Source of the DNA: a virus
Strand: one strand, 5' to 3'
IMG/VR virus record: IMGVR_UViG_3300028800_001035
Coordinates: 1-64,000 of that record
DNA: 64,000 bases
The notes beneath the pieces were generated by a model. The model did no database searches, had not been told where the DNA came from, and saw nothing but the letters and a program-made list of their open reading frames with translations. A program made the translations under genes and the position numbers. The first letter of the stretch is position 1; each line of letters starts with the position of its first letter. Below are positions 1-64,000 of the stretch, one piece after another.

Positions 1-145
1 TAACGAAGATCGTCGACGAGGTCGGCGTTAGATCGGGGCCGTCAATCGGCTCCCACGGGAGGGGTTCCCCGAGGAAAAGCTCAGGGGGTCGTCCGGGACG
101 TTCGTGTCCGGGAGATGCGGGGCGAGGGCGATTTGATCCAACCAT
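1..145 (-). CDS. hypothetical protein, 3' end outside the window
   Basis: An ATG on the minus strand (complement of 143-145) opens a frame that stays open to the window edge for 48 codons. It is preceded by AAGGAG nine bases upstream, a strong Shine-Dalgarno match. The visible N-terminus is proline- and arginine-rich (PRPASPGHERPGRPP) and continues ELFLGEPLPWEPIDGPDL. No family recognised. The gene diverges from the NusG-like gene at 526, so the AT-rich gap between them is a two-way control region. Gene status rests on the SD and codon-like composition; the length is unknown. Confidence 0.55.
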   Translation of the reverse strand, partial: MVGSNRPRPASPGHERPGRPPELFLGEPLPWEPIDGPDLTPTSSTIFV

Positions 146-186
146 TTTCAAGAGCTCCTTGGGTCGCGTAAGGATATATAATCAGG

Positions 187-236
187 TCTAATGATTTGAG
201 AGAAGAGTAGATATTATTCTCTATCAAATCATTAGA
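187..236. repeat. 13-bp inverted repeat, large hairpin
   Basis: TCTAATGATTTGA at 187-199 is the exact reverse complement of TCAAATCATTAGA at 224-236, with a 24-base spacer. After a two-base bulge, GAGAA near 200-205 can also pair with TTCTC at 217-221, extending the stem. No T-run follows, so it is not a classic terminator. It may be an operator, an origin hairpin or an mRNA leader structure. Confidence 0.75.
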
Positions 237-341
237 AGAGAAGATGTATCCTCGCGCGCTACGGAAAACCCCCTGTTCTCTTTTCGTTTACGGTTTTATA
301 TTCGATTTAGTAACAAATAAGAAATATTTTAGCAACAATCG

Positions 342-405
342 ACGGAAATATAATTTCCGTAATTATAAAAAGGTTAATCGAAATACAAGAAATATAATTT
401 CCGTA
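342..405. repeat. 17-bp direct repeat containing a palindrome
   Basis: GAAATATAATTTCCGTA occurs at 345-361 and again at 389-405, 44 bp apart. The first copy sits inside ACGGAAAT-ATA-ATTTCCGT (342-360), a perfect 8-bp hairpin with a 3-base loop; the second keeps the core but loses the left CGG. A repeated near-palindrome in a non-coding divergent region is what a dimeric repressor or an origin-binding protein would use. Inference only. Confidence 0.65.
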
Positions 406-525
406 TTATTTATAGGGATTATTCCGCGCTCTCCGCCGAATTACAAACTCGCGTCGGACTACGGCTGGCGCGAAAGAATGTTTCTCGATTAGTTTCTCGC
501 CCGGGCTTCTCGAGAGGGCTTCGGG

Positions 526-1053
526 TTGGTTGACTATCGCTGGTACGCCGCGCAGGCGCTCGCAGGGCTTGAATCGACCGCAATTCACCACCTATCCCGC
601 GAAGGGATTACCGCCTGGTCTCCCCAGCCGGAGCCAAACCGGCCCGGCCGATTGTTTCCCGGCTATGTTTTCGTCGAGCTCGAGACCCCGGACGATGCCG
701 GGGTCGTCAACCGAACGCGCGGCGTTCACAAGCTCCTCCCGGTTCACGCGAGCACCCCCCTGCCCCTTCCGCATCGCTTCGTCGAGAACCTCCGCGCACT
801 GATCGAGCAGGGGAGCTTTACCGATCGCGCCGTCGCCGAAACGGTCTACAAATTCGTCGAGCACGACGAGATCGTCATCGACGGCGGGCCGTGGGACGGC
901 CACACCGGAGAATTTCTCCGCTACCACAAGAACTGCTCAATCGTTCTTTTGGCTTGCTTCGGTTCGAAAAGGGAACTACCAATACCGCGCGACGTACGGC
1001 TCCTGCCTTCCGGGCGGGGGACGCGGAGCGTAGGCGACCTCGTCGCCGCGTAA
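526..1053 (+). CDS. NusG/RfaH-like transcription elongation factor
   Basis: 175 residues, TTG start. The N-terminal half has the NusG N-domain pattern: WYAAQALAGLE at 5-15, then a GITAWSP segment and PGRLFPGYVFVELE, the usual P-x-FPGY-F strand. The C-terminal third looks like a KOW domain (EIVIDGGPWDGHTGEF, then a strand with REL-IP). NusG-family proteins bind the RNA polymerase clamp and act on pausing and termination. Standing first in the rightward late block, it could be a phage-specific antiterminator for the 35 kb that follow, much as RfaH serves long operons; that role is inferred. Little SD is visible before the TTG. Confidence 0.85.
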   Translation: MVDYRWYAAQALAGLESTAIHHLSREGITAWSPQPEPNRPGRLFPGYVFVELETPDDAGVVNRTRGVHKLLPVHASTPLPLPHRFVENLRALIEQGSFTDRAVAETVYKFVEHDEIVIDGGPWDGHTGEFLRYHKNCSIVLLACFGSKRELPIPRDVRLLPSGRGTRSVGDLVAA

Positions 1054-1163
1054 GGGCAATCAAACATTGAAAGGACGGTCCCGAGCCTCGGCCTCGAGCG
1101 CGTAAGCGGATGCAAATCCGAGAGCGCAGTCCATGAGGGACGCGGCGCGACCGCGACCCCGTT

Positions 1164-1796
1164 ATGCCGATAGCCGGGCAAAAATTGTGCGGGGCCAAAA
1201 CCCGAAAGGGGCGGCCTTGCGAGGACATCGCGATGGCCAACGGGCGCTGCAAGCGACACGGAGGCAAATCGACTGGTGCCAAGACGCCGCAGGTCGCTGA
1301 GATAAACCCCGCCTACAAGTACGGGATTTACGGCAAATATTACAACGACGAGGAGAAGACCCTCATCGACGGTAACGCCTTCAAGGCGGGACAAGTCGAG
1401 GCGGAACTAATCGCCGTCCGCGTTCGCCTCAAGCGCACGCTCGAGGCCCGCGCCGCCTGGGAAGCCTCCCTCGTCAAGACCGAGACCAGCCCCAAGCCGG
1501 ACGGTCAATCGGAACTCGTCCTCGTCGGGATCGAGGAGGGCGAGAAGCCCTTCGGCAAAGACGCGGACGTCATGCCCTTCGAGGCACGGACGTTCAAGCT
1601 CCCCGACTTCGACGCGATTATCGAGCGTTGCCTCCAACGGATTGAGTCCCTCGAGAAGACCCGCAAGGAGCTCCTCAAGGACGACGACGGCGATAACCCG
1701 GAGCCCGGCCGCGACCGCGTGACCTTCTCCGGCGGCCTCAACGGCGGCGACGACGAAGAGCTCCCGTCGCCCTTCGCCCCGAAGACGGAACCGTGA
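1164..1796 (+). CDS. terminase small subunit (putative)
   Basis: 210 residues. Residues 6-40 carry KLCGAKTRKGRPCEDIAM, CKRHGG and KSTGAKT; the C-x8-C...C-x2-HGG plus STG arrangement opens many phage small terminase subunits and may bind zinc. The middle is charged and helical, and the C-terminus is acidic and proline-rich. It overlaps the large subunit gene by 4 bases (GTGA), the usual pairing. It should recognise phage DNA and load it onto the large subunit. No clear SD precedes ATG 1164; the same ORF has a later ATG at 1232. The 110 bp upstream hold no gene. Confidence 0.75.
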   Translation: MPIAGQKLCGAKTRKGRPCEDIAMANGRCKRHGGKSTGAKTPQVAEINPAYKYGIYGKYYNDEEKTLIDGNAFKAGQVEAELIAVRVRLKRTLEARAAWEASLVKTETSPKPDGQSELVLVGIEEGEKPFGKDADVMPFEARTFKLPDFDAIIERCLQRIESLEKTRKELLKDDDGDNPEPGRDRVTFSGGLNGGDDEELPSPFAPKTEP

Positions 1797-3187
1797 CGCA
1801 TTATCACGTTCCGCTCCCGGTCCTTCACGTCGGTCAGCGAAAGGCGCTCAAGCTCCCCGGCAAGCGGAAGCTCGTCCGCTGCGGCCGCCGCTGGGGTAAG
1901 ACCGACTTCGGCAAGACCCTCGCGATCGACGAAGCCGCCGTCGGTATGCCGGTCGGCTGGTTCGCGCCGGACTACAAGATTTCCTCCGAGGCCTACGACG
2001 AGATGCTCGACGTCGTCGAGTCCTCGGTCCCGACGCTCAAACGGTCCGCCTCGAAGGTCGAGGGCCGGATCAAGACCCGGACGCACGGTCGGGTCGACGT
2101 CTGGACGCTCGAGAACGATCGCGCCGGTCGGTCCCGCAAGTACAAGCGGGTGATCATCGACGAGGCGGCGTTCACGAAGAACGGCCCGAACACCGACATC
2201 GGTTCGATGATGAGCGTCTGGGAACGCTCGATCGAGCCGACCCTCCTCGACCTCGACGGCGATTGCTGGGTTCTCTCGAATACCAACGGCAACGACCCCG
2301 AGAACTTCCTCTACGCGATCTCCCCCTCGGGCGGAGATCCGCCGCGCGAGCCGGGAGGCCCGGGGGCGAAGTACGGCTTCGTCGAATACCACGCCCCGAG
2401 CTGGGCGAACCCGCACGTCCCGAAGCGCCGCCACGACGAGACCGTCGAGGCCTGGCTCCTCCGGCGCGCGGCGACCTTCGCCAAGCTCAAGGCCGAGAAG
2501 CATCCGCTCGTCTTCGCCCAGGAATACGGTGCCGAGTTCGTCGACTGGTCTGGCGTCGCCTTCTTCTCGCTCGAGAAGCTCCTAGCCGAGGGCGTCGCCC
2601 TCCCCTATCCGACGAGCTGCGATTCCGTTTTCGCGGTCATCGACTCCGCGACCAAGACCGGCAAGGCGAACGACTCGACCGCCGTGACGTACTACGCGGT
2701 CAACAAATCGAACCGCACCTACCCCCTGCTCATCCTCGATTGGGACATCGTCCAGATCGAGGGCGCGTTCCTGATCGACTGGCTTCCCTCCGTCCTCCGC
2801 CACCTCGAAGAGCTCGCGGGCCTCGTCGGCGCGCGGATGGGATCGCTCGGCGCGTTCGTCGAGGACAAGGATAGCGGGCAGATCCTCCTTCAGGCGGCGA
2901 CCGCCAAGAGGCTGCCGGCCACGCCGGTCCCCTCCGAGCTGACCGCGATCGGGAAGGACGAGCGGGCGCTCAAGGCGAGCGACCACGTCTACCCGGGCCG
3001 GGTCAAGCTGACCGACGTCGCCCACGACAAGGTCAAGGATCACAAGGGGACGACGCGCAACCACCTCGTCGCGCAGGTCACCGGCTTCCGGGTCGGCGAC
3101 AAGGACGCCGCCAAGCGGGCGGACGACCTCCTCGACACGTTCACGTACGGGGTCTGCCTAGCGTTGGGAGATGCCGATGGGCTTTAA
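1793..3187 (+). CDS. terminase large subunit (packaging ATPase-nuclease)
   Basis: 464 residues, GTG start. The ATPase domain has a Walker A (CGRRWGKTDFG, residues 30-40) and a Walker B with catalytic glutamate (YKRVIIDEAAF, about 117-127). The C-terminal RNase H-like nuclease shows FAVIDSATKTGKANDST (about 279-295), an EDKDSG acidic motif (about 358) and RADDLLDTFTYG (about 442-453). This is the motor that pumps DNA into the prohead and cuts the concatemer. Length and motif order are normal. The stop overlaps a small membrane-protein gene that starts at 3171. Confidence 0.93.
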   Translation: MTHYHVPLPVLHVGQRKALKLPGKRKLVRCGRRWGKTDFGKTLAIDEAAVGMPVGWFAPDYKISSEAYDEMLDVVESSVPTLKRSASKVEGRIKTRTHGRVDVWTLENDRAGRSRKYKRVIIDEAAFTKNGPNTDIGSMMSVWERSIEPTLLDLDGDCWVLSNTNGNDPENFLYAISPSGGDPPREPGGPGAKYGFVEYHAPSWANPHVPKRRHDETVEAWLLRRAATFAKLKAEKHPLVFAQEYGAEFVDWSGVAFFSLEKLLAEGVALPYPTSCDSVFAVIDSATKTGKANDSTAVTYYAVNKSNRTYPLLILDWDIVQIEGAFLIDWLPSVLRHLEELAGLVGARMGSLGAFVEDKDSGQILLQAATAKRLPATPVPSELTAIGKDERALKASDHVYPGRVKLTDVAHDKVKDHKGTTRNHLVAQVTGFRVGDKDAAKRADDLLDTFTYGVCLALGDADGL

Positions 3188-3275
3188 GCGCGGCTACGCC
3201 TACGAACTGACCCTCCTCGTCGCCGCCGTCTTCGTCGCCGTCATCGCGGTCGCGGTCCTCGTTCTCGGGAAATGA
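3171..3275 (+). CDS. small single-span membrane protein (34 aa)
   Basis: ATG 3171 (or ATG 3177) lies inside the end of the terminase gene in another frame. After MGFKRGYAYE comes a run of about 20 hydrophobic residues (LTLLVAAVFVAVIAVAVLVL) and then GK. It is one of several tiny predicted membrane proteins tucked between head genes. Function unknown. The hydrophobic run and the tight packing (next start 2 bp after the stop) support it as a real gene. Confidence 0.55.
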   Translation: MPMGFKRGYAYELTLLVAAVFVAVIAVAVLVLGK

Positions 3276-3276
3276 T

Positions 3277-3480
3277 TTGATGCAACTCGGCGCAACCCTC
3301 AAGGACGTCTTCGGCGGACAGCCGGGCTGGCTCAAGGCCGTCCCGGAGGGAACCGTCTTCGACTTCTCGGTCGGCCGCGTCGAAGGGCCCGGCGGGGCGC
3401 TCGTCCGGAGCCCGGCCTCCGGCCGCTGGGTCTTCGCGATTTCCCCCGCGCAGCTCGGCCCGGCGGAGGTCCGGTCGTGA
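3277..3480 (+). CDS. hypothetical protein (67 aa)
   Basis: Starts with TTG 3277 or, one codon on, ATG 3280. Sequence features: GATLKDVFGGQPGWLKAVPEG, then VFDFSVGRVEGPGGALVRSP and WVFAISPAQLGP, consistent with a small beta-rich fold. No family recognised. It ends in TGA overlapping the GTG of the next gene, so it is translated as part of the terminase-portal run. Confidence 0.55.
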   Translation: MMQLGATLKDVFGGQPGWLKAVPEGTVFDFSVGRVEGPGGALVRSPASGRWVFAISPAQLGPAEVRS

Positions 3481-3614
3481 GCTTCGACCCGAAACGCTTC
3501 GAGGACGACGCCTGGTCCGACCTCCGCGTCGGGCCGTTCATCGTCGTCTTGATGATCGCCGCCGGGATCGGCGCGCTCTTCGCCTGCTTCGTCTACGGGG
3601 TCGGCCCGCTGTGA
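3477..3614 (+). CDS. small single-span membrane protein (45 aa)
   Basis: GTG 3477 overlaps the previous stop. The product begins SFDPKRFEDDAWSDLRVG and continues with a hydrophobic span FIVVLMIAAGIGALFACFVY, then GVGPL. Its TGA overlaps the GTG of the portal gene at 3611. It is too short for an unaided family call; overlaps at both ends argue that it is a real gene. Confidence 0.55.
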   Translation: MSFDPKRFEDDAWSDLRVGPFIVVLMIAAGIGALFACFVYGVGPL

Positions 3615-5122
3615 GCACCGTTACCGTCAACGGCTCCCGGCTCGGGACCTCGCTTCAGTCGATGCTCGAGGCGGACGAGATCGTCCCCGGCGCGGAGCCG
3701 AGCTACGAGCTCTGCAAGATCATCTATTCCTTCCATCCGCTCGGCGCGAAGATGGTCGACTCGCCGATCAAGGCGGCCCAGTCGCAGTCCCGGGAGATCA
3801 CGGTCGGGAACGCCCCCGACGACGTCCCGGAAGCCTTCGTCAAGGAATGGCTCGCGATCGGCGCGGACGACCACATCCGGGCGCTCGGTTCGCTCGCGCG
3901 GATCTACGGTATCGCCTCCCTCGCCGTCTTGACCGTCGGGAAAGACCCCTCGACCCCGTTCGACCCGGCGAAGTCCGCGACCGAGAAGCTCGCCTTCAAC
4001 ACCTACGACCCGCTCAACACGGCGGGCTCCTTGGTCCTCGACCAGAACCCGAACTCGCCGGACTTTCAGAAGCACGCGAGTATCGCGGTCGCGGGGAAGC
4101 GGTACGCCCGGAACCGGAGCGTGACGCTCCTCAACGAGCGCCCCCTGTATATCGAATATACGTCCTCGGCCTTCGGCTTCGTCGGTCGGTCCGTCTATCA
4201 GCGCCCGCTCTACCTCCTCAAGTCGTTCGTCCAGACGATGATAACGGACGATATGGTCTCGAAGAAGGCCGGGCTGATTATCGCCTTCATCAAGGGCGCG
4301 GGCTCCGTCGTCGACAATATGATGATGAAGTTCACCGGGATGAAGCGGTCCCTCCTCAAGCAGGGGGTCGTCGACAACGTTCTCTCGATGGGCCCGGACG
4401 ACAAGGTCGAGTCGCTCAACCTTCAAAACCTCGACGGGGCGTTCGGGAACTCCCGCTCGAACATCATCAAGAACATCGCGACGTCGATCGACGCGCCCGC
4501 CGCCCTCCTCGAGAACGAGTCCCTGACCGAGGGCTTCGGCGAGGGGACCGAGGACGCGAAGATGATCGCCTCCTACGTCGACGGCTTCCGCAAGTGGCTC
4601 GCCCCCGCTTACGCCTTCTTCGACCCGATCGTCATGCGCCGGGCCTGGAACCCGGACTTCTTCAAGATCATGGCGAAGCGGTTCCCCGAGGAGTACGGCG
4701 GGCGCGACTACGAGGAGGTCTTCCTCGAGTGGCGCGATGCCTTCGCCGCGAACTGGCCGTCGCTCATCAAGGAGCCCGACTCCGAGCTCGTCAAGGTCGA
4801 GGACGTCAAGTTCAAGGCCCTGCTCGCAACCGCCGAGATACTCGCGCCGCAGCTCGACCCGGAGAACAAGGGCACCCTGATCGAGTGGGTCGCGGACAAC
4901 CTCAACGAGAACAAGCTCCTCTTCGCCCACCCGCTCGAGCTCGACATCGACCTCCTCCGCGCCTGGAAGCCCGAGGTCGCCGAGGGCGAGGACGGCGTCA
5001 AGGGGATCGGCGTCAACGAGAAGCTCGACGCCGCGCCGGGCGGGCACAACGCGATCAAATACTACGAGGACGCCGTCAAGCGCCTCCCGCTCCGCTTGAT
5101 CGACCGGAAGACCGGGACTTGA
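3611..5122 (+). CDS. portal protein (DUF1073-like)
   Basis: 503 residues, GTG start. Position directly after the terminase, length, and the pattern of an N-terminal SYELCKIIYSFHPLGAKMVDSPIK segment, a long central helix-rich region (GMKRSLLKQGVVDNV, SRSNIIKNIATSIDAPAALLENE) and an acidic C-terminus match phage portals of the DUF1073 type. The portal forms the dodecameric ring at one capsid vertex through which DNA passes and to which the neck attaches. The call rests on gene order as well as sequence. The TGA overlaps a TTG start at 5119. Confidence 0.75.
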   Translation: MSTVTVNGSRLGTSLQSMLEADEIVPGAEPSYELCKIIYSFHPLGAKMVDSPIKAAQSQSREITVGNAPDDVPEAFVKEWLAIGADDHIRALGSLARIYGIASLAVLTVGKDPSTPFDPAKSATEKLAFNTYDPLNTAGSLVLDQNPNSPDFQKHASIAVAGKRYARNRSVTLLNERPLYIEYTSSAFGFVGRSVYQRPLYLLKSFVQTMITDDMVSKKAGLIIAFIKGAGSVVDNMMMKFTGMKRSLLKQGVVDNVLSMGPDDKVESLNLQNLDGAFGNSRSNIIKNIATSIDAPAALLENESLTEGFGEGTEDAKMIASYVDGFRKWLAPAYAFFDPIVMRRAWNPDFFKIMAKRFPEEYGGRDYEEVFLEWRDAFAANWPSLIKEPDSELVKVEDVKFKALLATAEILAPQLDPENKGTLIEWVADNLNENKLLFAHPLELDIDLLRAWKPEVAEGEDGVKGIGVNEKLDAAPGGHNAIKYYEDAVKRLPLRLIDRKTGT

Positions 5123-5334
5123 GCGCGCCCCTCGGCGAGGACGTCCTCGCCTCGCTCAACGAGGCCGTCATGCACAAGACCGCGATGGACCGCGACCTCA
5201 ACAAGCTCCGCGACGCCGTCACGCGTCGCGACTGGGCCGCCGTCGAGGAGATCCGGTTCGGGCTCCACACCGCGATGGACGGCTACGTCGACGCCTACGC
5301 GACGGCGGGCCGCCGCCTGATGCACGCGCTATGA
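5119..5334 (+). CDS. hypothetical protein (71 aa)
   Basis: TTG 5119 overlaps the portal stop (TTGA); an in-frame ATG at 5170 is the alternative start. The product is helical and charged (LGEDVLASLNEAVMHKTAMD, RDWAAVEEIRFGLHTAMDGYVDAY). Its stop overlaps the next ATG at 5331. No family recognised; placed among head-assembly genes. Confidence 0.55.
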   Translation: MSAPLGEDVLASLNEAVMHKTAMDRDLNKLRDAVTRRDWAAVEEIRFGLHTAMDGYVDAYATAGRRLMHAL

Positions 5335-5723
5335 GCTGGCGTCGGCGCTGCAAGAAGAAAATCTCGAACGAGGAACTCGCCGTCAAGCTCGACGTTGTCC
5401 TTCTCGCTATAGCCTCCCTTTCGACGCAACTTTCAACCACGGAGAACAAGCTCATGTCGGCAGACGACGACCTCAAAACAGCCATCAGCGCCCTCGCGGA
5501 TTCCGTCGGGGCAATGCAGACCGCCGTCGCGGCGGAAGGCGCGGACATCGCGACCTTGACCGCGACGATCGCCAACGCCTCGAACGACCCGGTCGTCGTC
5601 GACGCCGTTGCCAAGATCAACGCGGCGGTCACGAATATCAATACGGCGACGGCCGCTGCGGTCGCCGCCGTGACGCCCGTTGCCGCCGCCGCGCCCCCTG
5701 TCCAGCCCGCCGTCGGTTCTTAA
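5331..5723 (+). CDS. hypothetical coiled-coil, alanine-rich protein (130 aa)
   Basis: After a basic N-terminus (SWRRRCKKK) the protein is a long amphipathic helix with repeated ALADSVGAMQTAVAAEGADI-like spacing, then a run of Ala/Val/Pro. An internal in-frame ATG in ENKLMSADDD (near 5455) could give a shorter form. Similar short coiled-coil proteins with sequential hydrophobic heptads are frequent in phage head and tail regions, but I cannot assign a function. Confidence 0.55.
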   Translation: MSWRRRCKKKISNEELAVKLDVVLLAIASLSTQLSTTENKLMSADDDLKTAISALADSVGAMQTAVAAEGADIATLTATIANASNDPVVVDAVAKINAAVTNINTATAAAVAAVTPVAAAAPPVQPAVGS

Positions 5724-5730
5724 CGCCTAA

Positions 5731-6585
5731 ATGCCCGGCTCGAGCAAGGAGGCCGAGTACCGCCGCGTCGTCGACGAAGCGGTAAACGACCTCGCCGAGC
5801 ACGGGTTCGATTCGGCCGAGCGCGTCGCGTACTGGGAGGAGCGGATTCGCCGCGCCGCCGAGGCCGCGATGGGCCCGTCCGCCAAGATGGAAGAAATGCT
5901 CCGCGAGCTCCTCGCCGCGACCTACAAGAAGATGGTCGAGCGCGGGAAGATCGCGGACTTCCACCCGGGCGTCGCCCGCTGGACGATCGAGCGGATCAAG
6001 CCCGAACTCCGCGCCGAGCTCGACCGCCGGATAATGGCGAGCGCGCAACTGATCCGCCTCAAGCGGAAGCAGCGGATCGAGGAAACCGTCGCCCGCTTCT
6101 CCGGTTGGGCGACAAGCCTCCCCAAGGGTGGAAGCGCCGAGCCCGACAAGGCCGCCGAGAAGGCGCGGGTCAAGAAGCCGATCGCCTCGCTCCCCTTCGA
6201 GGAGCGCCGGGTCTTAATCGACCAGGGGCACAAGCTAACCTCGTCGCTCAACTCCGTCGTCGCTACCGGCGGCGGCGCGATCGCCGGGGTCTGGCGCTCG
6301 CACTGGCGGCAGCCCGGCTACGACTACCGCGAGGACCACAAGGAGCGCGACGAGCTCGTCTACACGATCTCCGGCTCCTGGGCCCTCGAGAAGGGCCTAA
6401 TCCGCAAGTCGCCGAACGGGCACACCGACGAGATCACGCAACCGGCCGAAGAGCCGTTCTGCCGTTGCTTCTACCGCTACGTCTATACGCTCGGGCAGCT
6501 CGCCAAGCTCGCGCCGGACCTCTTGACCAAGAAGGGCGAGGCCGCCCTGGCCGAAGCCCGCGAGAAGATCGCGGCGATGGCATGA
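5731..6585 (+). CDS. minor head protein (Mu gpF / SPP1 gp7-like)
   Basis: 284 residues. The N-terminal two thirds are helical and charged. The C-terminal third shows WRSHWRQPGYDYREDHKERD followed by ALEKGLI and PAEEPFCRCFYRYVYTLGQL, which fits the His/Asp/Cys pattern that closes Mu F-like head-morphogenesis domains (D-H ... CRC). These proteins sit near the portal and help prohead assembly or DNA ejection. Gene order (portal, minor head, scaffold, capsid) agrees. TGA overlaps the next ATG. Confidence 0.7.
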   Translation: MPGSSKEAEYRRVVDEAVNDLAEHGFDSAERVAYWEERIRRAAEAAMGPSAKMEEMLRELLAATYKKMVERGKIADFHPGVARWTIERIKPELRAELDRRIMASAQLIRLKRKQRIEETVARFSGWATSLPKGGSAEPDKAAEKARVKKPIASLPFEERRVLIDQGHKLTSSLNSVVATGGGAIAGVWRSHWRQPGYDYREDHKERDELVYTISGSWALEKGLIRKSPNGHTDEITQPAEEPFCRCFYRYVYTLGQLAKLAPDLLTKKGEAALAEAREKIAAMA

Positions 6586-6929
6586 GCGGCGAGAGCGACT
6601 GGACGATCAGGACGCTCAAGAAGCACTTCGACCGCCGCTTCAAGGACCAAGACCGCGCCGTCTCGAAGGCGCTCGCGGCGACCGAGAAGCGATTCGACTC
6701 CGTCAACGAGTTTCGCCAGACCCTCGCCGACCAGCAGACGACGTTCGTCCGGAACGACGTCGCGAATACGCGGTTCACGGCGATCGAGGCGCAGATCGCG
6801 CGGATCACCGACCGCGAGACCGAGGTCAAGGCGCGCGGCGACGGGCGCAACGACGTCTGGGGTCGTCTCCTCGCCATCGTCGCGATCGCCATCTCGGCGG
6901 TCGCCTTGTTCTTCAAATTGAAGGGATAG
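6582..6929 (+). CDS. coiled-coil protein with C-terminal membrane span (115 aa)
   Basis: ATG 6582 overlaps the previous stop. The product has a long coiled-coil stretch (FDRRFKDQDRAVSKALAATE, RFTAIEAQIARITDRETEV) and a C-terminal hydrophobic segment LLAIVAIAISAVALFFKL. It resembles tail-anchored phage proteins often annotated near holins. Its place inside the head cluster gives no clear job; it may be a virion membrane-contact or lysis-accessory protein. Confidence 0.55.
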   Translation: MSGESDWTIRTLKKHFDRRFKDQDRAVSKALAATEKRFDSVNEFRQTLADQQTTFVRNDVANTRFTAIEAQIARITDRETEVKARGDGRNDVWGRLLAIVAIAISAVALFFKLKG

Positions 6930-6933
6930 CCGC

Positions 6934-7098
6934 ATGAGCCCCCTGCTCCTCCTCCTGATCGTCCTCGTCCTCATCGGCGTCTTCTCCGCCCCGACTTGGG
7001 GGTACGCGCAGAATTGGGGCTACGGCCCGAGCGGCGGGATCGGGCTCATCGTCTTGATCCTCGTCATCCTCGTCCTCGTCGGAAGGATTCGCCTGTGA
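6934..7098 (+). CDS. DUF3309 small membrane protein (54 aa)
   Basis: The pattern is an N-terminal hydrophobic span (LLLLLIVLVLIGVF), a conserved SAPTWGYAQNWGYGPSGGIG loop and a second span (LIVLILVILVLVGRI). This W-x-NWGYGPSGG loop between two spans is the signature of DUF3309, a family common in Alphaproteobacteria. Function unknown. Its presence in a phage head operon suggests capture from a host and helps place the host. TGA overlaps the next GTG. Confidence 0.8.
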   Translation: MSPLLLLLIVLVLIGVFSAPTWGYAQNWGYGPSGGIGLIVLILVILVLVGRIRL

Positions 7099-7427
7099 CC
7101 GACAATACCCGAGCCGCCGCCTTCGCGACGCCCGTCTTCCTCGTCCCGCCCGTCGGCGCGGCGGTCAAGAACGTCGCGACCGCGACGACGACCCTCGTCA
7201 AAACCGGCCCCGGGACTTTGCTCGGCGTCTCGATCAACACCGGCGGCGCGGGCTCCGACTTCAAGGTCTACGACGGGCTCGACGCGACCGGGACGCTCCT
7301 CGGAACGTTCTCGAGCGCGGCGCAGGGGGTGATAAACCTCCCCGGCGGCGGAATCAATTTCCTCGTCGGCCTTTGCGTCGTCACCGAGAACGGAACGCCA
7401 GCGAACATTACAATCAGCTACGTCTAG
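7095..7427 (+). CDS. small beta-rich virion protein, paralogue of 15404-15784
   Basis: 110 residues, GTG start overlapping the DUF3309 stop. The core LVKTGPGTLLGVSINTGG, KVYDGLDATGTLLGTF, PGGGINFLVGLCVV and GTPANITISYV aligns step by step with the protein at 15404 (LRGLTVNTAG, LYDGTSTSGTKLGTF, FATGLFVVLAGGTPADVTVSW). Two copies of one small beta-sandwich in a virion operon suggest decoration or fibre-base proteins. Function inferred. Confidence 0.65.
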   Translation: MTDNTRAAAFATPVFLVPPVGAAVKNVATATTTLVKTGPGTLLGVSINTGGAGSDFKVYDGLDATGTLLGTFSSAAQGVINLPGGGINFLVGLCVVTENGTPANITISYV

Positions 7428-7440
7428 GAAGGGCAATCCA

Positions 7441-7644
7441 ATGGCAAAGCCGAGAGCTACCGCGTCGAAGCGCGCGAAGCCGTCCCCGAAGCGAAAACGC
7501 GGAGGCAAGCCTCGCGTCCCGAAGGAGATCGGGGCGGTCGTCCCCGGGCGCGATCAAATCGACGACGTTCCGATCGCGCCAGATCCCCCGCCTCGCGGAC
7601 GCTTCCGCCGCGCCTGGCGCTTCTTCTTCGGACCGAGGAGCTAG
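7441..7644 (+). CDS. very basic hypothetical protein (67 aa)
   Basis: Preceded by GAAGGGCAA, a ribosome-binding element reused across this block. The N-terminal half is lysine/arginine rich (ASKRAKPSPKRKRGGKPR), followed by a proline-rich linker and RGRFRRAWRFFF. Such charge suggests nucleic-acid binding inside the capsid, but there is no recognisable fold. Confidence 0.55.
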   Translation: MAKPRATASKRAKPSPKRKRGGKPRVPKEIGAVVPGRDQIDDVPIAPDPPPRGRFRRAWRFFFGPRS

Positions 7645-7646
7645 AT

Positions 7647-7802
7647 ATGCATTTCGGACACGAGACTTCCGACGTCCTCGACTACCTCGTCTTCGGCCTC
7701 GTCGCCGGGTTCGGCTGGGCGATCTCGACCTGGGTCTGGGCCCAGATTACCGGGCGCTGGTTCGTTCGCACTTCGCCGCCTCCGCCCCCTCCGGTCCGCT
7801 GA
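7647..7802 (+). CDS. small membrane protein (51 aa)
   Basis: ATG 7647 starts three bases after the previous stop. After HFGHETSDVL comes a hydrophobic span (DYLVFGLVAGFGWAISTWVW), then a proline-rich tail (TSPPPPPVR). The TGA overlaps the ATG of the next gene. No family assigned. Confidence 0.5.
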   Translation: MHFGHETSDVLDYLVFGLVAGFGWAISTWVWAQITGRWFVRTSPPPPPPVR

Positions 7803-8488
7803 TGCCGCTCGAGGGAGGATCGTCGAAGACCGCGATCTCGCACAATATCGCGACCGAGCGCAACGCGGGCAAGCCGGAGAAGCAGGCTATCGCGATCGCC
7901 GAGAACAAGGCGCGCGGAGATTCCGAGCCTTCGAACGCGAAGGAATGGGAAGCTCTTATACGGCACGCCTATGAGCGGCAGGACGACAAGCTCGGCAAGC
8001 GTCTCGAGGCGAAATACAAAGAGTGGAAGGCGCGTAACGACTCTCTCGAGCCTTCCCCCTTCGGCCGTGAGGAGCGCGCCGCCAAGCTCTCGGAGGCGGG
8101 CGACGCCGCGTTCTTGATGGGCGCGATTGATGAGCTCAAGAGCCGGATCGACGCCGCGTCGACACCGAAGAAGCCTCCCGAAGGCGGCAAGTACGATCCG
8201 ATCGCCGTGAACAAAGAAATAAACAAGGACAAGCGAATCAAACCCGGCGAGGCGAAGTTAATCCACGCCGTGCTCAAGGGGCGCGGTGACGAGGACAAAG
8301 ACGCCCGCGCCGATTGGAACGCATACCCTTCCTATACGCTCGCCGAACTCAAGTCGATGGTCGCGAAGGCGACCGACCCCGCGAGTAAGGTGAAGATGCA
8401 GAAAGAAATAGAGGATCGCGAAGCAGGTCGGTCAGTTCATCGTCCGACGCCACAGGTCGACTGGAAAGACGTAAAGATTCGCCGATGA
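7802..8488 (+). CDS. hypothetical head-cluster protein with N-terminal basic-helix motif
   Basis: 228 residues. The N-terminus GGSSKTAISHNIATERNAGK followed by PEKQAIAIAENKARGD is a short motif I recognise from many phage proteins encoded near prohead proteases. The remainder is helical and strongly charged, with many Lys, Glu and Asp residues. It overlaps the protease-scaffold gene by 4 bases. A role in prohead assembly is possible from position alone. Confidence 0.6.
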   Translation: MPLEGGSSKTAISHNIATERNAGKPEKQAIAIAENKARGDSEPSNAKEWEALIRHAYERQDDKLGKRLEAKYKEWKARNDSLEPSPFGREERAAKLSEAGDAAFLMGAIDELKSRIDAASTPKKPPEGGKYDPIAVNKEINKDKRIKPGEAKLIHAVLKGRGDEDKDARADWNAYPSYTLAELKSMVAKATDPASKVKMQKEIEDREAGRSVHRPTPQVDWKDVKIRR

Positions 8489-10425
8489 CCCTCGACCCGA
8501 CCCATCGCGCCGCCGGGATCATATTCCGCGCGCCGAACGGAGAGGCGCTCTTCTTGAAGCGCGGGCCGGGCGGAGACTATCCGGGCGCGTGGTGCTTTCC
8601 CGGCGGGCACCTCGAAGGAAACGAGACGCCCGAGGCCGCCGCCTGCCGCGAAGCGGTCGAGGAGGTCGGATTCCTCCCAAAGGGAAAGCGCGAACCGCTC
8701 GCCCGTTCCATCGCCGTTCAAGAGTTCGCGGAGGCACCCGCCGCCGCGATGCCCGACGGGGCGGTCGGAGCGGAAGCCCTTCCCGGACCGGCCGCCCCGA
8801 AGGTCGTCGACTTCACGACGTTCCTTCAGGACGTCGCGGAACCGTTCGCCCCCGAGCGCGACGCCGAGCACATTGGCCACGCTTGGGCCCCCCTGACCGC
8901 GCCGCCGGAACCGCTCCATCCCGGTTGCCGCGTCGCGATCGACCGGCTCTTCGCCGACGAGCTCGGCGTCGCGAGGATGATGGCCGCCGGGGCTTTGACG
9001 AGCCCGCAGGTCTACAAGAACGTCACGCTCTGGGCGATGCGCGTTACCGGGACCGGCGTCGCCTACCGCCGCCCGGTCTTCAAGACCGGCAAGGACGGCA
9101 AGGTCGAGCTCGGCGAGGACAAGAAGCCGATCGTTCTTCGCGAGGAGGAGTTTCCGTGGCGCGACCCGGAGCTCTACCTCAACGACGAGTTCCTCGCGCG
9201 CTGCAACGGCCTCCCGGTCATCTGGGAGCATCCGAAGGGCGCGACGCTCGATTCGAAGGAGCACGCCCGCCGCGTCGTCGGAAGCGTCTTCCTCCCGTAT
9301 ATAAGCGGGGACGAGGTCTGGGGCATCGCGAAGGTCTACGACGACGAGGCCAACGCCGAGATGCGGAAGAACCAGCTCTCGACCTCGCCCGCCGTCGTCC
9401 TCTCCGACCCGGAGAGCCCGTCATACAAGTTTCGCCTCGAGGACGGCTCCGTCCTCCTCGTCGAAGGAAAGCCGAGCCTGCTCGATCATCTCGCCATCTG
9501 CGAGCGCGGCGTTTGGGATAAAGGTGGCGAGGCAGCAGGAATTATCAACCAAGTTTTAGAGGAGAATGAAGACATGCCTGAAGCGGTAAAGACCGACGCC
9601 GTGACCCCGACGCTCGCCGACGTTTTGGCCGCGATCGGCGGCCTCGCCGTATCGGTCAAGGACATCGGTGCTCGCGTCGACTCGATGGAGGAGAAGAAGG
9701 ACTCCGACGAGGAAAAAGAAAAAGAGCGCAAGGACGCCGAAGAGAAGGAAAAGTGCGACGCGGAAGCGAAGGCCAAGGCCGACGCCGACGAGAAGGCGAA
9801 GAAGGACGCCGAGGACAAGGAAAAAGGCGATCCTGAAAAGGTCGCCGCCGACGCGAAGAAGGACGCCGACGAGAAGGCGAAGAAGGACGCCGAGGACAAG
9901 GAAAAAGAGCGCAAGGACGCCGAAGTCAAGGCGGACGCCGACCGCGCCGAGAACAAAGTCCTCAAGGCCCGCCTCGACGCCCTCGAGCGCAAGCTCCCGA
10001 AGGATCGCGGCGACAGCGACTACAACGCGATGTCGCAGGCGCAAGCCCGCGCCGACGGCGTCTACAACGCTTTCGGCGAGCAAGCCCCGCGCTTCCTCAA
10101 CGGCGAAGAAGTCATCGACTATCGCCGTCGCTTGGTCGACAAGTTCAAGTCGCACAGCGCGGCTTGGTCGAAGGTCGACCTCGCCCGCCTCGACTCCGAC
10201 GCCTTCGAGATCGCGGAAGCCGCAATCTATGCGGACGCCGCCGTCGCCGCCGTCACGCCGGGCGACCTCCCGGACGGCGGTCTTCGTATGGTTCGCGGCA
10301 AGACGCCGTCGGGCCATACGGAGACGAAGTTCTACGGCCGCCCGAGCTCCTGGATGTCCCGCTTCTCGGGCTCCCGCCGCTACGCGACCTCTATCGTCCC
10401 CAACCCCAAGCGCGAGGCGGTCTAA
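8485..10425 (+). CDS. Nudix hydrolase / prohead protease (DUF2213-like) / scaffold fusion
   Basis: 646 residues in three parts. Residues 1-150: Nudix fold with a complete Nudix box at 41-63 (G-x5-E-x7-RE-x2-EE-x-G-F). Residues about 165-355: a DUF2213-like prohead protease region, with LPVIWEHPKG, VGSVFLPYISGDEVWG, NQLSTSPAV and a DHLAI motif near its end that could supply catalytic His and Ser. Residues about 365-500: a highly charged helix of repeated DADEKAKKDAEDKEK-type units, typical of scaffolds, followed by about 145 residues of C-terminal domain. Protease-scaffold fusions are known; the added Nudix domain is the odd part. An internal start at 9574 can make scaffold alone. Confidence 0.8.
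   Translation: MTLDPTHRAAGIIFRAPNGEALFLKRGPGGDYPGAWCFPGGHLEGNETPEAAACREAVEEVGFLPKGKREPLARSIAVQEFAEAPAAAMPDGAVGAEALPGPAAPKVVDFTTFLQDVAEPFAPERDAEHIGHAWAPLTAPPEPLHPGCRVAIDRLFADELGVARMMAAGALTSPQVYKNVTLWAMRVTGTGVAYRRPVFKTGKDGKVELGEDKKPIVLREEEFPWRDPELYLNDEFLARCNGLPVIWEHPKGATLDSKEHARRVVGSVFLPYISGDEVWGIAKVYDDEANAEMRKNQLSTSPAVVLSDPESPSYKFRLEDGSVLLVEGKPSLLDHLAICERGVWDKGGEAAGIINQVLEENEDMPEAVKTDAVTPTLADVLAAIGGLAVSVKDIGARVDSMEEKKDSDEEKEKERKDAEEKEKCDAEAKAKADADEKAKKDAEDKEKGDPEKVAADAKKDADEKAKKDAEDKEKERKDAEVKADADRAENKVLKARLDALERKLPKDRGDSDYNAMSQAQARADGVYNAFGEQAPRFLNGEEVIDYRRRLVDKFKSHSAAWSKVDLARLDSDAFEIAEAAIYADAAVAAVTPGDLPDGGLRMVRGKTPSGHTETKFYGRPSSWMSRFSGSRRYATSIVPNPKREAV
9574..10425 (+). CDS. nested scaffold protein from an internal start
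   Basis: ATG 9574 is in frame with the fusion gene and has AGGAG at 9560-9564, nine bases upstream: one of the best Shine-Dalgarno sites in the block. The surrounding bases (about 9541-9575) are AT-rich against their neighbours. The 283-residue product would be the charged scaffold helix plus C-terminal domain without the Nudix and protease parts, as lambda Nu3 lies within gene C. Supported by the site; expression not shown. Confidence 0.65.
   Translation: MPEAVKTDAVTPTLADVLAAIGGLAVSVKDIGARVDSMEEKKDSDEEKEKERKDAEEKEKCDAEAKAKADADEKAKKDAEDKEKGDPEKVAADAKKDADEKAKKDAEDKEKERKDAEVKADADRAENKVLKARLDALERKLPKDRGDSDYNAMSQAQARADGVYNAFGEQAPRFLNGEEVIDYRRRLVDKFKSHSAAWSKVDLARLDSDAFEIAEAAIYADAAVAAVTPGDLPDGGLRMVRGKTPSGHTETKFYGRPSSWMSRFSGSRRYATSIVPNPKREAV
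9781..9906 (+). repeat. direct repeat in scaffold coding sequence
   Basis: A stretch of about 45 bp beginning GACGCCGACGAGAAGGCGAA at 9781 recurs almost exactly from about 9862, encoding two copies of DADEKAKKDAEDKEK. The repeat lengthens the charged scaffold helix and is likely to vary in copy number between related phages. Confidence 0.8.
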
Positions 10426-10428
10426 GCC

Positions 10429-11307
10429 ATGGCGACTCCCAACATTACCATCAATCCTGCCCAGACCTCGACCGCCCAAGGGACGTTCAACGTCTCCTCG
10501 AGCGGCCTGATCCAGGGCATGGCGTACCCCGACCCCGCGACGCGGTTCGCCCTCGTTCAGGGGCTCGTCTCGGCCTCCGAAACCATCCCGATGTGGGGCG
10601 GCGTCGCCGTCTTCGAAGACATCGCGACGCTCAACAACGGGACGAACCCGTCGTCGGTCCTCGGCTCGGCGATCGGCCGGGCGACGACCGTCACGGGCGG
10701 CTCGAAGCCGATCCTCGGCTTCTCCGTCTTCGACCAGGCCTACGGGATGATCAACAGCCCGCAGTCCCCGGTTCAGCTCGCGGCGGCGGGCGCGTCGGCG
10801 AACTACTACCGGCTCGGCTCGGGAGCCCGGATTGCGGTCGCCTGCGACCCGAACCTCGCGAGCCTTCGCGGCGGCCTCGTCAACGCGAGCGTCTCGTGGG
10901 ACTTCGTCAACGAGCAGCTGATCGCGTACTCCGCGCCGACCTTCTCGGCGGGGTCGTACAGCTCCGGCACCGGCCTCGTGACGATCACGACGACCGCTCC
11001 GCACGGCTTGCTCCCGGGTGATCAGATTATCACCTCGGGCGCGACCGGAACCGGCGCGGACCTCGCGCTCGTCAACGGGCAGTTCGCGCTCGCGGCGGGA
11101 ACGACCGGCTCGACGCTCGTCTACAGCGTCGGAACCGGCCACACCATCTCGTCGATCACGGGCCTTACGCTCGGGACCGGCGCGATCTTGACCTCGGTCA
11201 AGGTCCTCGAGATCGAAACCGGCAACTCGATGACGGTCTCGTACGACGCAACCTCGGGTTTCGCGACCTGGAACCGCAGCGGCTCCGCTGCCGTCATCCT
11301 GATCTAA
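10429..11307 (+). CDS. capsid-associated structural protein with HG-type beta module
   Basis: 292 residues between the scaffold and major capsid genes, the usual place of a decoration or stabilisation protein. Residues 1-175 are Gly/Ala/Ser rich with short beta stretches. Residues about 180-260 form a separate module beginning GLVTITTTAPHGLLPGDQI and ending SSITGLTL, the same HG-x4-G-D/Q module found in three tail proteins of this phage. Likely a virion surface or cement protein; inferred from position. Confidence 0.65.
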   Translation: MATPNITINPAQTSTAQGTFNVSSSGLIQGMAYPDPATRFALVQGLVSASETIPMWGGVAVFEDIATLNNGTNPSSVLGSAIGRATTVTGGSKPILGFSVFDQAYGMINSPQSPVQLAAAGASANYYRLGSGARIAVACDPNLASLRGGLVNASVSWDFVNEQLIAYSAPTFSAGSYSSGTGLVTITTTAPHGLLPGDQIITSGATGTGADLALVNGQFALAAGTTGSTLVYSVGTGHTISSITGLTLGTGAILTSVKVLEIETGNSMTVSYDATSGFATWNRSGSAAVILI

Positions 11308-11322
11308 GGAGGGTCAGAAACC

Positions 11323-12342
11323 ATGCTGAACGCTTCGTCCTACATCACCGTCAATCCCTCCTTCATGGAGCCCGAGATCATCCTGCCGTACTCGCAGGCC
11401 TCGGGCGCGTTCGACCTTATCGCCGACGGCGAGCCGCGAGTCCGGCTCTCCGAGGGCGACCTCTGGGTCTACATGAAGCGCCTCGACCTCCGCACGCGCA
11501 TGGCGGCCGGGCAGGCCTCCGGCAATCAGCTTCCCGGCGTCTCGATCGCCGCGTCGCAGATCAGCACGCCGACCTACCTTCAGCGCGTCCGGGCGACCTA
11601 CGACCATCACGACACCGCCGCCGCTGCTCGCTGGGGCTTCGGGCTTCCGGAGGCCTATCGCCTCGGGATGTTCCAGGGCCACTTCCAGCTCGCGCGCTCG
11701 GCCTTGCTCTACGGCTTCAACCCGGCGAACGGCGAAGGTCTCATTCACGCGAATGGTGCCACCGCCCTCAACCTGCCGGCCGACCAGTTCGGCAACACGA
11801 CCGTCCTGACCTACGACAACGGTCAGATGGCGTTCTTCTTGCTTCAGCAGATCGGCCTGATCAAGACGCGGACCAACCAAATGGGGATCGGGCGCAAGTT
11901 CACGATCCTCGGCCCGCAGCGGGTTCTCGAGACCTTCGAGTACCCGGGGATCGTTCAGCTCGTCCAGTACCAGCGCGTCGGCGCGGGCACGGCGACGACC
12001 GCGAACGTCGTCAAGGAGACTTGTATGTCGAACGGCGACCAGATCATCTGGGCGTACGACGACACCTTGATCGGCCAGGGCTCGGGCGGGACCGACGCCG
12101 TCATCATCTCGATGCCGGAAGTCGAGAAGCCGGAAAGCTCCCCCCTGAATACGAACGTCTTCGCGAACCTCGGCCCGGGCAATCCGGTCTGCGCGACGAT
12201 GTACGCGGATATGGCCGCGCCGCGCGAGATCACCTCGCCGATGGCGGGCGGGGCGACCGACGTCCTGACCGAATGGCGCGTTACTGCCGGCTGGGCCGTC
12301 CGCCCGGAGGCGATCACCATCATCTCGATGCAGTACCAGTAA
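11323..12342 (+). CDS. major capsid protein (DUF2184-like)
   Basis: 339 residues with GGAGG before ATG 11323. Position after scaffold, size and sequence (YMKRLDLRTRMAAGQASGNQ, ATYDHHDTAAAARWGF, GRKFTILGPQRVLETFEYPG, and a C-terminal domain ending WAVRPEAITIISMQYQ) fit the DUF2184 group of HK97-fold capsid proteins. No separate delta domain is visible, consistent with a separate scaffold. A strong terminator follows directly. Confidence 0.85.
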   Translation: MLNASSYITVNPSFMEPEIILPYSQASGAFDLIADGEPRVRLSEGDLWVYMKRLDLRTRMAAGQASGNQLPGVSIAASQISTPTYLQRVRATYDHHDTAAAARWGFGLPEAYRLGMFQGHFQLARSALLYGFNPANGEGLIHANGATALNLPADQFGNTTVLTYDNGQMAFFLLQQIGLIKTRTNQMGIGRKFTILGPQRVLETFEYPGIVQLVQYQRVGAGTATTANVVKETCMSNGDQIIWAYDDTLIGQGSGGTDAVIISMPEVEKPESSPLNTNVFANLGPGNPVCATMYADMAAPREITSPMAGGATDVLTEWRVTAGWAVRPEAITIISMQYQ

Positions 12343-12361
12343 ACCGGAAGACGTTTCCGTC

Positions 12362-12390
12362 AAAGAGCAACCCTCGCGGGTTGCTCTTTT
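12362..12390 (+). terminator. intrinsic terminator after the capsid gene
   Basis: A perfect 12-bp stem (AAAGAGCAACCC / GGGTTGCTCTTT) with loop TCGC, ending in TTTT, 20 bp after the capsid stop. It should end or attenuate transcripts, setting capsid mRNA above the downstream tail genes. Tail genes then need a further promoter or read-through, possibly aided by the NusG-like factor. Confidence 0.88.
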
Positions 12391-12431
12391 GGGAAGCGCC
12401 GTGAAGGGCCTTCGCAAGAAAGGGCAACAAG

Positions 12432-12941
12432 ATGAAGACGTACATCGCGAACTGCACTATGCAGAACCAGACGGCGAACTTTCGCCTCCCGGAATTTCCG
12501 AAGCCGCACTCGATCAAGGTCCCGATGGGACGGCAGGCGGAGGTCGGCGACTTGACGCCGCCGCAGCTCGACTCCTTCGTCGATCAGATGGGGCGCTACG
12601 GTATGGTTCACGTCAAGGAGGCGGGCAAGGCGACCGTCAAGATCGTATACCTCTATTCGACCGACGGCCCCGTCCCGCAGGAGGCGTTCCTCCGCGTCCT
12701 CGAGCGGAACAGGGGGCTCTTGCGGAACGAGGGCGTTCGCCGCCGCCAGGAGGCCGCCGTCGCGGCCAACGCGGCGATGAACACCGAGGACACGCCGGTC
12801 AAGAACCTCGAGATGTCGATTGAGGAAGAGACCTCCGGCTCGTTCGCGGGTCAGGACGACCCGATCGCCGAGGGCATCAAGATCGACAACGAGGCGGTCA
12901 CGAGCGAGAACAAGACACCGCGCCGACGCGGCAAGGGCTGA
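12432..12941 (+). CDS. hypothetical virion-operon protein (169 aa)
   Basis: Preceded by AAAGGGCAA and ATG 12432. The N-terminal part (MKTYIANCTMQNQTANFRLP ... PMGRQAEVGDLTPPQLDSFV) looks beta-rich; the middle has VYLYSTDGPVPQEAFLRVLE and the C-terminus is acidic then basic (PRRRGKG). Position after the capsid suggests a head-completion or neck role. No family recognised. Confidence 0.6.
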   Translation: MKTYIANCTMQNQTANFRLPEFPKPHSIKVPMGRQAEVGDLTPPQLDSFVDQMGRYGMVHVKEAGKATVKIVYLYSTDGPVPQEAFLRVLERNRGLLRNEGVRRRQEAAVAANAAMNTEDTPVKNLEMSIEEETSGSFAGQDDPIAEGIKIDNEAVTSENKTPRRRGKG

Positions 12942-12948
12942 ACGCCCG

Positions 12949-13461
12949 ATGAGCTGCGCGGCCCTCGCGATTCCTCCTCCGACCCAGGCGGGGTTCATCG
13001 ACTTCGCCCGGACGATTATGGGGATCACGGTCAAGCAGCTCCCGGACGCCTCGCCGTTCTTCACTTACGCGTTCTGCGTCTCCCTCGAGCTCGTCAACTG
13101 CGCGATCCGCGACGCTTCGCCGTTCATGTATCGGCTCGCGGTCTACAACCTCGCGGGTTCGAACCTCCTCAACTGGGCGCAGGACCCGGTCCCGGTCGAC
13201 CCCTACCCGCCGAACAACGACGAGTCGAAGGCGAACGGCGTCGGGTTCTTCGCCTATACCCGCGCGCAGTACAATATGCTCGGGTTCGTCTCCGGTATCA
13301 TCCAGGCCGCCGCCGACGAGACGACGTCCGAATCGCTCGTCGTCCCGGAGAGCTTCAAGAACTTTACGATCGCGAACCTTCAGCAGCTCAAGGACCCCTA
13401 CGGGCGGGCGTACCTCGGCATCGCGATGGACTACGGCCCGGCGGCCTGGGGCTTGACCTAG
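12949..13461 (+). CDS. putative head-tail adaptor or head completion protein (170 aa)
   Basis: ATG 12949, seven bases after the previous stop. The sequence includes FIDFARTIMGITVKQLPDAS, RLAVYNLAGSNLLNW and SGIIQAAADETTSESLVVPE, a helical pattern usual in adaptor proteins that bind below the portal. The next ATG abuts its stop. The call is from position and helical pattern only. Confidence 0.5.
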   Translation: MSCAALAIPPPTQAGFIDFARTIMGITVKQLPDASPFFTYAFCVSLELVNCAIRDASPFMYRLAVYNLAGSNLLNWAQDPVPVDPYPPNNDESKANGVGFFAYTRAQYNMLGFVSGIIQAAADETTSESLVVPESFKNFTIANLQQLKDPYGRAYLGIAMDYGPAAWGLT

Positions 13462-13974
13462 ATGCTCAAACTTCACATCGGCGTCTTCGACGTTCCCTAC
13501 GTCAAGCGCGAATCGCCGAAGAGGATGGCGGCGCGGATCGCGAAGAACGCGAAGAAGCCTCTCGCCAAGCCAAAGCACGCGAGCGCCGATAACAGGACGA
13601 CCGGCGACGTCGCGACGATCCTCGAGGCCAAGTACGGACTCTTCACAGCCTTCTTCGAGAACAAGGAGCTCGAGATCGCCGCCGCGCTCGAGGGCGGCCT
13701 CAAGGACTCGCTCGAGAGCCTCCTAACCGGAGCCCCGACGAGCCTCGACCCCTTCGGCGACGGGACGGCGAAGATCGACGAGATGTTCAAGGACTTCCTC
13801 TCGACCCGCGAGGCCGAGCGCGTCGGCATCCCGGGGACGCCGACCAAGGCCGCCCGGCGCGGCGTCAACCACAGATTCAAGCACCCGTACGCGAAGGACA
13901 ATCCGCGCCGCCCGTCGTTCATCGACACGGCCCTTATGCAGTCCTCCGAGAAGTCGTACGTCGAGGAAACCTAG
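13462..13974 (+). CDS. putative neck or tail-completion protein (170 aa)
   Basis: ATG directly follows the previous TAG. It is basic at the N-terminus (KRMAARIAKNAKKPLAKPKH), then helical, and ends with GVNHRFKHPYAKDNPRRPSF and a SFIDTALMQSSEKSY motif, reminiscent of the C-termini of tail-completion proteins that carry an 'R-P-SF' strand. Function assigned by order only. Confidence 0.5.
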   Translation: MLKLHIGVFDVPYVKRESPKRMAARIAKNAKKPLAKPKHASADNRTTGDVATILEAKYGLFTAFFENKELEIAAALEGGLKDSLESLLTGAPTSLDPFGDGTAKIDEMFKDFLSTREAERVGIPGTPTKAARRGVNHRFKHPYAKDNPRRPSFIDTALMQSSEKSYVEET

Positions 13975-14298
13975 ATGGCAGTCAAATCGACCGCGAGGGC
14001 CGCAGCGAAGGACCCAACGCGGCACTCTTTCGACATCCACGGCAACGGCTACGTCGACCACGGCGCGGAGCCGACCATCGCGCCCGGCGCGGCGGCGCTA
14101 CCGCCCGTCCGGCCCCCCGCCTTGGCGACTGAGGGCTCGTGTCACGTCCTCCTCGCGCCCGGCCCGAACGAAATCATCCTCCGCTGGGTCGGAGGCAATT
14201 GGCAGCATCCCTTCAACCCGGGCGCGGGCAACCGCCTCGCCTGGACGCCGAAGCACCTCGGCGACGCCGGATGGTCCTATCACGGCCTGGTGAACTAG
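13975..14298 (+). CDS. hypothetical protein (107 aa)
   Basis: Abuts the previous stop. An N-terminal region with basic and proline-rich stretches is followed by a compact part with VLLAPGPNEIILRWVGGNW and WTPKHLGDAGWSYHGLV, rich in Trp and Gly. No family recognised. Lies in the neck and tail-completion segment. Confidence 0.55.
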   Translation: MAVKSTARAAAKDPTRHSFDIHGNGYVDHGAEPTIAPGAAALPPVRPPALATEGSCHVLLAPGPNEIILRWVGGNWQHPFNPGAGNRLAWTPKHLGDAGWSYHGLVN

Positions 14299-14299
14299 C

Positions 14300-15391
14300 G
14301 TGACCGTCGCCGAGGCGCTCGGCGCGAAGACCCCGCTCGGGTCCGACCTCGCGGCTGGCGTCGACGCGATCAGCTCGAACCAGAAGGTCACGTTTACGAA
14401 GTACGTTCGCCTGGTCCTCCCGATCGACGGCTCGATCTTCTGGGTTCGCGCGACGATCATCTCCGACGGCGCGCTCCTCAACGCCGCCGTCCTCAACTCG
14501 GCGGCGCTCAACGAGCTCCCGCTCGTCTCGATCCCGGCCGCGACGATAACGGTCAAGGGCTCGCTCCACTACGCGACGGAGAACCGGCAGCAACAGGAAG
14601 CGAACTACGCGGTCAACCGCGTCGTCTTCACGGCGGAGTCGCCGGTCAACGACCTCAACGCGGTCGGCCCGTCGACGATGTACATCGGTGAGTTTCAGGG
14701 GCAGCGGTTCGCGTTCTCCTCGCGCCGGTCCTTCTACAAGCAGGCGGACCTCTATCACTACGCGGGCGACGCGATCTACCCGCCGATGCTCTCTCAAATC
14801 ATCGACGACGCGGTACAACTAGCGAACCGGGGGCAGGTCGTCTCCAACTCGCTCCCGATCTGGCTCTCGATCGCCGACTACTTCGCGCCGACCTTCGGCG
14901 GCATCGGCTTGAGCTTCGTCATCGGCGAGAGCGCGATCGGCGGCGGCTACTGGCCCTGGAAGGTTCCCTTCGCGCCGATCCCGGCGCTCTTCCCGTCCTA
15001 CCTCGCCGACGACAACCTCGCGCCGCCGTTCGCGACGATACACATACCGCCGGAGTCGACCCAGGCGCTCGCCTCGGCACCGTTCCTCGGGCGGCGGCTC
15101 TCGCACCACCAGCTCGCGAAGGATAAGGTCAAGGTCACGTTCTACGGCCTCCGCAACGAGGACGCGCTCGGCTTCATCGACACGGTCAACCAGTTCTCGC
15201 TCGACACCGACCGCCTCGGGATTATGAACATCCCGACGGTCCGGGACGAGAAGCAGACGCAGGCCGAGATGAACATAATCGCGATGAAGAAGACGGTCGA
15301 ATACGAAGTTTCCTATCACCAAAACCAGGCGCGGGACGTGGCGCGTCAATTGATCTTGTCCGCGATCCCAACCTTCATATTTCCCACCTAG
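14300..15391 (+). CDS. tail-operon structural protein with LN-triad motif (363 aa)
   Basis: GTG start. Near residues 55-75 it carries ALLNAAVLNSAALNEL, a stepwise (A/L)LN repeat seen twice more in the protein at 24757. The rest contains VKGSLHYATENRQQQEANYA, GQRFAFSSRRSFYKQADLYH and repeated aromatic beta segments. It lies before the sheath gene where tail terminator or connector proteins usually sit. No firm family call. Confidence 0.55.
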   Translation: MTVAEALGAKTPLGSDLAAGVDAISSNQKVTFTKYVRLVLPIDGSIFWVRATIISDGALLNAAVLNSAALNELPLVSIPAATITVKGSLHYATENRQQQEANYAVNRVVFTAESPVNDLNAVGPSTMYIGEFQGQRFAFSSRRSFYKQADLYHYAGDAIYPPMLSQIIDDAVQLANRGQVVSNSLPIWLSIADYFAPTFGGIGLSFVIGESAIGGGYWPWKVPFAPIPALFPSYLADDNLAPPFATIHIPPESTQALASAPFLGRRLSHHQLAKDKVKVTFYGLRNEDALGFIDTVNQFSLDTDRLGIMNIPTVRDEKQTQAEMNIIAMKKTVEYEVSYHQNQARDVARQLILSAIPTFIFPT

Positions 15392-15403
15392 GAGAACGAC
15401 CAA

Positions 15404-15784
15404 ATGCCGCAAGCCCCCCTGAACGCCTTCGTCGCGAAGAACCCCTCGAACGTCCTCGTCGCGCTCAAGGTCGACGCGAACGGCGACCTGATCGTCAGCT
15501 CCGCCGGGACGCCCGGCAACTCTTCGAAGAACTACGCCGCGAATACGGCGGGCGACCAGGCCAAGCTCGGCGCGGGCATCCTTCGCGGCTTGACCGTCAA
15601 CACTGCCGGCCTGACCTCGACCGCGACGCTCTATGACGGGACGTCGACCTCCGGCACGAAGCTCGGGACCTTCTCGACCCTCGCGCAAAACAGCTTGCAG
15701 GACCTCAACCTCGCCTTCGCGACCGGGCTCTTCGTCGTCCTCGCAGGTGGGACCCCGGCGGACGTCACGGTCTCCTGGTCCTAA
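15404..15784 (+). CDS. small beta-rich virion protein, paralogue of 7095-7427
   Basis: 126 residues. Its C-terminal 75 residues (GILRGLTVNTAGLTSTATLY, TKLGTFSTLAQ, GLFVVLAGGTPADVTVSW) match the protein at 7095 in order and spacing. The N-terminal 50 residues (FVAKNPSNVLVALKVDANGD) are additional. A duplicated small domain that now serves head and tail regions is the likely explanation. Confidence 0.65.
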   Translation: MPQAPLNAFVAKNPSNVLVALKVDANGDLIVSSAGTPGNSSKNYAANTAGDQAKLGAGILRGLTVNTAGLTSTATLYDGTSTSGTKLGTFSTLAQNSLQDLNLAFATGLFVVLAGGTPADVTVSWS

Positions 15785-15820
15785 ATCGGCGCGGCCTCCA
15801 ACCTTTAGGGGAACCCCCGA

Positions 15821-17203
15821 ATGGTCAACAACATTGTTACCGTCAACGTCTCGCAGACGATCGCGCCGACGCCGAGCACGCTCCAGAAGACCGGGGCGTT
15901 CATTTCCCAGGGGGCGACGACGCTCGGCGCGGGCAAGACCGCGCTGATCACGCAGCTCTCGGACCTAACGTCAATCCTTCAGGGCGCGTTCGCCCTCGCC
16001 TCCCTAACCTGGTCCGGCGGCGTCGTCACGGGGACGACCGCCGCGCCGCACGGCTTCGCGAACGGGCAGCAGATACAGCTGACGATCTCCGGCGCGGTCC
16101 CCTCGGGCTATAACGGGACCTACATCTGCACGATCACGGGCGCGTCGCTCTTCACGTACGCGCACGCGGGAACCCTGACGACCCCGGCCGGAACGCCGGG
16201 CGTCTACACCGAGGAAGACGTCGCCGAGCTCCTCGCGATGGGGACGACCTTCTTCGCGCAGGGCGCGGCGCAGGCCGTCTACGTCCTCGAGCTCGGTCAA
16301 GGCGACGCCGCGACCGGCGTCACCGCGCTCTCGGCGTACATAACGGCGAACCCGAACGCGTTCTATTCCTACCTCGTCCCCCGCAACTGGGCGAGCGAGA
16401 CGACCTACTGGGCCTTCGTCGCGAACTTCGAGAACCCGACCGCGAAGACCTACTTCTTCACGACGATGTCGCTCGCGAACTACACGAACTTCACGCCGCA
16501 GATGAAGTCCGTCTTCGGCCTCGTCGAGGCCCCGGTCATCCCGGTCACGGAGTTCTCGCTCGCGGCGGTCTTCTACCGGACGCTCAACTACGACCCGTCG
16601 ACGACGAACAAGGTCGCGCCGACCGCGTTCGCCTTCCTCTTCGGCGTTACGCCGTACCCTCTCCCGGGTAACAGCGCGCAACTCTCGACGCTCAAGTCCG
16701 CCTTCGTCAACTACGTCGGAACCGGAGCCGAGGGCGGGATCTCGACCGCCGTCCTCTTCTGGGGGACGACGATGGACGGGAACGACTTCACGTACTGGTA
16801 CTCGGTCGACTGGGTCCAGATCAACATCGACCTCGACATCTCGAACGCGATCATCGACGGCTCGAACAACCCGATCAACCCCCTGTACTACAATCAGAAC
16901 GGCATCGACCGGCTCCAGGGGGTAGCCGCGTCGACGATGTCGAGCGGCGTCACGTTCGGCCTCGTCCTCGGGAACGTCGTTCAGACCGCGCTCGACGGCC
17001 CGGCCTTGACCGACGCGCTCGCGCGGAAGCAGTTCGAGGGGCAGACGGTCGTCAACGCCGTCCCGTTCATCCCGTACTCGGAAGAGAACCCGGGCGACTA
17101 CAAGATCGGCAAGTACAGCGGCTTCTCGATCTCGTACACCCCGGCGCGAGGGTTCCTCTCGATCATCTTCAACGTCAACGTTTCCCAATTCGTAGCGGCT
17201 TGA
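15821..17203 (+). CDS. tail sheath protein (DUF3383-like)
   Basis: 460 residues. The N-terminal VNNIVTVNVSQTIAPTPSTL, the AVYVLELGQGDAATGVTALSAY segment, FYSYLVPRNWASETTYWAFV and a C-terminal YTPARGFLSIIFNVNVSQF match the DUF3383 sheath family of contractile phages. Residues about 62-128 are an inserted HG module (GGVVTGTTAAPHGFANGQQI) between strands, probably a surface knob. Next to the tube gene as expected. This protein makes the tail contractile. Confidence 0.85.
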   Translation: MVNNIVTVNVSQTIAPTPSTLQKTGAFISQGATTLGAGKTALITQLSDLTSILQGAFALASLTWSGGVVTGTTAAPHGFANGQQIQLTISGAVPSGYNGTYICTITGASLFTYAHAGTLTTPAGTPGVYTEEDVAELLAMGTTFFAQGAAQAVYVLELGQGDAATGVTALSAYITANPNAFYSYLVPRNWASETTYWAFVANFENPTAKTYFFTTMSLANYTNFTPQMKSVFGLVEAPVIPVTEFSLAAVFYRTLNYDPSTTNKVAPTAFAFLFGVTPYPLPGNSAQLSTLKSAFVNYVGTGAEGGISTAVLFWGTTMDGNDFTYWYSVDWVQINIDLDISNAIIDGSNNPINPLYYNQNGIDRLQGVAASTMSSGVTFGLVLGNVVQTALDGPALTDALARKQFEGQTVVNAVPFIPYSEENPGDYKIGKYSGFSISYTPARGFLSIIFNVNVSQFVAA

Positions 17204-17211
17204 GGTAAAAG

Positions 17212-17652
17212 ATGGCCAACCCCCAAGTCCCCCAGGGCTCACTCAACCGGCTGCGGGCCTCGATCGTCATCCCGCAGTTCCCGCAACTCAACGTCACGGC
17301 CGCGTTCCTCGGAGAAGAGGCGATCCGCCTCGCCTTCGAGGGCGACTCGACGACGTTCATCAACACGCTGACCGGCGCGGTCACGTCGCCGGAGCCGTAC
17401 ATCGCCGCGTCGCTGACGATCTCGCTCCTCAAGACGCAGAACCTCGCGAACGCCTACAAGGCGCAGATGGAGCAGAGCGCGCTCCTCGGCGACCTGACCG
17501 TCCGCCCGGACTCCGCGATCCTCAACCCCTACCTCCTCGAGAACTGCGCGATCGAGAACGTCCAGGAGCTCAACTTCTCCGGACGGGACGCAGCCTACCG
17601 CGTCATGATCAAGGGCTTCTATATCGTCAACAACGTCCTCTGGAACGGGTGA
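17212..17652 (+). CDS. tail tube protein (DUF3277-like)
   Basis: 146 residues directly after the sheath. GSLNRLRASIVIPQFPQLNV, FEGDSTTFINTLTGAVTSPEPY, TISLLKTQNLANAYKAQMEQ and YRVMIKGFYIVNNVLW fit small tube proteins of contractile phages. It would stack in hexamers to form the inner tube. Confidence 0.8.
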   Translation: MANPQVPQGSLNRLRASIVIPQFPQLNVTAAFLGEEAIRLAFEGDSTTFINTLTGAVTSPEPYIAASLTISLLKTQNLANAYKAQMEQSALLGDLTVRPDSAILNPYLLENCAIENVQELNFSGRDAAYRVMIKGFYIVNNVLWNG

Positions 17653-17687
17653 TCCGCGCCTAGGGCACATCCCGAAGGGCAAATCGG

Positions 17688-18236
17688 ATGCGCATCGACA
17701 AGAAACTGAACCTCGTAATACCCGTCGAGTACGACGACCGGACGCTCTACGTCCACTCCGCCCCGATCTCGAGCGAGGCTTTCGAGGCGAACTATATGAT
17801 CCTCGCGAAGACGTTCTCGAAAATCTACACGGCGGGCCTCAACTGGCAGATCGGTCCCCGGATCGCCGCCCTCGCCCTCAAGGAGGTCGCGGAGGAAGAC
17901 GGGAACTGGGACGCCGTTCAGGCCTCTCTCGTCAACGACATCGAGCGCCTGACGAACGTCGCCGTCCCCGGCGCGAACGGATGGGAGGTCATTCCCTACG
18001 TCGAGGCGCGGTCGAAGGGTATCATCGACGCCGACGACGCGCGGGAGGTCGAGAACGCGATAACTTTTTTTATTGTAGACTACGCGATCCACGGCCGCCG
18101 GGACGGGGAGAAAGTCATCAAGGAGGCGGCGAGGCTCTGGGGCGGGCAGACTACGTCGTCGAACTGTACGGAGTTCGCCGCTTCCTTGCCGACGTCGACC
18201 GGGGCCGCGAGTTCTGGCGAGAAGGCGGCGTCGTAG
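17688..18236 (+). CDS. tail assembly chaperone, short form
   Basis: 182 residues, preceded by GAAGGGCAA. Helical core (FEANYMILAKTFSKIYTAGL, LALKEVAEEDGNWDAVQASL) with a Ser/Thr/Ala-rich C-terminus (SLPTSTGAASSGEKAAS). It occupies the slot between tube and tape measure where tail chaperones lie; these bind and fold the tape measure. A slippery heptamer at codons 127-128 allows a longer -1 frame product. Confidence 0.75.
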   Translation: MRIDKKLNLVIPVEYDDRTLYVHSAPISSEAFEANYMILAKTFSKIYTAGLNWQIGPRIAALALKEVAEEDGNWDAVQASLVNDIERLTNVAVPGANGWEVIPYVEARSKGIIDADDAREVENAITFFIVDYAIHGRRDGEKVIKEAARLWGGQTTSSNCTEFAASLPTSTGAASSGEKAAS

Positions 18237-18373
18237 GCGACGTTCTCGACTGGGCGTCCGGCGAGGGCTCCGACGAGTTCTTCTCCCGCGACGGCGAAGA
18301 GCAATTCGACGCCTCCCGCTTCCGCAACCGTCACGTCGTCAACGCGATCCTCTCGCTCAAGAAGGGCAAGTGA
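17688..18373 (+). CDS. tail assembly chaperone, -1 frameshift form (about 228 aa)
   Basis: Reading shifts back one base at 18065-18071, so codons 1-128 of the short form continue in frame from 18071 to TGA 18371-18373. The -1 frame has no ATG, GTG or TTG after the slip, so it needs the shift for expression. Downstream it reads GRADYVVELYGVRRFLADVD and FDASRFRNRHVVNAILSLKK, a coding-like sequence, and its TGA abuts the tape measure ATG. This mirrors lambda G/GT. The junction is inferred; the first 20 residues after the slip look low-complexity. Confidence 0.65.
18065..18071 (+). promoter_or_regulatory. slippery heptamer for -1 frameshift
   Basis: T TTT TTT with codon boundaries exactly in the X-XXY-YYZ register (zero-frame codons 18066-18068 and 18069-18071 both TTT). 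It is a rare AT-rich run (AACTTTTTTTATTGTAG) in a GC-rich gene, which argues for selection. A stimulating downstream stem was not worked out. Confidence 0.7.
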
Positions 18374-20152
18374 ATGGCCGTCAAGAGCGTTATAGAAGTC
18401 GAGGTCGACGACGGCGCGTTCAAGACGTTCAAGGCGCTCTTCGACAAATTCAAGGAGCAGGCCGCCGAGATCCCGGAGGTCTGGGCTCAAGTCGGCAAGG
18501 AGACCAAGGGCTCCGCCGGTAACTTCGCCGATATGACCGCCGCGCTTATGGCGCAGGCGCATTTGATGGACGCGCTCGAGAAGAAGCGCCGGGCCGCCGA
18601 CCGGGCCGTCGACAAGGAAACGACGAGCTGGAAGCGCATCTCGACCTACTCGAAAGAGGTCGCGGGCAACATCGGCAAGGCGACGGTCGCGCTTCTCAAG
18701 TGGGGAGCCTTGACCGGCGTCGTCTCCGGCCTCCTAGGCGGGGGCGGCCTCTACGGGATAGACCGCCTAGCCCTCGGCGTCGGGGCCGGTAGGCGCTCGT
18801 CCCTGGGACTAGGGATCGGCTACGGCGAGCAGAAGTCCTTCGAGACCAACTTCGGCCGGATCGTCGACCCGAACTCCTTCCTTTCCGGGGTCAACGAATC
18901 CCTTCACGACGTTACCAAGCGCTGGATGCTCCAGGCGGCGGGCGTCAAGGCTTCGACGATCGCGGGCGGCGACACCGGGGCGGTCGGGGTCGAACTCCTC
19001 AACTCCGTCAAGACCCTCGTCGACCGGACCCCGGCGAACCAGCTTCAGCAGCTCTCGGATTCCCGGGGGCTCGGTCAGTTTTATTCCCTCCAGGACCTCG
19101 TCCGGCTCAAAGCCACCTCTCGCGAGGAGCTCGCGACGCAGGGCGCAGCGTTCCGACGCGACGCGGGCTCGTTCGGTCTCGACGACCGGACGCAGCGCCG
19201 CTTTCAGGACTTCGCGACCCAGCTCTCCCGGGCCGGTCGCAAGATCGAGACGGTCTTCGTCGAAGGCCTCTCCCCCCTGGTCCCGTCCCTCTCCAAATTG
19301 TCAGAATCCGTCGCCGACGCGCTCGGCTCGTTCCTCAAGAGCATCAAGCCGTCCGACGTCGACGCGATCGGAAAAGACATAACCGACTTCGCGAAGTACC
19401 TCGGCTCGCCCGAGTTCAAGAAGAACCTTCACGACTTCGGCGCGGACGTCGGAAGCCTCGCGCACGCGATCGCCGACGCGCTCCACGCGCTCGGCAAGCA
19501 CTCCGTCCAGGACGCCGCGTTCGGCGCGGCGGCGGGTTTCGTCGTAGGCGGCGTACCCGGCGCGGTCGTTGGCGGCCTCGTTGGCGGCGCAGTCGGCGCT
19601 GGTCGCGATGGCGTAACGGTCTCGCACGTCGAAGGCGGCAAGACGATCGTCGATAGACCCGACCTCGTCGGGAAGGGCTTCGTCGACGACGGCAAGTTTC
19701 ACGTCCTTCATCCCGAGACCTGGGGTCGCGGCTGGACCCGGCCGAACGATACCAACCCCGGCAACATCGAGAAACTCGACGGGACGGGCTATCGGACTTT
19801 CGCCAATCCTGGTGAGGGCGTTCGCGCGGTCGCGGATCAGCTCAAGCGGTACGAATACTCGAACAAGTGGGGGCACCTCGATACGATCGCGAAGATCATC
19901 GCGACCTACGCTCCCGCCAAGGCCGGAAACAACGTCGGCGCGTACATCAAGGACGTCGTCGGGCAGACGGGGTACAAGGCCGATCAGCATCTAGAACTTT
20001 CCGACAATAGGGTCCTCGCGAAGCTGACGTCGGCGATCCTCCGCCACGAGAACATCAAGAAAAATTCGGGCTACACGCCGGAGAAGACCTTGCAGATCAT
20101 CAACAATACGGGCGGCAACGCGATGGTCGTCGCCTCGCAGGCCGCTAGGTGA
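18374..20152 (+). CDS. tail tape measure protein with muramidase-like C-terminal domain
   Basis: 592 residues starting right after the frameshift product. Residues 1-110 are helical; about 110-145 form a glycine-rich hydrophobic segment (TGVVSGLLGGGGLYG), and another lies near 375-415 (AAGFVVGGVPGAVVGGLVGG). Residues about 455-560 match a lysozyme-like domain of phage structural muramidases: NPGNI, YRTFANPGEGVRAVADQL, then AKIIATYAPAKAGNNVGAYI. This part could cut peptidoglycan when the tail pierces the wall. It is short for a tape measure, suggesting a short tail if length scales as usual. Confidence 0.75.
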   Translation: MAVKSVIEVEVDDGAFKTFKALFDKFKEQAAEIPEVWAQVGKETKGSAGNFADMTAALMAQAHLMDALEKKRRAADRAVDKETTSWKRISTYSKEVAGNIGKATVALLKWGALTGVVSGLLGGGGLYGIDRLALGVGAGRRSSLGLGIGYGEQKSFETNFGRIVDPNSFLSGVNESLHDVTKRWMLQAAGVKASTIAGGDTGAVGVELLNSVKTLVDRTPANQLQQLSDSRGLGQFYSLQDLVRLKATSREELATQGAAFRRDAGSFGLDDRTQRRFQDFATQLSRAGRKIETVFVEGLSPLVPSLSKLSESVADALGSFLKSIKPSDVDAIGKDITDFAKYLGSPEFKKNLHDFGADVGSLAHAIADALHALGKHSVQDAAFGAAAGFVVGGVPGAVVGGLVGGAVGAGRDGVTVSHVEGGKTIVDRPDLVGKGFVDDGKFHVLHPETWGRGWTRPNDTNPGNIEKLDGTGYRTFANPGEGVRAVADQLKRYEYSNKWGHLDTIAKIIATYAPAKAGNNVGAYIKDVVGQTGYKADQHLELSDNRVLAKLTSAILRHENIKKNSGYTPEKTLQIINNTGGNAMVVASQAAR

Positions 20153-20820
20153 GCGGCGCGGGCCGTGCCCAGTTCGACCTCTCCTTCCAGATCAGCCCGA
20201 TCATCTTGGTCGGGGGGATCGCGGCGGGACAGACCGGCGGAATGTCAATCTCCGATCTCCTCGGGGAATCGGACTCGGACGAGCCGTTCGCCAAGTTCAT
20301 ACCGCTCAACGGCGGGACGATCATCGACCAGGCGGTCGCGACCTTCCCGTTCGCGAACCAAACGGTCGCAGCCAACGCGGTCATAGCAAACCCGAACGTC
20401 GTCTCCCTCAAGATGATCGTTCCGGCGGTGGACGGCTTCAGCTACGGGCAGAAACTGCAAGTCATAACGGCGCTACAATCCTCGCTCGCGAAGCACAACG
20501 CGCAGGGTGGAACCTACACCGTCGCGACGCCCTCCTTCTACTACGACAACTGCCTCTTGACCGCCCTCCGCGACATCTCCGGCGGCGAGTCGAAGCAGGC
20601 GCAGATCGAGTGGCAATTCGACTTCTTCCAGCCGCTGATCACGCTCGCGGCCGCAGCCGCCGCGCAGAGCACGCTTATGAGCAAGGTTTCCAACGCGACG
20701 CCGGTCGACGGCGATCCGCCCGCGTGGTCCGGCCTCTCGACGACCTCCGGCTCGCCGCCGGGCGTCGGATCGACCGGATCGACCCCGTCCGCCGCGCCGC
20801 CCGTCGGGAGCCCGCCGTGA
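20149..20820 (+). CDS. baseplate or tail-tip structural protein (223 aa)
   Basis: GTG 20149 overlaps the tape measure stop. It has ISPIILVGGIAAGQTGGMSI near the start, LNGGTIIDQAVATFPFANQT, and QIEWQFDFFQPLITL, then a Pro/Ser/Gly-rich tail. It lies where contractile phages encode tube-baseplate connectors. No firm family. Confidence 0.55.
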   Translation: MSGAGRAQFDLSFQISPIILVGGIAAGQTGGMSISDLLGESDSDEPFAKFIPLNGGTIIDQAVATFPFANQTVAANAVIANPNVVSLKMIVPAVDGFSYGQKLQVITALQSSLAKHNAQGGTYTVATPSFYYDNCLLTALRDISGGESKQAQIEWQFDFFQPLITLAAAAAAQSTLMSKVSNATPVDGDPPAWSGLSTTSGSPPGVGSTGSTPSAAPPVGSPP

Positions 20821-21305
20821 CGACGTATTTCGAGTTCGCGCCGACCAACACGGCGGCGTTTCAATTTCAACCGACGTTCGACGGCGTGGTCTACAACGTC
20901 GCCGTCCCATGGCTCCTCTTCGGCCGCCGCTACTACGTCGCCTGCTACGCGCTCGACGGGACCCTCCAGTTCCTCTTGCCGCTGATCGGCTCGCCGACGG
21001 GGTTCGAGATACAGGCGATCGAGTGGGAGCGCGGCAACGCGATCGTCACGACGGTCGAACCGCACGGCTTCAAGATCGGATCGACGACCGAGGTGACGAT
21101 CTCCGGCGTCGCCCCGGCCGCGTACGACGGCAAATTCAAGGCCCTCGCGGTCGACCCCGTCACCCTCTCCTACCCCCTGGCCGCCAACCCCGGCCAGGCG
21201 ACGGCGCTCGGAAGCGCGAACCGCGATATAAGCATGACGGCGGGGTACTTCAATTCGACCCTCGTCTATCGTGCCGCGAACAAGACCTTCGAGGTCTCGC
21301 CCTAG
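20817..21305 (+). CDS. baseplate plug-like protein (DUF6983-like) with HG module
   Basis: 162 residues, GTG overlapping the previous stop. The host domain has FQPTFDGVVYNVAVPWLLFG, RRYYVACYALDGTLQFLLPL, then TAGYFNSTLVYRAANKTFEV at the end, the split pattern of small DUF6983-type baseplate proteins. Residues about 65-135 are an inserted module (AIVTTVEPHGFKIGSTTEVT, SGVAPAAYDGKF) of the HG type shared with the sheath. Family call tentative. Confidence 0.6.
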   Translation: MTTYFEFAPTNTAAFQFQPTFDGVVYNVAVPWLLFGRRYYVACYALDGTLQFLLPLIGSPTGFEIQAIEWERGNAIVTTVEPHGFKIGSTTEVTISGVAPAAYDGKFKALAVDPVTLSYPLAANPGQATALGSANRDISMTAGYFNSTLVYRAANKTFEVSP

Positions 21306-22297
21306 TGCGGTATTACAAGATCGTTCTCAAGAACGCGACGAGCGGCGAAGTCATCCGGCCCGCCTCGATGACGAACCTCGACGCCGATTCGAGCTACGCG
21401 AGCTACGCGGGCGGCGCGACCCTTCCGGGCGCGCTCAACGTCGAGCTCGACCTCCCGGTCTCGTCCTTCGCAACGCCAGCCGGAGCGGCCTACGTTAAGA
21501 TCTGGGGCGTCTCCCTCGCGGAGATCGCCCAGTCGAACGACCTCGCCGGTTGCAAGATCGAAGTCTACGGCGGAATGCAGAAAGGCCTTCCGCTCGCCAA
21601 GCCAGCGCAGGCGGGGCTCTTGGTTCAGGGGGTGGTTTCGCAGGCCTTCGGCAACTGGGTCGGGACCGAGATGTCCCTCGACCTGATCGTCGTAGCCGAC
21701 GCCGGGACGAGCGAAGCGCCGAAGAACATCGTCCTCGACTGGAAGAAAGGCGCGACCCTCTCGGACGCGCTTTCCTCGACCTTGACGAACGCGTTCCCGG
21801 GATCGACGGCGAAGATCAACATCGACCCCGGCCTCGTCGCGACGCAGGATCAGCAGGGGTTCTACGCGACGATGACGCAGCTAAACTCCTACCTCGTCTC
21901 GGCGAGCAAGGGGATTATAAAGCGCGACGGCTACATCGGGGTTCAAGTCGCGCAGCTCGGCAACGCCTTCAACGTCTACGACGGGACGACGAAGTCGACG
22001 CCGAAGGAGATCGCGTTCGAGGACCTACTCGGGCAGCCGACGTGGATCGGACCTAGCGTCGTTCAATTCAAGACGGTTATGCGGGCGGACGTCGTCCTCG
22101 ACGACTACGTCAAGCTCCCCGCGCCTCAGGTCTCCGCGACGGCGGCGGGAACGCCGCCGTTCGGGAGCGGGATCAAGCAGAAGAGCGCGTTCCAGGGTTC
22201 GTTTCAGATCATAGACGTGCATAGCTACGGAAGCTTCCGGCAGCCCGACGCCTACGCTTGGAATACGACGTTCAACGCGGTCCCGGAGCTGCAATGA
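21305..22297 (+). CDS. baseplate hub protein (putative)
   Basis: 330 residues, GTG start. LPGALNVELDLPVSSFATPA, VKIWGVSLAEIAQSNDLAGC, then GCKIEVYGGMQKGLP and a later IDVHSYGSFRQPDAYAWNTTF fit hub proteins of the gp44/gp27 type that sit on the tube and carry the spike. The following gene encodes the spike, as expected. Its stop overlaps the spike ATG. Confidence 0.65.
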   Translation: MRYYKIVLKNATSGEVIRPASMTNLDADSSYASYAGGATLPGALNVELDLPVSSFATPAGAAYVKIWGVSLAEIAQSNDLAGCKIEVYGGMQKGLPLAKPAQAGLLVQGVVSQAFGNWVGTEMSLDLIVVADAGTSEAPKNIVLDWKKGATLSDALSSTLTNAFPGSTAKINIDPGLVATQDQQGFYATMTQLNSYLVSASKGIIKRDGYIGVQVAQLGNAFNVYDGTTKSTPKEIAFEDLLGQPTWIGPSVVQFKTVMRADVVLDDYVKLPAPQVSATAAGTPPFGSGIKQKSAFQGSFQIIDVHSYGSFRQPDAYAWNTTFNAVPELQ

Positions 22298-22989
22298 GCT
22301 TCAACGCGCAGAAGACGCCGGGCGGGAAGAGCCTCAACGAGCTGACCCGGATGCGGACCGGCGACGCGCGGCAGGTCGTCGGGCAGCGCCTGCCGTGCTC
22401 CGTTACCGCCGTCGACGGCGCGATGGTCACCGTCAAGTTCGAGATCGCGACGGAGGACTTTACGCTCCCGAGCGTGACGGTCCCGATCGCCAACTCGATA
22501 TACGTCCGCGAGCCGACGCAGGTCAGCGACAAGGGCTATGTTCAGGCCGCCGACGCGCGCCTCGGCGGCGTCGCCGGGCTCTTCGAAGGCTCGGCCGACC
22601 TCTCGACGCCTTCGAACCTCGGCGCACTCGTCTTCGTCCCAATCGGCAACGCAACTTGGGAACCTGTCCCCGACCCCGACAAGCTGACGCTCCAGGGGCC
22701 GAAGGGCTTCTACCTCCGCGACCTCCCGGAGTCCGGCGGCGACGAGACCTTCTCAATCGTCGGCGACAAGGACTCTGGGACGATCACGATAAAGGTCGGA
22801 AACGACGTCTCGGCCGTTCTCAGCGCGACGGAGATTCTCTTCAAGGTCAAGACGAACGCAACAATCAAGATGATAGACGGCGAGATCGACATCGACGCGA
22901 CGACGGTCAAGATCAACGGGCACGATTTCAATACGCACGAGCACTCGGGGGTTCAGACCGGAGGCGGAAACACGGGAGGCGTCGTTTGA
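22294..22989 (+). CDS. baseplate spike protein (gp138 / gpV-like)
   Basis: 231 residues. Residues about 25-140 look like an OB-fold region (LPCSVTAVDGAMVTVKFEIA, VREPTQVSDKGYVQAAD). Residues about 150-215 form a regular beta-helix repeat (GTITIKVGNDVSAVLSATEI, IKMIDGEIDIDATTVKINGH). The end DFNTHEHSGVQTGGGNTGG has H-x-H, the pattern that binds metal at spike tips. It would puncture the outer membrane. Confidence 0.8.
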   Translation: MSFNAQKTPGGKSLNELTRMRTGDARQVVGQRLPCSVTAVDGAMVTVKFEIATEDFTLPSVTVPIANSIYVREPTQVSDKGYVQAADARLGGVAGLFEGSADLSTPSNLGALVFVPIGNATWEPVPDPDKLTLQGPKGFYLRDLPESGGDETFSIVGDKDSGTITIKVGNDVSAVLSATEILFKVKTNATIKMIDGEIDIDATTVKINGHDFNTHEHSGVQTGGGNTGGVV

Positions 22990-23333
22990 GGACTTACGGA
23001 CGCGCCGTCGACCCGAACACCGGCAAGTTCGGCTGGATGATTGTCGAGACGGCGGCGGACGGGTCGAACGACTACGTCTACCTGACGACGCTCTGCCAGG
23101 TCCTCCTTCTCAACCTCAACGAGTCGCCGTTCTTCGCCAACTATGGTATCCCGGCGCACCAATCCGTCGCGCAGCAGATCGCGCCCGACTTCTACGTCGC
23201 CGCGACGCAGCGGCAATTCGCGGGCTTCTTCGCGAGCCTCGTCATCAACAAGATCAAGGCGATCCCGCCGACCTATGCGGTCCGGGTCATCACCAACCAG
23301 GGCGTTAAGATGGAAGCGACGGTGGCAATTTGA
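22986..23333 (+). CDS. baseplate wedge protein, gp25-like
   Basis: 115 residues, TTG overlapping the spike stop. YLTTLCQVLLLNLNESPFFA, NYGIPAHQSVAQQIAPDFYV and a C-terminal VRVITNQGVKMEATVAI match the short gp25/W-type wedge proteins that start sheath assembly. Located between spike and J-like genes as in many contractile phages. Confidence 0.7.
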   Translation: MRTYGRAVDPNTGKFGWMIVETAADGSNDYVYLTTLCQVLLLNLNESPFFANYGIPAHQSVAQQIAPDFYVAATQRQFAGFFASLVINKIKAIPPTYAVRVITNQGVKMEATVAI

Positions 23334-24760
23334 GCACGGGACTGCCGCTCGTCATGACCGCCGCCGGTCCGCAGCCGACCGCGCCCGCGACGCTCCGCGC
23401 GGAACTCCTCGCGTCGGTCGCGGCGACCAACCCGGGCTACACGGCGAACCTGCCCGCCTCGCTGATCGAGGACGTCGCGAGCACGGACGTCGGCGCGCTC
23501 GTAATCGCCGACACGGCCCGCGTCGAAACCGTCAACTCCCTGACGCCCTACGGCGCGAACCCCTTCCTGCTCAACCAGCTCGGGCAGGTCTACGGCGTCC
23601 CGATCGGCGAGCCGACGAGTACGTCGGTCTTCCTCGTCTTCTCCGGCCCGGCGGGCTTCGTCATCGGGAAGGGCTTCCTCGTCTCGGACGGGACGCACCA
23701 GTACGCGGCGGCCGACGGCGGCGTCATCGACGGAACGCTTCAGTCGACCCCCCTGTTCTTCGTCGCGACCTCGCAGGGATCTTGGCCGGTCCCGGCCAAC
23801 TCCGTGACGACGTTGATCACGTCGATCCCGACTTCGGTTAGCACCATTACCGCGACGAACCCACTCCCGGGCGTTCCCGGCATCGCGACCGGCGAGACCG
23901 AGGAGTCCTACCGGGCGCGCGTCCTTCAGGCCGGGCTCGCGGCGAGCCAGGGGATGACGCGCTACCTCAAGACGCTCCTCGGGCAAGTCTCGGGAACGCA
24001 GACGCGCTTGATCTCGGTGCGGCAAATCGTCGGCGCGGGATGGGAAGTCATCTGCGGCGGCGGCGATCCCTACGAGGTCGCGTTCGCGATCTTCCAGGCG
24101 CTCTTCGACATCAACACGCTCGTCGGCTCGACGATAAAGATCACCGGGATTACGAACGCGACGCTCGGCGTCGTCACGACGGACCTCAACCACGGGCTCG
24201 TGACGGGGCAGAACAACGTTCACATCGCCGGGGTCGTCGGAATGACCGGCGCGAACGGAGGCCCGTATACCGTAACCGTTCTGACAGAGAAGACTTTCAC
24301 GTTCGGGGTCAACACGAGCGGCTTCGGGGCCTACGTCTCCGGCGGCGTCGTTACGCCGAACGCGCGGAACGTCGTCGTCGACGTTGACGATTATCCCGAT
24401 ACGTATGCGATCCCGTTCGTCAACCCGCCGCAGCAGTCCGTGACGATGAACGTTACGTGGAACACCAACGCGACAAACTTCGTTAGCGCGGCGGCGGTCG
24501 CGCAGCTCGCGATCCCGGCGCTGACGGACTACGTCAACTCGATCGGCGTCGGCCAGCCGATCAACCTCCTCGAGATGACGACGATCTTTCAGGCGGCGAT
24601 AACGCCGGTTTTGATTCCGGACCTCCTCGTCCGCCTCGTCTTCTCCGTCAACATCAACGGCGTGACGACCGCTCCCCCGGCTGGCGAGAGCGTCATCAAC
24701 GGCGACCCGGAGTCCTATTTCTTCGCCGCGCAGTCCGGAATAGTGGTCGTTCAGGGATGA
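23330..24760 (+). CDS. baseplate J-like protein with HG module insertion
   Basis: 476 residues, TTG start. ATNPGYTANLPASLIEDVAS, FLLNQLGQVYGVPIGEPTST, NPLPGVPGIATGETEESYRA-type segments and the long hydrophobic C-terminus are typical of J-like wedge proteins. Residues about 276-343 are an insertion (LNHGLVTGQNNVHIAGVVGM, FTFGVNTSGFGAYVSGG), the longest match to the FCCH-like HG module in this window. The insertion is likely a surface-exposed beta knob. Confidence 0.78.
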   Translation: MSTGLPLVMTAAGPQPTAPATLRAELLASVAATNPGYTANLPASLIEDVASTDVGALVIADTARVETVNSLTPYGANPFLLNQLGQVYGVPIGEPTSTSVFLVFSGPAGFVIGKGFLVSDGTHQYAAADGGVIDGTLQSTPLFFVATSQGSWPVPANSVTTLITSIPTSVSTITATNPLPGVPGIATGETEESYRARVLQAGLAASQGMTRYLKTLLGQVSGTQTRLISVRQIVGAGWEVICGGGDPYEVAFAIFQALFDINTLVGSTIKITGITNATLGVVTTDLNHGLVTGQNNVHIAGVVGMTGANGGPYTVTVLTEKTFTFGVNTSGFGAYVSGGVVTPNARNVVVDVDDYPDTYAIPFVNPPQQSVTMNVTWNTNATNFVSAAAVAQLAIPALTDYVNSIGVGQPINLLEMTTIFQAAITPVLIPDLLVRLVFSVNINGVTTAPPAGESVINGDPESYFFAAQSGIVVVQG

Positions 24761-25572
24761 TCCCGTCTTCCGCGATCGGCTCCTTCGTCATCGGACGTTC
24801 CCCGATCGGGGCGTTCGTTCCGCCGCCGCCGCCGGTTCCGTTTCCGCCGCCGGGTCCGACGACGGTCACGAAGGTCATACCGGCCTACCTCTATCAAGAG
24901 TACAACGACGACGACGACCTTCAGGGGTTCTTCGCGGCGCAGAACGCGCTAGCGCAGGACATCGTCGGCTGGTTCGCGACGATCGGCCTCCCGGTCTACA
25001 CCGGGGAGCAGGTCTCCAACCTCCTCCTCGACTGGGTCATCGCCGGACTCTACGGGATCGAAGGCCGACCGGCCCTCCCGTCGGGGACGAACCAAGACGT
25101 CGGCCCGCTAAACACGTGGGCGCTCAACACCCTCGCGCTCAACGCCTACGAGATCATCGGGAACCAAAACTTCTACGCGACGACGGACGACATCTTCCGC
25201 CGCATCTTGACCTGGCACTTCTACAAGGGCGACGGGAAGGTCTTCACGATACGCTGGCTCAAGCGCCGCATCATGCGGTTCTTGACCGGCGTCGACGGGA
25301 CGGCTGGAGAGACCGACGAGACCTACCCGATCTCGGTCTCGTTCGGCGCGGGGAACCAGGTCAACATCGGGGTTGCGAACGGGACGCGGACGATCACGAC
25401 GAGCGCCCTCCTCAACACGTTCGCGCTCAATACGGTCGCCCTCAACGAGCTCGACTCGACCTTCGTCCCGGAGCCGCCGTTTCCGCTCGCGCCGATCCTC
25501 AAGGCGGGGATCGACTCGGGCGTTCTCGAGCTACCTTTTCAGTTCACATACGTCGTGACGATCACGACCTAG
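24757..25572 (+). CDS. baseplate protein with two LN-triad motifs (271 aa)
   Basis: ATG overlaps the previous stop. A proline-rich start (PPPPPVPFPPPGP) is followed by AYLYQEYNDDDDLQGFFAAQ and LLDWVIAGLYGIEGRPALPS, then GPLNTWALNTLALNAYEI and later LLNTFALNTVALNEL. Position after the J-like gene suggests the gpI slot that joins fibres to the baseplate. The LN triads match one in the protein at 14300. Confidence 0.6.
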   Translation: MIPSSAIGSFVIGRSPIGAFVPPPPPVPFPPPGPTTVTKVIPAYLYQEYNDDDDLQGFFAAQNALAQDIVGWFATIGLPVYTGEQVSNLLLDWVIAGLYGIEGRPALPSGTNQDVGPLNTWALNTLALNAYEIIGNQNFYATTDDIFRRILTWHFYKGDGKVFTIRWLKRRIMRFLTGVDGTAGETDETYPISVSFGAGNQVNIGVANGTRTITTSALLNTFALNTVALNELDSTFVPEPPFPLAPILKAGIDSGVLELPFQFTYVVTITT

Positions 25573-25588
25573 CGGAGACCTATCGAAG

Positions 25589-26695
25589 ATGGTCAACACC
25601 TTCCTCTACGCGAACAACGCCAAGTCGGCCCTCGCCGGGGCGATCACGAACGTCGCGACGTCGGCGAACTTGACGTCCGGCTCCGGCGTCCTCTTCCCGA
25701 ACCCGGTCGCCGGACAACAGTTCGCGATGACCTTCGTCGACGCGGCGACTGGCCTCCTCAACGAGATCGTCTACGTCACGTCGCGGTCGGGCGATACCGT
25801 CACGATGGTTCGCGCGCAAGAAGGTACGACCGCCCTCGCCTGGAGCGCCGGAGACATCGCGGCGAGCCTTATGACGGCGGGGAACATGGCGCAGTTCCTT
25901 CAGCCGGGAAATACGACCTACCTTCGAACGCGGCTTGCGACGAATACTACGTTCTACGCGTCGAACACCGGAAACGATAGCACAGGCGACGGCACCGTCG
26001 GCAATCCGTGGGCGACGATGGCTCACGCTATCGCCGTCGTATATCAAAGCTATGACGCGAATGGCGCAACGGTAACAATCAAATGGAATGCTGCCGTTAC
26101 AAACACTGAAAATTTGATCATAAACGGGCCGATGGTCGGCGTCGGATTGCCTTCTAATTTCGTCTTGGATTTCAACTCTCAGACGATGAGCCCGTCGGCT
26201 ACGGCCGATTGCATAATCGCGCAAATGAACGCGCTTGTCTCCATTCAGAACGTTATCCTCACGAATACGCACTCCGCCGGGTGCCTTACGGCTCAGTATG
26301 GTGGCCAAATTCAAATCGCAGCTGGTGTTACCTTCGGAAGCGCGACCGGTGCAAATCATATTCTTGCTCAGGTAGGCGGCCGGGTAACGTCTAGCGCAAA
26401 TTATACGATCACCGGTAGCGCGGCTTCGCACGTAAATTGCAACGACAACGGCATTGCTGTAATGCTAGGCGGGGCGACGACGACAATTACCGGAACGCCC
26501 GCCTTTTCTCTCGCGTTTATCTTTTGCAATTCCAACGGGTTCTTCGGTTGGACCGCCGCAACATTCTCTGGCGCTGCAACGGGATCGCGCTACAGCGCGT
26601 CGCTTAATGGTGTTATCTTCACGAATGGCGCGGGCGCGACTTATTTTCCAGGAAATTCGGCTGGCTCAACATCGACCGGCGGACAGTACGACTAA
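25589..26695 (+). CDS. tail spike / receptor-binding protein (368 aa)
   Basis: Residues 1-115 form a GC-rich virion-attachment part (ANNAKSALAGAITNVATSAN, TMVRAQEGTTALAWSAGD, TAGNMAQFL). From about residue 130 the protein is a right-handed beta-helix type sequence with pectate-lyase-like DGTVGNPWATMAHAI. The C-terminus RYSASLNGVIFTNGAGATYF-PG...G..TGGQYD is a common phage spike ending. DNA from about 25,975 to 26,690 is clearly richer in A+T than the first third, so the receptor-binding part was probably swapped in. Confidence 0.75.
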   Translation: MVNTFLYANNAKSALAGAITNVATSANLTSGSGVLFPNPVAGQQFAMTFVDAATGLLNEIVYVTSRSGDTVTMVRAQEGTTALAWSAGDIAASLMTAGNMAQFLQPGNTTYLRTRLATNTTFYASNTGNDSTGDGTVGNPWATMAHAIAVVYQSYDANGATVTIKWNAAVTNTENLIINGPMVGVGLPSNFVLDFNSQTMSPSATADCIIAQMNALVSIQNVILTNTHSAGCLTAQYGGQIQIAAGVTFGSATGANHILAQVGGRVTSSANYTITGSAASHVNCNDNGIAVMLGGATTTITGTPAFSLAFIFCNSNGFFGWTAATFSGAATGSRYSASLNGVIFTNGAGATYFPGNSAGSTSTGGQYD

Positions 26696-27228
26696 TGACC
26701 TCCCTCGCCTGGGGCGCTCGCGTCTCCCCTCTCTTCCGGACGACGGTCGTCGGAATCGCGAGCGACCTCGCGATCTCCGACCCGTCGTGGCTTATGGCCG
26801 CGATGGCGTTCGAGACCGGGGAACGGTTCGCGCCCGACGTCCGCAACGGCGCGGGCTCCGGCGCGGTCGGCTTGATCCAGTTTATGCCGCAAACCGCCGC
26901 CGCCTTGGGAACCTCGACCGACGAGCTCGCCGCGATGACGCCCGAGACGCAGCTCGGCTTCGTTAAGGCCTACTTCGAGCCGCGCGCCGGTAGGCTCAAC
27001 AGCCTCGGAGACGTCTACGGTGCTATCCTGTGGCCCGCGATGATCGGCAAGCCCGACGACGCGGTCGTCTTCGACGAGGCCGACCCGCACCACCCGAAGC
27101 TCTACCTTCAGAACAAGGGCCTCGACCTCAACGCCGACGGTAAAATAACCAAGGCCGAAGTCGTCTCGCGCGTCGCGCGCGAGCTCGACCGGGGCCTCCT
27201 CCCGAACAACTCGACGGAGATCGTATGA
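26695..27228 (+). CDS. endolysin, SLT-type transglycosylase fold, with EF-hand-like loop
   Basis: 177 residues. MAAMAFETGERFAPDVRNGA with likely catalytic Glu40, followed by GSGAVGLIQFMPQTAAALGT, is the lytic transglycosylase (SLT) signature. Near residue 140 LDLNADGKITKAEV fits a calcium-type EF-hand loop (D-x-N-x-D-G-x-I-x2-x-E). No signal peptide, so release needs the holin. It overlaps the previous stop and sits between the spike and fibre genes. Confidence 0.8.
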   Translation: MTSLAWGARVSPLFRTTVVGIASDLAISDPSWLMAAMAFETGERFAPDVRNGAGSGAVGLIQFMPQTAAALGTSTDELAAMTPETQLGFVKAYFEPRAGRLNSLGDVYGAILWPAMIGKPDDAVVFDEADPHHPKLYLQNKGLDLNADGKITKAEVVSRVARELDRGLLPNNSTEIV

Positions 27229-30200
27229 ATATCAAGAAGCATACCCGCGCGCTCGCCTTCCTCGCCCCCCTGCTCTTTGCGGCGACCGCCGCGCTCGGCC
27301 AGTCCTCGCCGAATTTGGTGACGGGGCAGATCCCGACCGCCGCGCAGTGGAACTCCTATTTCGCCTCAAAGCTCGACTACACCGCCCCTCTAGCCGCGAT
27401 CGCGACGACCGGCTCCGCGAGCAACCTGATCACCGGAACCGTCCCCGTCGCGCGGCTCCCAATCGCGACGACCGGCGCGATCGGCGGCGTCAAGCCGGAC
27501 GGGTCGACGATTACTATCGGCCTCGACGGAACGATCACCTCCGTTTCGACCGGTGCTATCCCGTGCACGACGACCCCGAACAGCGTCCAGTACGACGCGG
27601 CGGGAGCCCTCGGCTGCGTTTCCGGCGTCACCTCCGACGCGACGGTCATGACGTTCGCACCGAGCGCGCTCAAGCTTTCCGGGTCTTCTTCCGGGGCGTC
27701 GTTCCTCAACGCGCCCGCGACCGGCGGCGGCCTCCTCGTCCTCCCCCCGGGGGCCGACACCCTCGTCGCCCGGACCTCGACCGACACCTTAACCGGCAAG
27801 TCGATATCAGGGGGTGCGAATACCTTTACCAATATCCCGAACGCGGCGCTGACCAACCCCGGTCTGACCCTCGGCTCGACCGGCCTAACCCTCGGCGCGA
27901 CGACGACGACCGTCGCCGGGTTGACCCTGACGACCCCGACGATTGCGCAGATCGTCAACACCGGGACGCTCTCCCTCCCGACCGCGACCGATACCTTGGT
28001 GGCGCGTGCGACGGCCGATACCTTGACCAACAAGTCGATGAGCGGGTCGGCGAACACCTTCACCAACCTGCCGAACTCGGCGTTCACCAACCCCTCGCTG
28101 ACCCTCGGCTCGACGCTCCTGACCCTCGGCGCGACGACGACCACGGTTGCGGGCCTTACCCTGACCGCGCCGACCTTTTCGACGATCGTCAACACCGGGA
28201 CGCTGACGCTTCCGATTTCAACCGACACCCTCGTCGCGCGGGCGACGACCGATACCTTGACCAACAAGTCGATGTCGGGCGGAGCGAATACCTTCACCAA
28301 CATCCCCAACGCGGCCTTGACGAACTCGAGCCTGACTATCGGATCGACCAACGTCGCCCTCGGCGCAACCGCCGCGACCGTCGCGGGGTTGACGCTTACC
28401 GCGCCGACCATCGCGACGATCGTCAACACCGGGACGCTAACCCTCCCGACCGCGACCGATACCTTGGTGGCGCGGGCGACGACCGACACCTTGACCAACA
28501 AGTCGATGAGCGGGTCGGCGAATACGTTCTCCAACATCCCGGTCGCGGCTTTGACCGGCGCGACGACCACGATCAATACTATCGCCTGCGCGCTCGGCGG
28601 CTCTTGTACCGTTCCCGCTGCCGCCGGGACCTTGACCGGCTCGGCCCTCGCCTCCGGCGTAACCTCCGCGCCGGGCGTGACCTCGATCAACGGCTCGACC
28701 GTTCCGACCGCGACCGATACCTTCGCGCTCCTCGCCGCGACCCAGACCTTGACGAATAAGACGCTCTCCGGCGCGTCGAATACGATCAACAACCTCAACG
28801 CCTCGAACGTCTCGAGCGGAACCCTCGCGACCGCGCGGACCGCCGTCGGCAAGTCCGTCCTCGACCCGGGGACCGGCGTCCTCGAAGCGATGTCGCCGGT
28901 TCAAACCGTAACGGCGACGAGCAAGACCTTCGCGACGGCGGACTTCCAGCTCGTCACGCGCCGGACCAATTCCGGGACGGCGATGACCGACACCTTCCCG
29001 GCCTCCTCGGCGACCGGGCTCGTCAATGGCACTGTGATGACCGTCAACAACGTCGACGCGACTGCCATCGACACGATCACGGCGGGGTCCGGGACGACGA
29101 TAGGCGGCAACGCGACCGACGTCCTCGAAGCCGGACGCTCGGCTGCCTATATCTATGACCTCGCGAACACGACCTGGCGGAAGAACTACAACTCCGGGAC
29201 CGCAGCGATCTTCGCGGCGACCGGCGGCAACGTCGCGAACGACATAGTCACGATGAGGACGAGCTACGGTGGCGTTCAGGACAGCGGTACGGCGCTATCG
29301 AGCCTCGCCCTCAACGGGACCGGCGCGGTCATAACGACGAGCCAGTCGCCGACGGCGGCCGACTTCAATACGACTTGCAAAACGTTCACGATCAACGCGA
29401 CGTCGCTGACGATAACCTTACCGCAGGCGAATACCCTTCAGCCGAACGGCGGATGCTATTTCGTCAGTAACCCGTCGGCTTTTTCGGCGACCGTTGCCCC
29501 GAACGCCGCCGACAAGATCAACAACGGAACGACCGGCGCGAGCGTCTCCGTCGCGGCGGGCTCCTTGACCCTCGTTACGACCGACGGGATCAACGGCGAC
29601 TTCCTCCCGCTCGGCGGCTCGAGCGGCTTCCCGATCACTCTCGGCTCGACCTCGGTCGGAGCGGGTTCGACGACGACGAGCATCTCCGGCTTGTCCCTCG
29701 TCGCGCCCGCCTTGGGAACACCCGCTTCCGGCGTCGCGACCAACTTGACCGGGCTTCCTTTGTCGACCGGCATCACCGGCTTCGGAACCGGCGTCGCGAC
29801 GCTTCTTTCTGGCGCGGCTTCCGGAACGGGAGGCCCCGTCGGGACGACGTCCCCGTCGTTCTCGGGAACGGTCAACGCCGTCGCGCTCGTCCTCTCCGGC
29901 AACTTGACGACGAACGTCACCGGGTCGACGCAGTGCCTCAACGTCAACACGCTCGGCGTTATCTCCGGCTTCGGGGCGGCGTGCAGCGGCGTTCAATTGT
30001 CGGCCGCGAACGTCTGGTCGGCGCAGCAGAGCAACTCGGTGACGACGTTGACGATCTCGACGGCGACCTTCACGCCCGACGGCTCGGCGAACAACTACAA
30101 GATCGGATTGACGAGCGCCTGCCCGTGCACGCTCGCCAACCCGAGCGCGACTCCCGTCGCCGGAACGGCCGGGCTGATGGAGGTCGATCAAGACGCGACC

Positions 30201-30365
30201 GGCAGCCGAACCTTCGGAACTTATGGTTCGCAGTATCAATTCCCGGGAGGGACCTCGACCTTGACGCTCAGCACGGCGGCGAACGCCGTCGACTATGTTC
30301 CTTTTTACGTCAGGGACTCGACACATATCGTTTTGAGCCCTCCGATCCTCAACCCGGTTCACTAA
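27225..30365 (+). CDS. large repetitive fibre-like protein with Sec signal peptide (1046 aa)
   Basis: Begins MNIKKHTRALAFLAPLLFAA and TAALGQ, a textbook signal peptide with cleavage after LGQ or nearby. Residues 20-45 (NLVTGQIPTAAQWNSYFASK) are a fibre N-terminal motif. Residues about 178-440 contain four copies of a 78-residue unit (DTLVARATTDTLTNKSMSG ... TIVNTGTLTLPTA). The rest is Ser/Thr/Gly/Ala-rich beta sequence with a YDLANTTWRKNY-type segment. It looks like a tail fibre; a Sec signal on a cytoplasm-assembled fibre is unexpected. Confidence 0.7.
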   Translation: MNIKKHTRALAFLAPLLFAATAALGQSSPNLVTGQIPTAAQWNSYFASKLDYTAPLAAIATTGSASNLITGTVPVARLPIATTGAIGGVKPDGSTITIGLDGTITSVSTGAIPCTTTPNSVQYDAAGALGCVSGVTSDATVMTFAPSALKLSGSSSGASFLNAPATGGGLLVLPPGADTLVARTSTDTLTGKSISGGANTFTNIPNAALTNPGLTLGSTGLTLGATTTTVAGLTLTTPTIAQIVNTGTLSLPTATDTLVARATADTLTNKSMSGSANTFTNLPNSAFTNPSLTLGSTLLTLGATTTTVAGLTLTAPTFSTIVNTGTLTLPISTDTLVARATTDTLTNKSMSGGANTFTNIPNAALTNSSLTIGSTNVALGATAATVAGLTLTAPTIATIVNTGTLTLPTATDTLVARATTDTLTNKSMSGSANTFSNIPVAALTGATTTINTIACALGGSCTVPAAAGTLTGSALASGVTSAPGVTSINGSTVPTATDTFALLAATQTLTNKTLSGASNTINNLNASNVSSGTLATARTAVGKSVLDPGTGVLEAMSPVQTVTATSKTFATADFQLVTRRTNSGTAMTDTFPASSATGLVNGTVMTVNNVDATAIDTITAGSGTTIGGNATDVLEAGRSAAYIYDLANTTWRKNYNSGTAAIFAATGGNVANDIVTMRTSYGGVQDSGTALSSLALNGTGAVITTSQSPTAADFNTTCKTFTINATSLTITLPQANTLQPNGGCYFVSNPSAFSATVAPNAADKINNGTTGASVSVAAGSLTLVTTDGINGDFLPLGGSSGFPITLGSTSVGAGSTTTSISGLSLVAPALGTPASGVATNLTGLPLSTGITGFGTGVATLLSGAASGTGGPVGTTSPSFSGTVNAVALVLSGNLTTNVTGSTQCLNVNTLGVISGFGAACSGVQLSAANVWSAQQSNSVTTLTISTATFTPDGSANNYKIGLTSACPCTLANPSATPVAGTAGLMEVDQDATGSRTFGTYGSQYQFPGGTSTLTLSTAANAVDYVPFYVRDSTHIVLSPPILNPVH
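27756..28550 (+). repeat. 234-bp tandem coding repeats
   Basis: The GACACC/GATACC codons that open each unit lie at 27756, 27990, 28224 and 28458, exactly 234 bp (78 codons) apart; the fourth unit is incomplete. Units differ by scattered changes, so the duplication is not fresh. Copy number could change by recombination and set fibre length. Confidence 0.85.
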
Positions 30366-31334
30366 ATGAGGAAGCTCCTCGCATCCGCGCTTCTATGGTT
30401 GGCGCTCTTCGCTTCGCCCGCCTTCGCGGCGACGACGACGGTTTTCCTGACGTCCGGCACGACTTGGACCGTTCCGGCCAGCGCCACCGTCACCGCCATC
30501 GAAGCTATCGGACCTGGTGGCAATAGCGGCGCGGCCGTTCTCAATACGAGCGGCGGCGGCGGCGGTCAGGGGGGTGGCTACGGCAAGGTCACGTCACCGT
30601 CAAACGTTCACCCCGGCGACGTCCTCAACATCCAAGTCGGCGCGGGCGGATCGACGAACCCGACTTTCGTTCAGGACGACACGAATACGGTCATCGCCCA
30701 AGGCGACTACGGCGCGAACGGTTCTACGCTAACCGGCGGTTCTCGATCTCAGACCAATGTAGGTGCGGCATCTACGGCGGCGGGCGGAGCGGGCGGATCA
30801 GTCGCTTCCGGTGCGCGGGGTGGTGCGGGCGGCGGCGCTGCTGCCGGACCTTCCGGCGCTGGCGGTCACGGCGGCTCCATTACGGGAACGGGCAATTCCG
30901 GAGCGGGAGGTGGCGGCGCGGACGGCGGAGCCAATGCCGTCAACAACGGCAGCAATCCCGGCTCGTCTGGCGGCAACGGCCCGCTCGGTTCGGGCGGCGG
31001 TACGACGGCGACGGCAGGCGTCAATGGCGGCGGCGGCGGCGGCTCTACCGGGAGCAGCGGCTTTCCGGCTCAACCCGGCGCGGGCGGTCCCGGCACGAAT
31101 TACGATTCGACCCACGGCTCCGGCGGTGGCGGTGGTGGTGGCGGCGGTGCAACGAGCTTGACGGCGGCGGCGGGCGGCGCGGGCGGACTTTACGGCGGCG
31201 GCGCGGGCGGTCCGGGCGCGGCATCTACGGGCACCAACGGAGCCGTCGCTTCCGGCAAAGCGGGCTTGATCGTTATTACTTACACGACGCCCAGCGGTTC
31301 TCCCCCAACCTTCACGTTTAGGTCGATACCGTGA
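30366..31334 (+). CDS. glycine-rich exported adhesin-like protein (322 aa)
   Basis: The signal peptide is MRKLLASALLWLALFASPAF with AFA cleavage. TTVFLTSGTTWTVPASATV and IEAIGPGG lead into a glycine-rich domain with dozens of GG and GGG runs (residues about 60-290) and NVHPGDVLNIQVGAGGS. Polyglycine-rich folds form compact adhesin tips in some phages (gp38-type), and this could be the receptor-binding tip of the fibre encoded upstream. Inference from composition and position. Confidence 0.65.
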   Translation: MRKLLASALLWLALFASPAFAATTTVFLTSGTTWTVPASATVTAIEAIGPGGNSGAAVLNTSGGGGGQGGGYGKVTSPSNVHPGDVLNIQVGAGGSTNPTFVQDDTNTVIAQGDYGANGSTLTGGSRSQTNVGAASTAAGGAGGSVASGARGGAGGGAAAGPSGAGGHGGSITGTGNSGAGGGGADGGANAVNNGSNPGSSGGNGPLGSGGGTTATAGVNGGGGGGSTGSSGFPAQPGAGGPGTNYDSTHGSGGGGGGGGGATSLTAAAGGAGGLYGGGAGGPGAASTGTNGAVASGKAGLIVITYTTPSGSPPTFTFRSIP

Positions 31335-33334
31335 TCAACGAAGGCCGCCTCCTCAAGCATCTAACCTGTATCATCGCTTTCGTAATGATGACCGCTGTTT
31401 GGTCAGGTGAAGCGCAAGCCGTTCATCGCGGAACGAACGCGTCGATCGCCGCCGGGCCGGTCCTTCAAAACGTTGCCGTCAACTACGGCGTCTTGACGCC
31501 GAGTGGCCTCGGAAGCGTCCGCCTGAGCTCCCAGGACCTCAACTACGGAACGGGCCTCAACCCGTCCGGCCTAGACGTCCTCGTGAGCGGGGGCTGCGCG
31601 AAGTGGAGCGAGACCTTCGTCAGTGGGCGGTCGTCGACCGACTTCAACTTGATCCCCGCGCACACGGTCGAAGGAACGAGCGCGAAGACGCCGAACATCT
31701 CTTCCACAGGCGTCGGGCACATGACCGGGGCCTACGTCTTCAACATCGTCTGTGAGGATTCCTCCGGGACCCCCCTGGCGACAAAGACGCTCACCTACAA
31801 TTCCGCGACGAACGCGGTCAACATCGGGACCGGCGACCGCAACTTCTCGAATTGGCCATCCGGCTTCGGCAACGTCGCCGGGGCGAAGGTTCTCTTCAGC
31901 ACCGGCTTCGTTCACGACAGCGGGCGCATATTCTATACCGCCGCATTCTCTCAACAGGTGATTTGGACTTGGGCGGATACCTCGCGGCCAGGGGCGGAAA
32001 TTCAGCTCGAATTTGCAAGCGGGTCCGGGAACGTCCTTGTCAAGGATATGTCTTTCACGGGGTCATCAGTCGCCGGTATCGGTTCGCTCTTAACTCTCGC
32101 TGGCACCGGCGGTCCTATGTCGGCGGACAACGTTCACGGCTATTTGAGCCAAGCCATAATCGGGAACAGTCAGACGGCCTTCGTTTCGCCGGGCGGCGTT
32201 AGCGGTACGGTCAACAATTTCAGTTGTGAGTGGTGCGCCACCGGGGCGGCGGTCGGGTCAAACTATATAATGACAAACGGGTATTTCCGTTATGTCAATA
32301 ATAACGGCCTATTCTTCGTCAGCTTGCACGACACCGAAATTGATGATGTTACGGTTGCCTCGCTTGTAACTAATGCGCTCAACCAACATCCCGATTGTAT
32401 GCAGCGGGCAGACGGATCGTCGCAAATACGGCTCGTCGTCAAACGTTTCATGTGCATCGGAGCGGATGCTACTTCGACGGCGCAAGGCCCTTGGTTCGGC
32501 GGCGCGGTTCTCGGGAGCAACGGCGGCATACAGGGCTATATCAGCGCCGGATGCGGCAACACAAATCCCGGCAAAAACCTCTGCATCACAAGCGGCGGTC
32601 TCCTGACTGGTTCTGCCGGATCTGTCATCTATTCGCCATCCGGTTCGCCTGTCGGCGCGTCCGACCTCGTGACTATCGGCAACTGCGGCTCGAACTGTCT
32701 CGGTCAGACCTCGGTGGCGCTCAACCTCGCGTCCGATATCAACTACGGAAGCGCGGGAGCTCCGGCGACGTTCTACGGTCTTCAGACCGTGGACAATACG
32801 TTCGATATGATCGCCTACGCGGCGAATACCTTCAACGGCTTGGTGAGCGGGTCGGAGGCGGGAACCTCGACCGTTTCGCGGTTCACGTATATCGAGCAGG
32901 ACTACCCGGGAGCGGGAGCGGCTGGCGTCGGCTTTACTTTGGGAAATTGCGAAGTCACCCAGGTACATCTCGGAACGTTCAGTCTTAGTGGCGGGATTAT
33001 TTACGAGGGGATCGGCACTCGCAAGGCGAACCCGATAACCCCGGCGACGCCATGCTCTCCGAACGTCCCGCCCGCCAACACGACGGTTTCGAACGTCACC
33101 TCGGCGAGCGGCAATACGACGACGCTCAACGCGGCCTTCGCCGGGGGCAACCCGCAACCGATCCTCGAGGCCGTCCTCCCCGCGACGTACAAAGGCGAGA
33201 CCGTCGCGCAGCTCAAGCATTATTACTGCGGCGTCCTAGCCGCGAAGGTCGCCGGTCCGCTCGACGGCGGCGGGGGTACTTGGTACAACGCCTTCAACTC
33301 CAGCGGCAATTGGGCCGACGGAACGGCGTGTTGA
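31331..33334 (+). CDS. exported beta-helix protein, fibre or host-surface factor (667 aa)
   Basis: GTG start with an N-terminal hydrophobic signal (LTCIIAFVMMTAVWSGEAQA). The body is Gly/Ser/Thr/Asn-rich with strand repeats (FNLIPAHTV, VLVKDMSFTGSSVAGIGSLL, VNNFSCEWCATGAAVGSNYI), like a right-handed beta-helix, and has an unusual number of cysteines (CEWC, CGNTNPGKNLC, CGSNCLG). DNA of about 31,930-32,620 is lower in GC. Cysteines fit an exported, disulphide-bearing protein. Function unknown. Confidence 0.6.
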   Translation: MINEGRLLKHLTCIIAFVMMTAVWSGEAQAVHRGTNASIAAGPVLQNVAVNYGVLTPSGLGSVRLSSQDLNYGTGLNPSGLDVLVSGGCAKWSETFVSGRSSTDFNLIPAHTVEGTSAKTPNISSTGVGHMTGAYVFNIVCEDSSGTPLATKTLTYNSATNAVNIGTGDRNFSNWPSGFGNVAGAKVLFSTGFVHDSGRIFYTAAFSQQVIWTWADTSRPGAEIQLEFASGSGNVLVKDMSFTGSSVAGIGSLLTLAGTGGPMSADNVHGYLSQAIIGNSQTAFVSPGGVSGTVNNFSCEWCATGAAVGSNYIMTNGYFRYVNNNGLFFVSLHDTEIDDVTVASLVTNALNQHPDCMQRADGSSQIRLVVKRFMCIGADATSTAQGPWFGGAVLGSNGGIQGYISAGCGNTNPGKNLCITSGGLLTGSAGSVIYSPSGSPVGASDLVTIGNCGSNCLGQTSVALNLASDINYGSAGAPATFYGLQTVDNTFDMIAYAANTFNGLVSGSEAGTSTVSRFTYIEQDYPGAGAAGVGFTLGNCEVTQVHLGTFSLSGGIIYEGIGTRKANPITPATPCSPNVPPANTTVSNVTSASGNTTTLNAAFAGGNPQPILEAVLPATYKGETVAQLKHYYCGVLAAKVAGPLDGGGGTWYNAFNSSGNWADGTAC

Positions 33335-33365
33335 CGAATTTTTTAACGAAGAAGGGCAACTACCT

Positions 33366-33647
33366 ATGAAACGCATCGCATTGACTCTGTTCCTCCTCGC
33401 CTCGACCTCCGCCTTCGCCGAAGACGCCAAGCCGAAGCCGACCTGCGGCAAATCGGTCGAGGACTGCCAGAAGGTCGTCGACGACCTGACCGGCAAGCTC
33501 GGCGAGATGACCCTCGCCTATCAGGGCGCGAGCGCGCAGCGCGACGCCAACGCCAACGCCGCCGCCAAGTCGGCCGCCGACGCCAACCTCGCCGCCTGGA
33601 TCAACCAGCAAAAGGCCGCGATCGCCGCGCCTTCCGCGAAGAAGTGA
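33366..33647 (+). CDS. small secreted coiled-coil protein (93 aa)
   Basis: Signal peptide MKRIALTLFLLASTSAFAE, then a mature part with CGKSVEDCQKVVDDLTGKLG and a long Ala/Asn-rich helix. Preceded by GAAGGGCAA. Its stop overlaps the lipoprotein gene. A periplasmic lysis helper is possible from position. Confidence 0.6.
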   Translation: MKRIALTLFLLASTSAFAEDAKPKPTCGKSVEDCQKVVDDLTGKLGEMTLAYQGASAQRDANANAAAKSAADANLAAWINQQKAAIAAPSAKK

Positions 33648-34030
33648 TCCGCCTCCCGGCGGCGCTCGCGGTTTTCCTCCTCGCGGGCTGCGCCAACCTC
33701 GCCGCCTATCAACCCTACGTGGCGGACGTCAAGGACCGGAAGGCCCTCGCCGACGACGAGGTCGCCTGCCTCGCCCGCGCGGAGGCCTACAAGGCCCCCC
33801 TGTCGGGCCAAGCGATCGCGTCGGCGGCGCTACAGGGGGGCGCGGTCAACGCCGCCTCGGGCGTCCTCAACCCGCTCGCGCCGGTCTTGGGGAGCCTCGG
33901 CTACGCCTCCGGCGAGTTCCTCTCCGAGCTCGGGCTCTTGAGCTCGGCCCAGCGCCGGGTCTTCTTGATCTGCCTCTCTCATCGCGGGATGCGGAGCGGC
34001 CTCTACGACGTTCTCGATCCAAACCAATAG
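33644..34030 (+). CDS. lipoprotein (128 aa)
   Basis: GTG start; LPAALAVFLLAGCANL contains a lipobox (LAGC) with cysteine near residue 16. The mature protein contains DDEVACLARAEAYKAPLSGQ and a helical hydrophobic stretch, ending with a cysteine-bearing LICLSHRGM. It sits just upstream of the holin-like gene. It could act at the outer membrane during lysis, but a spanin pair is encoded separately downstream. Confidence 0.6.
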   Translation: MIRLPAALAVFLLAGCANLAAYQPYVADVKDRKALADDEVACLARAEAYKAPLSGQAIASAALQGGAVNAASGVLNPLAPVLGSLGYASGEFLSELGLLSSAQRRVFLICLSHRGMRSGLYDVLDPNQ

Positions 34031-34039
34031 GGGGAAAGT

Positions 34040-34441
34040 ATGTCGCCGAATCTCAAGTTCGACATCAAGATAACCGGCAATCCGCTCGTCGACGGGGTCA
34101 TCCTCAAGATGGTCGGGATGTTCGCGGGCGGCCTCGCGATCAACGCGGCGGTCTGGCTCAAGGCCCACGGCTTCGCGCCGGACTCCGAGATCCTGACGCA
34201 GGCGATCGGCGGCGTTATGGTCGGCGGCCTCGTCCTCGTCGCCGGTTGGTACAAGAGCAAGAACGACTACGCGAAGGCCGCGCAGGGCGGAATCAACCTC
34301 GTCCTTAGCGGCGAGGCCATCGCCAAGGACGGGTCGACGATCATGAACATAGGAGCCCCGGGCTCGACCCCGCCGATGCCGGTGACGCCGAAGACCGGCG
34401 TCGAGATCATGAAGCTCGCGACCCCGGCGAAGGCCGCCTAG
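34040..34441 (+). CDS. holin-like protein (133 aa)
   Basis: Two hydrophobic spans (VDGVILKMVGMFAGGLAINA and IGGVMVGGLVLVAGWY) separated by a short polar loop, then a polar tail (GGINLVLSGEAIAKDGSTIM). Size, topology and neighbours (lipoprotein, spanins) fit a class II-type holin. SD GGGGAAAG lies upstream of ATG 34040. Confidence 0.65.
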   Translation: MSPNLKFDIKITGNPLVDGVILKMVGMFAGGLAINAAVWLKAHGFAPDSEILTQAIGGVMVGGLVLVAGWYKSKNDYAKAAQGGINLVLSGEAIAKDGSTIMNIGAPGSTPPMPVTPKTGVEIMKLATPAKAA

Positions 34442-34442
34442 C

Positions 34443-34685
34443 TTGGGCGCTTTTTGGACTTGGCTCCGGGAGACCGTGACGGGCGTTATACTAGGGTTCT
34501 TCGGGAAAGGCCCGGGAACCGTTTCCCCGGCCGAGCGGGTCGGGCAACTGGAGAGCGAGAATGCGGGACTCAAGAAAGAGATCGACGTCGCGGACCGCGC
34601 GGAGGCTGCTCGCGATCGCGTTCCTGACGACCCTCGGAGCGTGTACGACGACCCCGCCAACCGCCGGGAGCGCCCTCCCGGCTAG
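34443..34685 (+). CDS. inner-membrane spanin subunit (i-spanin-like, 80 aa)
   Basis: TTG 34443 follows directly after the previous stop. An N-terminal short hydrophobic helix (FWTWLRETVTGVILGFF) is followed by a coiled-coil (AERVGQLESENAGLKKEIDV) and a C-terminal acidic-basic tail. The second half of the gene overlaps the lipoprotein gene 34561 in another frame. That is the Rz/Rz1 layout. Confidence 0.7.
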   Translation: MGAFWTWLRETVTGVILGFFGKGPGTVSPAERVGQLESENAGLKKEIDVADRAEAARDRVPDDPRSVYDDPANRRERPPG

Positions 34686-34866
34686 GACGACGCCGACGGC
34701 GACCGCGCGCTACGTTCCCTGCGCAGCCGACCCGATCATCTCCTACAACGCTCCGGACCCGGATCACCCGGTCAACGAGACGGCGGCGAATATCTACGAC
34801 ACGCCGCCTACTATTTCACAAATACGAAAGAACAACGCCGCGCGCATCGAAAGCTGCGGCAAGTGA
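34561..34866 (+). CDS. outer-membrane lipoprotein spanin subunit (o-spanin-like, 101 aa)
   Basis: ATG 34561 lies within the i-spanin gene in another frame and extends beyond it. Basic start (RDSRKRSTSRTARR), hydrophobic LLAIAFLTTLGAC with lipobox LGAC, then a proline-rich mature part (TTTPPTAGSALPARTTPTA). It should pair with the i-spanin to fuse inner and outer membranes at lysis. Overlapping frames support the call. Confidence 0.75.
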   Translation: MRDSRKRSTSRTARRLLAIAFLTTLGACTTTPPTAGSALPARTTPTATARYVPCAADPIISYNAPDPDHPVNETAANIYDTPPTISQIRKNNAARIESCGK

Positions 34867-35183
34867 CGTCGGCACAAAAGGTCAAAAGCGTGGCAGAGAA
34901 CGCCTGGGTTACGTTCTTCGGACGCGGGATGCAGCTGATCGGGACGCCGCTTATGGTCGCCCTGATCCTCGCGGTCCTTCACAAGATAGACAATTTCGGA
35001 CACCGGATCGACGTCCTCGAGGACAAGATGTCGGTCGCCTATGCCGACCCGTACCACGCGACCGACGCGAAGCGCGACTTCGAGTGGCGCGACCGGAACG
35101 CCGCCGGAATCGAATCCCACGTCGAGAACCTCGACGGACGCGTGCAGGCCCTCGAGCTGGCCAACGCGCGGGGACGCAAATAA
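34863..35183 (+). CDS. membrane protein with coiled-coil (106 aa)
   Basis: GTG 34863 overlaps the o-spanin stop. One span (GMQLIGTPLMVALILAVLHK) followed by a charged helix with heptads (FGHRIDVLEDKMSVAY, VENLDGRVQALELA). Possibly a second holin or lysis regulator; no family. Confidence 0.55.
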   Translation: MTSAQKVKSVAENAWVTFFGRGMQLIGTPLMVALILAVLHKIDNFGHRIDVLEDKMSVAYADPYHATDAKRDFEWRDRNAAGIESHVENLDGRVQALELANARGRK

Positions 35184-35211
35184 GCTCGCGGACCAACCAA
35201 AGGAGAAGGGC

Positions 35212-35604
35212 ATGACAACTTCAACAGCAACACTCTCGGGCCTGGCCGCCCAAATCGAGGCCTTCGCGTCGGCCGCCGTTGCCGCCGCCAAGGCGGAAGC
35301 CGAGAAGATCGGCGCGGAGATTGTCGTCGAGGCGAAGGCGGTCGAAGCCGCCATCGAACCGATCGCCGTCATGGCGTTCAACGAAGTCGTCCAACAGTTC
35401 GGCGCGCTCGCGGCGGCTACGGTGACGAGCTTGTTCGGCCAGGCGGGCGCTTTGCTCTCCGGCGGCGAGAAGGCAGACCTCGCCGCGAGGACCCTCGTCG
35501 ACGCTGTCGAGCAATCCGGCAAGAAAATCCTCGCCGACGACGCAACCGCCCTGATCAAGAACTCCTACACGGCGGTCAAGAACCTGCTTCAGCCCGCCGG
35601 ATAA
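35212..35604 (+). CDS. helical alanine-rich protein (130 aa)
   Basis: ATG 35212 with AGGAGAAGG directly upstream. Ala/Glu/Lys helices (IEAFASAAVAAAKAEAEKIG, VVEAKAVEAAIEPIAVMAFN), then TLVDAVEQSGKKILADDATA. Last gene of the rightward block; a terminator follows 30 bp on. Function unknown. Confidence 0.55.
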   Translation: MTTSTATLSGLAAQIEAFASAAVAAAKAEAEKIGAEIVVEAKAVEAAIEPIAVMAFNEVVQQFGALAAATVTSLFGQAGALLSGGEKADLAARTLVDAVEQSGKKILADDATALIKNSYTAVKNLLQPAG

Positions 35605-35633
35605 CGCGCCGACGATTGATCCTAGATAGAATG

Positions 35634-35671
35634 AAAAACGCCGCCGAGGCTTTCGCTTCGGCGGCGTTTTT
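35634..35671. terminator. bidirectional terminator between converging blocks
   Basis: AAAAACGCCGCCGA (35634-35647) pairs perfectly with TCGGCGGCGTTTTT (35658-35671) across a 10-base loop. Five A on one side and five T on the other make it work both ways. It separates the rightward late genes from the leftward genes. Confidence 0.92.
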
Positions 35672-35701
35672 GTTGACGCGAGGGCAAGTCGATTGCCGAG
35701 C

Positions 35702-35920
35702 CTACCTCCCGGTCTCCGGCGCGTCTAGGGCGACCCGCGCCGTCCCGTCGGGTTCGGAGAAGGCCGCGAACTCGACGACGGCTAGGACGGCTCCCGCGAC
35801 CGCCGGGAGGGCGAGGAAGGCGAGAAAGAGGAGCGCGACGAGGGTCAACCCTCCCGACCCCCTGACCTCGCGGCGGAACAGGGGGCGGGCTTCGGGCTTC
35901 GGGATATAGACGCGGCTCAT
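35702..35920 (-). CDS. single-span membrane protein (72 aa)
   Basis: ATG overlaps the stop of the upstream gene (ATGA). It starts SRVYIPKPEARPLFRREVRG, has a span LVALLFLAFLALPAVAGAVL, then VVEFAAFSEPDGTARV. Last gene of the leftward block. Could assist the neighbouring cell-wall hydrolase; no family. Confidence 0.55.
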   Translation of the reverse strand: MSRVYIPKPEARPLFRREVRGSGGLTLVALLFLAFLALPAVAGAVLAVVEFAAFSEPDGTARVALDAPETGR

Positions 35921-36495
35921 CGGCTCGGCTCCTTGTAGAATTGGTGGCCGCCGATCGACGCGGTCTCGCGCCAACCCTTCCAGCGGACCTTGGTCAGCGC
36001 GCCGTTCTCGTAGCGGGTCGCGCCGCCGGTCGGGTCGGGGGCCTCGTCGCGGTCGATCCAAGAAAGGAGGGCGACCTCGTAGGCGTCGTTCCAGGCGTCG
36101 TGCTCGCGGATCGAGTGGTCCCGCCCGTCGTTGACCCAGGAGAACTGGCAGACGCCGTTCCGGGGGTCGCATTGCGAGACGACCTTGCAGGCCTTGCGGG
36201 GGAAGACGCCGCCCTTCATCCGATTGAGGACGACGTTCGTGACGTACCACATCCCGTCCTCGCCCTCGCCCCGCGCCTCGAAGTAATTGTTCTCGGCGAT
36301 GCATTCAATCTCGCGGAGGTCCTCGTCGGAGAGACTCGCCGCCGCGCTCCGGACCCGCGCGTCGAGCGAGGTTCGGATCACGACGACGCCGTCGCGGGCG
36401 GCGATCGCGTCGCGGTAGCCGCCGGAGAAGAGGAAGACGATCCCCGCGAGCGCGAGAAGGCTCATCGCGAAGGCGGCCGGGCCGAGGCGGTTCAA
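35917..36495 (-). CDS. membrane-anchored cell-wall hydrolase (SleB / Hydrolase_2-like)
   Basis: 192 residues. A TTG start with GGGAGG upstream gives an N-terminal span (AAFAMSLLALAGIVFLFSGG). The catalytic part has IECIAENNYFEARGE with likely catalytic Glu, VTNVVLNRMKGGVFPRKACK, and VCQFSWVNDG, the SleB-type hallmarks. It would cut glycan strands in the periplasm from the membrane. The TTG overlaps the stop of a 32-codon gene upstream. Its leftward orientation, apart from the late lysis genes, suggests an early role such as wall remodelling. Confidence 0.75.
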   Translation of the reverse strand: MNRLGPAAFAMSLLALAGIVFLFSGGYRDAIAARDGVVVIRTSLDARVRSAAASLSDEDLREIECIAENNYFEARGEGEDGMWYVTNVVLNRMKGGVFPRKACKVVSQCDPRNGVCQFSWVNDGRDHSIREHDAWNDAYEVALLSWIDRDEAPDPTGGATRYENGALTKVRWKGWRETASIGGHQFYKEPSR

Positions 36496-36590
36496 GACCG
36501 CCTCCCGTTCGACGCCGCGACGATGATCGCCAAGAAGATGAAATTGAGGAAGATCGAGGCGACGAGCGCCCCCGCATAGTGTTCGTGCAT
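36492..36590 (-). CDS. tiny membrane protein (32 aa)
   Basis: Reads MHEHYAGALVASIFLNFIFL followed by AIIVAASNGRRS. One hydrophobic helix. GGAG lies upstream in the conserved leader ATAACCGGAGACGA. Its TGA overlaps the TTG of the hydrolase, suggesting translational coupling. Function unknown. Confidence 0.55.
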   Translation of the reverse strand: MHEHYAGALVASIFLNFIFLAIIVAASNGRRS

Positions 36591-36648
36591 TTGCTTCGTC
36601 TCCGGTTATATACGCGAGAAGCATAGGCACGAATTTCCTAACGGGAGG

Positions 36649-37809
36649 TTAAAACGGAATCGGATCGTCGGCGGTCGCCGGGTATTTCGGGACGAGAACG
36701 ACCTCGAGCCCTTGCTCCGGCGCGACCGGGACGTTCGCCTCCGACCAGAGCCCGACGTTGATCCGCTTGACGATCGCCTCCGCGACCCGCTCCCAATCGT
36801 CGTAATAGCCGTCCGGCGCGGCGAGGACGGGCTCGTTGTTCGCGTCCTTGACCTCGAGACCCTCGACCCGCCACGGGCGCGGATGGACCTCGGAGAGTCT
36901 CCAAGGACCGCGCGGGTAGGACCGCGACCCGGCGTAGGAGCCGTAGTAGGACCAGGAGGCCTTCGAGAGCCCGCGCGGGCGGCGCTTCATAACGGCGCGG
37001 AAGGCCTCCGACGGCGGGACGTGGCCCGGGAACGTCATCCCGTGCTCCCAGTTGTCTTGCTCGGCGGTCAAGACCGCCTCGACCTGCTCCTCCGTCGCCT
37101 CGGTCAAGACCCAGCGCGCGACGAGGTCTTTTAGGTGATAGGTGTAGGCGATCGAGCGGTTCTCCGTCAGCTCGAGGACCTCGAGGACGTTGTAGGTGAA
37201 GACCGACGGCTTGCCGAGGTCGAGGGCCCGCATCGTCCGGTAGTAGACGTGATCGGATTCGCCGGGAAACGCTTCGAGGAGGACGCCGCTCCGCCGACCG
37301 CGCGGGAGGAAGATCGAGTCGATCTCCTCGGCGGCCTTGAGGAAGTCCGGCTGGTCGATGACGACGTAGGTCTTGCCCGCGTCGGGGCCGCCGTGGAAGA
37401 GGTCCCACTTGTCCGGCGCGTCGATCAGGACGGTCCGCCCGCCCTCGTCGCGGGTATTGCTCTCGAGCTCGCGGAAGGCCATCCAGGGCTGCCAGTTCCG
37501 CCCGTAGGACGTCGTGAACGGCATCTCGTAGGCGGTCGGTCGCTTGCCGCCCTCCTTGAGGACCTTCATCACAATCGTCTCGAGCGGGGAGCCCCGGAAG
37601 GTCGAAACCTTCTTCGTGAAGGTGATCTTGTCCCGGCCGCGCCATACGACCGGCTCCGCGCCGAGCCGGACGAGGACCGCGATCGCGTACTTGAGCCCGG
37701 TTCCGAAGTAGCCGATCGGGTTGGTCGTATTGGGCTTCGCGTGCGCGCCCATCACGGTAAAGGCCCGGAGGTCGATCAAGCCGGGGGTCTCGAAGACGAC
37801 GGCGGTCAT
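36649..37809 (-). CDS. GHKL-like ATP-binding protein (tentative, 386 aa)
   Basis: The start (FETPGLIDLRAFTVMGAHAK) and NPIGYFGTGLKYAIAVLVRL match a phage family I recognise but cannot name. The GTGLK motif resembles the ATP-lid box of GHKL ATPases, and about 85 residues later FRELESNTRDEGG resembles their N-box (E-x3-N-x2-D), which is the reverse of normal order. The rest includes FHGGPDAGKTYVVIDQ and an aromatic-rich segment WSYYGSYAGSRSYPRG. No transmembrane part. It may act on DNA or host proteins; function unknown. Confidence 0.5.
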   Translation of the reverse strand: MTAVVFETPGLIDLRAFTVMGAHAKPNTTNPIGYFGTGLKYAIAVLVRLGAEPVVWRGRDKITFTKKVSTFRGSPLETIVMKVLKEGGKRPTAYEMPFTTSYGRNWQPWMAFRELESNTRDEGGRTVLIDAPDKWDLFHGGPDAGKTYVVIDQPDFLKAAEEIDSIFLPRGRRSGVLLEAFPGESDHVYYRTMRALDLGKPSVFTYNVLEVLELTENRSIAYTYHLKDLVARWVLTEATEEQVEAVLTAEQDNWEHGMTFPGHVPPSEAFRAVMKRRPRGLSKASWSYYGSYAGSRSYPRGPWRLSEVHPRPWRVEGLEVKDANNEPVLAAPDGYYDDWERVAEAIVKRINVGLWSEANVPVAPEQGLEVVLVPKYPATADDPIPF

Positions 37810-37982
37810 AGCGCAATCCTTTCGACGAAGGCTTTTATCTGATCGCGGAAAATCGCCGCGAGGACGATCAGGAGTATCGGGGCCCAGAACTCGACGACGA
37901 CCGCACCGAGGACGGCGACCATAGCGGCGACGCCGACGATCCCGAAGGCGGCGATCGCGCCCAAGCCGAGGAGGACCCTCAC
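37806..37982 (-). CDS. small membrane protein (58 aa)
   Basis: GTG overlaps the previous stop. Almost entirely hydrophobic: LLGLGAIAAFGIVGVAAMVA and VVVEFWAPILLIVLAAIFRD, likely two spans. The stop overlaps the next ATG. Function unknown. Confidence 0.55.
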   Translation of the reverse strand: MRVLLGLGAIAAFGIVGVAAMVAVLGAVVVEFWAPILLIVLAAIFRDQIKAFVERIAL

Positions 37983-38233
37983 GGCTTTTCCTCCATCCCG
38001 AGGATCAGGAGCGAGATCCCGAGGAGGCCGACCCGGAAGGCGGAGGCCTCGAACTCGTCGCGCGCCATAGCGAGGCGACCGTCGAAGGCCGCGCGCTCGT
38101 CCGCGAGCGCCGCCTTGAGCTCGACCTTCGCCTTGCGGTACCACCAGCACGCCGACCAGACCTTGAAGCGCGCCGCGTTACGGCGACGCTCCTCGGCCTC
38201 GCGGATTTCTTCCATCGTCTTGTCGTCGAGCAT
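37979..38233 (-). CDS. charged helical protein with C-terminal hydrophobic segment (84 aa)
   Basis: Reads MLDDKTMEEIREAEERRRNA, WSACWWYRKAKVELKAALAD and ends with FRVGLLGISLLILGMEEKP. Long charged helix plus a probable membrane segment. The stop overlaps a GTG start. Unknown function. Confidence 0.55.
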   Translation of the reverse strand: MLDDKTMEEIREAEERRRNAARFKVWSACWWYRKAKVELKAALADERAAFDGRLAMARDEFEASAFRVGLLGISLLILGMEEKP

Positions 38234-38234
38234 A

Positions 38235-38399
38235 TCATTCCCCCTTCTTCGCGAGGAGCGCCGCTTCTTCGACGCCCTTCCGCCACTTCGCCTCGGAACG
38301 GGTCATCCCGTTCCACTTCATCCGCCCGTCGACGAAGAGCGCCCAGCTATAGGCGTCGTCGCCGCCGTCCTTCCTGATCTTGACCCGGGAGCCGCTCAT
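38235..38399 (-). CDS. hypothetical protein (54 aa)
   Basis: Starts SGSRVKIRKDGGDDAYSWAL, FVDGRMKWNGMTRSEAKWRK, ends EEAALLAKKGE. Compact and charged, as small regulatory or DNA-mimic phage proteins are, but without recognisable motif. ATG overlaps the helicase stop by four bases. Confidence 0.55.
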   Translation of the reverse strand: MSGSRVKIRKDGGDDAYSWALFVDGRMKWNGMTRSEAKWRKGVEEAALLAKKGE

Positions 38400-39961
38400 C
38401 TCCGGTCCTCCCCGGGGATCAAGATCAGCGTCTCCATCGCCCGCGTCTGCGCAACGTAAAGAAGGTTGCACTCCTGCTCGAACGCCGCCTCGGACTTCGC
38501 CGACTTGAGCGGGACCATCTCCGGCCCGTAAATCGCGACGGTGTGCCACTCGCGACCTTTAGCTTTATGCATAGTGCAAAGCGTCAAGACGCCCTCGCCG
38601 GTCCCGTCGGCGAAGAGCTCGTCAATCTTCGCGAGAACGGCGGGGACGGTCCGGTTCGGGACGGGGATCGACTCGATCACGGTCTTGATGCAGTCGATCC
38701 GATCTTGAAGCGCCTCGGTCTTCGCGACGTCGCCCTTCTTCGCGTTGATCTCCCACTCCTTGGCGGCGTAGGCGTCCATCCGCTCGAGGAGGCTCTCGAC
38801 CCCCTTCGGGCGGAGCTTCTTGACGAGGGCCGAGAGGCCCGCGCCGATGTCCTTGCCGAGGACGAAGCACCCCCTGCCCTCCGCGATCAGCTTGAAGGCG
38901 AGGGAGATCAGGGGGGCGGTCTTGCGGCAGAGGATCGCGGAGCTCGCGTCGAGGCGCGGGAGCGCGTCCTTGAGCGGGAGCGTTACGACCTCGCCCTCGA
39001 TCGCGCCGGGGAAGACGTCGAAGTAGGGGACGATCATCCGGGCGAGTTCGCCGACGGCCTTCGGGCAGCGGTAGGAGGTCGTCAAGGGAAGCTCGACGGT
39101 CTTGAACTCGCGGGCGATTACGTCCATCGCGTCGGCGGAAGCGCCCGTGAAGGCGTAGATTGCTTGGCGGGGATCGCCGACCGCGACGAGGCGACCGTCG
39201 CGGCGGAGGACCTTGCGGGCGAACTCCCGGCGGACGGGGTTTGTATCCTGCGCCTCGTCGACGAAGACCCAGCTATAGGGGAAGAGGCGGAGGTTCCAGA
39301 GGAGCGGGAGGTAGAGCTGGTCGTCGAAGTCGATCCAGCGCTCGGTCTCGGCCTTGCGGTTCGAGGCGGCGAGCGCCTTGCGCGCGATCTCGACGGCGCG
39401 GCCCTCGGTCGCCTTCTCGTCGTCGAGCCACATATCCTGCCCGGCGATGATCTCGAACCAGACCTCGGGGACGTCCGCCGCGAGGCCCGGGATGCCGACG
39501 CCGATTCCCTTGCCGTAGCCGACGAGCTTCGCGACGAAGTCGCCATACATCTCGTATTCGTCCTCGGAGAGCCGGTCCTTGAGAATCTTCCGGACCTTCC
39601 CGCCGTCGACCTCGACCTTGACGTCGCGCCCGAACTTCGCGCAGAGCGCCTTGAAGCCGCGCGCGTGGAAGGTCGCGGCCTCGACGTTGCGGAAACGCGA
39701 AACGTCTCCCAGCTCTTCCGCGAGCTGGGAGACTTTCGCGCGCATCTCCTTGGCGATCGGCGTATTGAAGGCGAGGATCAAGACGGTCTCGGAGACCGGG
39801 ATGTAGGGGAGCGCCCGGACGATTGAGGTCGACTTCCCGGAGCCCGCGACGGCCTTGAGGATCGCGTTCCCGCGACCCTTGGCAATCCAATCGAAGAAGG
39901 CCTGCTGAAGTTTCGACGCGGCGAAGGCGCGCGGGGCGCGGACGGCGAGGGCGGCGCTCAT
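38396..39961 (-). CDS. UvrD/Rep-like SF1 helicase A (521 aa)
   Basis: Walker A KAVAGSGKST (residues 36-45); motif II WVFVDEAQDTNP; motif III VAVGDPRQAIYAF; motif IV LTTSYRCP; motif V CTMHKAKGREWHTV; motif VI LLYVAQTRAMETL. All SF1A motifs are present, so it should be an active 3'-5' DNA helicase for replication, recombination or repair. The start at 39961 fits the MSAALAV... N-terminus; it overlaps the next gene stop by four bases. A second SF1 helicase is encoded at 55792. Confidence 0.9.
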   Translation of the reverse strand: MSAALAVRAPRAFAASKLQQAFFDWIAKGRGNAILKAVAGSGKSTSIVRALPYIPVSETVLILAFNTPIAKEMRAKVSQLAEELGDVSRFRNVEAATFHARGFKALCAKFGRDVKVEVDGGKVRKILKDRLSEDEYEMYGDFVAKLVGYGKGIGVGIPGLAADVPEVWFEIIAGQDMWLDDEKATEGRAVEIARKALAASNRKAETERWIDFDDQLYLPLLWNLRLFPYSWVFVDEAQDTNPVRREFARKVLRRDGRLVAVGDPRQAIYAFTGASADAMDVIAREFKTVELPLTTSYRCPKAVGELARMIVPYFDVFPGAIEGEVVTLPLKDALPRLDASSAILCRKTAPLISLAFKLIAEGRGCFVLGKDIGAGLSALVKKLRPKGVESLLERMDAYAAKEWEINAKKGDVAKTEALQDRIDCIKTVIESIPVPNRTVPAVLAKIDELFADGTGEGVLTLCTMHKAKGREWHTVAIYGPEMVPLKSAKSEAAFEQECNLLYVAQTRAMETLILIPGEDRR

Positions 39962-40578
39962 TTCGCACCGCCTTTCGCGAAGGCGTCGCGGTCTTGCGAC
40001 GCGACGAAGGCTTCGATCGCCGCGCGCTTCGACGGGTCGGAGAGCTCGCGTTCGTCGTACTGCTTGACGGAATCGAGAACCTTGCGATCGACGGCGTCGA
40101 GGAGCTCGGCGGCGCGGAGGCCGACGTTCTTGTTGCGCATCGCATCGAGGACGACCGCGTAGAACGCGTCGGCGGCGTCGCCGACGTAGTAGCGGCGGGA
40201 CTTGGCAATTTGCTGGTCGCGCTCGATCAAGAGCGCGCGGCCCCAACCCTCGCGATGCTTGCTGGCCTCGTCGGCGGTCGGAATCCGCCCCGAGAGGAGG
40301 AGCCCCTCCGTGATCGCGGCGAAGTCGTCCTGCTTGTCGGCCTTGGCGAAGAGCGTCCGGTCGACCCAGGAACCGTCGGCGGGCGTCAACGCGCGGACGA
40401 GGACGGGCTCGTGGTTGACGTCGAAGAGCTCGTAGCCCTTGCCGCGATAGTTGCGCATCCAAACGGCGCGGCGCTCGCCGTCGACGATCACGTCGAAGTC
40501 GTTGATCAGGTTGCGGGGGTTCGTCTCCCCGACGTTGGCGGGGCAGTCGCGGATCACGCGCTTGAAGGTGAAGTTCAT
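39958..40578 (-). CDS. hypothetical protein (206 aa)
   Basis: AGGAG and a promoter copy at 40637-40667 lie upstream of ATG 40578. N-terminal part MNFTFKRVIRDCPANVGETN and FDVIVDGERRAVWMRNYRGK looks beta-rich; C-terminal part is helical (AELLDAVDRKVLDSVKQYDE, RAAIEAFVASQDRDAF). First gene of a promoter-led unit that includes helicase A. No family recognised. Confidence 0.6.
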   Translation of the reverse strand: MNFTFKRVIRDCPANVGETNPRNLINDFDVIVDGERRAVWMRNYRGKGYELFDVNHEPVLVRALTPADGSWVDRTLFAKADKQDDFAAITEGLLLSGRIPTADEASKHREGWGRALLIERDQQIAKSRRYYVGDAADAFYAVVLDAMRNKNVGLRAAELLDAVDRKVLDSVKQYDERELSDPSKRAAIEAFVASQDRDAFAKGGAK

Positions 40579-40636
40579 TTCTATTCTCCTTGGCCGCCCT
40601 CCCCGAAGTCGATCGGGGAATCGGGTCGACGCCGTC

Positions 40637-40667
40637 ATCCTAGCCCGGAACCCGGGGAAAAGTAAAG
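40637..40667 (-). promoter_or_regulatory. leftward promoter, copy 1
   Basis: Reading leftward: TTTACT (40666-40661), an 18-base spacer opening TTTCCCCGGG, then TAGGAT (40642-40637). It lies just after the stop of the gene at 40668 and about 60 bp before the start at 40578. Shares sequence and spacing with copies at 43002 and 53750. Confidence 0.7.
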
Positions 40668-41072
40668 TTAGGGCTTCGGCCAAGAATTAACCAATTCGAC
40701 GAGGCGCTCGGCGAGATCGGCGGGGACGTTCGCCGGGTCGGAAAGCGCCTTGTAGAGCGTCCGGCAATTCGAGACGTGCCGGTGCTTGGCGACCCGGACC
40801 TTCTGCTCGGCCTCGATCGCCGGGGTCCAAGGCCGAACGATCGTCCCGGAGAAGCTCCCGCCGGTCGAATGCCCGCGATTCCCGTGAAGCCGGTACTGCT
40901 GCGCCTCGACGGCCTTCGGCTCCTTGGCCGGGGCGAGCTTGACGTTGCCATTCTTGAGGATGACCGCGACGACCATCCGCCGGTAGGGCTCGTCGTTGCC
41001 GCCCCGCTCGACGGCGACGGGAGCGCCGAGGACGAAGGGATTCGGGCCGGGGTCGAATTTGGTAGCTTTCAT
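40668..41072 (-). CDS. hypothetical protein (134 aa)
   Basis: ATG overlaps the upstream stop. GPNPFVLGAPVAVERGGNDE and RLHGNRGHSTGGSFSGTIVR, then VSNCRTLYKALSDPAN. Beta-rich first half. No recognised family. The gene is part of a run of small overlapping ORFs from 42974 to 40668. Confidence 0.5.
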   Translation of the reverse strand: MKATKFDPGPNPFVLGAPVAVERGGNDEPYRRMVVAVILKNGNVKLAPAKEPKAVEAQQYRLHGNRGHSTGGSFSGTIVRPWTPAIEAEQKVRVAKHRHVSNCRTLYKALSDPANVPADLAERLVELVNSWPKP

Positions 41073-41353
41073 CTCTCGTCTCCCGGGAAGTTGACGCGGT
41101 CGCAATACGGGTCGACCTTCGCCCGCCGCCAAAGGGCGAGCGGAACCGGGTCGTGCCCGTCGTTCTGCATATCCCAATCCGGGGCGAGGGCGAGGTCGGC
41201 GTAGTTGACCTCGTCGCCTTCCATCCAAGCGAGGGCGACGTAGCCTCCGTCGCCCCGGAACTTGGCGTCGAAGAGGTCTTCCCAGGCGATCGAGTGCCCG
41301 TAGGCGTCCCAGGCGGCGGCGAGCGCCGGGTTCTTCTTGCGGCCGGGTTTCAC
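41069..41353 (-). CDS. hypothetical protein (94 aa)
   Basis: GTG start overlapping the upstream stop. Basic start KPGRKKNPALAAAWDAYGHS, then GGYVALAWMEGDEVNYADLA and DPVPLALWRRAKVDPY, with several Trp and acidic residues. No family assigned. Confidence 0.5.
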   Translation of the reverse strand: MKPGRKKNPALAAAWDAYGHSIAWEDLFDAKFRGDGGYVALAWMEGDEVNYADLALAPDWDMQNDGHDPVPLALWRRAKVDPYCDRVNFPGDER

Positions 41354-41679
41354 AGCGGCATCTCCTTCGCGTGGTCGAAGATCGCCGCGACCTCGTACTT
41401 CGTCCGGCCCTCCTCGTCGTTGTAGCGGGCGAGGCTTTCCCCGAACCCGAGCCCGACGAGGGCGCGCTTGAGGGCGTCCCCGCACGGCGCGTCCGTCAGA
41501 ACTTTCACGCCCGTCGCGCGGAAGGTCGCGCCGACTATGCAGAAGGATACGGCCTCTTTCCGCTCGACCCTCGTCGGCATACCCGAAGCATCCCGGGCGA
41601 AAACTCCCTGACACCACCCCGCGAGGACGAGGGCCTTCGCGCGATCGAGCGCGGCGTTGCGGGCTTCGAGGGTCGTCAT
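41350..41679 (-). CDS. DUF6197-like small protein (109 aa, tentative)
   Basis: KALVLAGWCQGVFARDASGM and AVSFCIVGATFRATGVKVLT recall DUF6197 proteins (GWxQG ... CxxGA). TTLEARNAALDRAK opens it. Function of that family is unknown. Overlaps at both ends. Confidence 0.45.
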   Translation of the reverse strand: MTTLEARNAALDRAKALVLAGWCQGVFARDASGMPTRVERKEAVSFCIVGATFRATGVKVLTDAPCGDALKRALVGLGFGESLARYNDEEGRTKYEVAAIFDHAKEMPL

Positions 41680-41879
41680 ATCGTCACTCCTTGTTCCTTG
41701 AAAACCGCGTGCCCGAGCCACGGCGCGATCCGGAGCTCGGTCCCGCTCCATTCGGATTGCGACTTCGGGACGTAGACGGTCACCTGGTCGCCGGAGTCCT
41801 TCGCGACGCGGAAGGCCCAGGCGCGCTCGGTCTCGCGGAAGACGTCGGAGCGGCGAAGGCGGGTCGGGCGGGTTTTCAT
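41676..41879 (-). CDS. hypothetical protein (67 aa)
   Basis: Starts KTRPTRLRRSDVFRETERAW, then FRVAKDSGDQVTVYVPKSQS and IAPWLGHAVFKEQGV. Small alpha/beta. ATG overlaps the upstream stop. Unknown. Confidence 0.5.
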   Translation of the reverse strand: MKTRPTRLRRSDVFRETERAWAFRVAKDSGDQVTVYVPKSQSEWSGTELRIAPWLGHAVFKEQGVTI

Positions 41880-42598
41880 TTCGCGCCGTCCTTGAGGAGC
41901 CGCGTCGGCCATTGCGGGAAGTATTTCCCGAGGACCGAGACATTCTCGATCTGCTTCGTCTTCCAGCGCTCGACCGCCGCGCCCTTGCGGACGGTCAAGA
42001 TCGAGTGCGACCAGACGTGGTCGCCGTCGAGCTCGGCGGCGTCGCACGCGCCGATCTTGGCGACGAGCTTGAGGATGAAGAGGTCGTAGTTGATCGCGGC
42101 GTCCTCCTTGGCGTGCTGGACGAACCGCGCGACGAGGGTCGGCTCCCAAGCGTACTCGCCCTTCTCGCCCATCCGTCGCGCGCCCTTGAGGTCGCGGACG
42201 AACCGATGATATTTCGCGTACTTGTCCTTCGCGAGGTTGTAGCTGATGGTCCCGTATTGAAGGCCGCTCGCGCGGTCCGGATAGGGCGCGAAGCCGTCGA
42301 CGTCGAAGCCGACCGCCTCGAGCTCGACCTTGACCTTGGCGGCGTAGGCGATCGCCCACTTCTCGGCGGCGGCGACGGAGGCGGCCTTGAGCGGGTGGAC
42401 GGCGCGACCGACCGGCTCGCGGCTCGCAATCGTCGCGGCGATCGTCTCGGCGGGAATCTCGGCGGCGTAGGCCGCGTCGATCTCGTCGTTGAGCTCGCGG
42501 AGCCGGTAGACGTGACCGAGGAGCGTCGAGGTCTTCTTGAAATAGGCGGCGCGCTTGGCGGCGGCGACGCGGGCGGCCTTCTCGGATTTTTTGGTCAC
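41876..42598 (-). CDS. hypothetical helical protein (240 aa)
   Basis: GTG overlapping the upstream stop. N-terminal basic helices (TKKSEKAARVAAAKRAAYFK), then EIDAAYAAEIPAETIAATIA and a middle with GLQYGTISYNLAKDKYAKYH and RFVRDLKGARRMGEKGEYAW. No recognised domain; the largest unknown in this small-gene run. Confidence 0.55.
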   Translation of the reverse strand: MTKKSEKAARVAAAKRAAYFKKTSTLLGHVYRLRELNDEIDAAYAAEIPAETIAATIASREPVGRAVHPLKAASVAAAEKWAIAYAAKVKVELEAVGFDVDGFAPYPDRASGLQYGTISYNLAKDKYAKYHRFVRDLKGARRMGEKGEYAWEPTLVARFVQHAKEDAAINYDLFILKLVAKIGACDAAELDGDHVWSHSILTVRKGAAVERWKTKQIENVSVLGKYFPQWPTRLLKDGAK

Positions 42599-42807
42599 GA
42601 CGTCTTCCCCGCTTCCCAAATCGCGCCACCCTTGATCCTGTCGAGGAGTATCTCGGCCTCGGCCTGATCGACGACGCGGACCGAGTCGAAACTCTCGCAG
42701 AGGTCGCGGCCCGCGCAGAGCGCGTCGTTACGGAAGGCGAAGCGGTCGTAGGTCGACCAGTCGCCGGTCTCGTCGATCACTTCGACGGTATATCGTTTGT
42801 CGGTCAC
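42595..42807 (-). CDS. hypothetical protein (70 aa)
   Basis: GTG start. TDKRYTVEVIDETGDWSTYD and LCAGRDLCESFDSVRVVDQA; acidic alpha/beta pattern typical of small phage proteins. Overlaps neighbours by four bases each side. Confidence 0.5.
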   Translation of the reverse strand: MTDKRYTVEVIDETGDWSTYDRFAFRNDALCAGRDLCESFDSVRVVDQAEAEILLDRIKGGAIWEAGKTS

Positions 42808-42974
42808 TTCACACCGCCCTTCGTCGCGGCGATCGCGCAAAGGGCGTTGACCTTCTTGTAGAGCGCGGCGAGCGGGCTGGCGTCAAAAGCGCCCTCGCGA
42901 CCGTCGTCGTCCATCTCCATCGCCTTTTCGACGAGCAGCGCGCGGATTTGTTCTAGTTCTTGATGGGAAAACAT
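42804..42974 (-). CDS. hypothetical protein (56 aa)
   Basis: MFSHQELEQIRALLVEKAME, DDDGREGAFDASPLAALYKK. First gene after promoter copy 2, with the leader ATAACCGGAGACGA right before ATG. Helical, acidic. Unknown. Confidence 0.55.
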   Translation of the reverse strand: MFSHQELEQIRALLVEKAMEMDDDGREGAFDASPLAALYKKVNALCAIAATKGGVK

Positions 42975-43001
42975 TTTGTCGTCTCCGGTTATCTCGGCCC
43001 C

Positions 43002-43032
43002 CATAAGGCCCGATTCCCGGGGAAAAGTAAAG
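43002..43032 (-). promoter_or_regulatory. leftward promoter, copy 2
   Basis: TTTACT (43031-43026), 18-base spacer starting TTTCCCCGGG, then CTTATG (43007-43002), in the same layout as copies 1 and 3. It drives the small-gene run starting at 42974, through a short leader with GGAG. Confidence 0.65.
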
Positions 43033-43037
43033 CGGGT

Positions 43038-43394
43038 TCATCGCCCGAAGCGGAACCCCCGCTTTTCCCAAAACGAGACGAGCCGGGGGTCGGCGGCGGC
43101 CTCCCAAGCGTGGACCGTCACCTTCGAGACCGACCGGGCCTCGGCGACGGCTTCGAGGGTCAAGCCGGACCGGCGGCGGGCGAGGGCGAGGAGGAGCTCC
43201 GGCGACGCCGTCTGAACGCCGAACTTCGGCGAAACGGGCGAGGGCCGCCGGTCCTTCTCAATCTCGATCAAGACGTTCTCGGTCACACCGAGCCGCGCCG
43301 CCATCTCGACCTGGGTCAGCTCGAGGACCTTCCGAACGAGCCAGGCGGTCTCCCCCGGGGTCCTTTTGGTCAAATCCTTGTTATTTTGTTTCAA
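43038..43394 (-). CDS. double HTH (XRE-like) regulator (118 aa)
   Basis: Two helix-turn-helix-like parts: ETAWLVRKVLELTQVEMAAR-LGV (about 15-40) and a second ELLLALARRRSGLTLEAVAE-ARSVSKVTVHAWE (about 66-100). Both follow the Cro/C1 or MerR-like repeat pattern. Encoded 6 bp upstream of promoter copy 2, so it could control it. Target unknown. Confidence 0.7.
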   Translation of the reverse strand: MKQNNKDLTKRTPGETAWLVRKVLELTQVEMAARLGVTENVLIEIEKDRRPSPVSPKFGVQTASPELLLALARRRSGLTLEAVAEARSVSKVTVHAWEAAADPRLVSFWEKRGFRFGR

Positions 43395-43421
43395 TTCGCT
43401 CTCCGTCGATTTTGAGGGGGT

Positions 43422-43928
43422 CTACGCGGCCTCGGGCGGCCCGGGGTCCGATCCTACCGGCCCGACCCGCCGAGCCGGTTCTCCGCCGCCCGCTCGAGGC
43501 CCCGTCAAGGCCCGGAGGACCCTCCCGGTCGGGAAATTGCCCTTCCCGAAGGCCCTCGCGACGAAGAAGGCGTCTCCGGCCCGGACGGCGTCCTCGAAGA
43601 CCCCCCTGATCCCGGCGGGCTCGAAGAGGAAGTGCCAGGGGGGCGCTTTGAGGAGGAGGAAGGCCCGCCCCCCGGCGGCGGTCCAATCCTCGGCGAAGGC
43701 GACTTGCTCGAGCGTCAAGGTCTCGACGTGAAGCCGCGTCGCATCCCGCTTCGGGAAGCCGTCGATCGACTTGAGCTCGATCCAGCCGGTCGCGGCGTTC
43801 CCGTTCGGGGCGCGGAGGGCGTAGGCGACGTCGGGAACGCCGAGCGCGGTCGAGGTCTCGATCCGGACGAGCTTCCCGAACGGGGAGAGGTTGTCGCGGA
43901 CGGTCGACCAGTAGGCGTCTTCCCTCAC
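43422..43928 (-). CDS. PD-(D/E)XK nuclease (Holliday-junction-resolvase-like, 168 aa)
   Basis: GTG 43928 overlapping the upstream stop. The nuclease core is STALGVPDVAYAL (PD) followed about 20 residues later by GWIELKSI (E-x-K), then VETLTLEQVAFAEDWTAAGG and RAFLLLK, as in VRR-NUC/Hjc-type enzymes. May resolve recombination junctions or trim DNA for packaging. Pro/Gly/Arg-rich tail. Confidence 0.7.
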   Translation of the reverse strand: MREDAYWSTVRDNLSPFGKLVRIETSTALGVPDVAYALRAPNGNAATGWIELKSIDGFPKRDATRLHVETLTLEQVAFAEDWTAAGGRAFLLLKAPPWHFLFEPAGIRGVFEDAVRAGDAFFVARAFGKGNFPTGRVLRALTGPRAGGGEPARRVGPVGSDPGPPEAA

Positions 43929-44320
43929 GCCCGACCCTCCGCCCGCTTGGCGAACTTCTCGAGGCCCTCGAACTGTGCCCGCGAGAGCCGCCCGTTCCGG
44001 TCCCATTGATCCTTGATGCTCGCGATGAAGTCGTTTGCCTCTCCGCGCGGGTCCTTGCTCAAGACGGTCTCGAACATATCGTCGACGACCTTTGCGAAGG
44101 CAGCCTTCCGCACCGCCTCGGCGGACGGCTCCGTCTTCGCGTCGCGCGGCTCGATCTCGACCTCGACCTTGATAACGCGGTCGAGGACGCGATCCCAGGT
44201 CGTGTCCGACTTGCGGATGATCTCGTTCGCCGAGTTGATCGCGGTTAGCTTCTCCTGGTCCGCGCCGGAGAGCGTCATATTCATTAGTTTTTTGAGTCGG
44301 CGAAAATCCTCGAGCTTCAA
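43925..44320 (-). CDS. hypothetical protein (131 aa)
   Basis: TTG 44320 overlaps the exonuclease stop and has AAGAGGTG upstream. LKLEDFRRLKKLMNMTLSGA, EKLTAINSANEIIRKSDTTW, then VEVEIEPRDAKTEPSAEAVR. Helical, acidic. Often small proteins next to exonucleases are nuclease regulators, but that is a guess. Confidence 0.5.
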   Translation of the reverse strand: MKLEDFRRLKKLMNMTLSGADQEKLTAINSANEIIRKSDTTWDRVLDRVIKVEVEIEPRDAKTEPSAEAVRKAAFAKVVDDMFETVLSKDPRGEANDFIASIKDQWDRNGRLSRAQFEGLEKFAKRAEGRA

Positions 44321-44985
44321 AACAGCACCTCTTGTTTTTGCATATCTTCGCGGAGCGCAGCGACCGCGCCGTCGAGGACGGTCCGCCCTTCGTTGCGCCG
44401 CTTGATCTCGAAGTAGACCTCCGCCGCCGCGCGGCAATCGGCGAGCGCGCCGTGAGCGCCGGGATAGTCGCGCCCGAAGAAGAAGCGGTACGCCTCGGTC
44501 AGCTTCGGGGTCTTGAATTGGTCCGCCCGGCCCCAGCGGATCATCTGTTCGGTCGCGGGAAGGCGACAATGCGGCGACGCGAGCTCGGTCGTGTCGATCA
44601 CCTCGCCCGGCCCGGGGAGCGTGACGGGCTTGCCGTTGCGCGCGATCGCTTGCCGCATTATCGCGAGGTCGAACTTCGGATTGTGCGCGATGATCGCGTC
44701 GGCGCGAGAACGGAGGTGGACGTAGGCCGGGACGACGAGGGAGAGCGGGACGCCAAACTCCTCGGCGACCGCCGTCGTTATACCGTGAACGCGCACGGCG
44801 GAGTCGGGGATAACGTAGCGGCCTTCGGGGCGGACGATCAACTCGAGCGTCGCGAACTCCGCGCCGTTGTCTCCGTCGACGAGGAGGCAGCCGAGCTGGA
44901 CGAGCGGCGGCTGCGCCGGGTGATCGTCGGCGAGGCGGTCGCTCGGGATGCCGCAGGTCTCGGTGTCGAGGAAGAGGAGTTTCAA
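44317..44985 (-). CDS. DEDD 3'-5' exonuclease (DnaQ/RNase T-like, 222 aa)
   Basis: Exo I LFLDTETCG (D, E); Exo II AHNPKFDLAIM (D); Exo III HGALADCRAAAE (H-x4-D). This is the DEDDh pattern of DnaQ-type proofreading or trimming exonucleases. Separate from the polymerase gene at 47209, which has its own exonuclease-like part. May process DNA ends or RNA. Confidence 0.85.
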   Translation of the reverse strand: MKLLFLDTETCGIPSDRLADDHPAQPPLVQLGCLLVDGDNGAEFATLELIVRPEGRYVIPDSAVRVHGITTAVAEEFGVPLSLVVPAYVHLRSRADAIIAHNPKFDLAIMRQAIARNGKPVTLPGPGEVIDTTELASPHCRLPATEQMIRWGRADQFKTPKLTEAYRFFFGRDYPGAHGALADCRAAAEVYFEIKRRNEGRTVLDGAVAALREDMQKQEVLF

Positions 44986-44995
44986 GAGAGGCCCC

Positions 44996-45118
44996 TTATT
45001 TCAGTACCCGTAGAAATTCCAAAACGGCGTCCGCCGTTCTAGTCGCTATAACCATCTGCTGCGGATCGCCATCTGGGTGATTTTTCGTCGGCAAAAATCG
45101 CCTATCCTGCGCTAACAT
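44996..45118 (-). CDS. small protein (40 aa), small-gene array
   Basis: ATG 45118 with GGTGAG upstream: MLAQDRRFLPTKNHPDGDPQ then QMVIATRTADAVLEFLRVLK. The same frame stays open to an ATG at 45250, giving 84 residues with a CxCGGCxNC start; that extension overlaps a better-looking tiny gene, so I prefer the short form. Unknown. Confidence 0.45.
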   Translation of the reverse strand: MLAQDRRFLPTKNHPDGDPQQMVIATRTADAVLEFLRVLK

Positions 45119-45180
45119 AACAATCTCACCACAGATCGGAGTCAGGTTTATTCGTTTCCGAAAACACCGCATAAGGTCCC

Positions 45181-45264
45181 TCAATCGTAAGTTCGGAAAG
45201 CGGCGTGGAGCGCAATTAGCGCAACCACCGCAATTGCAACCCATTGCCATTGATCTGTAGTCAT
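45181..45264 (-). CDS. tiny membrane protein (27 aa), small-gene array
   Basis: MTTDQWQWVAIAVVALIALH followed by AAFRTYD: one short span. AGGGAACGACGTT precedes ATG, the RBS form used throughout this array. Member of a row of tiny genes whose DNA is lower in GC than the rest of the block. Confidence 0.45.
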   Translation of the reverse strand: MTTDQWQWVAIAVVALIALHAAFRTYD

Positions 45265-45278
45265 AACGTCGTTCCCTT

Positions 45279-45491
45279 CTAAATCTTAGTCAGGCCATTG
45301 GGATAAGCCTTGAACCATTCTCGGTCATACGAGCCCCGGTAACCGTCGAATTGCACATCGACCGTATCTCCGACACGATCAACGACGCCCTCCTTGCCAT
45401 TCATGTGTCGCACCCTATCGCCGTCAGCGAACTGAAATTCAAAAAACGCCTTGCCGCAGGTCGGACAATGTTTGACGATTTGATATGACAT
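45279..45491 (-). CDS. small protein with CxxC (70 aa), small-gene array
   Basis: VKHCPTCGKAFFEFQFADGD, DRVGDTVDVQFDGYRGSYDR. A single CPTC plus a beta-rich body. RBS AGGGACGTTCG lies upstream. Unknown function; possibly a small zinc or nucleic-acid binder. Confidence 0.55.
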   Translation of the reverse strand: MSYQIVKHCPTCGKAFFEFQFADGDRVRHMNGKEGVVDRVGDTVDVQFDGYRGSYDREWFKAYPNGLTKI

Positions 45492-45500
45492 CGAACGTCC

Positions 45501-45746
45501 CTATTCTGTTGGTGGTGAAGAAGGCGGCGGGGGTGGGGGAACAGGATCGAACTGCTTTCCAGGGTCCGCCAGTAGCGCGAAAATCTCGCTCGCTGTCTTT
45601 CCTTGCGGGTAAACCATCTGGAAGTCGCCCTTTTCCAAATCTTGGAAATAGAGTCCGACCGTGAACCTAGCGCCTAAGTCATACGGAACGCGCGGCTGGT
45701 TATCAGCCGGATCGTCCGCAATGTATTCCCACCAATCTGGTCTCAT
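45501..45746 (-). CDS. small protein with polyproline tail (81 aa), small-gene array
   Basis: RPDWWEYIADDPADNQPRVP and ARFTVGLYFQDLEKGDFQMV, ending VPPPPPPSSPPTE. RBS GGGGGCGGCT upstream of ATG. Unknown. Confidence 0.55.
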   Translation of the reverse strand: MRPDWWEYIADDPADNQPRVPYDLGARFTVGLYFQDLEKGDFQMVYPQGKTASEIFALLADPGKQFDPVPPPPPPSSPPTE

Positions 45747-45755
45747 AGCCGCCCC

Positions 45756-45851
45756 CTATTCTTCGTAATTGCCAGTGATAAGAGCAGTCAACGCTACGCA
45801 ACCCATTCCGAGCGGCCCAATGAAGCCAAGGTAGAAAAGCCAATCGCTCAT
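45756..45851 (-). CDS. tiny membrane protein (31 aa), small-gene array
   Basis: MSDWLFYLGFIGPLGMGCVA then LTALITGNYEE: one hydrophobic helix. AAGGGGACGTT precedes ATG. Unknown. Confidence 0.5.
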   Translation of the reverse strand: MSDWLFYLGFIGPLGMGCVALTALITGNYEE

Positions 45852-45866
45852 AACGTCCCCTTCCTG

Positions 45867-46034
45867 TTAGTGGTTGATCTGGCAATCAATGCGCCCGCAA
45901 TCCGGACATTCATTCGTGTCCGCCGCCGTGATGCGCCTGCACGACGGGCAGAGAATGCGATGTTTGCTCTCGGCCATGAACGACCGCTCGCAGTTGGCAC
46001 ACCGGCATTCGTATTGCGGCGTTTCTGGTTCCAT
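45867..46034 (-). CDS. double zinc-ribbon small protein (55 aa), small-gene array
   Basis: Three metal-like Cys pairs in order: CRCANCERSF, ILCPSCRRI and ECPDCGRIDC. The spacing suits one or two zinc ribbons. Such small ribbons bind nucleic acid or partner proteins, for instance RNA polymerase. RBS GGGGACGGCT upstream. Confidence 0.6.
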   Translation of the reverse strand: MEPETPQYECRCANCERSFMAESKHRILCPSCRRITAADTNECPDCGRIDCQINH

Positions 46035-46045
46035 AGCCGTCCCCA

Positions 46046-46288
46046 TTAAACTTTCTTGTTAAGGGCTTGCCTGCCCGCTTCGGTCACAACGTAGATGGTG
46101 TCCCGCCCGTTATTGATTGTGCGAGCGGCGCGCATGAACCCAAGCTGCACCAGGCTGTCGATGGTCGATTGATCGGCATGACAACCGGCAGTCTCGGCGC
46201 AGAAATAATTGCGGTAACTTTCCGTTGAGCGGTCTAGCCCCAACGAGTGCCGTATAATGTCTTTCTCAGGTTCGCGCAGCACGCCCAT
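46046..46288 (-). CDS. winged-helix-like small protein (80 aa), small-gene array
   Basis: EKDIIRHSLGLDRSTESYRN, then TIDSLVQLGFMRAARTINNG and RDTIYVVTEAGRQALNK. The DSLVQLGF ... T-x-AG-x-x-AL pattern resembles the end of a MarR/PadR-type winged helix. Possible transcription regulator; modest confidence. RBS AGGGACCAAGG lies upstream. Confidence 0.55.
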   Translation of the reverse strand: MGVLREPEKDIIRHSLGLDRSTESYRNYFCAETAGCHADQSTIDSLVQLGFMRAARTINNGRDTIYVVTEAGRQALNKKV

Positions 46289-46297
46289 CCTTGGTCC

Positions 46298-46456
46298 CTA
46301 TTCCGCTGAGGTTGAAGTGTCCGGCACCGGGTCGCGGTAACCGTTTGCGAGTAAATTGCGGCGGCGCTCCGCTTCTTGCTTCGGGTCAAAGTCTATGGTG
46401 ATGACTTTGGTCCCAACTCTTGCGGGAGGAATGCTCTGATCGGTGCGAATTTTCAT
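46298..46456 (-). CDS. small protein (52 aa), small-gene array
   Basis: MKIRTDQSIPPARVGTKVIT, IDFDPKQEAERRRNLLANGY. RBS AGGGGAGGCGACGTT upstream. Unknown function. Confidence 0.5.
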   Translation of the reverse strand: MKIRTDQSIPPARVGTKVITIDFDPKQEAERRRNLLANGYRDPVPDTSTSAE

Positions 46457-46659
46457 AACGTCGCCTCCCCTGCTGCTTCGAGTGCTTTGCGGATGCGATA
46501 TTGCGTCTCCGCGAAATTCGACTTGAACCATTCTATGGTCGGCCCTTCCGGCGCGTGGTGTGTCAGCGCCCCGGCAATGACGTAGCGCAGGGTCATCACC
46601 TTCTGCCGCAGACGCGTATTCTCGTTCAACACTTCTGCCAGGGCATCGTGTGCGTCCAT
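46453..46659 (-). CDS. small helical protein (68 aa), small-gene array
   Basis: MDAHDALAEVLNENTRLRQK and VIAGALTHHAPEGPTIEWFK, then AETQYRIRKALEAAGEAT. Two helices. The TGA overlaps the next gene's ATG (ATGA). RBS AGGGGACCGACG upstream. Unknown. Confidence 0.5.
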   Translation of the reverse strand: MDAHDALAEVLNENTRLRQKVMTLRYVIAGALTHHAPEGPTIEWFKSNFAETQYRIRKALEAAGEATL

Positions 46660-46673
46660 CGTCGGTCCCCTTT

Positions 46674-46961
46674 CTACAAACAACCGAACAACGCGCGAAG
46701 CGTCGGAGCTTCCTTGATCGCGCGCGTTAGGCCTACGATTCCTTCAATCAATCCCGGCGGAAGTCCGACAACGCGGACTTCGCCGATCGTCCTCGACTCC
46801 GCCGTCGCGCCGACGAAGAGCGTCCCGCGACCGCGAAGGCAGGCGATCGCCGCGCGAAGCGTCTCCGCGCCGCGCCCTTCGAGGAACGAAGTCTTCTCGG
46901 GTACGCCGAGGACGCGGAGCGCGATCTCCGCCTCGCGGCTCCGGGAATAGCCGACGATCAC
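46674..46961 (-). CDS. hypothetical protein (95 aa)
   Basis: GTG start overlapping the upstream stop. VGYSRSREAEIALRVLGVPE, GRGAETLRAAIACLRGRGTL, FVGATAESRTIGEVRVVGLP. Composition returns to the GC-rich block norm, so it belongs with the polymerase run. An alpha/beta pattern with no clear family; a resolvase-like start was considered and not supported. Confidence 0.5.
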   Translation of the reverse strand: MIVGYSRSREAEIALRVLGVPEKTSFLEGRGAETLRAAIACLRGRGTLFVGATAESRTIGEVRVVGLPPGLIEGIVGLTRAIKEAPTLRALFGCL

Positions 46962-47212
46962 CTTTGCCTCCTGATCTTGCCTTCAACCTTGCGCTCCCGC
47001 GCCGCCGCCTGCTTGTTGATCTCGGCGGTCGCCTCCCCGGCGATCCCGCCGAAGATAGCGCCCGCAACGAAGAGCGCAAACATCCGCTCCTTCTCGAGCT
47101 TTAGTATAAAATCCTTCGGACCAATCTCAGACGAGGTATATCCCGGCATCTCCGCCGCAAGGTAGTCCTCGAAGGCGTTCTCGAGCGATTCCTTGGAAAC
47201 AGAATATGTCAC
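46958..47212 (-). CDS. hypothetical protein with hydrophobic segment (84 aa)
   Basis: GTG overlaps the polymerase stop. VSKESLENAFEDYLAAEMPG, then RMFALFVAGAIFGGIAGEAT and a basic helix to the end. Possibly membrane-associated. Unknown. Confidence 0.5.
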   Translation of the reverse strand: MTYSVSKESLENAFEDYLAAEMPGYTSSEIGPKDFILKLEKERMFALFVAGAIFGGIAGEATAEINKQAAARERKVEGKIRRQR

Positions 47213-49176
47213 AGCGCCTCTCCCCACGTCCGCCCCGTCTTCGCCTCGACGAGGACCGGGACCTTGAGCTTGATCGCGTTCGGCATCACGTCCTCGTGAA
47301 GCTCGCGCCAAGCCTCGCGGCCCCGCGCCGTCCTCGGGATCGAGGAGTTGAGTTCGTCGTAGATCGTAAGTAGGTACGGCCCCAAGGCGTCCGATGCGGT
47401 CAATCCGCGATCGACGCCGTCGACCATCGCCTTCTTGATTATATCCGCGTTCGACGATTGCATCTTCTTGTTGAGCGCCGTGTAGGTGTGATAGCGGACG
47501 ATGTTCGGCCCGTATTCCTTCTCGGCCTCGGCCCGGCGGAGCGGCGTCGCGGGATTGTCCCAGTTCTTCTTCGCGGGCTCCCAGAGCAGGAACCGCTGGC
47601 GTCGCCGGAGGATCGAGCGGACGAAGCCGTGCTTCTCCGCGTACTTCTGCGCCGCGTCGAACGTATCCTTGTTGAACGGTAGCTTCGCGTCGTAGAGGTC
47701 GATGAAGGCCTGCGCCTCTTGCTTCGAGATGCCTAGCATCTCGCCGATCTTGTTCGCGCGGGCCCCATAGGTCTTGCCGAAGTTTAGGTTCTTGACATAT
47801 TTCCGCCGCTTCTTGTCCTCCGGCGGGATGCCAGCCATCTCGGCGCACATCTTGTGGTAGTCGGTCCTCGGGTCCTCGTTGTAGGTCCGCCGGACGGATT
47901 CCGCGCTCGGCCCGACCGCGAAGTGCGCGAGGAGCCGATACTCGATCTGCGAAAAGTCCGCCGAACCCCAATCCTCGCCGTCCTCCGGAAGGAAAAGCCC
48001 CCTGATCAGGGGGGCGACGTCGCGGAGATCTTCGTCGGCGCGGTCGTCGTCGCGGCTCGGGATGTTGGCGAGGTTCGGGTTCGCGCTCGCCGTCCGCGCG
48101 ATCGTACCGCCGCCGTCGTCCTTGAGTTGCTTCCACTCGCAATGTATCCGGCCCTTGACGTTCGAGCCGATGATCGTCCCGTCCATAAAGGTCGAGAGGA
48201 GGGTTTGAACCTTCCTCCCGTTGTAGATCGCGGAGCAGAGCGGGTCGCCGAGGCGGGCGGTTAGCCAACCCTTCGTAATCGAATCTTTCCCGGACTTCGG
48301 CGTCTTCGGGATTTGGTGCCCGTTCGCGCGAAGCGCGTCGGTGAAGCTCTCCGGGATTGAGAGCTCGGCCTTCGGGCTCGAGAGCCGCCGAACCTCGGCG
48401 AGGAGGCGGTCGCGGACGCGGACGAGGCCCTCGCGGGTCCGGATCGCGCCCGCGACGTCGACGCGAACGCCGCGCCGCGTCATATCGACCAAGGGGCGGA
48501 CGAGGCGGCGCTCGATCTCCCAGACCGGGAGGAGCTCCTCGGCGGCGAGCTTCTCGCGCTGGAGCTTGATGATCCGGAGCGGGCGGTCGACGTCGGCGAG
48601 CGCATAGGGCCCGGCGTGCGAGGAGTGGAGCTTCCAGACGTTCGACTTGATCTGCGAATCCGTCTTCCAGCCGCGCGCGTTGGCGGCCTTGCGGAGAAGC
48701 TCCTCGTCCTTGCCTTGCCCGAGGTAGTCGCGGGCGAGCGCGTCGAGGTTGAACTCGTAGCGCCATTCGTCGAGCAACGGCTCCGCGATTTGAACGTCGT
48801 CGAACGCCTCGACGAGCGGGAACGTCACGCCGTTCTCCGCGAGCCAGTCGAGGTCGTAGGCGAGCTTCGCGCCGACGACGGTCCCCCGGAAGGCGTTAAG
48901 CTCCTCGCGGGCCCAAGCCCAGACGATCCGCTCGTCGAGGTTGCCGCCGCCTTCGTGGCGAACGGGAAAGTACCAGCGGCGACCGTCTTCGGTCCCGACC
49001 GCGAGGCCGACGACGTAGTTGCCGGGGCGTCGGACGCCGGGGCCGAGCTCGGCGATTTGCGTATCCTTGGTCTCGACGTCGACGGCGAGATCGCCGAAGC
49101 GCGGCAAGCTCGGAAGCTCAGCGGGCGGATGCCAGGCCGGGACGTCCTCGAGCTCGACGGCGGAGAGGAGGTTCAA
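47209..49176 (-). CDS. family A DNA polymerase with 3'-5' exonuclease domain
   Basis: 655 residues. Exo domain: LAVDVETKD (about 29-37), GAKLAYDLDWL and YALADVDR (Y-x3-D). Polymerase motifs: A ADFSQIEYR (about 404-412), O-helix RRKYVKNLNFGKTYGARA with K, F and YG, C TIYDELNSS (about 602-610). Length and order fit T7-like and other phage PolA enzymes. Motif C is YDE where most family A enzymes have HDE. Main replicative polymerase of the phage. Confidence 0.92.
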   Translation of the reverse strand: MNLLSAVELEDVPAWHPPAELPSLPRFGDLAVDVETKDTQIAELGPGVRRPGNYVVGLAVGTEDGRRWYFPVRHEGGGNLDERIVWAWAREELNAFRGTVVGAKLAYDLDWLAENGVTFPLVEAFDDVQIAEPLLDEWRYEFNLDALARDYLGQGKDEELLRKAANARGWKTDSQIKSNVWKLHSSHAGPYALADVDRPLRIIKLQREKLAAEELLPVWEIERRLVRPLVDMTRRGVRVDVAGAIRTREGLVRVRDRLLAEVRRLSSPKAELSIPESFTDALRANGHQIPKTPKSGKDSITKGWLTARLGDPLCSAIYNGRKVQTLLSTFMDGTIIGSNVKGRIHCEWKQLKDDGGGTIARTASANPNLANIPSRDDDRADEDLRDVAPLIRGLFLPEDGEDWGSADFSQIEYRLLAHFAVGPSAESVRRTYNEDPRTDYHKMCAEMAGIPPEDKKRRKYVKNLNFGKTYGARANKIGEMLGISKQEAQAFIDLYDAKLPFNKDTFDAAQKYAEKHGFVRSILRRRQRFLLWEPAKKNWDNPATPLRRAEAEKEYGPNIVRYHTYTALNKKMQSSNADIIKKAMVDGVDRGLTASDALGPYLLTIYDELNSSIPRTARGREAWRELHEDVMPNAIKLKVPVLVEAKTGRTWGEAL

Positions 49177-49922
49177 GCCGCGCCCTTCTCAATCAGCCAT
49201 CCGGCGAAGTCGCCATAGCGGAACCACTCGACCGGATTGCCGGGTAGGTCTTCCGGGTCAAGCGGGCGCTGGACGCCCGCGAGCGAGAGCTCTTTGTCGA
49301 TGATTTCCTTCGGCGAGACGCCCGTCGACAGCTTGCCCGCAAGGGTTAGGCGATTGAGGACCTGGCTCGCGTAGCCCGAAGCGAGCGCGGTCCGGTCGAC
49401 GACGACGAGGGCACCGCCGGGAGCGAGGTTGCACCAAAGATCGTGAAGCAACTTCCGCCGCTTCTTGGGCGGAACGAACATCACGAAGAGGAAGGCGACG
49501 ATCAGGTCGTTCTTGTCCTTGTCGGCCCACGGGACGTTTGTCGCGTCCTCGTTCCAGACGTTGACGTATGGATGAAACGACACGAAGTCCCTCGAGCCTC
49601 GCCGCTTGATTGCTTCGATCATCGCCTCCGACTTCTCGACGCCGTATATTCGGGCGGACCGCGCCTTGAGGACCGACTGCAGGGCGTAGGCGACGTTGCC
49701 GGTCGACGCGCCGAGGTCGATGACGCCTCCGCCTTCCGAGACGTAGTGCCGCGCGATATGGACGAGCCCCTTCGTAACGAAGTCGTACCACGGGAGCTGG
49801 CTCCGGACGTGCGCGTCGAAGTTCTCCGCGACGTCGGCGGTCTCGAACGACCACGCGCCCTCGGCGGGTCGCTCGGAGAGGCCGTCGCCGGAGAGCTTCT
49901 TGATCTTGGCCTTCTTGGTCAT
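49173..49922 (-). CDS. class I SAM-dependent methyltransferase (CmoA-like, tentative)
   Basis: 249 residues. FDAHVRSQLPWYDFVTKGLV precedes motif I GGVIDLGASTGN and IYGVEKSEAMIEAIKRR (Asp/Glu at strand 2 end). Later LHDLWCNLAPGGALVVVD. The 'FD-HV---P-Y' lead and motif set resemble CmoA-type enzymes that act on SAM or tRNA uridine. Substrate not determined. It sits between the polymerase and a DNA cytosine methylase. Confidence 0.7.
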   Translation of the reverse strand: MTKKAKIKKLSGDGLSERPAEGAWSFETADVAENFDAHVRSQLPWYDFVTKGLVHIARHYVSEGGGVIDLGASTGNVAYALQSVLKARSARIYGVEKSEAMIEAIKRRGSRDFVSFHPYVNVWNEDATNVPWADKDKNDLIVAFLFVMFVPPKKRRKLLHDLWCNLAPGGALVVVDRTALASGYASQVLNRLTLAGKLSTGVSPKEIIDKELSLAGVQRPLDPEDLPGNPVEWFRYGDFAGWLIEKGAA

Positions 49923-51016
49923 CTCTTCCTCGCCTCTCTCAAATCGCGGTACGGGATCAGGACCTTGTCGCGAACCGCCGAAGCGACGGCGGCCATCATA
50001 ACCGGCGGGACGGCGCGGCCCATCCGCTCCCATTTCTGCTGATAGGTCCCCGTCAACTTAAAGTCATCGGGGAAGGAGCAAAGCCGCCGGACCTCGGCGA
50101 TCGAGAACTTCCGCTTCTCGGTCGGATGGCATACCCCGGCGATAGATTCTCCGCCGTGGCTCGCGAGGATCGTCGGCGCGGGCTTCGACCGGCTCGCGCG
50201 GATCAAGGAGAAGAAGCGGTCGGACTGCTGCCCCTCCGCGCACTTGTCCCACTCCGCGCCGATCGCGTAGCGCGAGATGTCGATCCCGTCCATAACCCCG
50301 GGATGCTCCTCGGTCGCGCCGTCGGTCATCCACGGGCAGGCGTCGCCGACGTTGTAGCGATAGTCGAGCGGCTCCGGGTAGGCCGGATCGAGCCCGAGGT
50401 CCTCGCGGACGCCGACGAAGATAATCCGCATACGTTGCTGCGGGACGCCGAGCCATTGCGCGTCCAAGACGCGCGCCCCGACGCGGTAGCCGAGCGAGCG
50501 TAGGAGCTCGAGGACGTCGTTGAAGTACCCGACCGCAACCCCCCTGACCAATCCCGCGACGTTCTCGGCGACGAAGGTCTTCGGCTTGATCCCATCGACG
50601 AGCCGGGCGAACTCGAAGAAGAGGTCGTCGGTCCGCTGCTTGGAGTCGGAATATTTCCGGACGACGCCCCAACCCTCCGACCGCTTCCCGGCGGTCGAGA
50701 AGGAGGCGCAGGGGGGACTGCCGTCGAAGAGGTCGAGGCCGCCGGGCTTGACGCCGCACGCGGTCAAGACGTCGGCGGCTTGGACGGTTCGTATGTCCCG
50801 CCCGTCGACGACGGTATAGGGGCGCGCGTTCGCCTCGTAGGTCGCCCGCGCCTCCGGGATGAACTCGTTCGCGTAGCCGAGCTTGAAGCCCGCCATCCGG
50901 TAGCCGAGGCTCGAGCCCCCGCAACCGGAAAACGTACTCGCGGCGACGAAGCCGTTCGGCTCGAGCGCGTCGATCTCCGCCATCAGCGGGACGCGGTAGG
51001 GAGGCTTCTCGGTCAT
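49919..51016 (-). CDS. DNA (cytosine-5) methyltransferase
   Basis: 365 residues. Motif I ASTFSGCGGSSLGY, motif IV DGSPPCASFSTAGKR with catalytic Cys, motif VI FVAENVAG, motif VIII QRMRIIFVGVR, and the C-terminal RRLCSFPDDFKLTGTYQQKWERMGRAVPP (written here as motifs IX-X) are complete. It should methylate C5 of cytosine, most likely shielding phage DNA from host restriction. No cognate restriction enzyme is visible. Confidence 0.9.
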   Translation of the reverse strand: MTEKPPYRVPLMAEIDALEPNGFVAASTFSGCGGSSLGYRMAGFKLGYANEFIPEARATYEANARPYTVVDGRDIRTVQAADVLTACGVKPGGLDLFDGSPPCASFSTAGKRSEGWGVVRKYSDSKQRTDDLFFEFARLVDGIKPKTFVAENVAGLVRGVAVGYFNDVLELLRSLGYRVGARVLDAQWLGVPQQRMRIIFVGVREDLGLDPAYPEPLDYRYNVGDACPWMTDGATEEHPGVMDGIDISRYAIGAEWDKCAEGQQSDRFFSLIRASRSKPAPTILASHGGESIAGVCHPTEKRKFSIAEVRRLCSFPDDFKLTGTYQQKWERMGRAVPPVMMAAVASAVRDKVLIPYRDLREARKR

Positions 51017-51249
51017 TCTTCGGAGACCTTCGTGTCGTCGGCGTTGGGCTTGGGATTGCCGCGCCAGCCGTAGCCACATTTTGCACAGCAGAACTCGACC
51101 TCGATCCCGGCGGAGAAGTCCGGCCACGCCTCGGGCGGGACGGCGCTCTCGGGATCGTAGCCCGCGAGGTCGGAGACCTCCTTGACGTCGAACAAGGCGG
51201 AAGCGCCGATGCCGACGGGGCCGAGGGAGGAGGAGCGGAGTTTTGCCAT
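51013..51249 (-). CDS. hypothetical protein with CxxC (78 aa)
   Basis: Central VEFCCAKCGYGWRG with C-x2-C (CAKCG) could be half a zinc ribbon; a second pair is absent. The rest is polar, ending NPKPNADDTKVSEE. ATG abuts the upstream stop. Unknown. Confidence 0.5.
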   Translation of the reverse strand: MAKLRSSSLGPVGIGASALFDVKEVSDLAGYDPESAVPPEAWPDFSAGIEVEFCCAKCGYGWRGNPKPNADDTKVSEE

Positions 51250-52052
51250 CAGTCTAATACTCCGGCGGCGATCTTGTTATAGGCGGCGATCGGCGACTTC
51301 GCGCCGGGGGCGTACTTCCGGAGGACGGCGTTGCCGACCGTCTCCGCTATCTTGGAATCGCCGAGCTGAAGGTTCGTATGCCGCGCGATCGAGAGGGGAT
51401 CGAGCTCGGGGAACTCTTTCCGAATCGCCTCCTTCTGGCGCGGCTTGTTGAGATCGTCCCAGGTCGAGCGGGCGAAGAGGTCGAAGACATCATTGCTGAA
51501 ATACGGCGAAAAGATCGAGACGTTGTTCGCGATCCCGATCGCGCGGAGCGTAGAAACTTGCGCCGCGTCCGGGTTCGCGAAGTAGTCCGCCCGGAATTTC
51601 TGAAACTTCGCTCTCGGATAGCGGTGATGGATCATCGCCTTCTTCGAGAGCGCAAAATGCCCGTCCGCCGCCGAGCCGACGACGAGCGTCGAAAGCCCGG
51701 CGCGCTTCAAGGTCGCAATCGTCGCGAGGAAGGGCCAGAGGCACTCGATCGCGGTCTTCCGCCGGGCCTCCCAGGTCTCGATAAGATAGCGGACGTCGGC
51801 GACGATCGTCTCCTCGGAAGTCGGTAGCGCGACCGGAAGGAACGGAAGGCCGAAGGCCTCCGCCAAGTGCCTAGCGGCTTTGAAGTCGCTCGACTCGTAC
51901 CGTTCGAGGGAAAAGGAAACAACCGTAACGGTCTTCCCCGCGTCGATCGCGGCAAGGACGAGGGCCGAGGAGTCGATTCCGCCGGAAGTCGCGACGGCGA
52001 TCTTCGCGTCCGGGATAGCCTTGATTTTGTCGGCGAGGATTTGGCGGAGCAT
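51249..52052 (-). CDS. PP-loop ATP pyrophosphatase, asparagine-synthetase C-domain-like
   Basis: 267 residues with GAGGAG before ATG 52052. IAVATSGGIDSSALVLAAID is the PP-loop (SGGxDSS), followed by VTVVSFSLERYESSDFKAAR and LSTLVVGSAADGHFAL, then IFSPYFSNDVFDLFARSTWD. This follows the C-terminal half of AsnB-type enzymes, but there is no glutaminase domain. It should adenylate a substrate; which is unknown. Lies between the methylase and the clamp-like gene. Confidence 0.7.
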   Translation of the reverse strand: MLRQILADKIKAIPDAKIAVATSGGIDSSALVLAAIDAGKTVTVVSFSLERYESSDFKAARHLAEAFGLPFLPVALPTSEETIVADVRYLIETWEARRKTAIECLWPFLATIATLKRAGLSTLVVGSAADGHFALSKKAMIHHRYPRAKFQKFRADYFANPDAAQVSTLRAIGIANNVSIFSPYFSNDVFDLFARSTWDDLNKPRQKEAIRKEFPELDPLSIARHTNLQLGDSKIAETVGNAVLRKYAPGAKSPIAAYNKIAAGVLD

Positions 52053-53035
52053 CAACTCCTCCCCGTCACGAGACCGCGAACGACCGGGCCGACGAAGGCG
52101 CTCGGCGCGGGATAGGCGGAGAGGTCCCAGGCGGTCGCGTTGGCTACGACGAGGTCGGCGAGGGCGACGTGCCACTTGCTCGCGTCGCGCCCTTCGGGGA
52201 CCGCGCTCTCGACCTCCTCCTCGACGGTAGCCGCGCCGTTGACGCCGACGATCTTGTCGGCACGTATCGCAATCTCGCCGTCGGCGAACCCGGCGACGCG
52301 TATAAATGCCCCTCTCCACTCCTCCGTAATTTCCGGAGGAGTTGGCGAGGTAGCAACCTTCTCGGCGAGGCGGTCGATCGTCCCGGGGACCTTGCCGTCG
52401 ACCAAGGACGACGCGAGCCAGGCTCCGTCCTCCCAGAAGAAGCTCGCGCGGTTCGCGGAGAGGGAGATTCGATTCGGCGGCGTCGCCGCGCCGAGGACGG
52501 CCATCAAGGCGCGCTTGGGGATCAGGGCGTCCGCGCCGAAGTCGGGGATCGATGCGTAGGCGTAGATCGCGGCCTGCGGCCCGCAGGCGCTCGCGCGCCC
52601 GTGCTGAATTATCAAGGCGTTCATCCACGCCGGTTGGGGGTCCTCGGAGACGAAGCCCGAGAGGACCTCGAAGCGCGAGAGCGTCGCCGCGTCGAGCGGG
52701 TGCGCGTCGGCGTCGCTCGGCGTCGCCGGGACGAAGGTCTCGACGAACTTCGCGAGACGGACTTCGCCCTTGAAGCGCCCGGCGCGGATTCGGAGGACAT
52801 CGCCTTCGACGTCGAACTCGGGATCGGAGGGCATCCTCGAGAGGACGGCCTCGAACTCGGACCCGGCGACGATCGCGTCGCCGAGCCACGGGAAGGGGGC
52901 GGAGGCGGTCATCGCGCGCGAGTTCGCGGCGATCCGCCCCCCTGACAAAACGAGCCAGGAGAACGGGCCCGAGTCCTCGCGGTCGAGGGCCGCCTTGACG
53001 CGCGCGATCGCCGCGAGGGCTCGGGAGAGTTCCAT
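52052..53035 (-). CDS. sliding-clamp-like protein (DnaN/beta-clamp fold, tentative)
   Basis: 327 residues. Repeated clamp-like strand patterns: FSWLVLSGGRIAANSRAMTA, VEGDVLRIRAGRFKGEVRLA, ALIPKRALMAVLGAATPPNR, ISLSANRASFFWEDGAWLAS, SLVDGKVPG. In beta clamps the phrase 'L-ANR---F--' with later 'DG-YP' has this form. A phage clamp paired with a family A polymerase would raise processivity. Call based on pattern, not alignment. Confidence 0.6.
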   Translation of the reverse strand: MELSRALAAIARVKAALDREDSGPFSWLVLSGGRIAANSRAMTASAPFPWLGDAIVAGSEFEAVLSRMPSDPEFDVEGDVLRIRAGRFKGEVRLAKFVETFVPATPSDADAHPLDAATLSRFEVLSGFVSEDPQPAWMNALIIQHGRASACGPQAAIYAYASIPDFGADALIPKRALMAVLGAATPPNRISLSANRASFFWEDGAWLASSLVDGKVPGTIDRLAEKVATSPTPPEITEEWRGAFIRVAGFADGEIAIRADKIVGVNGAATVEEEVESAVPEGRDASKWHVALADLVVANATAWDLSAYPAPSAFVGPVVRGLVTGRS

Positions 53036-53038
53036 CGG

Positions 53039-53701
53039 CTATTCCTCAATCCCGAAGATAGACTCGAGCGTCTTGCCCTTTGGGAGCGTGATCGAGACGA
53101 CTTCCTTATCGTCGATCTCGAAGGTCCCGCCGACGAGCGCCGCGACCTTCTTGACGCGGAACTTCGCCCGCGACTTCTGATTGCGCCCGTTGTCGGCGAG
53201 GCGCATCAGCGGAACGAGCTGACCGAGAGTCTTGCTGCCCTCGACCCCGTACTTCAAGACGCGCCCGAGCGAGGAGTTCTCGCGTACGGCGAGAGCCGTC
53301 CCGTTCTTCTTCTTGGCGACCTTCGCCGCCTTCTTGCCCTTCTTTGCCATTTCATTCTCACCATTTTGAGTTTCTGCCGCTGATGCTACCTTCGAGTTCG
53401 CGGCTTCGCTCTCGACGGGTTGATTCCGGAATTGAGATTCGAGGAGGCCGAAGACGCGTTCCGCGCCGATCGACCGGGTCTCGAACTTGTTGACGGGCTT
53501 CGCGCCGTCCGGCGCGAGCGCGTTGTGCATCGCGACGAGGCTCGGCCCCGACTTCGACGCGAGGTCGCCGACCTCGGAGACGACGGAGGTCGAACAATTC
53601 GCGAAGCGCGTCTCGATAGCGCGGTTCGCCGCCGCGACGTCGGCGAACGTAAAGACTTCCACGTCCTTTCGCGACAGCCCTAGTATTAGATAAGTCACCA
53701 T
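53039..53701 (-). CDS. hypothetical DNA-associated protein (220 aa) with possible internal start
   Basis: N-terminal half has FTFADVAAANRAIETRFANC and SLVAMHNALAPDGAKPVNKF, matching a short domain common in bacterial and phage proteins ('ALYNA--G-PV-KF--R--A--R'). Then a linker, and a basic C-terminal half (MAKKGKKAAKVAKKKNG, LGRVLKYGVEGSKTLGQLVP). The internal ATG 53350 has GGTGAG six bases upstream and would make 103 residues. Lies under promoter copy 3. Confidence 0.6.
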   Translation of the reverse strand: MVTYLILGLSRKDVEVFTFADVAAANRAIETRFANCSTSVVSEVGDLASKSGPSLVAMHNALAPDGAKPVNKFETRSIGAERVFGLLESQFRNQPVESEAANSKVASAAETQNGENEMAKKGKKAAKVAKKKNGTALAVRENSSLGRVLKYGVEGSKTLGQLVPLMRLADNGRNQKSRAKFRVKKVAALVGGTFEIDDKEVVSITLPKGKTLESIFGIEE

Positions 53702-53749
53702 CTCTTTGCCCTTTCGTTCCCGTCCGCCGAATCGCGGCGCGGGTCGTCT

Positions 53750-53779
53750 ATCCTATGCGCGTCGCGGGGAAAAGTAAAG
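53750..53779 (-). promoter_or_regulatory. leftward promoter, copy 3
   Basis: TTTACT (53778-53773), 17-base spacer starting TTTCCCCGCG, TAGGAT (53755-53750). Same elements and order as copies 1 and 2. Drives the gene at 53701 and the replication genes beyond, about 50 bp ahead of the start. Confidence 0.7.
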
Positions 53780-53784
53780 CCCCG

Positions 53785-53985
53785 TCACGCTTTCGGGTCG
53801 AGCGGGTCGGTTAACTCAATCGTTACGGTCCGGACGCCCCGGGTCGCGGTCACATTGGCGAGCCGCGTCGCGAAGTCCGAGAGCTCAACGTGATCGACCA
53901 TATCCTCTGGACGATACCCCCGGGCCTTGTACCGCGCGAACTCGTGAAGGATCGGGCGGGTCGTCTTCAAGGTGATCGTTTCCAT
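53785..53985 (-). CDS. hypothetical protein (66 aa)
   Basis: METITLKTTRPILHEFARYK, ARGYRPEDMVDHVELSDFAT and VRTVTIELTDPLDPKA. Small alpha/beta. Ends just before promoter copy 3. Unknown. Confidence 0.5.
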   Translation of the reverse strand: METITLKTTRPILHEFARYKARGYRPEDMVDHVELSDFATRLANVTATRGVRTVTIELTDPLDPKA

Positions 53986-53994
53986 AGTCTTCTC

Positions 53995-54402
53995 CTATAC
54001 GGACTGATCCGAACCCCGGAGGGTCCGGAGTTCGTCGCGGGTCAATTCGTTCTCGAGCTTGCCCAAGGCTTCGGACCAAGGCGATTCCGGATCGCGCGAC
54101 GTGTTCTCACGGGCTGCGCCCTCGTAGAGCCGGGCGTAGTACCACCGCGCGCTCTCGAGGGAGTGCTCCGGCATCTTCGAGCGCCGGAGATAGCGAAGAA
54201 TGTTCGAGGCGGCGGCGACCGGGCCCCAACCGAGGCGGAGCATCGCGTCCCACGGTTGCTCGCCTTCGACCCCGTAGTGCGCCTTCCTCGGCTCCCGATC
54301 CCCCTGGTTCTCCCGGACCGGCGCGAGGGCAGGGGGTTGGGCCCGTCGCTCGCTCGCGAGCTTCTCGATTCCCTCGACGGTTTCGCGATCGACGTCGGTC
54401 AC
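53995..54402 (-). CDS. DUF3310-like protein (135 aa)
   Basis: GTG start overlapping the upstream stop. HYGVEGEQPWDAMLRLGWGP, ASNILRYLRRSKMPEHSLES, ARWYYARLYEGA matches the DUF3310 layout (HY ... NI-KY--R ... A-WY---L). Members are common in phages, function unclear. A C-terminal acidic extension follows. Confidence 0.65.
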   Translation of the reverse strand: MTDVDRETVEGIEKLASERRAQPPALAPVRENQGDREPRKAHYGVEGEQPWDAMLRLGWGPVAAASNILRYLRRSKMPEHSLESARWYYARLYEGAARENTSRDPESPWSEALGKLENELTRDELRTLRGSDQSV

Positions 54403-54572
54403 GCCGCGACTCCTTCGAGCTTGTCGACCGCATCGCGTACGACTTCGGCGATCGAGATCAGGCGGCCCTCCCGGCGCGTTCGGCGCGCGGCTTCGAGCCG
54501 GAGCCGCTCGAGCTGGTCGGGGCGGAAGAGGACGTTGTAGTAGGTTGCGTTCTCGGCGAGCTTGGGCCTCAC
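54399..54572 (-). CDS. ribbon-helix-helix regulator (57 aa)
   Basis: GTG 54572. ENATYYNVLFRPDQLERLRL, EAARRTRREGRLISIAEVVR, DAVDKLEG: one strand, then two helices with the R-x2-L-x2 pattern of Arc/CopG-type RHH DNA-binding proteins. It overlaps both neighbours. Likely controls a phage promoter. Confidence 0.65.
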   Translation of the reverse strand: MRPKLAENATYYNVLFRPDQLERLRLEAARRTRREGRLISIAEVVRDAVDKLEGVAA

Positions 54573-54814
54573 TTGAACCTCCGGGGAAATTTCTCGAGCT
54601 TGAGCGGGCGCGTCCCTCGCGGGACGTAGCAGCGCTCGATTGAGACAACCCGTCCCATCGTTCCGACGAGCCCGGCGACCTCGAGCTCAATCATCGCCTT
54701 CGGAACGCGCGGCGCGTGCGCCTTGTAGAAATTGTCCGGGTCGAGGACCCTCTCGAAGAGCTTCCGCGCCGCCGGGGAGAGGCGGGCGATCTTGCGGTTG
54801 AGCGAAACGGTCAT
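54569..54814 (-). CDS. hypothetical protein (81 aa)
   Basis: MTVSLNRKIARLSPAARKLF, VLDPDNFYKAHAPRVPKAMI and VVSIERCYVPRGTRPLKLEK. Basic, with alpha then beta sections. Could be nucleic-acid binding. ATG overlaps the upstream TGA. Confidence 0.5.
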   Translation of the reverse strand: MTVSLNRKIARLSPAARKLFERVLDPDNFYKAHAPRVPKAMIELEVAGLVGTMGRVVSIERCYVPRGTRPLKLEKFPRRFK

Positions 54815-54975
54815 GCGCGCCACGCGAAGAAGACCAGCGCGGCGACGACGGCGACGAGGACGGCGTCGAAGAGGAACGACGCCCGGCGCTCGTCCGGCGA
54901 CATCTCGTCCCAGACGTCGGAGAAGGCGGGGTTGAAAGGACGCGGAACTTGCGGGACCCATGAAGGAATTTTCAT
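54811..54975 (-). CDS. tail-anchored membrane protein (54 aa)
   Basis: MKIPSWVPQVPRPFNPAFSD and EMSPDERRASFLFDAVLVAV, ending VAALVFFAWRA. Cytoplasmic N-terminus with one C-terminal span. Leader ATAACTGGAGACGAT lies directly before ATG. Unknown. Confidence 0.55.
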   Translation of the reverse strand: MKIPSWVPQVPRPFNPAFSDVWDEMSPDERRASFLFDAVLVAVVAALVFFAWRA

Positions 54976-55018
54976 TATCGTCTCCAGTTATAAAAATGTC
55001 GCGGCGGGGAGTGGTCTC

Positions 55019-55174
55019 TTAGCCCTCTTGCGAAAGTCGATACGGTCTCGTTTGCGTAGGTTCGACCCCGCGTTGCGGGATGAACGGCTTTGCGACCGAC
55101 GAACTTTCCTCCTCCGACTGCTTTCGCCGACCGATACGCAACGCGGTCGCCGCGACGATTCGAGTAAAGGGCAT
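55019..55174 (-). CDS. possible small protein (51 aa)
   Basis: MPFTRIVAATALRIGRRKQS and SVAKPFIPQRGVEPTQTRPY. No SD is seen. It fills part of an otherwise gene-free 218-bp gap (54,976-55,193) and may be chance. A TTTACTTCTCC stretch (55186-55191 region) just upstream recalls the promoter family -35 and spacer start. Confidence 0.25.
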   Translation of the reverse strand: MPFTRIVAATALRIGRRKQSEEESSSVAKPFIPQRGVEPTQTRPYRLSQEG

Positions 55175-55193
55175 CGCGAAGGAGAAGTAAACA

Positions 55194-55778
55194 TCAATCT
55201 TCCCCGCAGCCGACGCCGATCGCGCCGCGATCCCGGCTCGAGACGAAGTCCTTCCAGAACTTCCAACCCTTCGGGCAATAGAAGCCCCAATCCCGTATGC
55301 GGAAGCCCATCAGGAAGAGGGAAACGGTTTCCGGTATGCTCCCGTCCGCCTCGCGCTTGAGGACGATCCGATGCGCCGTCGCCGCCCGGCGGATCGTTAC
55401 CGAGCCTTCCTTGCGAAATGTCTTGTACGTCGGGCGGAAGACCGCCTGCTCGCGTAGTTGCGATATGCGGGTCTCGGACAAGGGAACGAAGAGGACTTCC
55501 CAGTAGCCGGTCTTGAGCGGGATCGAGACGCTCCCGAACGGATGATCGTGAAGCGCCCGATCGTCGTCGTCGTGAAGGAACCGATGAACGTAAACCGCCG
55601 GGAGCGCCCGGACGAACGCCTCCCATCGGTTCTTCGGGACGGAGCCCTTCTCGTAGTTCGACCACGAACACAAATGCCACCGGAGCATATAGCGGTCGCC
55701 CGGCGGCCCGACCTCGAAGTCCGGAGACCGCGACGCCATTACGCGCTCGGCCCGTTTCAGTAACGCCTCTCTGATCAT
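55194..55778 (-). CDS. cupin-like metal-binding protein (194 aa)
   Basis: YMLRWHLCSWSNYEKGSVPK, VYVHRFLHDDDDRALHDHPF with HDHP, and YKTFRKEGSVTIRRAATAHR then ETVSLFLMGFRIRDWGFYCP. H-D-H-P plus later His fits cupin metal ligands. The family is widespread in phages, often without known role. Internal ATG candidates exist; the long frame is kept because the N-terminus is coding-like. Confidence 0.65.
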   Translation of the reverse strand: MIREALLKRAERVMASRSPDFEVGPPGDRYMLRWHLCSWSNYEKGSVPKNRWEAFVRALPAVYVHRFLHDDDDRALHDHPFGSVSIPLKTGYWEVLFVPLSETRISQLREQAVFRPTYKTFRKEGSVTIRRAATAHRIVLKREADGSIPETVSLFLMGFRIRDWGFYCPKGWKFWKDFVSSRDRGAIGVGCGED

Positions 55779-55791
55779 CTTCTCTCCTCCC

Positions 55792-57276
55792 TTAAATCCG
55801 ATACCCGTACTGCGTGCCCGGCGCGACGAGGATCAGCTTCTCCTTGCACCGCGTCGCGCCGACGTAGAACACGCGATGCTCGCTATCCTCGTCGAGCTCC
55901 ATCGCCCGGCTCGTCCGGTAGGTCATATCGGTGACGAGGACGACGCCCTCCGCCTCCGCGCCCTTGCTCCCGTGGATCGTCTCGATCCGGACCTTCGGCT
56001 CGTCGGTCAGCTTCCCGCCGCGCCGCATGATCGCGAGGTAATATTCGCGGGTCTCGAGGGGGATCTCGGTCAAGGCGTCGTGCCATATCCGGCCGGCATC
56101 GTAGCCGAGCTCGGCGGCGGAGCGGCTCCCCTCGAACGGCTCGAACGCGATCCCGGCGGACTTGGCGAGGGCGTCGGCCTCCTCCCGGTCTATCTTCTTG
56201 CCGCCCCGGAGCGCCTCGTGGGCCTTGATCGCGCGGACGTCGGCCCAGCGGACGGACTTCTCGCCCTTGACCTCGTACGCAACCCCCTGCGCCCTTGCGG
56301 CGGCGGCGAGCGCGGGAAGTTGCGCCCTAGTCCTCGCCAACAAGAGCCAGCGCCCGTCCCCTCCGAGGCCCGCTCCGGAGAAGTCGACCTCGTCGGCGGC
56401 GGCAACCCAATCGACCGACCCTTCCCGGTTGGAGGGCCGCCAGTCGCGGGCGTACTTCTTGCCGATCCGCGCCCCGATCTCCGCCGCGAGCCGGAAGGGG
56501 GCTCGCGGTAGGCGATGCGACAGGGGGAGATTCTCGATCTCGAAGCCCTCGGCGCGGAGGCCGAGGAACTTCTCCTCGTCGGCCCCGGCCCAGTGGTGGA
56601 TCATTTGCATATCGTCCCCGGCGACGAAAAGTTCCTCCGCGTTGGCGAAGAGGCGGTTCGCGACGCGCCACTGCGCGCGGGAGAGGTCTTGCGCTTCGTC
56701 GACGATCGCGACGTCGACGTCGAGCGGGGGAAAGGAGGAGTCGGCGTAGCGCGTCAGCATATCCGTGAAGTCGAGGACGTCCTCGTCGTCCTTGTAGGCC
56801 TCGTAGGCGCGGTTGAAGCGGAGGAGCCGGAACCACTCGAGCTCGGAGCCGTGATCGCTCCAGGCGTCGGCGAGCGAGCGCCCGGTCGTCCGCGCGAAGT
56901 GGTCGAGCGTCAAGAGCGGATCGGCGGAGCGACCAGCGACCGGCGCGTCGGAGAAGGGGTTCGTCAAGGACGTCAGGAGCTCGCCGGTAATCTCGGAGAC
57001 GCGGTCGAGGTGCTCGTCGCCGAGGACGCGGCCCCGCCCGAGGCCGAGCTCGCGGAAGGCGAAGGCGTGGATCGTCTTGAAGTTCGGGAGGTCGTCCGGG
57101 GTTAGGCCGAAGGCGTCGCAGGCCCGCTTGATCGCGAGCCGGATCGCCTCCTTCGTAAAGGACGCGAAGGCGATCCGCGCGGGCGGGATGCCCGCCTCTA
57201 AGGCGAGCTCGACCTTGCGGAGGAGCTTCTCCGTCTTGCCAGCGCCGGGCCCGCCGAGGACGAGGACCTTCCTCAT
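55792..57276 (-). CDS. UvrD/Rep-like SF1 helicase B (494 aa)
   Basis: Walker A VLGGPGAGKTEKLL at the very N-terminus (residues 6-19). Motif II VAIVDEAQDLSRAQW; motif III LFVAGDDMQMIHHWAG; motif IV LPLSHRLP; motif V ETIHGSKGAEAEGVVLV; motif VI VFYVGATRCKEKLIL. Complete SF1A helicase, different from helicase A at 38396. Probable role in replication or recombination. Confidence 0.88.
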   Translation of the reverse strand: MRKVLVLGGPGAGKTEKLLRKVELALEAGIPPARIAFASFTKEAIRLAIKRACDAFGLTPDDLPNFKTIHAFAFRELGLGRGRVLGDEHLDRVSEITGELLTSLTNPFSDAPVAGRSADPLLTLDHFARTTGRSLADAWSDHGSELEWFRLLRFNRAYEAYKDDEDVLDFTDMLTRYADSSFPPLDVDVAIVDEAQDLSRAQWRVANRLFANAEELFVAGDDMQMIHHWAGADEEKFLGLRAEGFEIENLPLSHRLPRAPFRLAAEIGARIGKKYARDWRPSNREGSVDWVAAADEVDFSGAGLGGDGRWLLLARTRAQLPALAAAARAQGVAYEVKGEKSVRWADVRAIKAHEALRGGKKIDREEADALAKSAGIAFEPFEGSRSAAELGYDAGRIWHDALTEIPLETREYYLAIMRRGGKLTDEPKVRIETIHGSKGAEAEGVVLVTDMTYRTSRAMELDEDSEHRVFYVGATRCKEKLILVAPGTQYGYRI

Positions 57277-57521
57277 CTCCCGACCTCGATCTTCCCCGGC
57301 TGCCAATAGGTCCGCGCGCCTATTCCCGGGCGGTCGAGAAACTCGCCGCGCTTGCCGGGCTTGTAGAGGTCGACGAGGACGAGGAAGCCGAACGTCTCGT
57401 CCGGGATCACGCGCTTGACCCGCCCCGCCCGACCGAAGCAAGGGTCGTCGCGGATGATCACGTCGCGCCCGACGAGGCGTTCGGCGGCGGCGAAGGTCGC
57501 CGCAAAGTCGGAAGCCATCAC
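57273..57521 (-). CDS. small beta-rich hypothetical protein (82 aa)
   Basis: GTG 57521 then ATG 57518. ATFAAAERLVGRDVIIRDDP, GRAGRVKRVIPDETFGFLVL, VDLYKPGKRGEFLDRPG. Looks like an SH3-type small barrel. TGA overlaps the helicase ATG. Unknown. Confidence 0.55.
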   Translation of the reverse strand: MMASDFAATFAAAERLVGRDVIIRDDPCFGRAGRVKRVIPDETFGFLVLVDLYKPGKRGEFLDRPGIGARTYWQPGKIEVGR

Positions 57522-58009
57522 GGCGCGTCCGCCTTCTCAAGCTCGCCGGGGGCGCTCGCGAAGAAGTCGGCGGGAGAGTCGTAGCGGAGGCTCGCGACGA
57601 TCTCGTCGAGCGCGACCTTGAGCGTCCCGCGCCGCTTCATCGCTCGACCGAACTGCCACTTCGAGTATCCCCGGTTCGTTCCGATAACGTAGATCGGCTT
57701 CCCGTGCGCGTCGGCGTAGCCCGCCTCGTAGAGCGCGCCCTTGAGGTCGTCGTCGCGCTCGGCGTAGACGAGGAAGACGTCGGCGCGACGTATGTCGGCC
57801 TTGTTATCCTCGAGCCAGTGCCGCGCGGGGCGGTTCATCTCGCTCGAAACGTCGGCGACGGCGGCCCAGCGGGAAGTCAGGTAGATGTTTGGGTAGGCGT
57901 CGCGGATCGCGAGGATCTTCTTCGCGTGGAGGAGCTTGCTCGCGGCATAGAGCGAGACGGACGCCCCCGGCGGTAGCGCCATACTCTGCGTCTTCATATC
58001 TCCGGTCAT
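57518..58009 (-). CDS. nucleoside 2-deoxyribosyltransferase-like protein (163 aa)
   Basis: YAASKLLHAKKILAIRDAYP, SEMNRPARHWLEDNKADIRR, ADVFLVYAERDDDLKGALYE, AGYADAHGKPIYVIG. The last two segments match the NDT fold (ADV--V ... GA-YE-GYA-A-GKP). Such proteins move or break the N-glycosidic bond of nucleosides or nucleotides; close relatives also act in nucleotide-signal chemistry. Here the substrate is unknown. Next to a ParB-like gene. Confidence 0.65.
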   Translation of the reverse strand: MTGDMKTQSMALPPGASVSLYAASKLLHAKKILAIRDAYPNIYLTSRWAAVADVSSEMNRPARHWLEDNKADIRRADVFLVYAERDDDLKGALYEAGYADAHGKPIYVIGTNRGYSKWQFGRAMKRRGTLKVALDEIVASLRYDSPADFFASAPGELEKADAP

Positions 58010-58854
58010 TGTTTTCCCTTTCCGAGGTTCTTGGTGAATAGTTCTTCGAGGCCCGCCGCGTAGGCGGCGATCAGGGTCGCTCCGGAGGAGAGCTTCCGCG
58101 ACTCCGCCATTCCGAAGAGATATTTGATCCCGACGGTCTTGATCGCGCGGATCACGCCGATCGGGTCGGCGAGCCACGCCGGGTTGGCGGCGAGGACGGA
58201 GGTCGTCGCCGTCACGATCGGGGCGCGGAGGAGGCCCGGGTTGCCGCCGCCGGTATCGACGACCGTCCGGAGCGCGAGTTCGAGGACCTCGGGCCCCCAG
58301 GACTTGAAGGCCTTCTCGAGCGCGCCGATCGCGAGGGTCTCGCCGGGGACCATCCCGGAGAGCGGCTTCGTCCCGCGCGGGATCGTCACGCCGACCTTCT
58401 CGAGGACGCGGCTCAAGCGGACGGCGACGGAATCCCCGGCCATGAGCCGCGCGTGCCAGATTTGCTGCTCGGCGATCGCGGTAACGGCCCCGTTGATCAC
58501 GGAGAAGGCCTTCGCCTCGTCCGCCCGGTCCCCCCTGATAACGAGGCACGGGACCTTCTCGATCCCGCCGTGGGTCCGCGCTGCGATCGCCCGGTGCTGC
58601 CCGTCGATTACGGCGTAGAGGCCGCCCTCGCGCGCGCAGACGACGAGCGGGGAGAAGAGGCTCCAGGAGAAGTTTTCGATCACCTGCCGGATGTTCTTCT
58701 CGCCCTTCGGCCCGATCGGTCGCTGATACTTCGGGTCGATCCGGAGGTCGCGGAGGTCGAGCCACGCGAGCTCGCCGACGGCGTCGGTCGGAGCCGGGTT
58801 CGGGAAGGGCGGCGCGAAGGCGACCGCGTCGAGGGAGAGAAGTTCGTCGTTCAT
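58006..58854 (-). CDS. ParB/Srx-fold protein (282 aa)
   Basis: LDLRDLRIDPKYQRPIGPKG, KNIRQVIENFSWSLFSPLVV, LYAVIDGQHRAIAARTHGGI and VPCLVIRG follow the ParB-like catalytic fold (R-IDP-YQRP ... S-----V--------IDGQHR--A). C-terminal half is helical without a visible HTH. Such phage ParB-like proteins act as nucleases or CTP-binding DNA proteins; function unresolved here. Confidence 0.75.
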   Translation of the reverse strand: MNDELLSLDAVAFAPPFPNPAPTDAVGELAWLDLRDLRIDPKYQRPIGPKGEKNIRQVIENFSWSLFSPLVVCAREGGLYAVIDGQHRAIAARTHGGIEKVPCLVIRGDRADEAKAFSVINGAVTAIAEQQIWHARLMAGDSVAVRLSRVLEKVGVTIPRGTKPLSGMVPGETLAIGALEKAFKSWGPEVLELALRTVVDTGGGNPGLLRAPIVTATTSVLAANPAWLADPIGVIRAIKTVGIKYLFGMAESRKLSSGATLIAAYAAGLEELFTKNLGKGKQ

Positions 58855-59207
58855 ATCGCCTCCGCGTTCGGGTCCGCCATATAGTAGCCGCGTCCCCAGG
58901 ACGTCCCGATGTCGATCCCGAGCGGCTTGATTTTCTTCCGGAGCTTGCAGACGTATACGTCGACTATCTTGATCTCCGGGACCTCTTCCTCGGTCCTCCG
59001 GAGTTGGTATAGGTGCTCGAGGATCGCCTCCTTCGGGACGATCCGCCCGGCCCTCTCGAAGATGAACTCGAAGACCGCCATCTCCTGCGGGGTCAACGAC
59101 CCGCAGCGCTTGCCGCCGTAGCGTATCTCCGCGCGGTCGCGGTCGAGGATTATTCCGCCGAACTCGGGAAGCGCCGAACCGCAATGCTCGCAAACTCTCC
59201 CGCTCAT
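58851..59207 (-). CDS. receiver-less CtrA-like winged-helix DNA-binding protein (118 aa)
   Basis: Residues 6-9 are C-x2-C (CEHCG). Residues about 30-112 are a Trans_reg_C winged helix: RCGSLTPQEMAVFEFIFERA, GRIVPKEAILEHLYQ, VPEIKIVDVYVCKLRKKIKP, TSWGRGYYMADP. The recognition-helix stretch is close to CtrA's PELKIIDVFICKLRKKL and its VWGRGYVLRDP end. There is no receiver domain. It should bind CtrA-like sites, but is not set by phosphorylation. Overlaps the upstream stop. Confidence 0.85.
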   Translation of the reverse strand: MSGRVCEHCGSALPEFGGIILDRDRAEIRYGGKRCGSLTPQEMAVFEFIFERAGRIVPKEAILEHLYQLRRTEEEVPEIKIVDVYVCKLRKKIKPLGIDIGTSWGRGYYMADPNAEAI

Positions 59208-59623
59208 CCGTAGACCTCCCCTATCATCGACGCGACGGCGCGAGCGTGCGGGCCCGTCGCCTCGAACTGCTCGACGAGGATCGCGACGACCTTGCTCCGG
59301 CGCTCGAGCTCGCCGGGCGCGAGCTCCGGGCGCGTCGCGCGAACGGCGGAATAGCCGAGCCCGAAAACGGTCGTCGTCAGGACGACGCCGTAGTCCGCGA
59401 GCTTGAAACGGAGCCGCGAGGCGTAGACGCGGGAGGCGTTGAGCGGGTCCTCTTCGACCTTGCCGACGTCGCCGACGAGGTCCCGATGCCGCACCGGGCG
59501 ACCCTCGGCGCGAAGTAGCGTCGCGACGAAGCGCGCCTCGGCGCGGGTCAGGCTCATTTCGACCGGGGCGTGAAACCGCCTCGCGACCTCGTCGAACGAC
59601 CATCCTCCCCACTCGATCATCAT
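59204..59623 (-). CDS. second OmpR-type winged-helix DNA-binding protein (139 aa)
   Basis: Start at ATG 59623 or ATG 59620. WSFDEVARRFHAPVEMSLTR, AEARFVATLLRAEGRPVRHR, DLVGDVGKVEEDPLNASRVY, ASRLRFKLADYGVVLTTTVF and GLGYSAV form a Trans_reg_C fold; the LTRAEA ... SRLR-K ... G-GY pattern is clear. C-terminal 45 residues (ELAPGELERRSKVVAILVEQ) are an extra helix. Encoded next to the CtrA-like gene, again without a receiver domain. Confidence 0.75.
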   Translation of the reverse strand: MMIEWGGWSFDEVARRFHAPVEMSLTRAEARFVATLLRAEGRPVRHRDLVGDVGKVEEDPLNASRVYASRLRFKLADYGVVLTTTVFGLGYSAVRATRPELAPGELERRSKVVAILVEQFEATGPHARAVASMIGEVYG

Positions 59624-61215
59624 CACATCTCCACCGCCGCCGCGCCGCGCGGGACGGCGTGCTCTTCGGTCTGCTCGGGGAAGGCGGGAACCGACCAATA
59701 GTCGACCCGCTTGCCCTTGATGTCGGATGCGTGACTATCGACGCCGCGCTTGCGGAGCCAGCGCCAGGCGTCGCGGTCGTTGATCCCAGCGAAGCGGTGG
59801 GCGGTCAAGTAGGCGAAGAAGTCGGTCGAGCGGAAGTAGACGCGCTTCTTCGCGTGATCCGTAAAGGCCTTCCCGAGGATGATTTCTTCGAGGAGCCGCG
59901 CGCGGGCCCGGCCTGTGCAGAAGGCGGCGAGGTGCGCGAAGAACTGCCCCTCCCGCGTCCCGTCGTCGGGAACGACGATCGTCGTCGCGCTTGCGAGGAG
60001 GTCGCGGACGATCTTCTCCCAGGCGGACGGCTTGACGGGGTTGGGCCATTTGTTGAGGCGCTCGATCACGAAGGTCCGGAACTTGCGCTGATCCGTCAAC
60101 GCGTCGGTCGTCACCTCGAGGAGCTCGCCGTCGACCTCGATCACCCAGACGGGCGGTTCGGTCAGGACTTTGGCGAGGGTCCCGAACTTGACGCCGGGGT
60201 CGAGCGGTTCGCCGCCAAGGCCGAAGTCGACCTTGGCGCAGGCGGTCTTGTTGCAGACGCCGGAGATCGGGCCGTCTTTGCATTTGTAGAAGTAGTTCTT
60301 CTTCTTGACCGACTTGACGACCGACCGTATATCCGCGCTCGGAACGCCGAGGCCGAGCCGGTCATTGTAGTCGATCAGCGCGGCCTCGACGTCCTCCTCG
60401 CCGCGCTTCTTGAGGTATATCCCGATGTCGAAGAGGGAGTTGTTTCCCCAATCGCCCCAGCCGTTCGTCGCCCAGAGCGTCCGGAGGCACGGCGGAGCTC
60501 CGGGGAAGAGGTCCTCGCCCGGCGGCGGAAGATCGGGCGGCGTCGCGACCTCGATCTTCTCGAGCGTCTCCGGCGAGATCGCGCGGCGGCGAACCTCCTC
60601 TATGAACTCGTCGACCGAGAGCGCCTCGTCGTTCGGCCCGAGGGCGTAGCGGAGGCTCCGGTTGCCTCCGGCATACGGGATGTTGATCCAGGACCCGTCC
60701 GACTCCGGCGTAAGGACGTCCTGCTTCGGAAATATTTCGACGCCGGGATGGCCCAAGGCGATAGCCCAGGCGATCAGCTTCTCGCGGACGAGCGTCGCCC
60801 GCGCGGGCGAAGAGAGGAAGAGGTAGGCGTGCGCGCCGGAGGACTTGGTCCGGCAAACGATCAAAGGAAGGCCGAGCTCGGCGACCTTGGCTCTGAACTT
60901 CTCGATGGTTAGCGGATAGACGTCGACGTCGATTGCGCCGAAGACGGCGGTTCCGTCCTCGCGGATCGGGACGATCCCGAGCCCGACCGGGCCCGTAACG
61001 GGCTCGTCGGTCTTCTCGTCCTTGACGGTCGCGATCACCCCGGAGAGGTGATCTTCCCATTCCTTGAGGCCGACGGGGCGCTTCGACGTCCAGGGACGGC
61101 CGACGATCTTGCCGGTCTTCGGATCGGCGATCGCGCCGGTCGGAACGACGTAGCGCCCGCTCGATCGCGCGAGCCCCGCAAATATCCGAGAAAATTCTTC
61201 CGCCCTTGATGACAA
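59623..61215 (-). CDS. archaeo-eukaryotic-type primase (AEP, 530 aa)
   Basis: TTG 61215. Catalytic metal motif GAIDVDVY (D96, D98), second motif KSSGAHAYLFL (S126-G-A-H129), then VEIFPKQ. A cysteine set FYKCKDGPISGVCNKTAC (near 310-326) may hold zinc. C-terminal half is helical with GQFFAHLAAFCTGRARARLL. Family I recognise from phage TOTE-like primases. It should make primers for the family A polymerase. Confidence 0.82.
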   Translation of the reverse strand: MSSRAEEFSRIFAGLARSSGRYVVPTGAIADPKTGKIVGRPWTSKRPVGLKEWEDHLSGVIATVKDEKTDEPVTGPVGLGIVPIREDGTAVFGAIDVDVYPLTIEKFRAKVAELGLPLIVCRTKSSGAHAYLFLSSPARATLVREKLIAWAIALGHPGVEIFPKQDVLTPESDGSWINIPYAGGNRSLRYALGPNDEALSVDEFIEEVRRRAISPETLEKIEVATPPDLPPPGEDLFPGAPPCLRTLWATNGWGDWGNNSLFDIGIYLKKRGEEDVEAALIDYNDRLGLGVPSADIRSVVKSVKKKNYFYKCKDGPISGVCNKTACAKVDFGLGGEPLDPGVKFGTLAKVLTEPPVWVIEVDGELLEVTTDALTDQRKFRTFVIERLNKWPNPVKPSAWEKIVRDLLASATTIVVPDDGTREGQFFAHLAAFCTGRARARLLEEIILGKAFTDHAKKRVYFRSTDFFAYLTAHRFAGINDRDAWRWLRKRGVDSHASDIKGKRVDYWSVPAFPEQTEEHAVPRGAAAVEM

Positions 61216-61251
61216 TGCCCCGAGCCTTCAATCGACTTCTTCGTCTCGTTG

Positions 61252-61290
61252 AAAAACCCGGGCGGCGGAGCCCTTCTATCCGCCGCCCGG
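61252..61290 (-). terminator. intrinsic terminator before the primase gene
   Basis: 12-bp perfect stem CCGGGCGGCGGA / TCCGCCGCCCGG (61258-61269 with 61279-61290) and, reading leftward, a G then TTTTT. It lies between the gene at 61303 and the primase start at 61215, so primase mRNA is probably limited or has its own start. Confidence 0.85.
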
Positions 61291-61302
61291 TTCAGGCGAC
61301 GC

Positions 61303-62217
61303 TTACATCTCGACTTCGTTCTCGGCTGCGGGTTCCTCGACCAAACCGCCGGTGTAGTCGACCTCGGCCTTGCCCTCCTCGACAAACTTCGCGAACTCCT
61401 TCGCCATAGCGAAGAGCGGGTCGGACTTCTTGATGAACGACTTGACGGAGACGTCGTCCGAGCCGTCCTCCTTCTTCGCGAGGAGCCCGATCACGTAACC
61501 CTTGAACGCGCCCTTCTTGTTGCGCTCGTTGCCGGTGGTCAGGAGCCACTTGTGGGAATAGAGCGCGGGCTTGACCGGGACCTCCGAACCGGCGACGAGG
61601 TATTCGAAGCCGTCGGCGCGGTCGATGAACGTAGTGTATTTAGAAATTTGCGTCGACTGGAACGGAACAATCGCGCGGAACTTCGATCCCGTCGCCGGGT
61701 CGATGAGGATCGAGTAGAGCTCGAAGCTCTCGACGATCTCCGTCCCGTCGAGCGGCTTGCCGTCCTTGTCCCGCTTGGTCACGCCGTTCGGGAGGCGGCC
61801 GAACTTGCCGAACTTGGCGCGGAGGTCCTTGATGAGCTTGTCGCCGGGCTGATGAAGGCCGACGAAGCCCCCGCCGATCTCGCGCGGCGTATATTCGATG
61901 AACTTGTGATCCCGCGCGCACGCGATCATAATCAACGACGAGTAGAGCTGCTTCGACGCCGTGTTCATGAAGAGCCCGGCCTTGGCGTTCGGCATATACT
62001 TGGCGTTGCCCTCCTCGCACTCCGGAGAGTTCGATTGAAGGATGCGGAGGAAGGGAACCTTCCGCTCGTCGGCGGAGATGTTCTTGAGCCCAGCCCCCCT
62101 GTCCTCCTCGTCGATCTCGACGACCGCGAGCTGGGTATTGTTTGCCGCCGTCGGGAGCTGCTTGTCGGCTTCCGGGGCCGGAGCCTCGGGTTTCTTTTCT
62201 TCGGTCTTGGCGTTCAT
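61303..62217 (-). CDS. phage DNA-associated protein, ssDNA-binding-like (tentative, 304 aa)
   Basis: Pro/Glu-rich start, then VPFLRILQSNSPECEEGNAK, GLFMNTASKQLYSSLIMIAC, FIEYTPREIGGGFVGLHQPG, and late ALYSHKWLLTTGNERNKKGA. It is next to the primase and is strongly expressed-looking (terminator after it). The acidic C-terminal tail (VEEPAAENEVEM) is typical of phage ssDNA-binding proteins. Role inferred from that and position. AAGGAT precedes ATG. Confidence 0.5.
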   Translation of the reverse strand: MNAKTEEKKPEAPAPEADKQLPTAANNTQLAVVEIDEEDRGAGLKNISADERKVPFLRILQSNSPECEEGNAKYMPNAKAGLFMNTASKQLYSSLIMIACARDHKFIEYTPREIGGGFVGLHQPGDKLIKDLRAKFGKFGRLPNGVTKRDKDGKPLDGTEIVESFELYSILIDPATGSKFRAIVPFQSTQISKYTTFIDRADGFEYLVAGSEVPVKPALYSHKWLLTTGNERNKKGAFKGYVIGLLAKKEDGSDDVSVKSFIKKSDPLFAMAKEFAKFVEEGKAEVDYTGGLVEEPAAENEVEM

Positions 62218-62278
62218 GTCGATATCCTTTTGGTCTTCGTTGAGCCGGTTCCTGGTTGCGTCGACCGGCGGCGGCGCG

Positions 62279-62719
62279 TCATACCCTTTCGGGTATCTTG
62301 ACCGCTCGCGTCGGCGAGCGGGAGAAGCAGGGGGTTTTGCGGTCTTCGACTTCGGCCTTGACCTCGGCCGCGCTGACGAGGCTCGTCGGTTTCCAGCCCT
62401 TGGTCGGACGGAGCTCGTACAAGCGCGCGGGAAGGACCGGGAGGCCGCGCCAATCTTTGCGCTGAACGACGAAGCGGCGGAGGGGCTTCCTCTCGTCGGC
62501 GATCATACCGGCGGCGATCTTGTCGCCCTCGGGATTGGCGCGGGCGGAAAGGACGCGGTCCGCGATGTTGCTGATCTCGCGCCAGACCGGCGGCATCTCG
62601 CCCTTGTAGTACTGCTCGACGCCGGGGAGGCCGATCTTCTCCCAGAACTCGGCGTGGTCGGTCATCTTCGGGTTGTTCTTGAGGACCGCGCAGGCCGTTG
62701 CGACTAGCTTGTTGCCCAT
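62279..62719 (-). CDS. hypothetical protein (146 aa)
   Basis: NNPKMTDHAEFWEKIGLPGV, YKGEMPPVWREISNIADRVL and RKPLRRFVVQRKDWRGLPVL. Helical. The last 15 codons fall on two hairpins (62281-62321), so the C-terminus CFSRSPTRAVKIPERV may be read-through of a structured mRNA end. No family. Confidence 0.55.
   Translation of the reverse strand: MGNKLVATACAVLKNNPKMTDHAEFWEKIGLPGVEQYYKGEMPPVWREISNIADRVLSARANPEGDKIAAGMIADERKPLRRFVVQRKDWRGLPVLPARLYELRPTKGWKPTSLVSAAEVKAEVEDRKTPCFSRSPTRAVKIPERV
62281..62321 (-). repeat. two adjacent hairpins at a gene end
   Basis: Leftward reading: CCGCTCGC-CGAC-GCGAGCGG (62302-62321) and ATACCC-GAAA-GGGTAT (62281-62296). The second has a GNRA tetraloop. No T-run follows. 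They may protect mRNA 3' ends or slow translation, not end transcription. Confidence 0.6.
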
Positions 62720-62935
62720 CTAACTCTTCCTCTTCGTCGCGGTGAAATTGTTGACGACCTTCGGGTCGATCCGGCGGCGCGGGCCGACGCCGCGCTCGGC
62801 GCGGAGCCGGACGACCTCGGCGCAACCGAAGCGGGACTGCTCGACGAAGACCGCGTTGAAGAGCTTCGTGCGGGACTTCTTCCCTACCGCGACGACGCCG
62901 ACCTCGTTGTAGATGTATTTTCCGTTCTTGCTCAT
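62720..62935 (-). CDS. hypothetical protein (71 aa)
   Basis: MSKNGKYIYNEVGVVAVGKK, SRTKLFNAVFVEQSRFGCAE, VVRLRAERGVGPRRRIDPK. Basic alpha/beta. Stop abuts the next gene (62719). ATG overlaps the upstream stop. Unknown. Confidence 0.5.
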   Translation of the reverse strand: MSKNGKYIYNEVGVVAVGKKSRTKLFNAVFVEQSRFGCAEVVRLRAERGVGPRRRIDPKVVNNFTATKRKS

Positions 62936-63522
62936 TTCCCCTCCTTCGGCCCGACCAATTCGGCGCGCGTCAATTCGAATATCCCGATCAAGTCGCGCGG
63001 GAGCCGAAGCTCGAGCGGGACCTTCCCGGCGTCTTCCTTCTCGATCCGGCGGCGGACGAACGCCCGCCACGTCGCCGGGTGAATGTTGTCTTCGACCTCG
63101 TGCTCGATCGGACGCTTCCGCTTCTCGAGGTCGCGTATGAATTTGGCCGCGAGCTTCTCCTCCCCCTTGTCGAAGAAGGCCGTAACGACCTTCCGGACGA
63201 TCGGGAAGCCGTGCGCGGCGAGCCAGGCGTGTACCGCCGGTTCGTCTTCCTTGCGGATCGTCCCGGAGATGACTTTCGACTTCTCGACGCTCCAGCCGCC
63301 GTCGAGCGGGACCGAAGAGACCCCGGCCTCGCGGAGCGCGGCGGGGAGCTCGAACTCCTCGATCATCTTGACCTCCGCCGCGAACTTCGCGGCCTCGGCC
63401 TCGGCGACGGCTAGGTGCTTCTTCGCCTTCCACAACCGTCCCGCGATCGCGCGGATCGAGACGAGGGCTTGTGCCCCCGGCTCGACGCGCGGCTCGATCT
63501 CGGAGGGGTCGACGCGGATCAT
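62932..63522 (-). CDS. hypothetical helical protein (196 aa)
   Basis: AGRLWKAKKHLAVAEAEAAK, then VSSVPLDGGWSVEKSKVISG, HAWLAAHGFPIVRKVVTAFF and RDLEKRKRPIEHEVEDNIHP. I have seen this layout in other phage replication regions, but its role is unknown to me. Charged throughout. Confidence 0.55.
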   Translation of the reverse strand: MIRVDPSEIEPRVEPGAQALVSIRAIAGRLWKAKKHLAVAEAEAAKFAAEVKMIEEFELPAALREAGVSSVPLDGGWSVEKSKVISGTIRKEDEPAVHAWLAAHGFPIVRKVVTAFFDKGEEKLAAKFIRDLEKRKRPIEHEVEDNIHPATWRAFVRRRIEKEDAGKVPLELRLPRDLIGIFELTRAELVGPKEGK

Positions 63523-63523
63523 C

Positions 63524-63799
63524 CTAGAACCCGTTCGCCTTGCGCCAGCGCGCGAAGCGGAGGGCGCGCTCGTAGAAGTCGGGGCTCTCGGTCATACTCT
63601 CGACCAAGCCTTTGAAGGTAAGTCCCGAGACGCCGTCCCCGGCCTTGCGCGGCCACTCCGCCGCGAGGCGGTTCGAGACCTCGTCGTCGAGCGCCTTCTC
63701 CGGCGTTGCGTGAACGCGGCCCGCGTAGCCGGTATAGGCGGGCGTCGGCTTGACCGAAAACTCCTCGAGTCCGGGGATTGCGTATGAGTTCTCCGTCAT
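63524..63799 (-). CDS. hypothetical protein (91 aa)
   Basis: MTENSYAIPGLEEFSVKPTP, RVHATPEKALDDEVSNRLAA and GLVESMTESPDFYERALRFA, then RWRKANGF. ATG overlaps the upstream stop. Unknown. Confidence 0.5.
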   Translation of the reverse strand: MTENSYAIPGLEEFSVKPTPAYTGYAGRVHATPEKALDDEVSNRLAAEWPRKAGDGVSGLTFKGLVESMTESPDFYERALRFARWRKANGF

Positions 63800-64000
63800 A
63801 GCGCGGCCTCGTACGGCGCGGCTTCGAGGAGAGCGGCGACGTGCTCGGGGAGGACTTCGCCGCGCTGGCATCCAATCGCTTCGTTCGCGTTGAAGAAGAC
63901 GCCGTAGCCGTGCTCCCAACTCAAGCCGATATTTTTCGCGATCGTTTGCGCCTCGAAGTATGCCTCCTGGCTATTGACCGTCCGCCCCGTCGCGGACGAG
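63796..64000 (-). CDS. hypothetical protein, 5' end outside the window
   Basis: The C-terminal 67 residues are visible: TVNSQEAYFEAQTIAKNIGL, WEHGYGVFFNANEAIGCQRG, EVLPEHVAALLEAAPYEAAL. The stop overlaps the next ATG (ATGA). The frame is open to the window edge. Function unknown. Confidence 0.5.
   Translation of the reverse strand, partial: SSATGRTVNSQEAYFEAQTIAKNIGLSWEHGYGVFFNANEAIGCQRGEVLPEHVAALLEAAPYEAAL

Follow-up and report, generated by a model that had tools for sequence, protein, structure and literature searches.

The virion block and its module-bearing genes

The window, that is, the whole stretch of 64,000 nucleotides analysed here, is part of a 72,463-base virus record and carries, from ~8.5 to 26.7 kb, the virion block of a contractile-tailed phage, in which the sheath, the baseplate hub and the baseplate wedge/J were assigned via PHROGs. 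The order of the virion genes is common to the window, Pantoea phage PdC23, Klebsiella phage Chronis and Yersinia phage 29.18, and also to Actinobacillus phage pPE4, Escherichia phage Rac-SA53 and Shewanella phage QDWS. Four of the virion proteins contain, once each and in frame, a beta module of ~65-80 residues with the pattern VTxTTxxxHGxxxG...ISG...YNGxY...TFTY...G. The initial annotation had located such a module in these same proteins, at coordinates that differ from those given below by a few residues at most.

10429..11307, + strand: capsid-side host gene (phrog_6268), between a NUDIX/maturation-protease-like gene and the putative major capsid protein
10942..11184, + strand: capsid-side module, residues ~172-252 of gene 10429-11307; the most divergent of the four
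15821..17203, + strand: tail sheath host gene (phrog_205 tail sheath, 2.6e-36; Foldseek matches to solved sheaths)
15989..16213, + strand: sheath module, residues ~57-131 of gene 15821-17203
20817..21305, + strand: plug-like host gene with a phrog_8737 core, preceding the baseplate hub
21009..21218, + strand: plug-like module, residues ~65-134 of gene 20817-21305
23330..24760, + strand: baseplate J / wedge host gene (phrog_6 baseplate wedge subunit, 1.5e-21)
24137..24361, + strand: J-like module, residues ~270-345 of gene 23330-24760
24757..25572, + strand: fifth host protein (phrog_8212), module-free; empty site between residues 139 and 140, ~nt 25173/25174

The plug-like gene has a GTG start and overlaps the stop of the upstream gene, and the PHROG core match of its product stops at residue 66, the module beginning at ~65. 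A profile of this protein (A4) weakly matched the spacer protein gp019 of PDB 9ndy (E 9e-4); the J-like protein profile matched the baseplate J of 9g8s, and one relative of the capsid-side protein gave a weak Phage_cement_2 match. In the product of gene 8485-10425, a NUDIX-like domain at the N terminus is fused to a region resembling head maturation proteases and to a stretch rich in Lys, Glu, Asp and Ala. A short LN-xxx-LN repeat (LLNAAVLNSAALN; PLNTWALNTLALN; LLNTFALNTVALN) is found in two unlike virion proteins of the window, those of genes 14300-15391 (columns 74-95 of alignment A1) and 24757-25572. It occurs 7 times among the 7,108 ORFs surveyed, 3 of these in orthologues of gene 14300, and is mostly absent from most orthologues of that gene. 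The same gene 14300-15391 has ~30 additional residues at ~203-235 (around GLSFVIGESAIGGGYWPWKVPFAPIP), which the aligned orthologues lack except for parts in locus L009.

Homology and fold of the module

Pairwise BLASTP among the window copies gave a strong match between the sheath and plug modules (E 6e-9) and a weak one between the sheath and capsid-side modules (7e-4), and the pairs with J were not significant on their own. These J pairs, together with the low-complexity composition, would suit an explanation in which Thr/Gly/Val-rich beta segments merely align by chance. A profile search that left out one host family at a time nevertheless recovered the modules of the sheath (2.7e-15), capsid-side (3.3e-21), plug (2.1e-20) and J proteins (1.3e-21, a value stemming from J proteins that bear sheath-type modules). 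The search without J seeds missed the J copy of the window itself, whose capsid-side copy reached only 4e-3 with the capsid-side family left out of the seeds. Both gaps were closed by profile-profile comparison of the four pure module groups with hhalign (E-values there refer to a database of one profile), in which all six pairs matched at 95.6-99.9% probability: 99.85% for plug against sheath, 96.9% for sheath-J, 95.6% for capsid-J, 96.6% for plug-J and 98-99.9% for the pairs without J. Column-shuffled controls, 60 for each of four pairs, reached a maximum of 8.1%, as against 96-99% for the real profiles. The shuffled profiles, the leave-one-out values and the independent fold matches described below refute chance likeness, which is rated as extremely improbable, and the profile alignments confirm that the four window segments are homologous copies of one module.

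In the AF2 model of the sheath (mean pLDDT 88.5), residues 57-131 form a unit of five to six strands (block pLDDT ~84-93), located at 57-65, 68-73, 84-90, 99-107, 110-114 and 128-131. The capsid-side model (mean pLDDT 86.7) has a similar unit with strands from 172-178 to 247-250 (block pLDDT ~79-95). In both models, which cover the two copies that were modelled, the module is a confidently predicted separate barrel.

The resemblance to FCCH domains, first proposed from the sequence, holds up in several copies. The window J copy matched Pfam E1_FCCH (PF16190) with 43.5 bits against a gathering cut-off of 29.5; the sheath model was matched by Foldseek to the mouse E1 FCCH domain 2v31 (prob 0.97, TM by target 0.47, E 0.07) and the capsid-side model to UBA1 (prob 1.00, rmsd 3.0-3.2). 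The capsid-side model likewise matched the phi92 endosialidase (prob 1.00, rmsd 3.3 for chain A, 28% identity), and further matches to K1F endosialidase and many E1 enzymes had prob 0.8-1.0 and rmsd 3.0-4.9, all with E >0.001. Fibres, baseplate wedges, J-like proteins and endosialidases are among the best matches in predicted viral structures. By sequence, the J profile reached UBA6 (E 0.005) and the capsid-side profile A3 reached the phi92 structure 4hiz (E 0.009; 0.16 with the wider alignment A7). Hence the same two families, FCCH and the endosialidase barrel, were reached independently by sequence profiles and by Foldseek.

The J copy therefore shares its sequence family with the FCCH domain of ubiquitin E1 (mouse 2v31, human UBA1/UBA6), and the sheath and capsid-side copies share its fold; that domain is also inserted in a larger protein. 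The phage module differs in having neither the E1 adenylation domain nor a ubiquitin context, and the window sheath and capsid-side copies, as well as the plug module searched alone, gave no E1_FCCH match in Pfam; 8/42 diverse modules match at E<=0.1. The endosialidase beta-barrel (PF12195; phi92 4hiz, K1F 1v0e/3gvj), whose fold the capsid-side copy matched with prob 0.98-1.00, is similarly part of virion proteins, but the phage module comes without the catalytic propeller. Sequence matches to PF12195 were weak in relatives (E 0.006-0.009), and there were none in the window proteins. An Ig-like beta-sandwich was unsupported: the best solved-structure matches, including the top ones of the capsid-side model, are FCCH and endosialidase barrels, and Ig matches are isolated and weak, in relatives. 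In a tblastn search of the phage collection, the J module matched 22 records, among them baseplate wedges of Rhizobium phages and a protein of a Vibrio phage that is annotated as FCCH; a single sheath-type module sequence found no match there. A sequence search of solved sheaths, run to place the sheath insertion, gave no matches, and a literature search on FCCH domains in phages returned nothing relevant.

Insertion sites, inheritance and movement between genes

Two scans of viral contigs supplied 155 further loci, some of them overlapping contigs or near-copies, and the census covered 7,108 ORFs in 164 sequences (the window and 163 related loci). It contained 307 modules: 133 in sheaths, 78 in J proteins, 70 in capsid-side proteins, 24 in plug proteins and 2 in other ORFs. 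Across the related loci the module is thus almost confined to four virion protein families, being present in 119/120 sheaths, 68/85 J, 70/109 capsid-side and 24/98 plug proteins. For example, Pantoea phage PdC23 and Klebsiella phage Chronis both have it in the capsid-side, sheath and J proteins. The two remaining ORFs (L035 and L036, ~19449-19640) are orthologues of window gene 24757-25572, and their module is inserted at the exact point that corresponds to the junction of residues 139 and 140 in its product.

With the modules cut out and their positions then mapped, each family proved to have a preferred site: profile position 55-59 in the sheath (119/133 modules), 162 in the capsid-side protein (70/70), 64 in the plug (24/24) and 263-265 in J (76/78). 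A second sheath site, at 165-169, is used in 11 sheaths, and tandem duplication of the module occurs in this phage group. Comparison of presence and absence at the same points in relatives gave clean empty sites: the capsid-side site is empty in L006-L009, the sheath site in L008, the plug site in L003-L008 (the window having a clean insertion) and the J site in L006, L007 and L009, and the alignment of module-free orthologues is continuous across the insertion site. The empty sites of these relatives show that the capsid-side and J cores are able to work with no module. The sheath of L008 (Shewanella phage QDWS), which lacks the module, bears a repeat-like insert of another kind (VVTNGGSGYTSAPTVTF...) elsewhere, at A2 columns ~220-300.

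A tree of 206 non-redundant modules (70 columns, weakly resolved, mostly with SH-aLRT 80-95) sorts by host protein, with 12 label changes where the minimum is 4 and the shuffled mean 95.7. The closest relatives of the window copies are the orthologous copies in other phages, which rules out recent copying within the window genome. There are exceptions to this sorting. The J proteins of L162, L038, L147, L160 and L054 carry a J-type module first and then sheath-type ones, which are 58-75% identical to sheath modules and <=47% to J-type modules; in L162 the first of them is 75% identical to a sheath module in protein and ~72% in DNA. Likewise, L022 and L101 have, at the usual site of the capsid-side protein, modules of the sheath type (marginally so by identity in L101). 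The modules at the second sheath site, like the extra modules found in L083, L096 and L103, are closest to capsid-side modules. The plug modules, except one, form a single clade (support 95) inside the sheath-type half of the tree. Nearly all transferred modules that were examined resemble modules of other genomes more closely than those of their own genome, the exception being L103, whose extra sheath module best matches its own capsid-side copy. As the tree types follow the host protein with exceptions, the insertions are old and have been passed on mainly by descent, copying from one gene to another having happened repeatedly. Spread of a mobile domain by recombination, as initially proposed, therefore stands as far as copying between proteins goes, but it has been rare; the tree and the identities confirm that mobility between virion genes is real but slow.

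Patchy presence is what would be expected if the modules were tolerated, near-neutral insertions without any selected role that had spread through chance recombination. Indeed, among the 87 loci with all four genes (not de-duplicated), the module is present in 86 sheaths, 68 J, 49 capsid-side and 17 plug proteins. Long-term retention at fixed sites, the vertical clustering in the tree and the conservation of fold residues across divergent phages argue against this explanation and render it improbable.

Possible functions of the barrel

One domain in several unlike virion proteins, patchy in occurrence and transferred between them, was found here, as is the case for phage Ig-like accessory domains, which are likewise swapped between unlike structural proteins and located on sheath, head and tail (PMC9230969); their fold family differs from that of the module. 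The best reading of the module is that of an accessory domain used like those Ig-like domains. One small barrel of the FCCH/endosialidase fold would be inserted at one permissive site of each virion protein as an accessory to the core fold, and would face outward at least on the sheath and the head. The outward position is suggested by analogy with domain I of T4 gp18, likened to the module by description: this six-stranded barrel, too, is an insertion, lies in the N-terminal half of a sheath and protrudes outward (PMC3004832). The barrels would then make weak, many-copy contacts with cell-surface glycans, as has been suggested for the Ig-like domains of other phages, and would be kept through ordinary inheritance, occasional recombination copying a barrel into another virion gene. 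Taken as a whole, this reading has about an even chance of being correct.

Glycan contact is brought in on two grounds: the barrel of K1F endosialidase has a sialic-acid binding site that influences host discrimination (PMC12632334), and a role in adhesion or stability has been proposed for additional sheath domains (PMC9230969). By analogy, weak glycan contact by the modules is probable and adhesion to the host surface plausible. The fold by itself does not give this function, since glycan binding is not known for the FCCH domains of E1 enzymes.

The modules might instead serve as docking or stiffening elements within the virion, holding fibres, neighbouring subunits or the baseplate and not the host. 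There are precedents: T4 gp18 domain I contacts the baseplate and the retracted long tail fibres, host binding not being described for it (PMC3004832), and in the A-1(L) wedge an inserted domain secures the long tail fibre (PMC10966104). The conservation of the copies differs. Measured as identity to the window, conservation in J is higher for the module than for the core (0.57 vs 0.50), while in the sheath (0.47 vs 0.54) and the capsid-side protein (0.33 vs 0.47) it is lower. The higher conservation of the J module is more in keeping with a structural contact than with a variable adhesin, and the contrast with the capsid-side and sheath modules argues, at the level of sequence identity, against a uniform role for all modules. 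The near-universal sheath module (119/120 sheaths) could also be structural. Against docking stand the clean loss of modules in relatives whose genes are otherwise intact, the poor conservation of the capsid-side module, and its replacement by a module of another type in L022 and L101, which would be odd for a tailored interface. As an account of all copies docking seems rather doubtful, and at least for J it remains a serious rival to the accessory-domain reading. The core of the plug protein may lie inside the particle; that its module is exposed is a supposition.

A more far-reaching form of the accessory-domain reading is that one non-Ig barrel family coats the head, sheath and baseplate as a virion-wide, many-copy glycan-binding layer, with copies shuffled between structural genes. 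This is put forward tentatively, being possible and on the unlikely side; if true, the binding range could change without altering the tail fibres. Domains common to unlike virion proteins are known mainly with Ig-like folds. The module adds a second such fold, kin to a domain of ubiquitin enzymes and to a sugar-binding spike domain. The fixed sites, empty sites, tandem duplication and gene-to-gene transfer within one phage group make the accessory-adhesin idea testable with natural pairs of proteins that have and lack the module.
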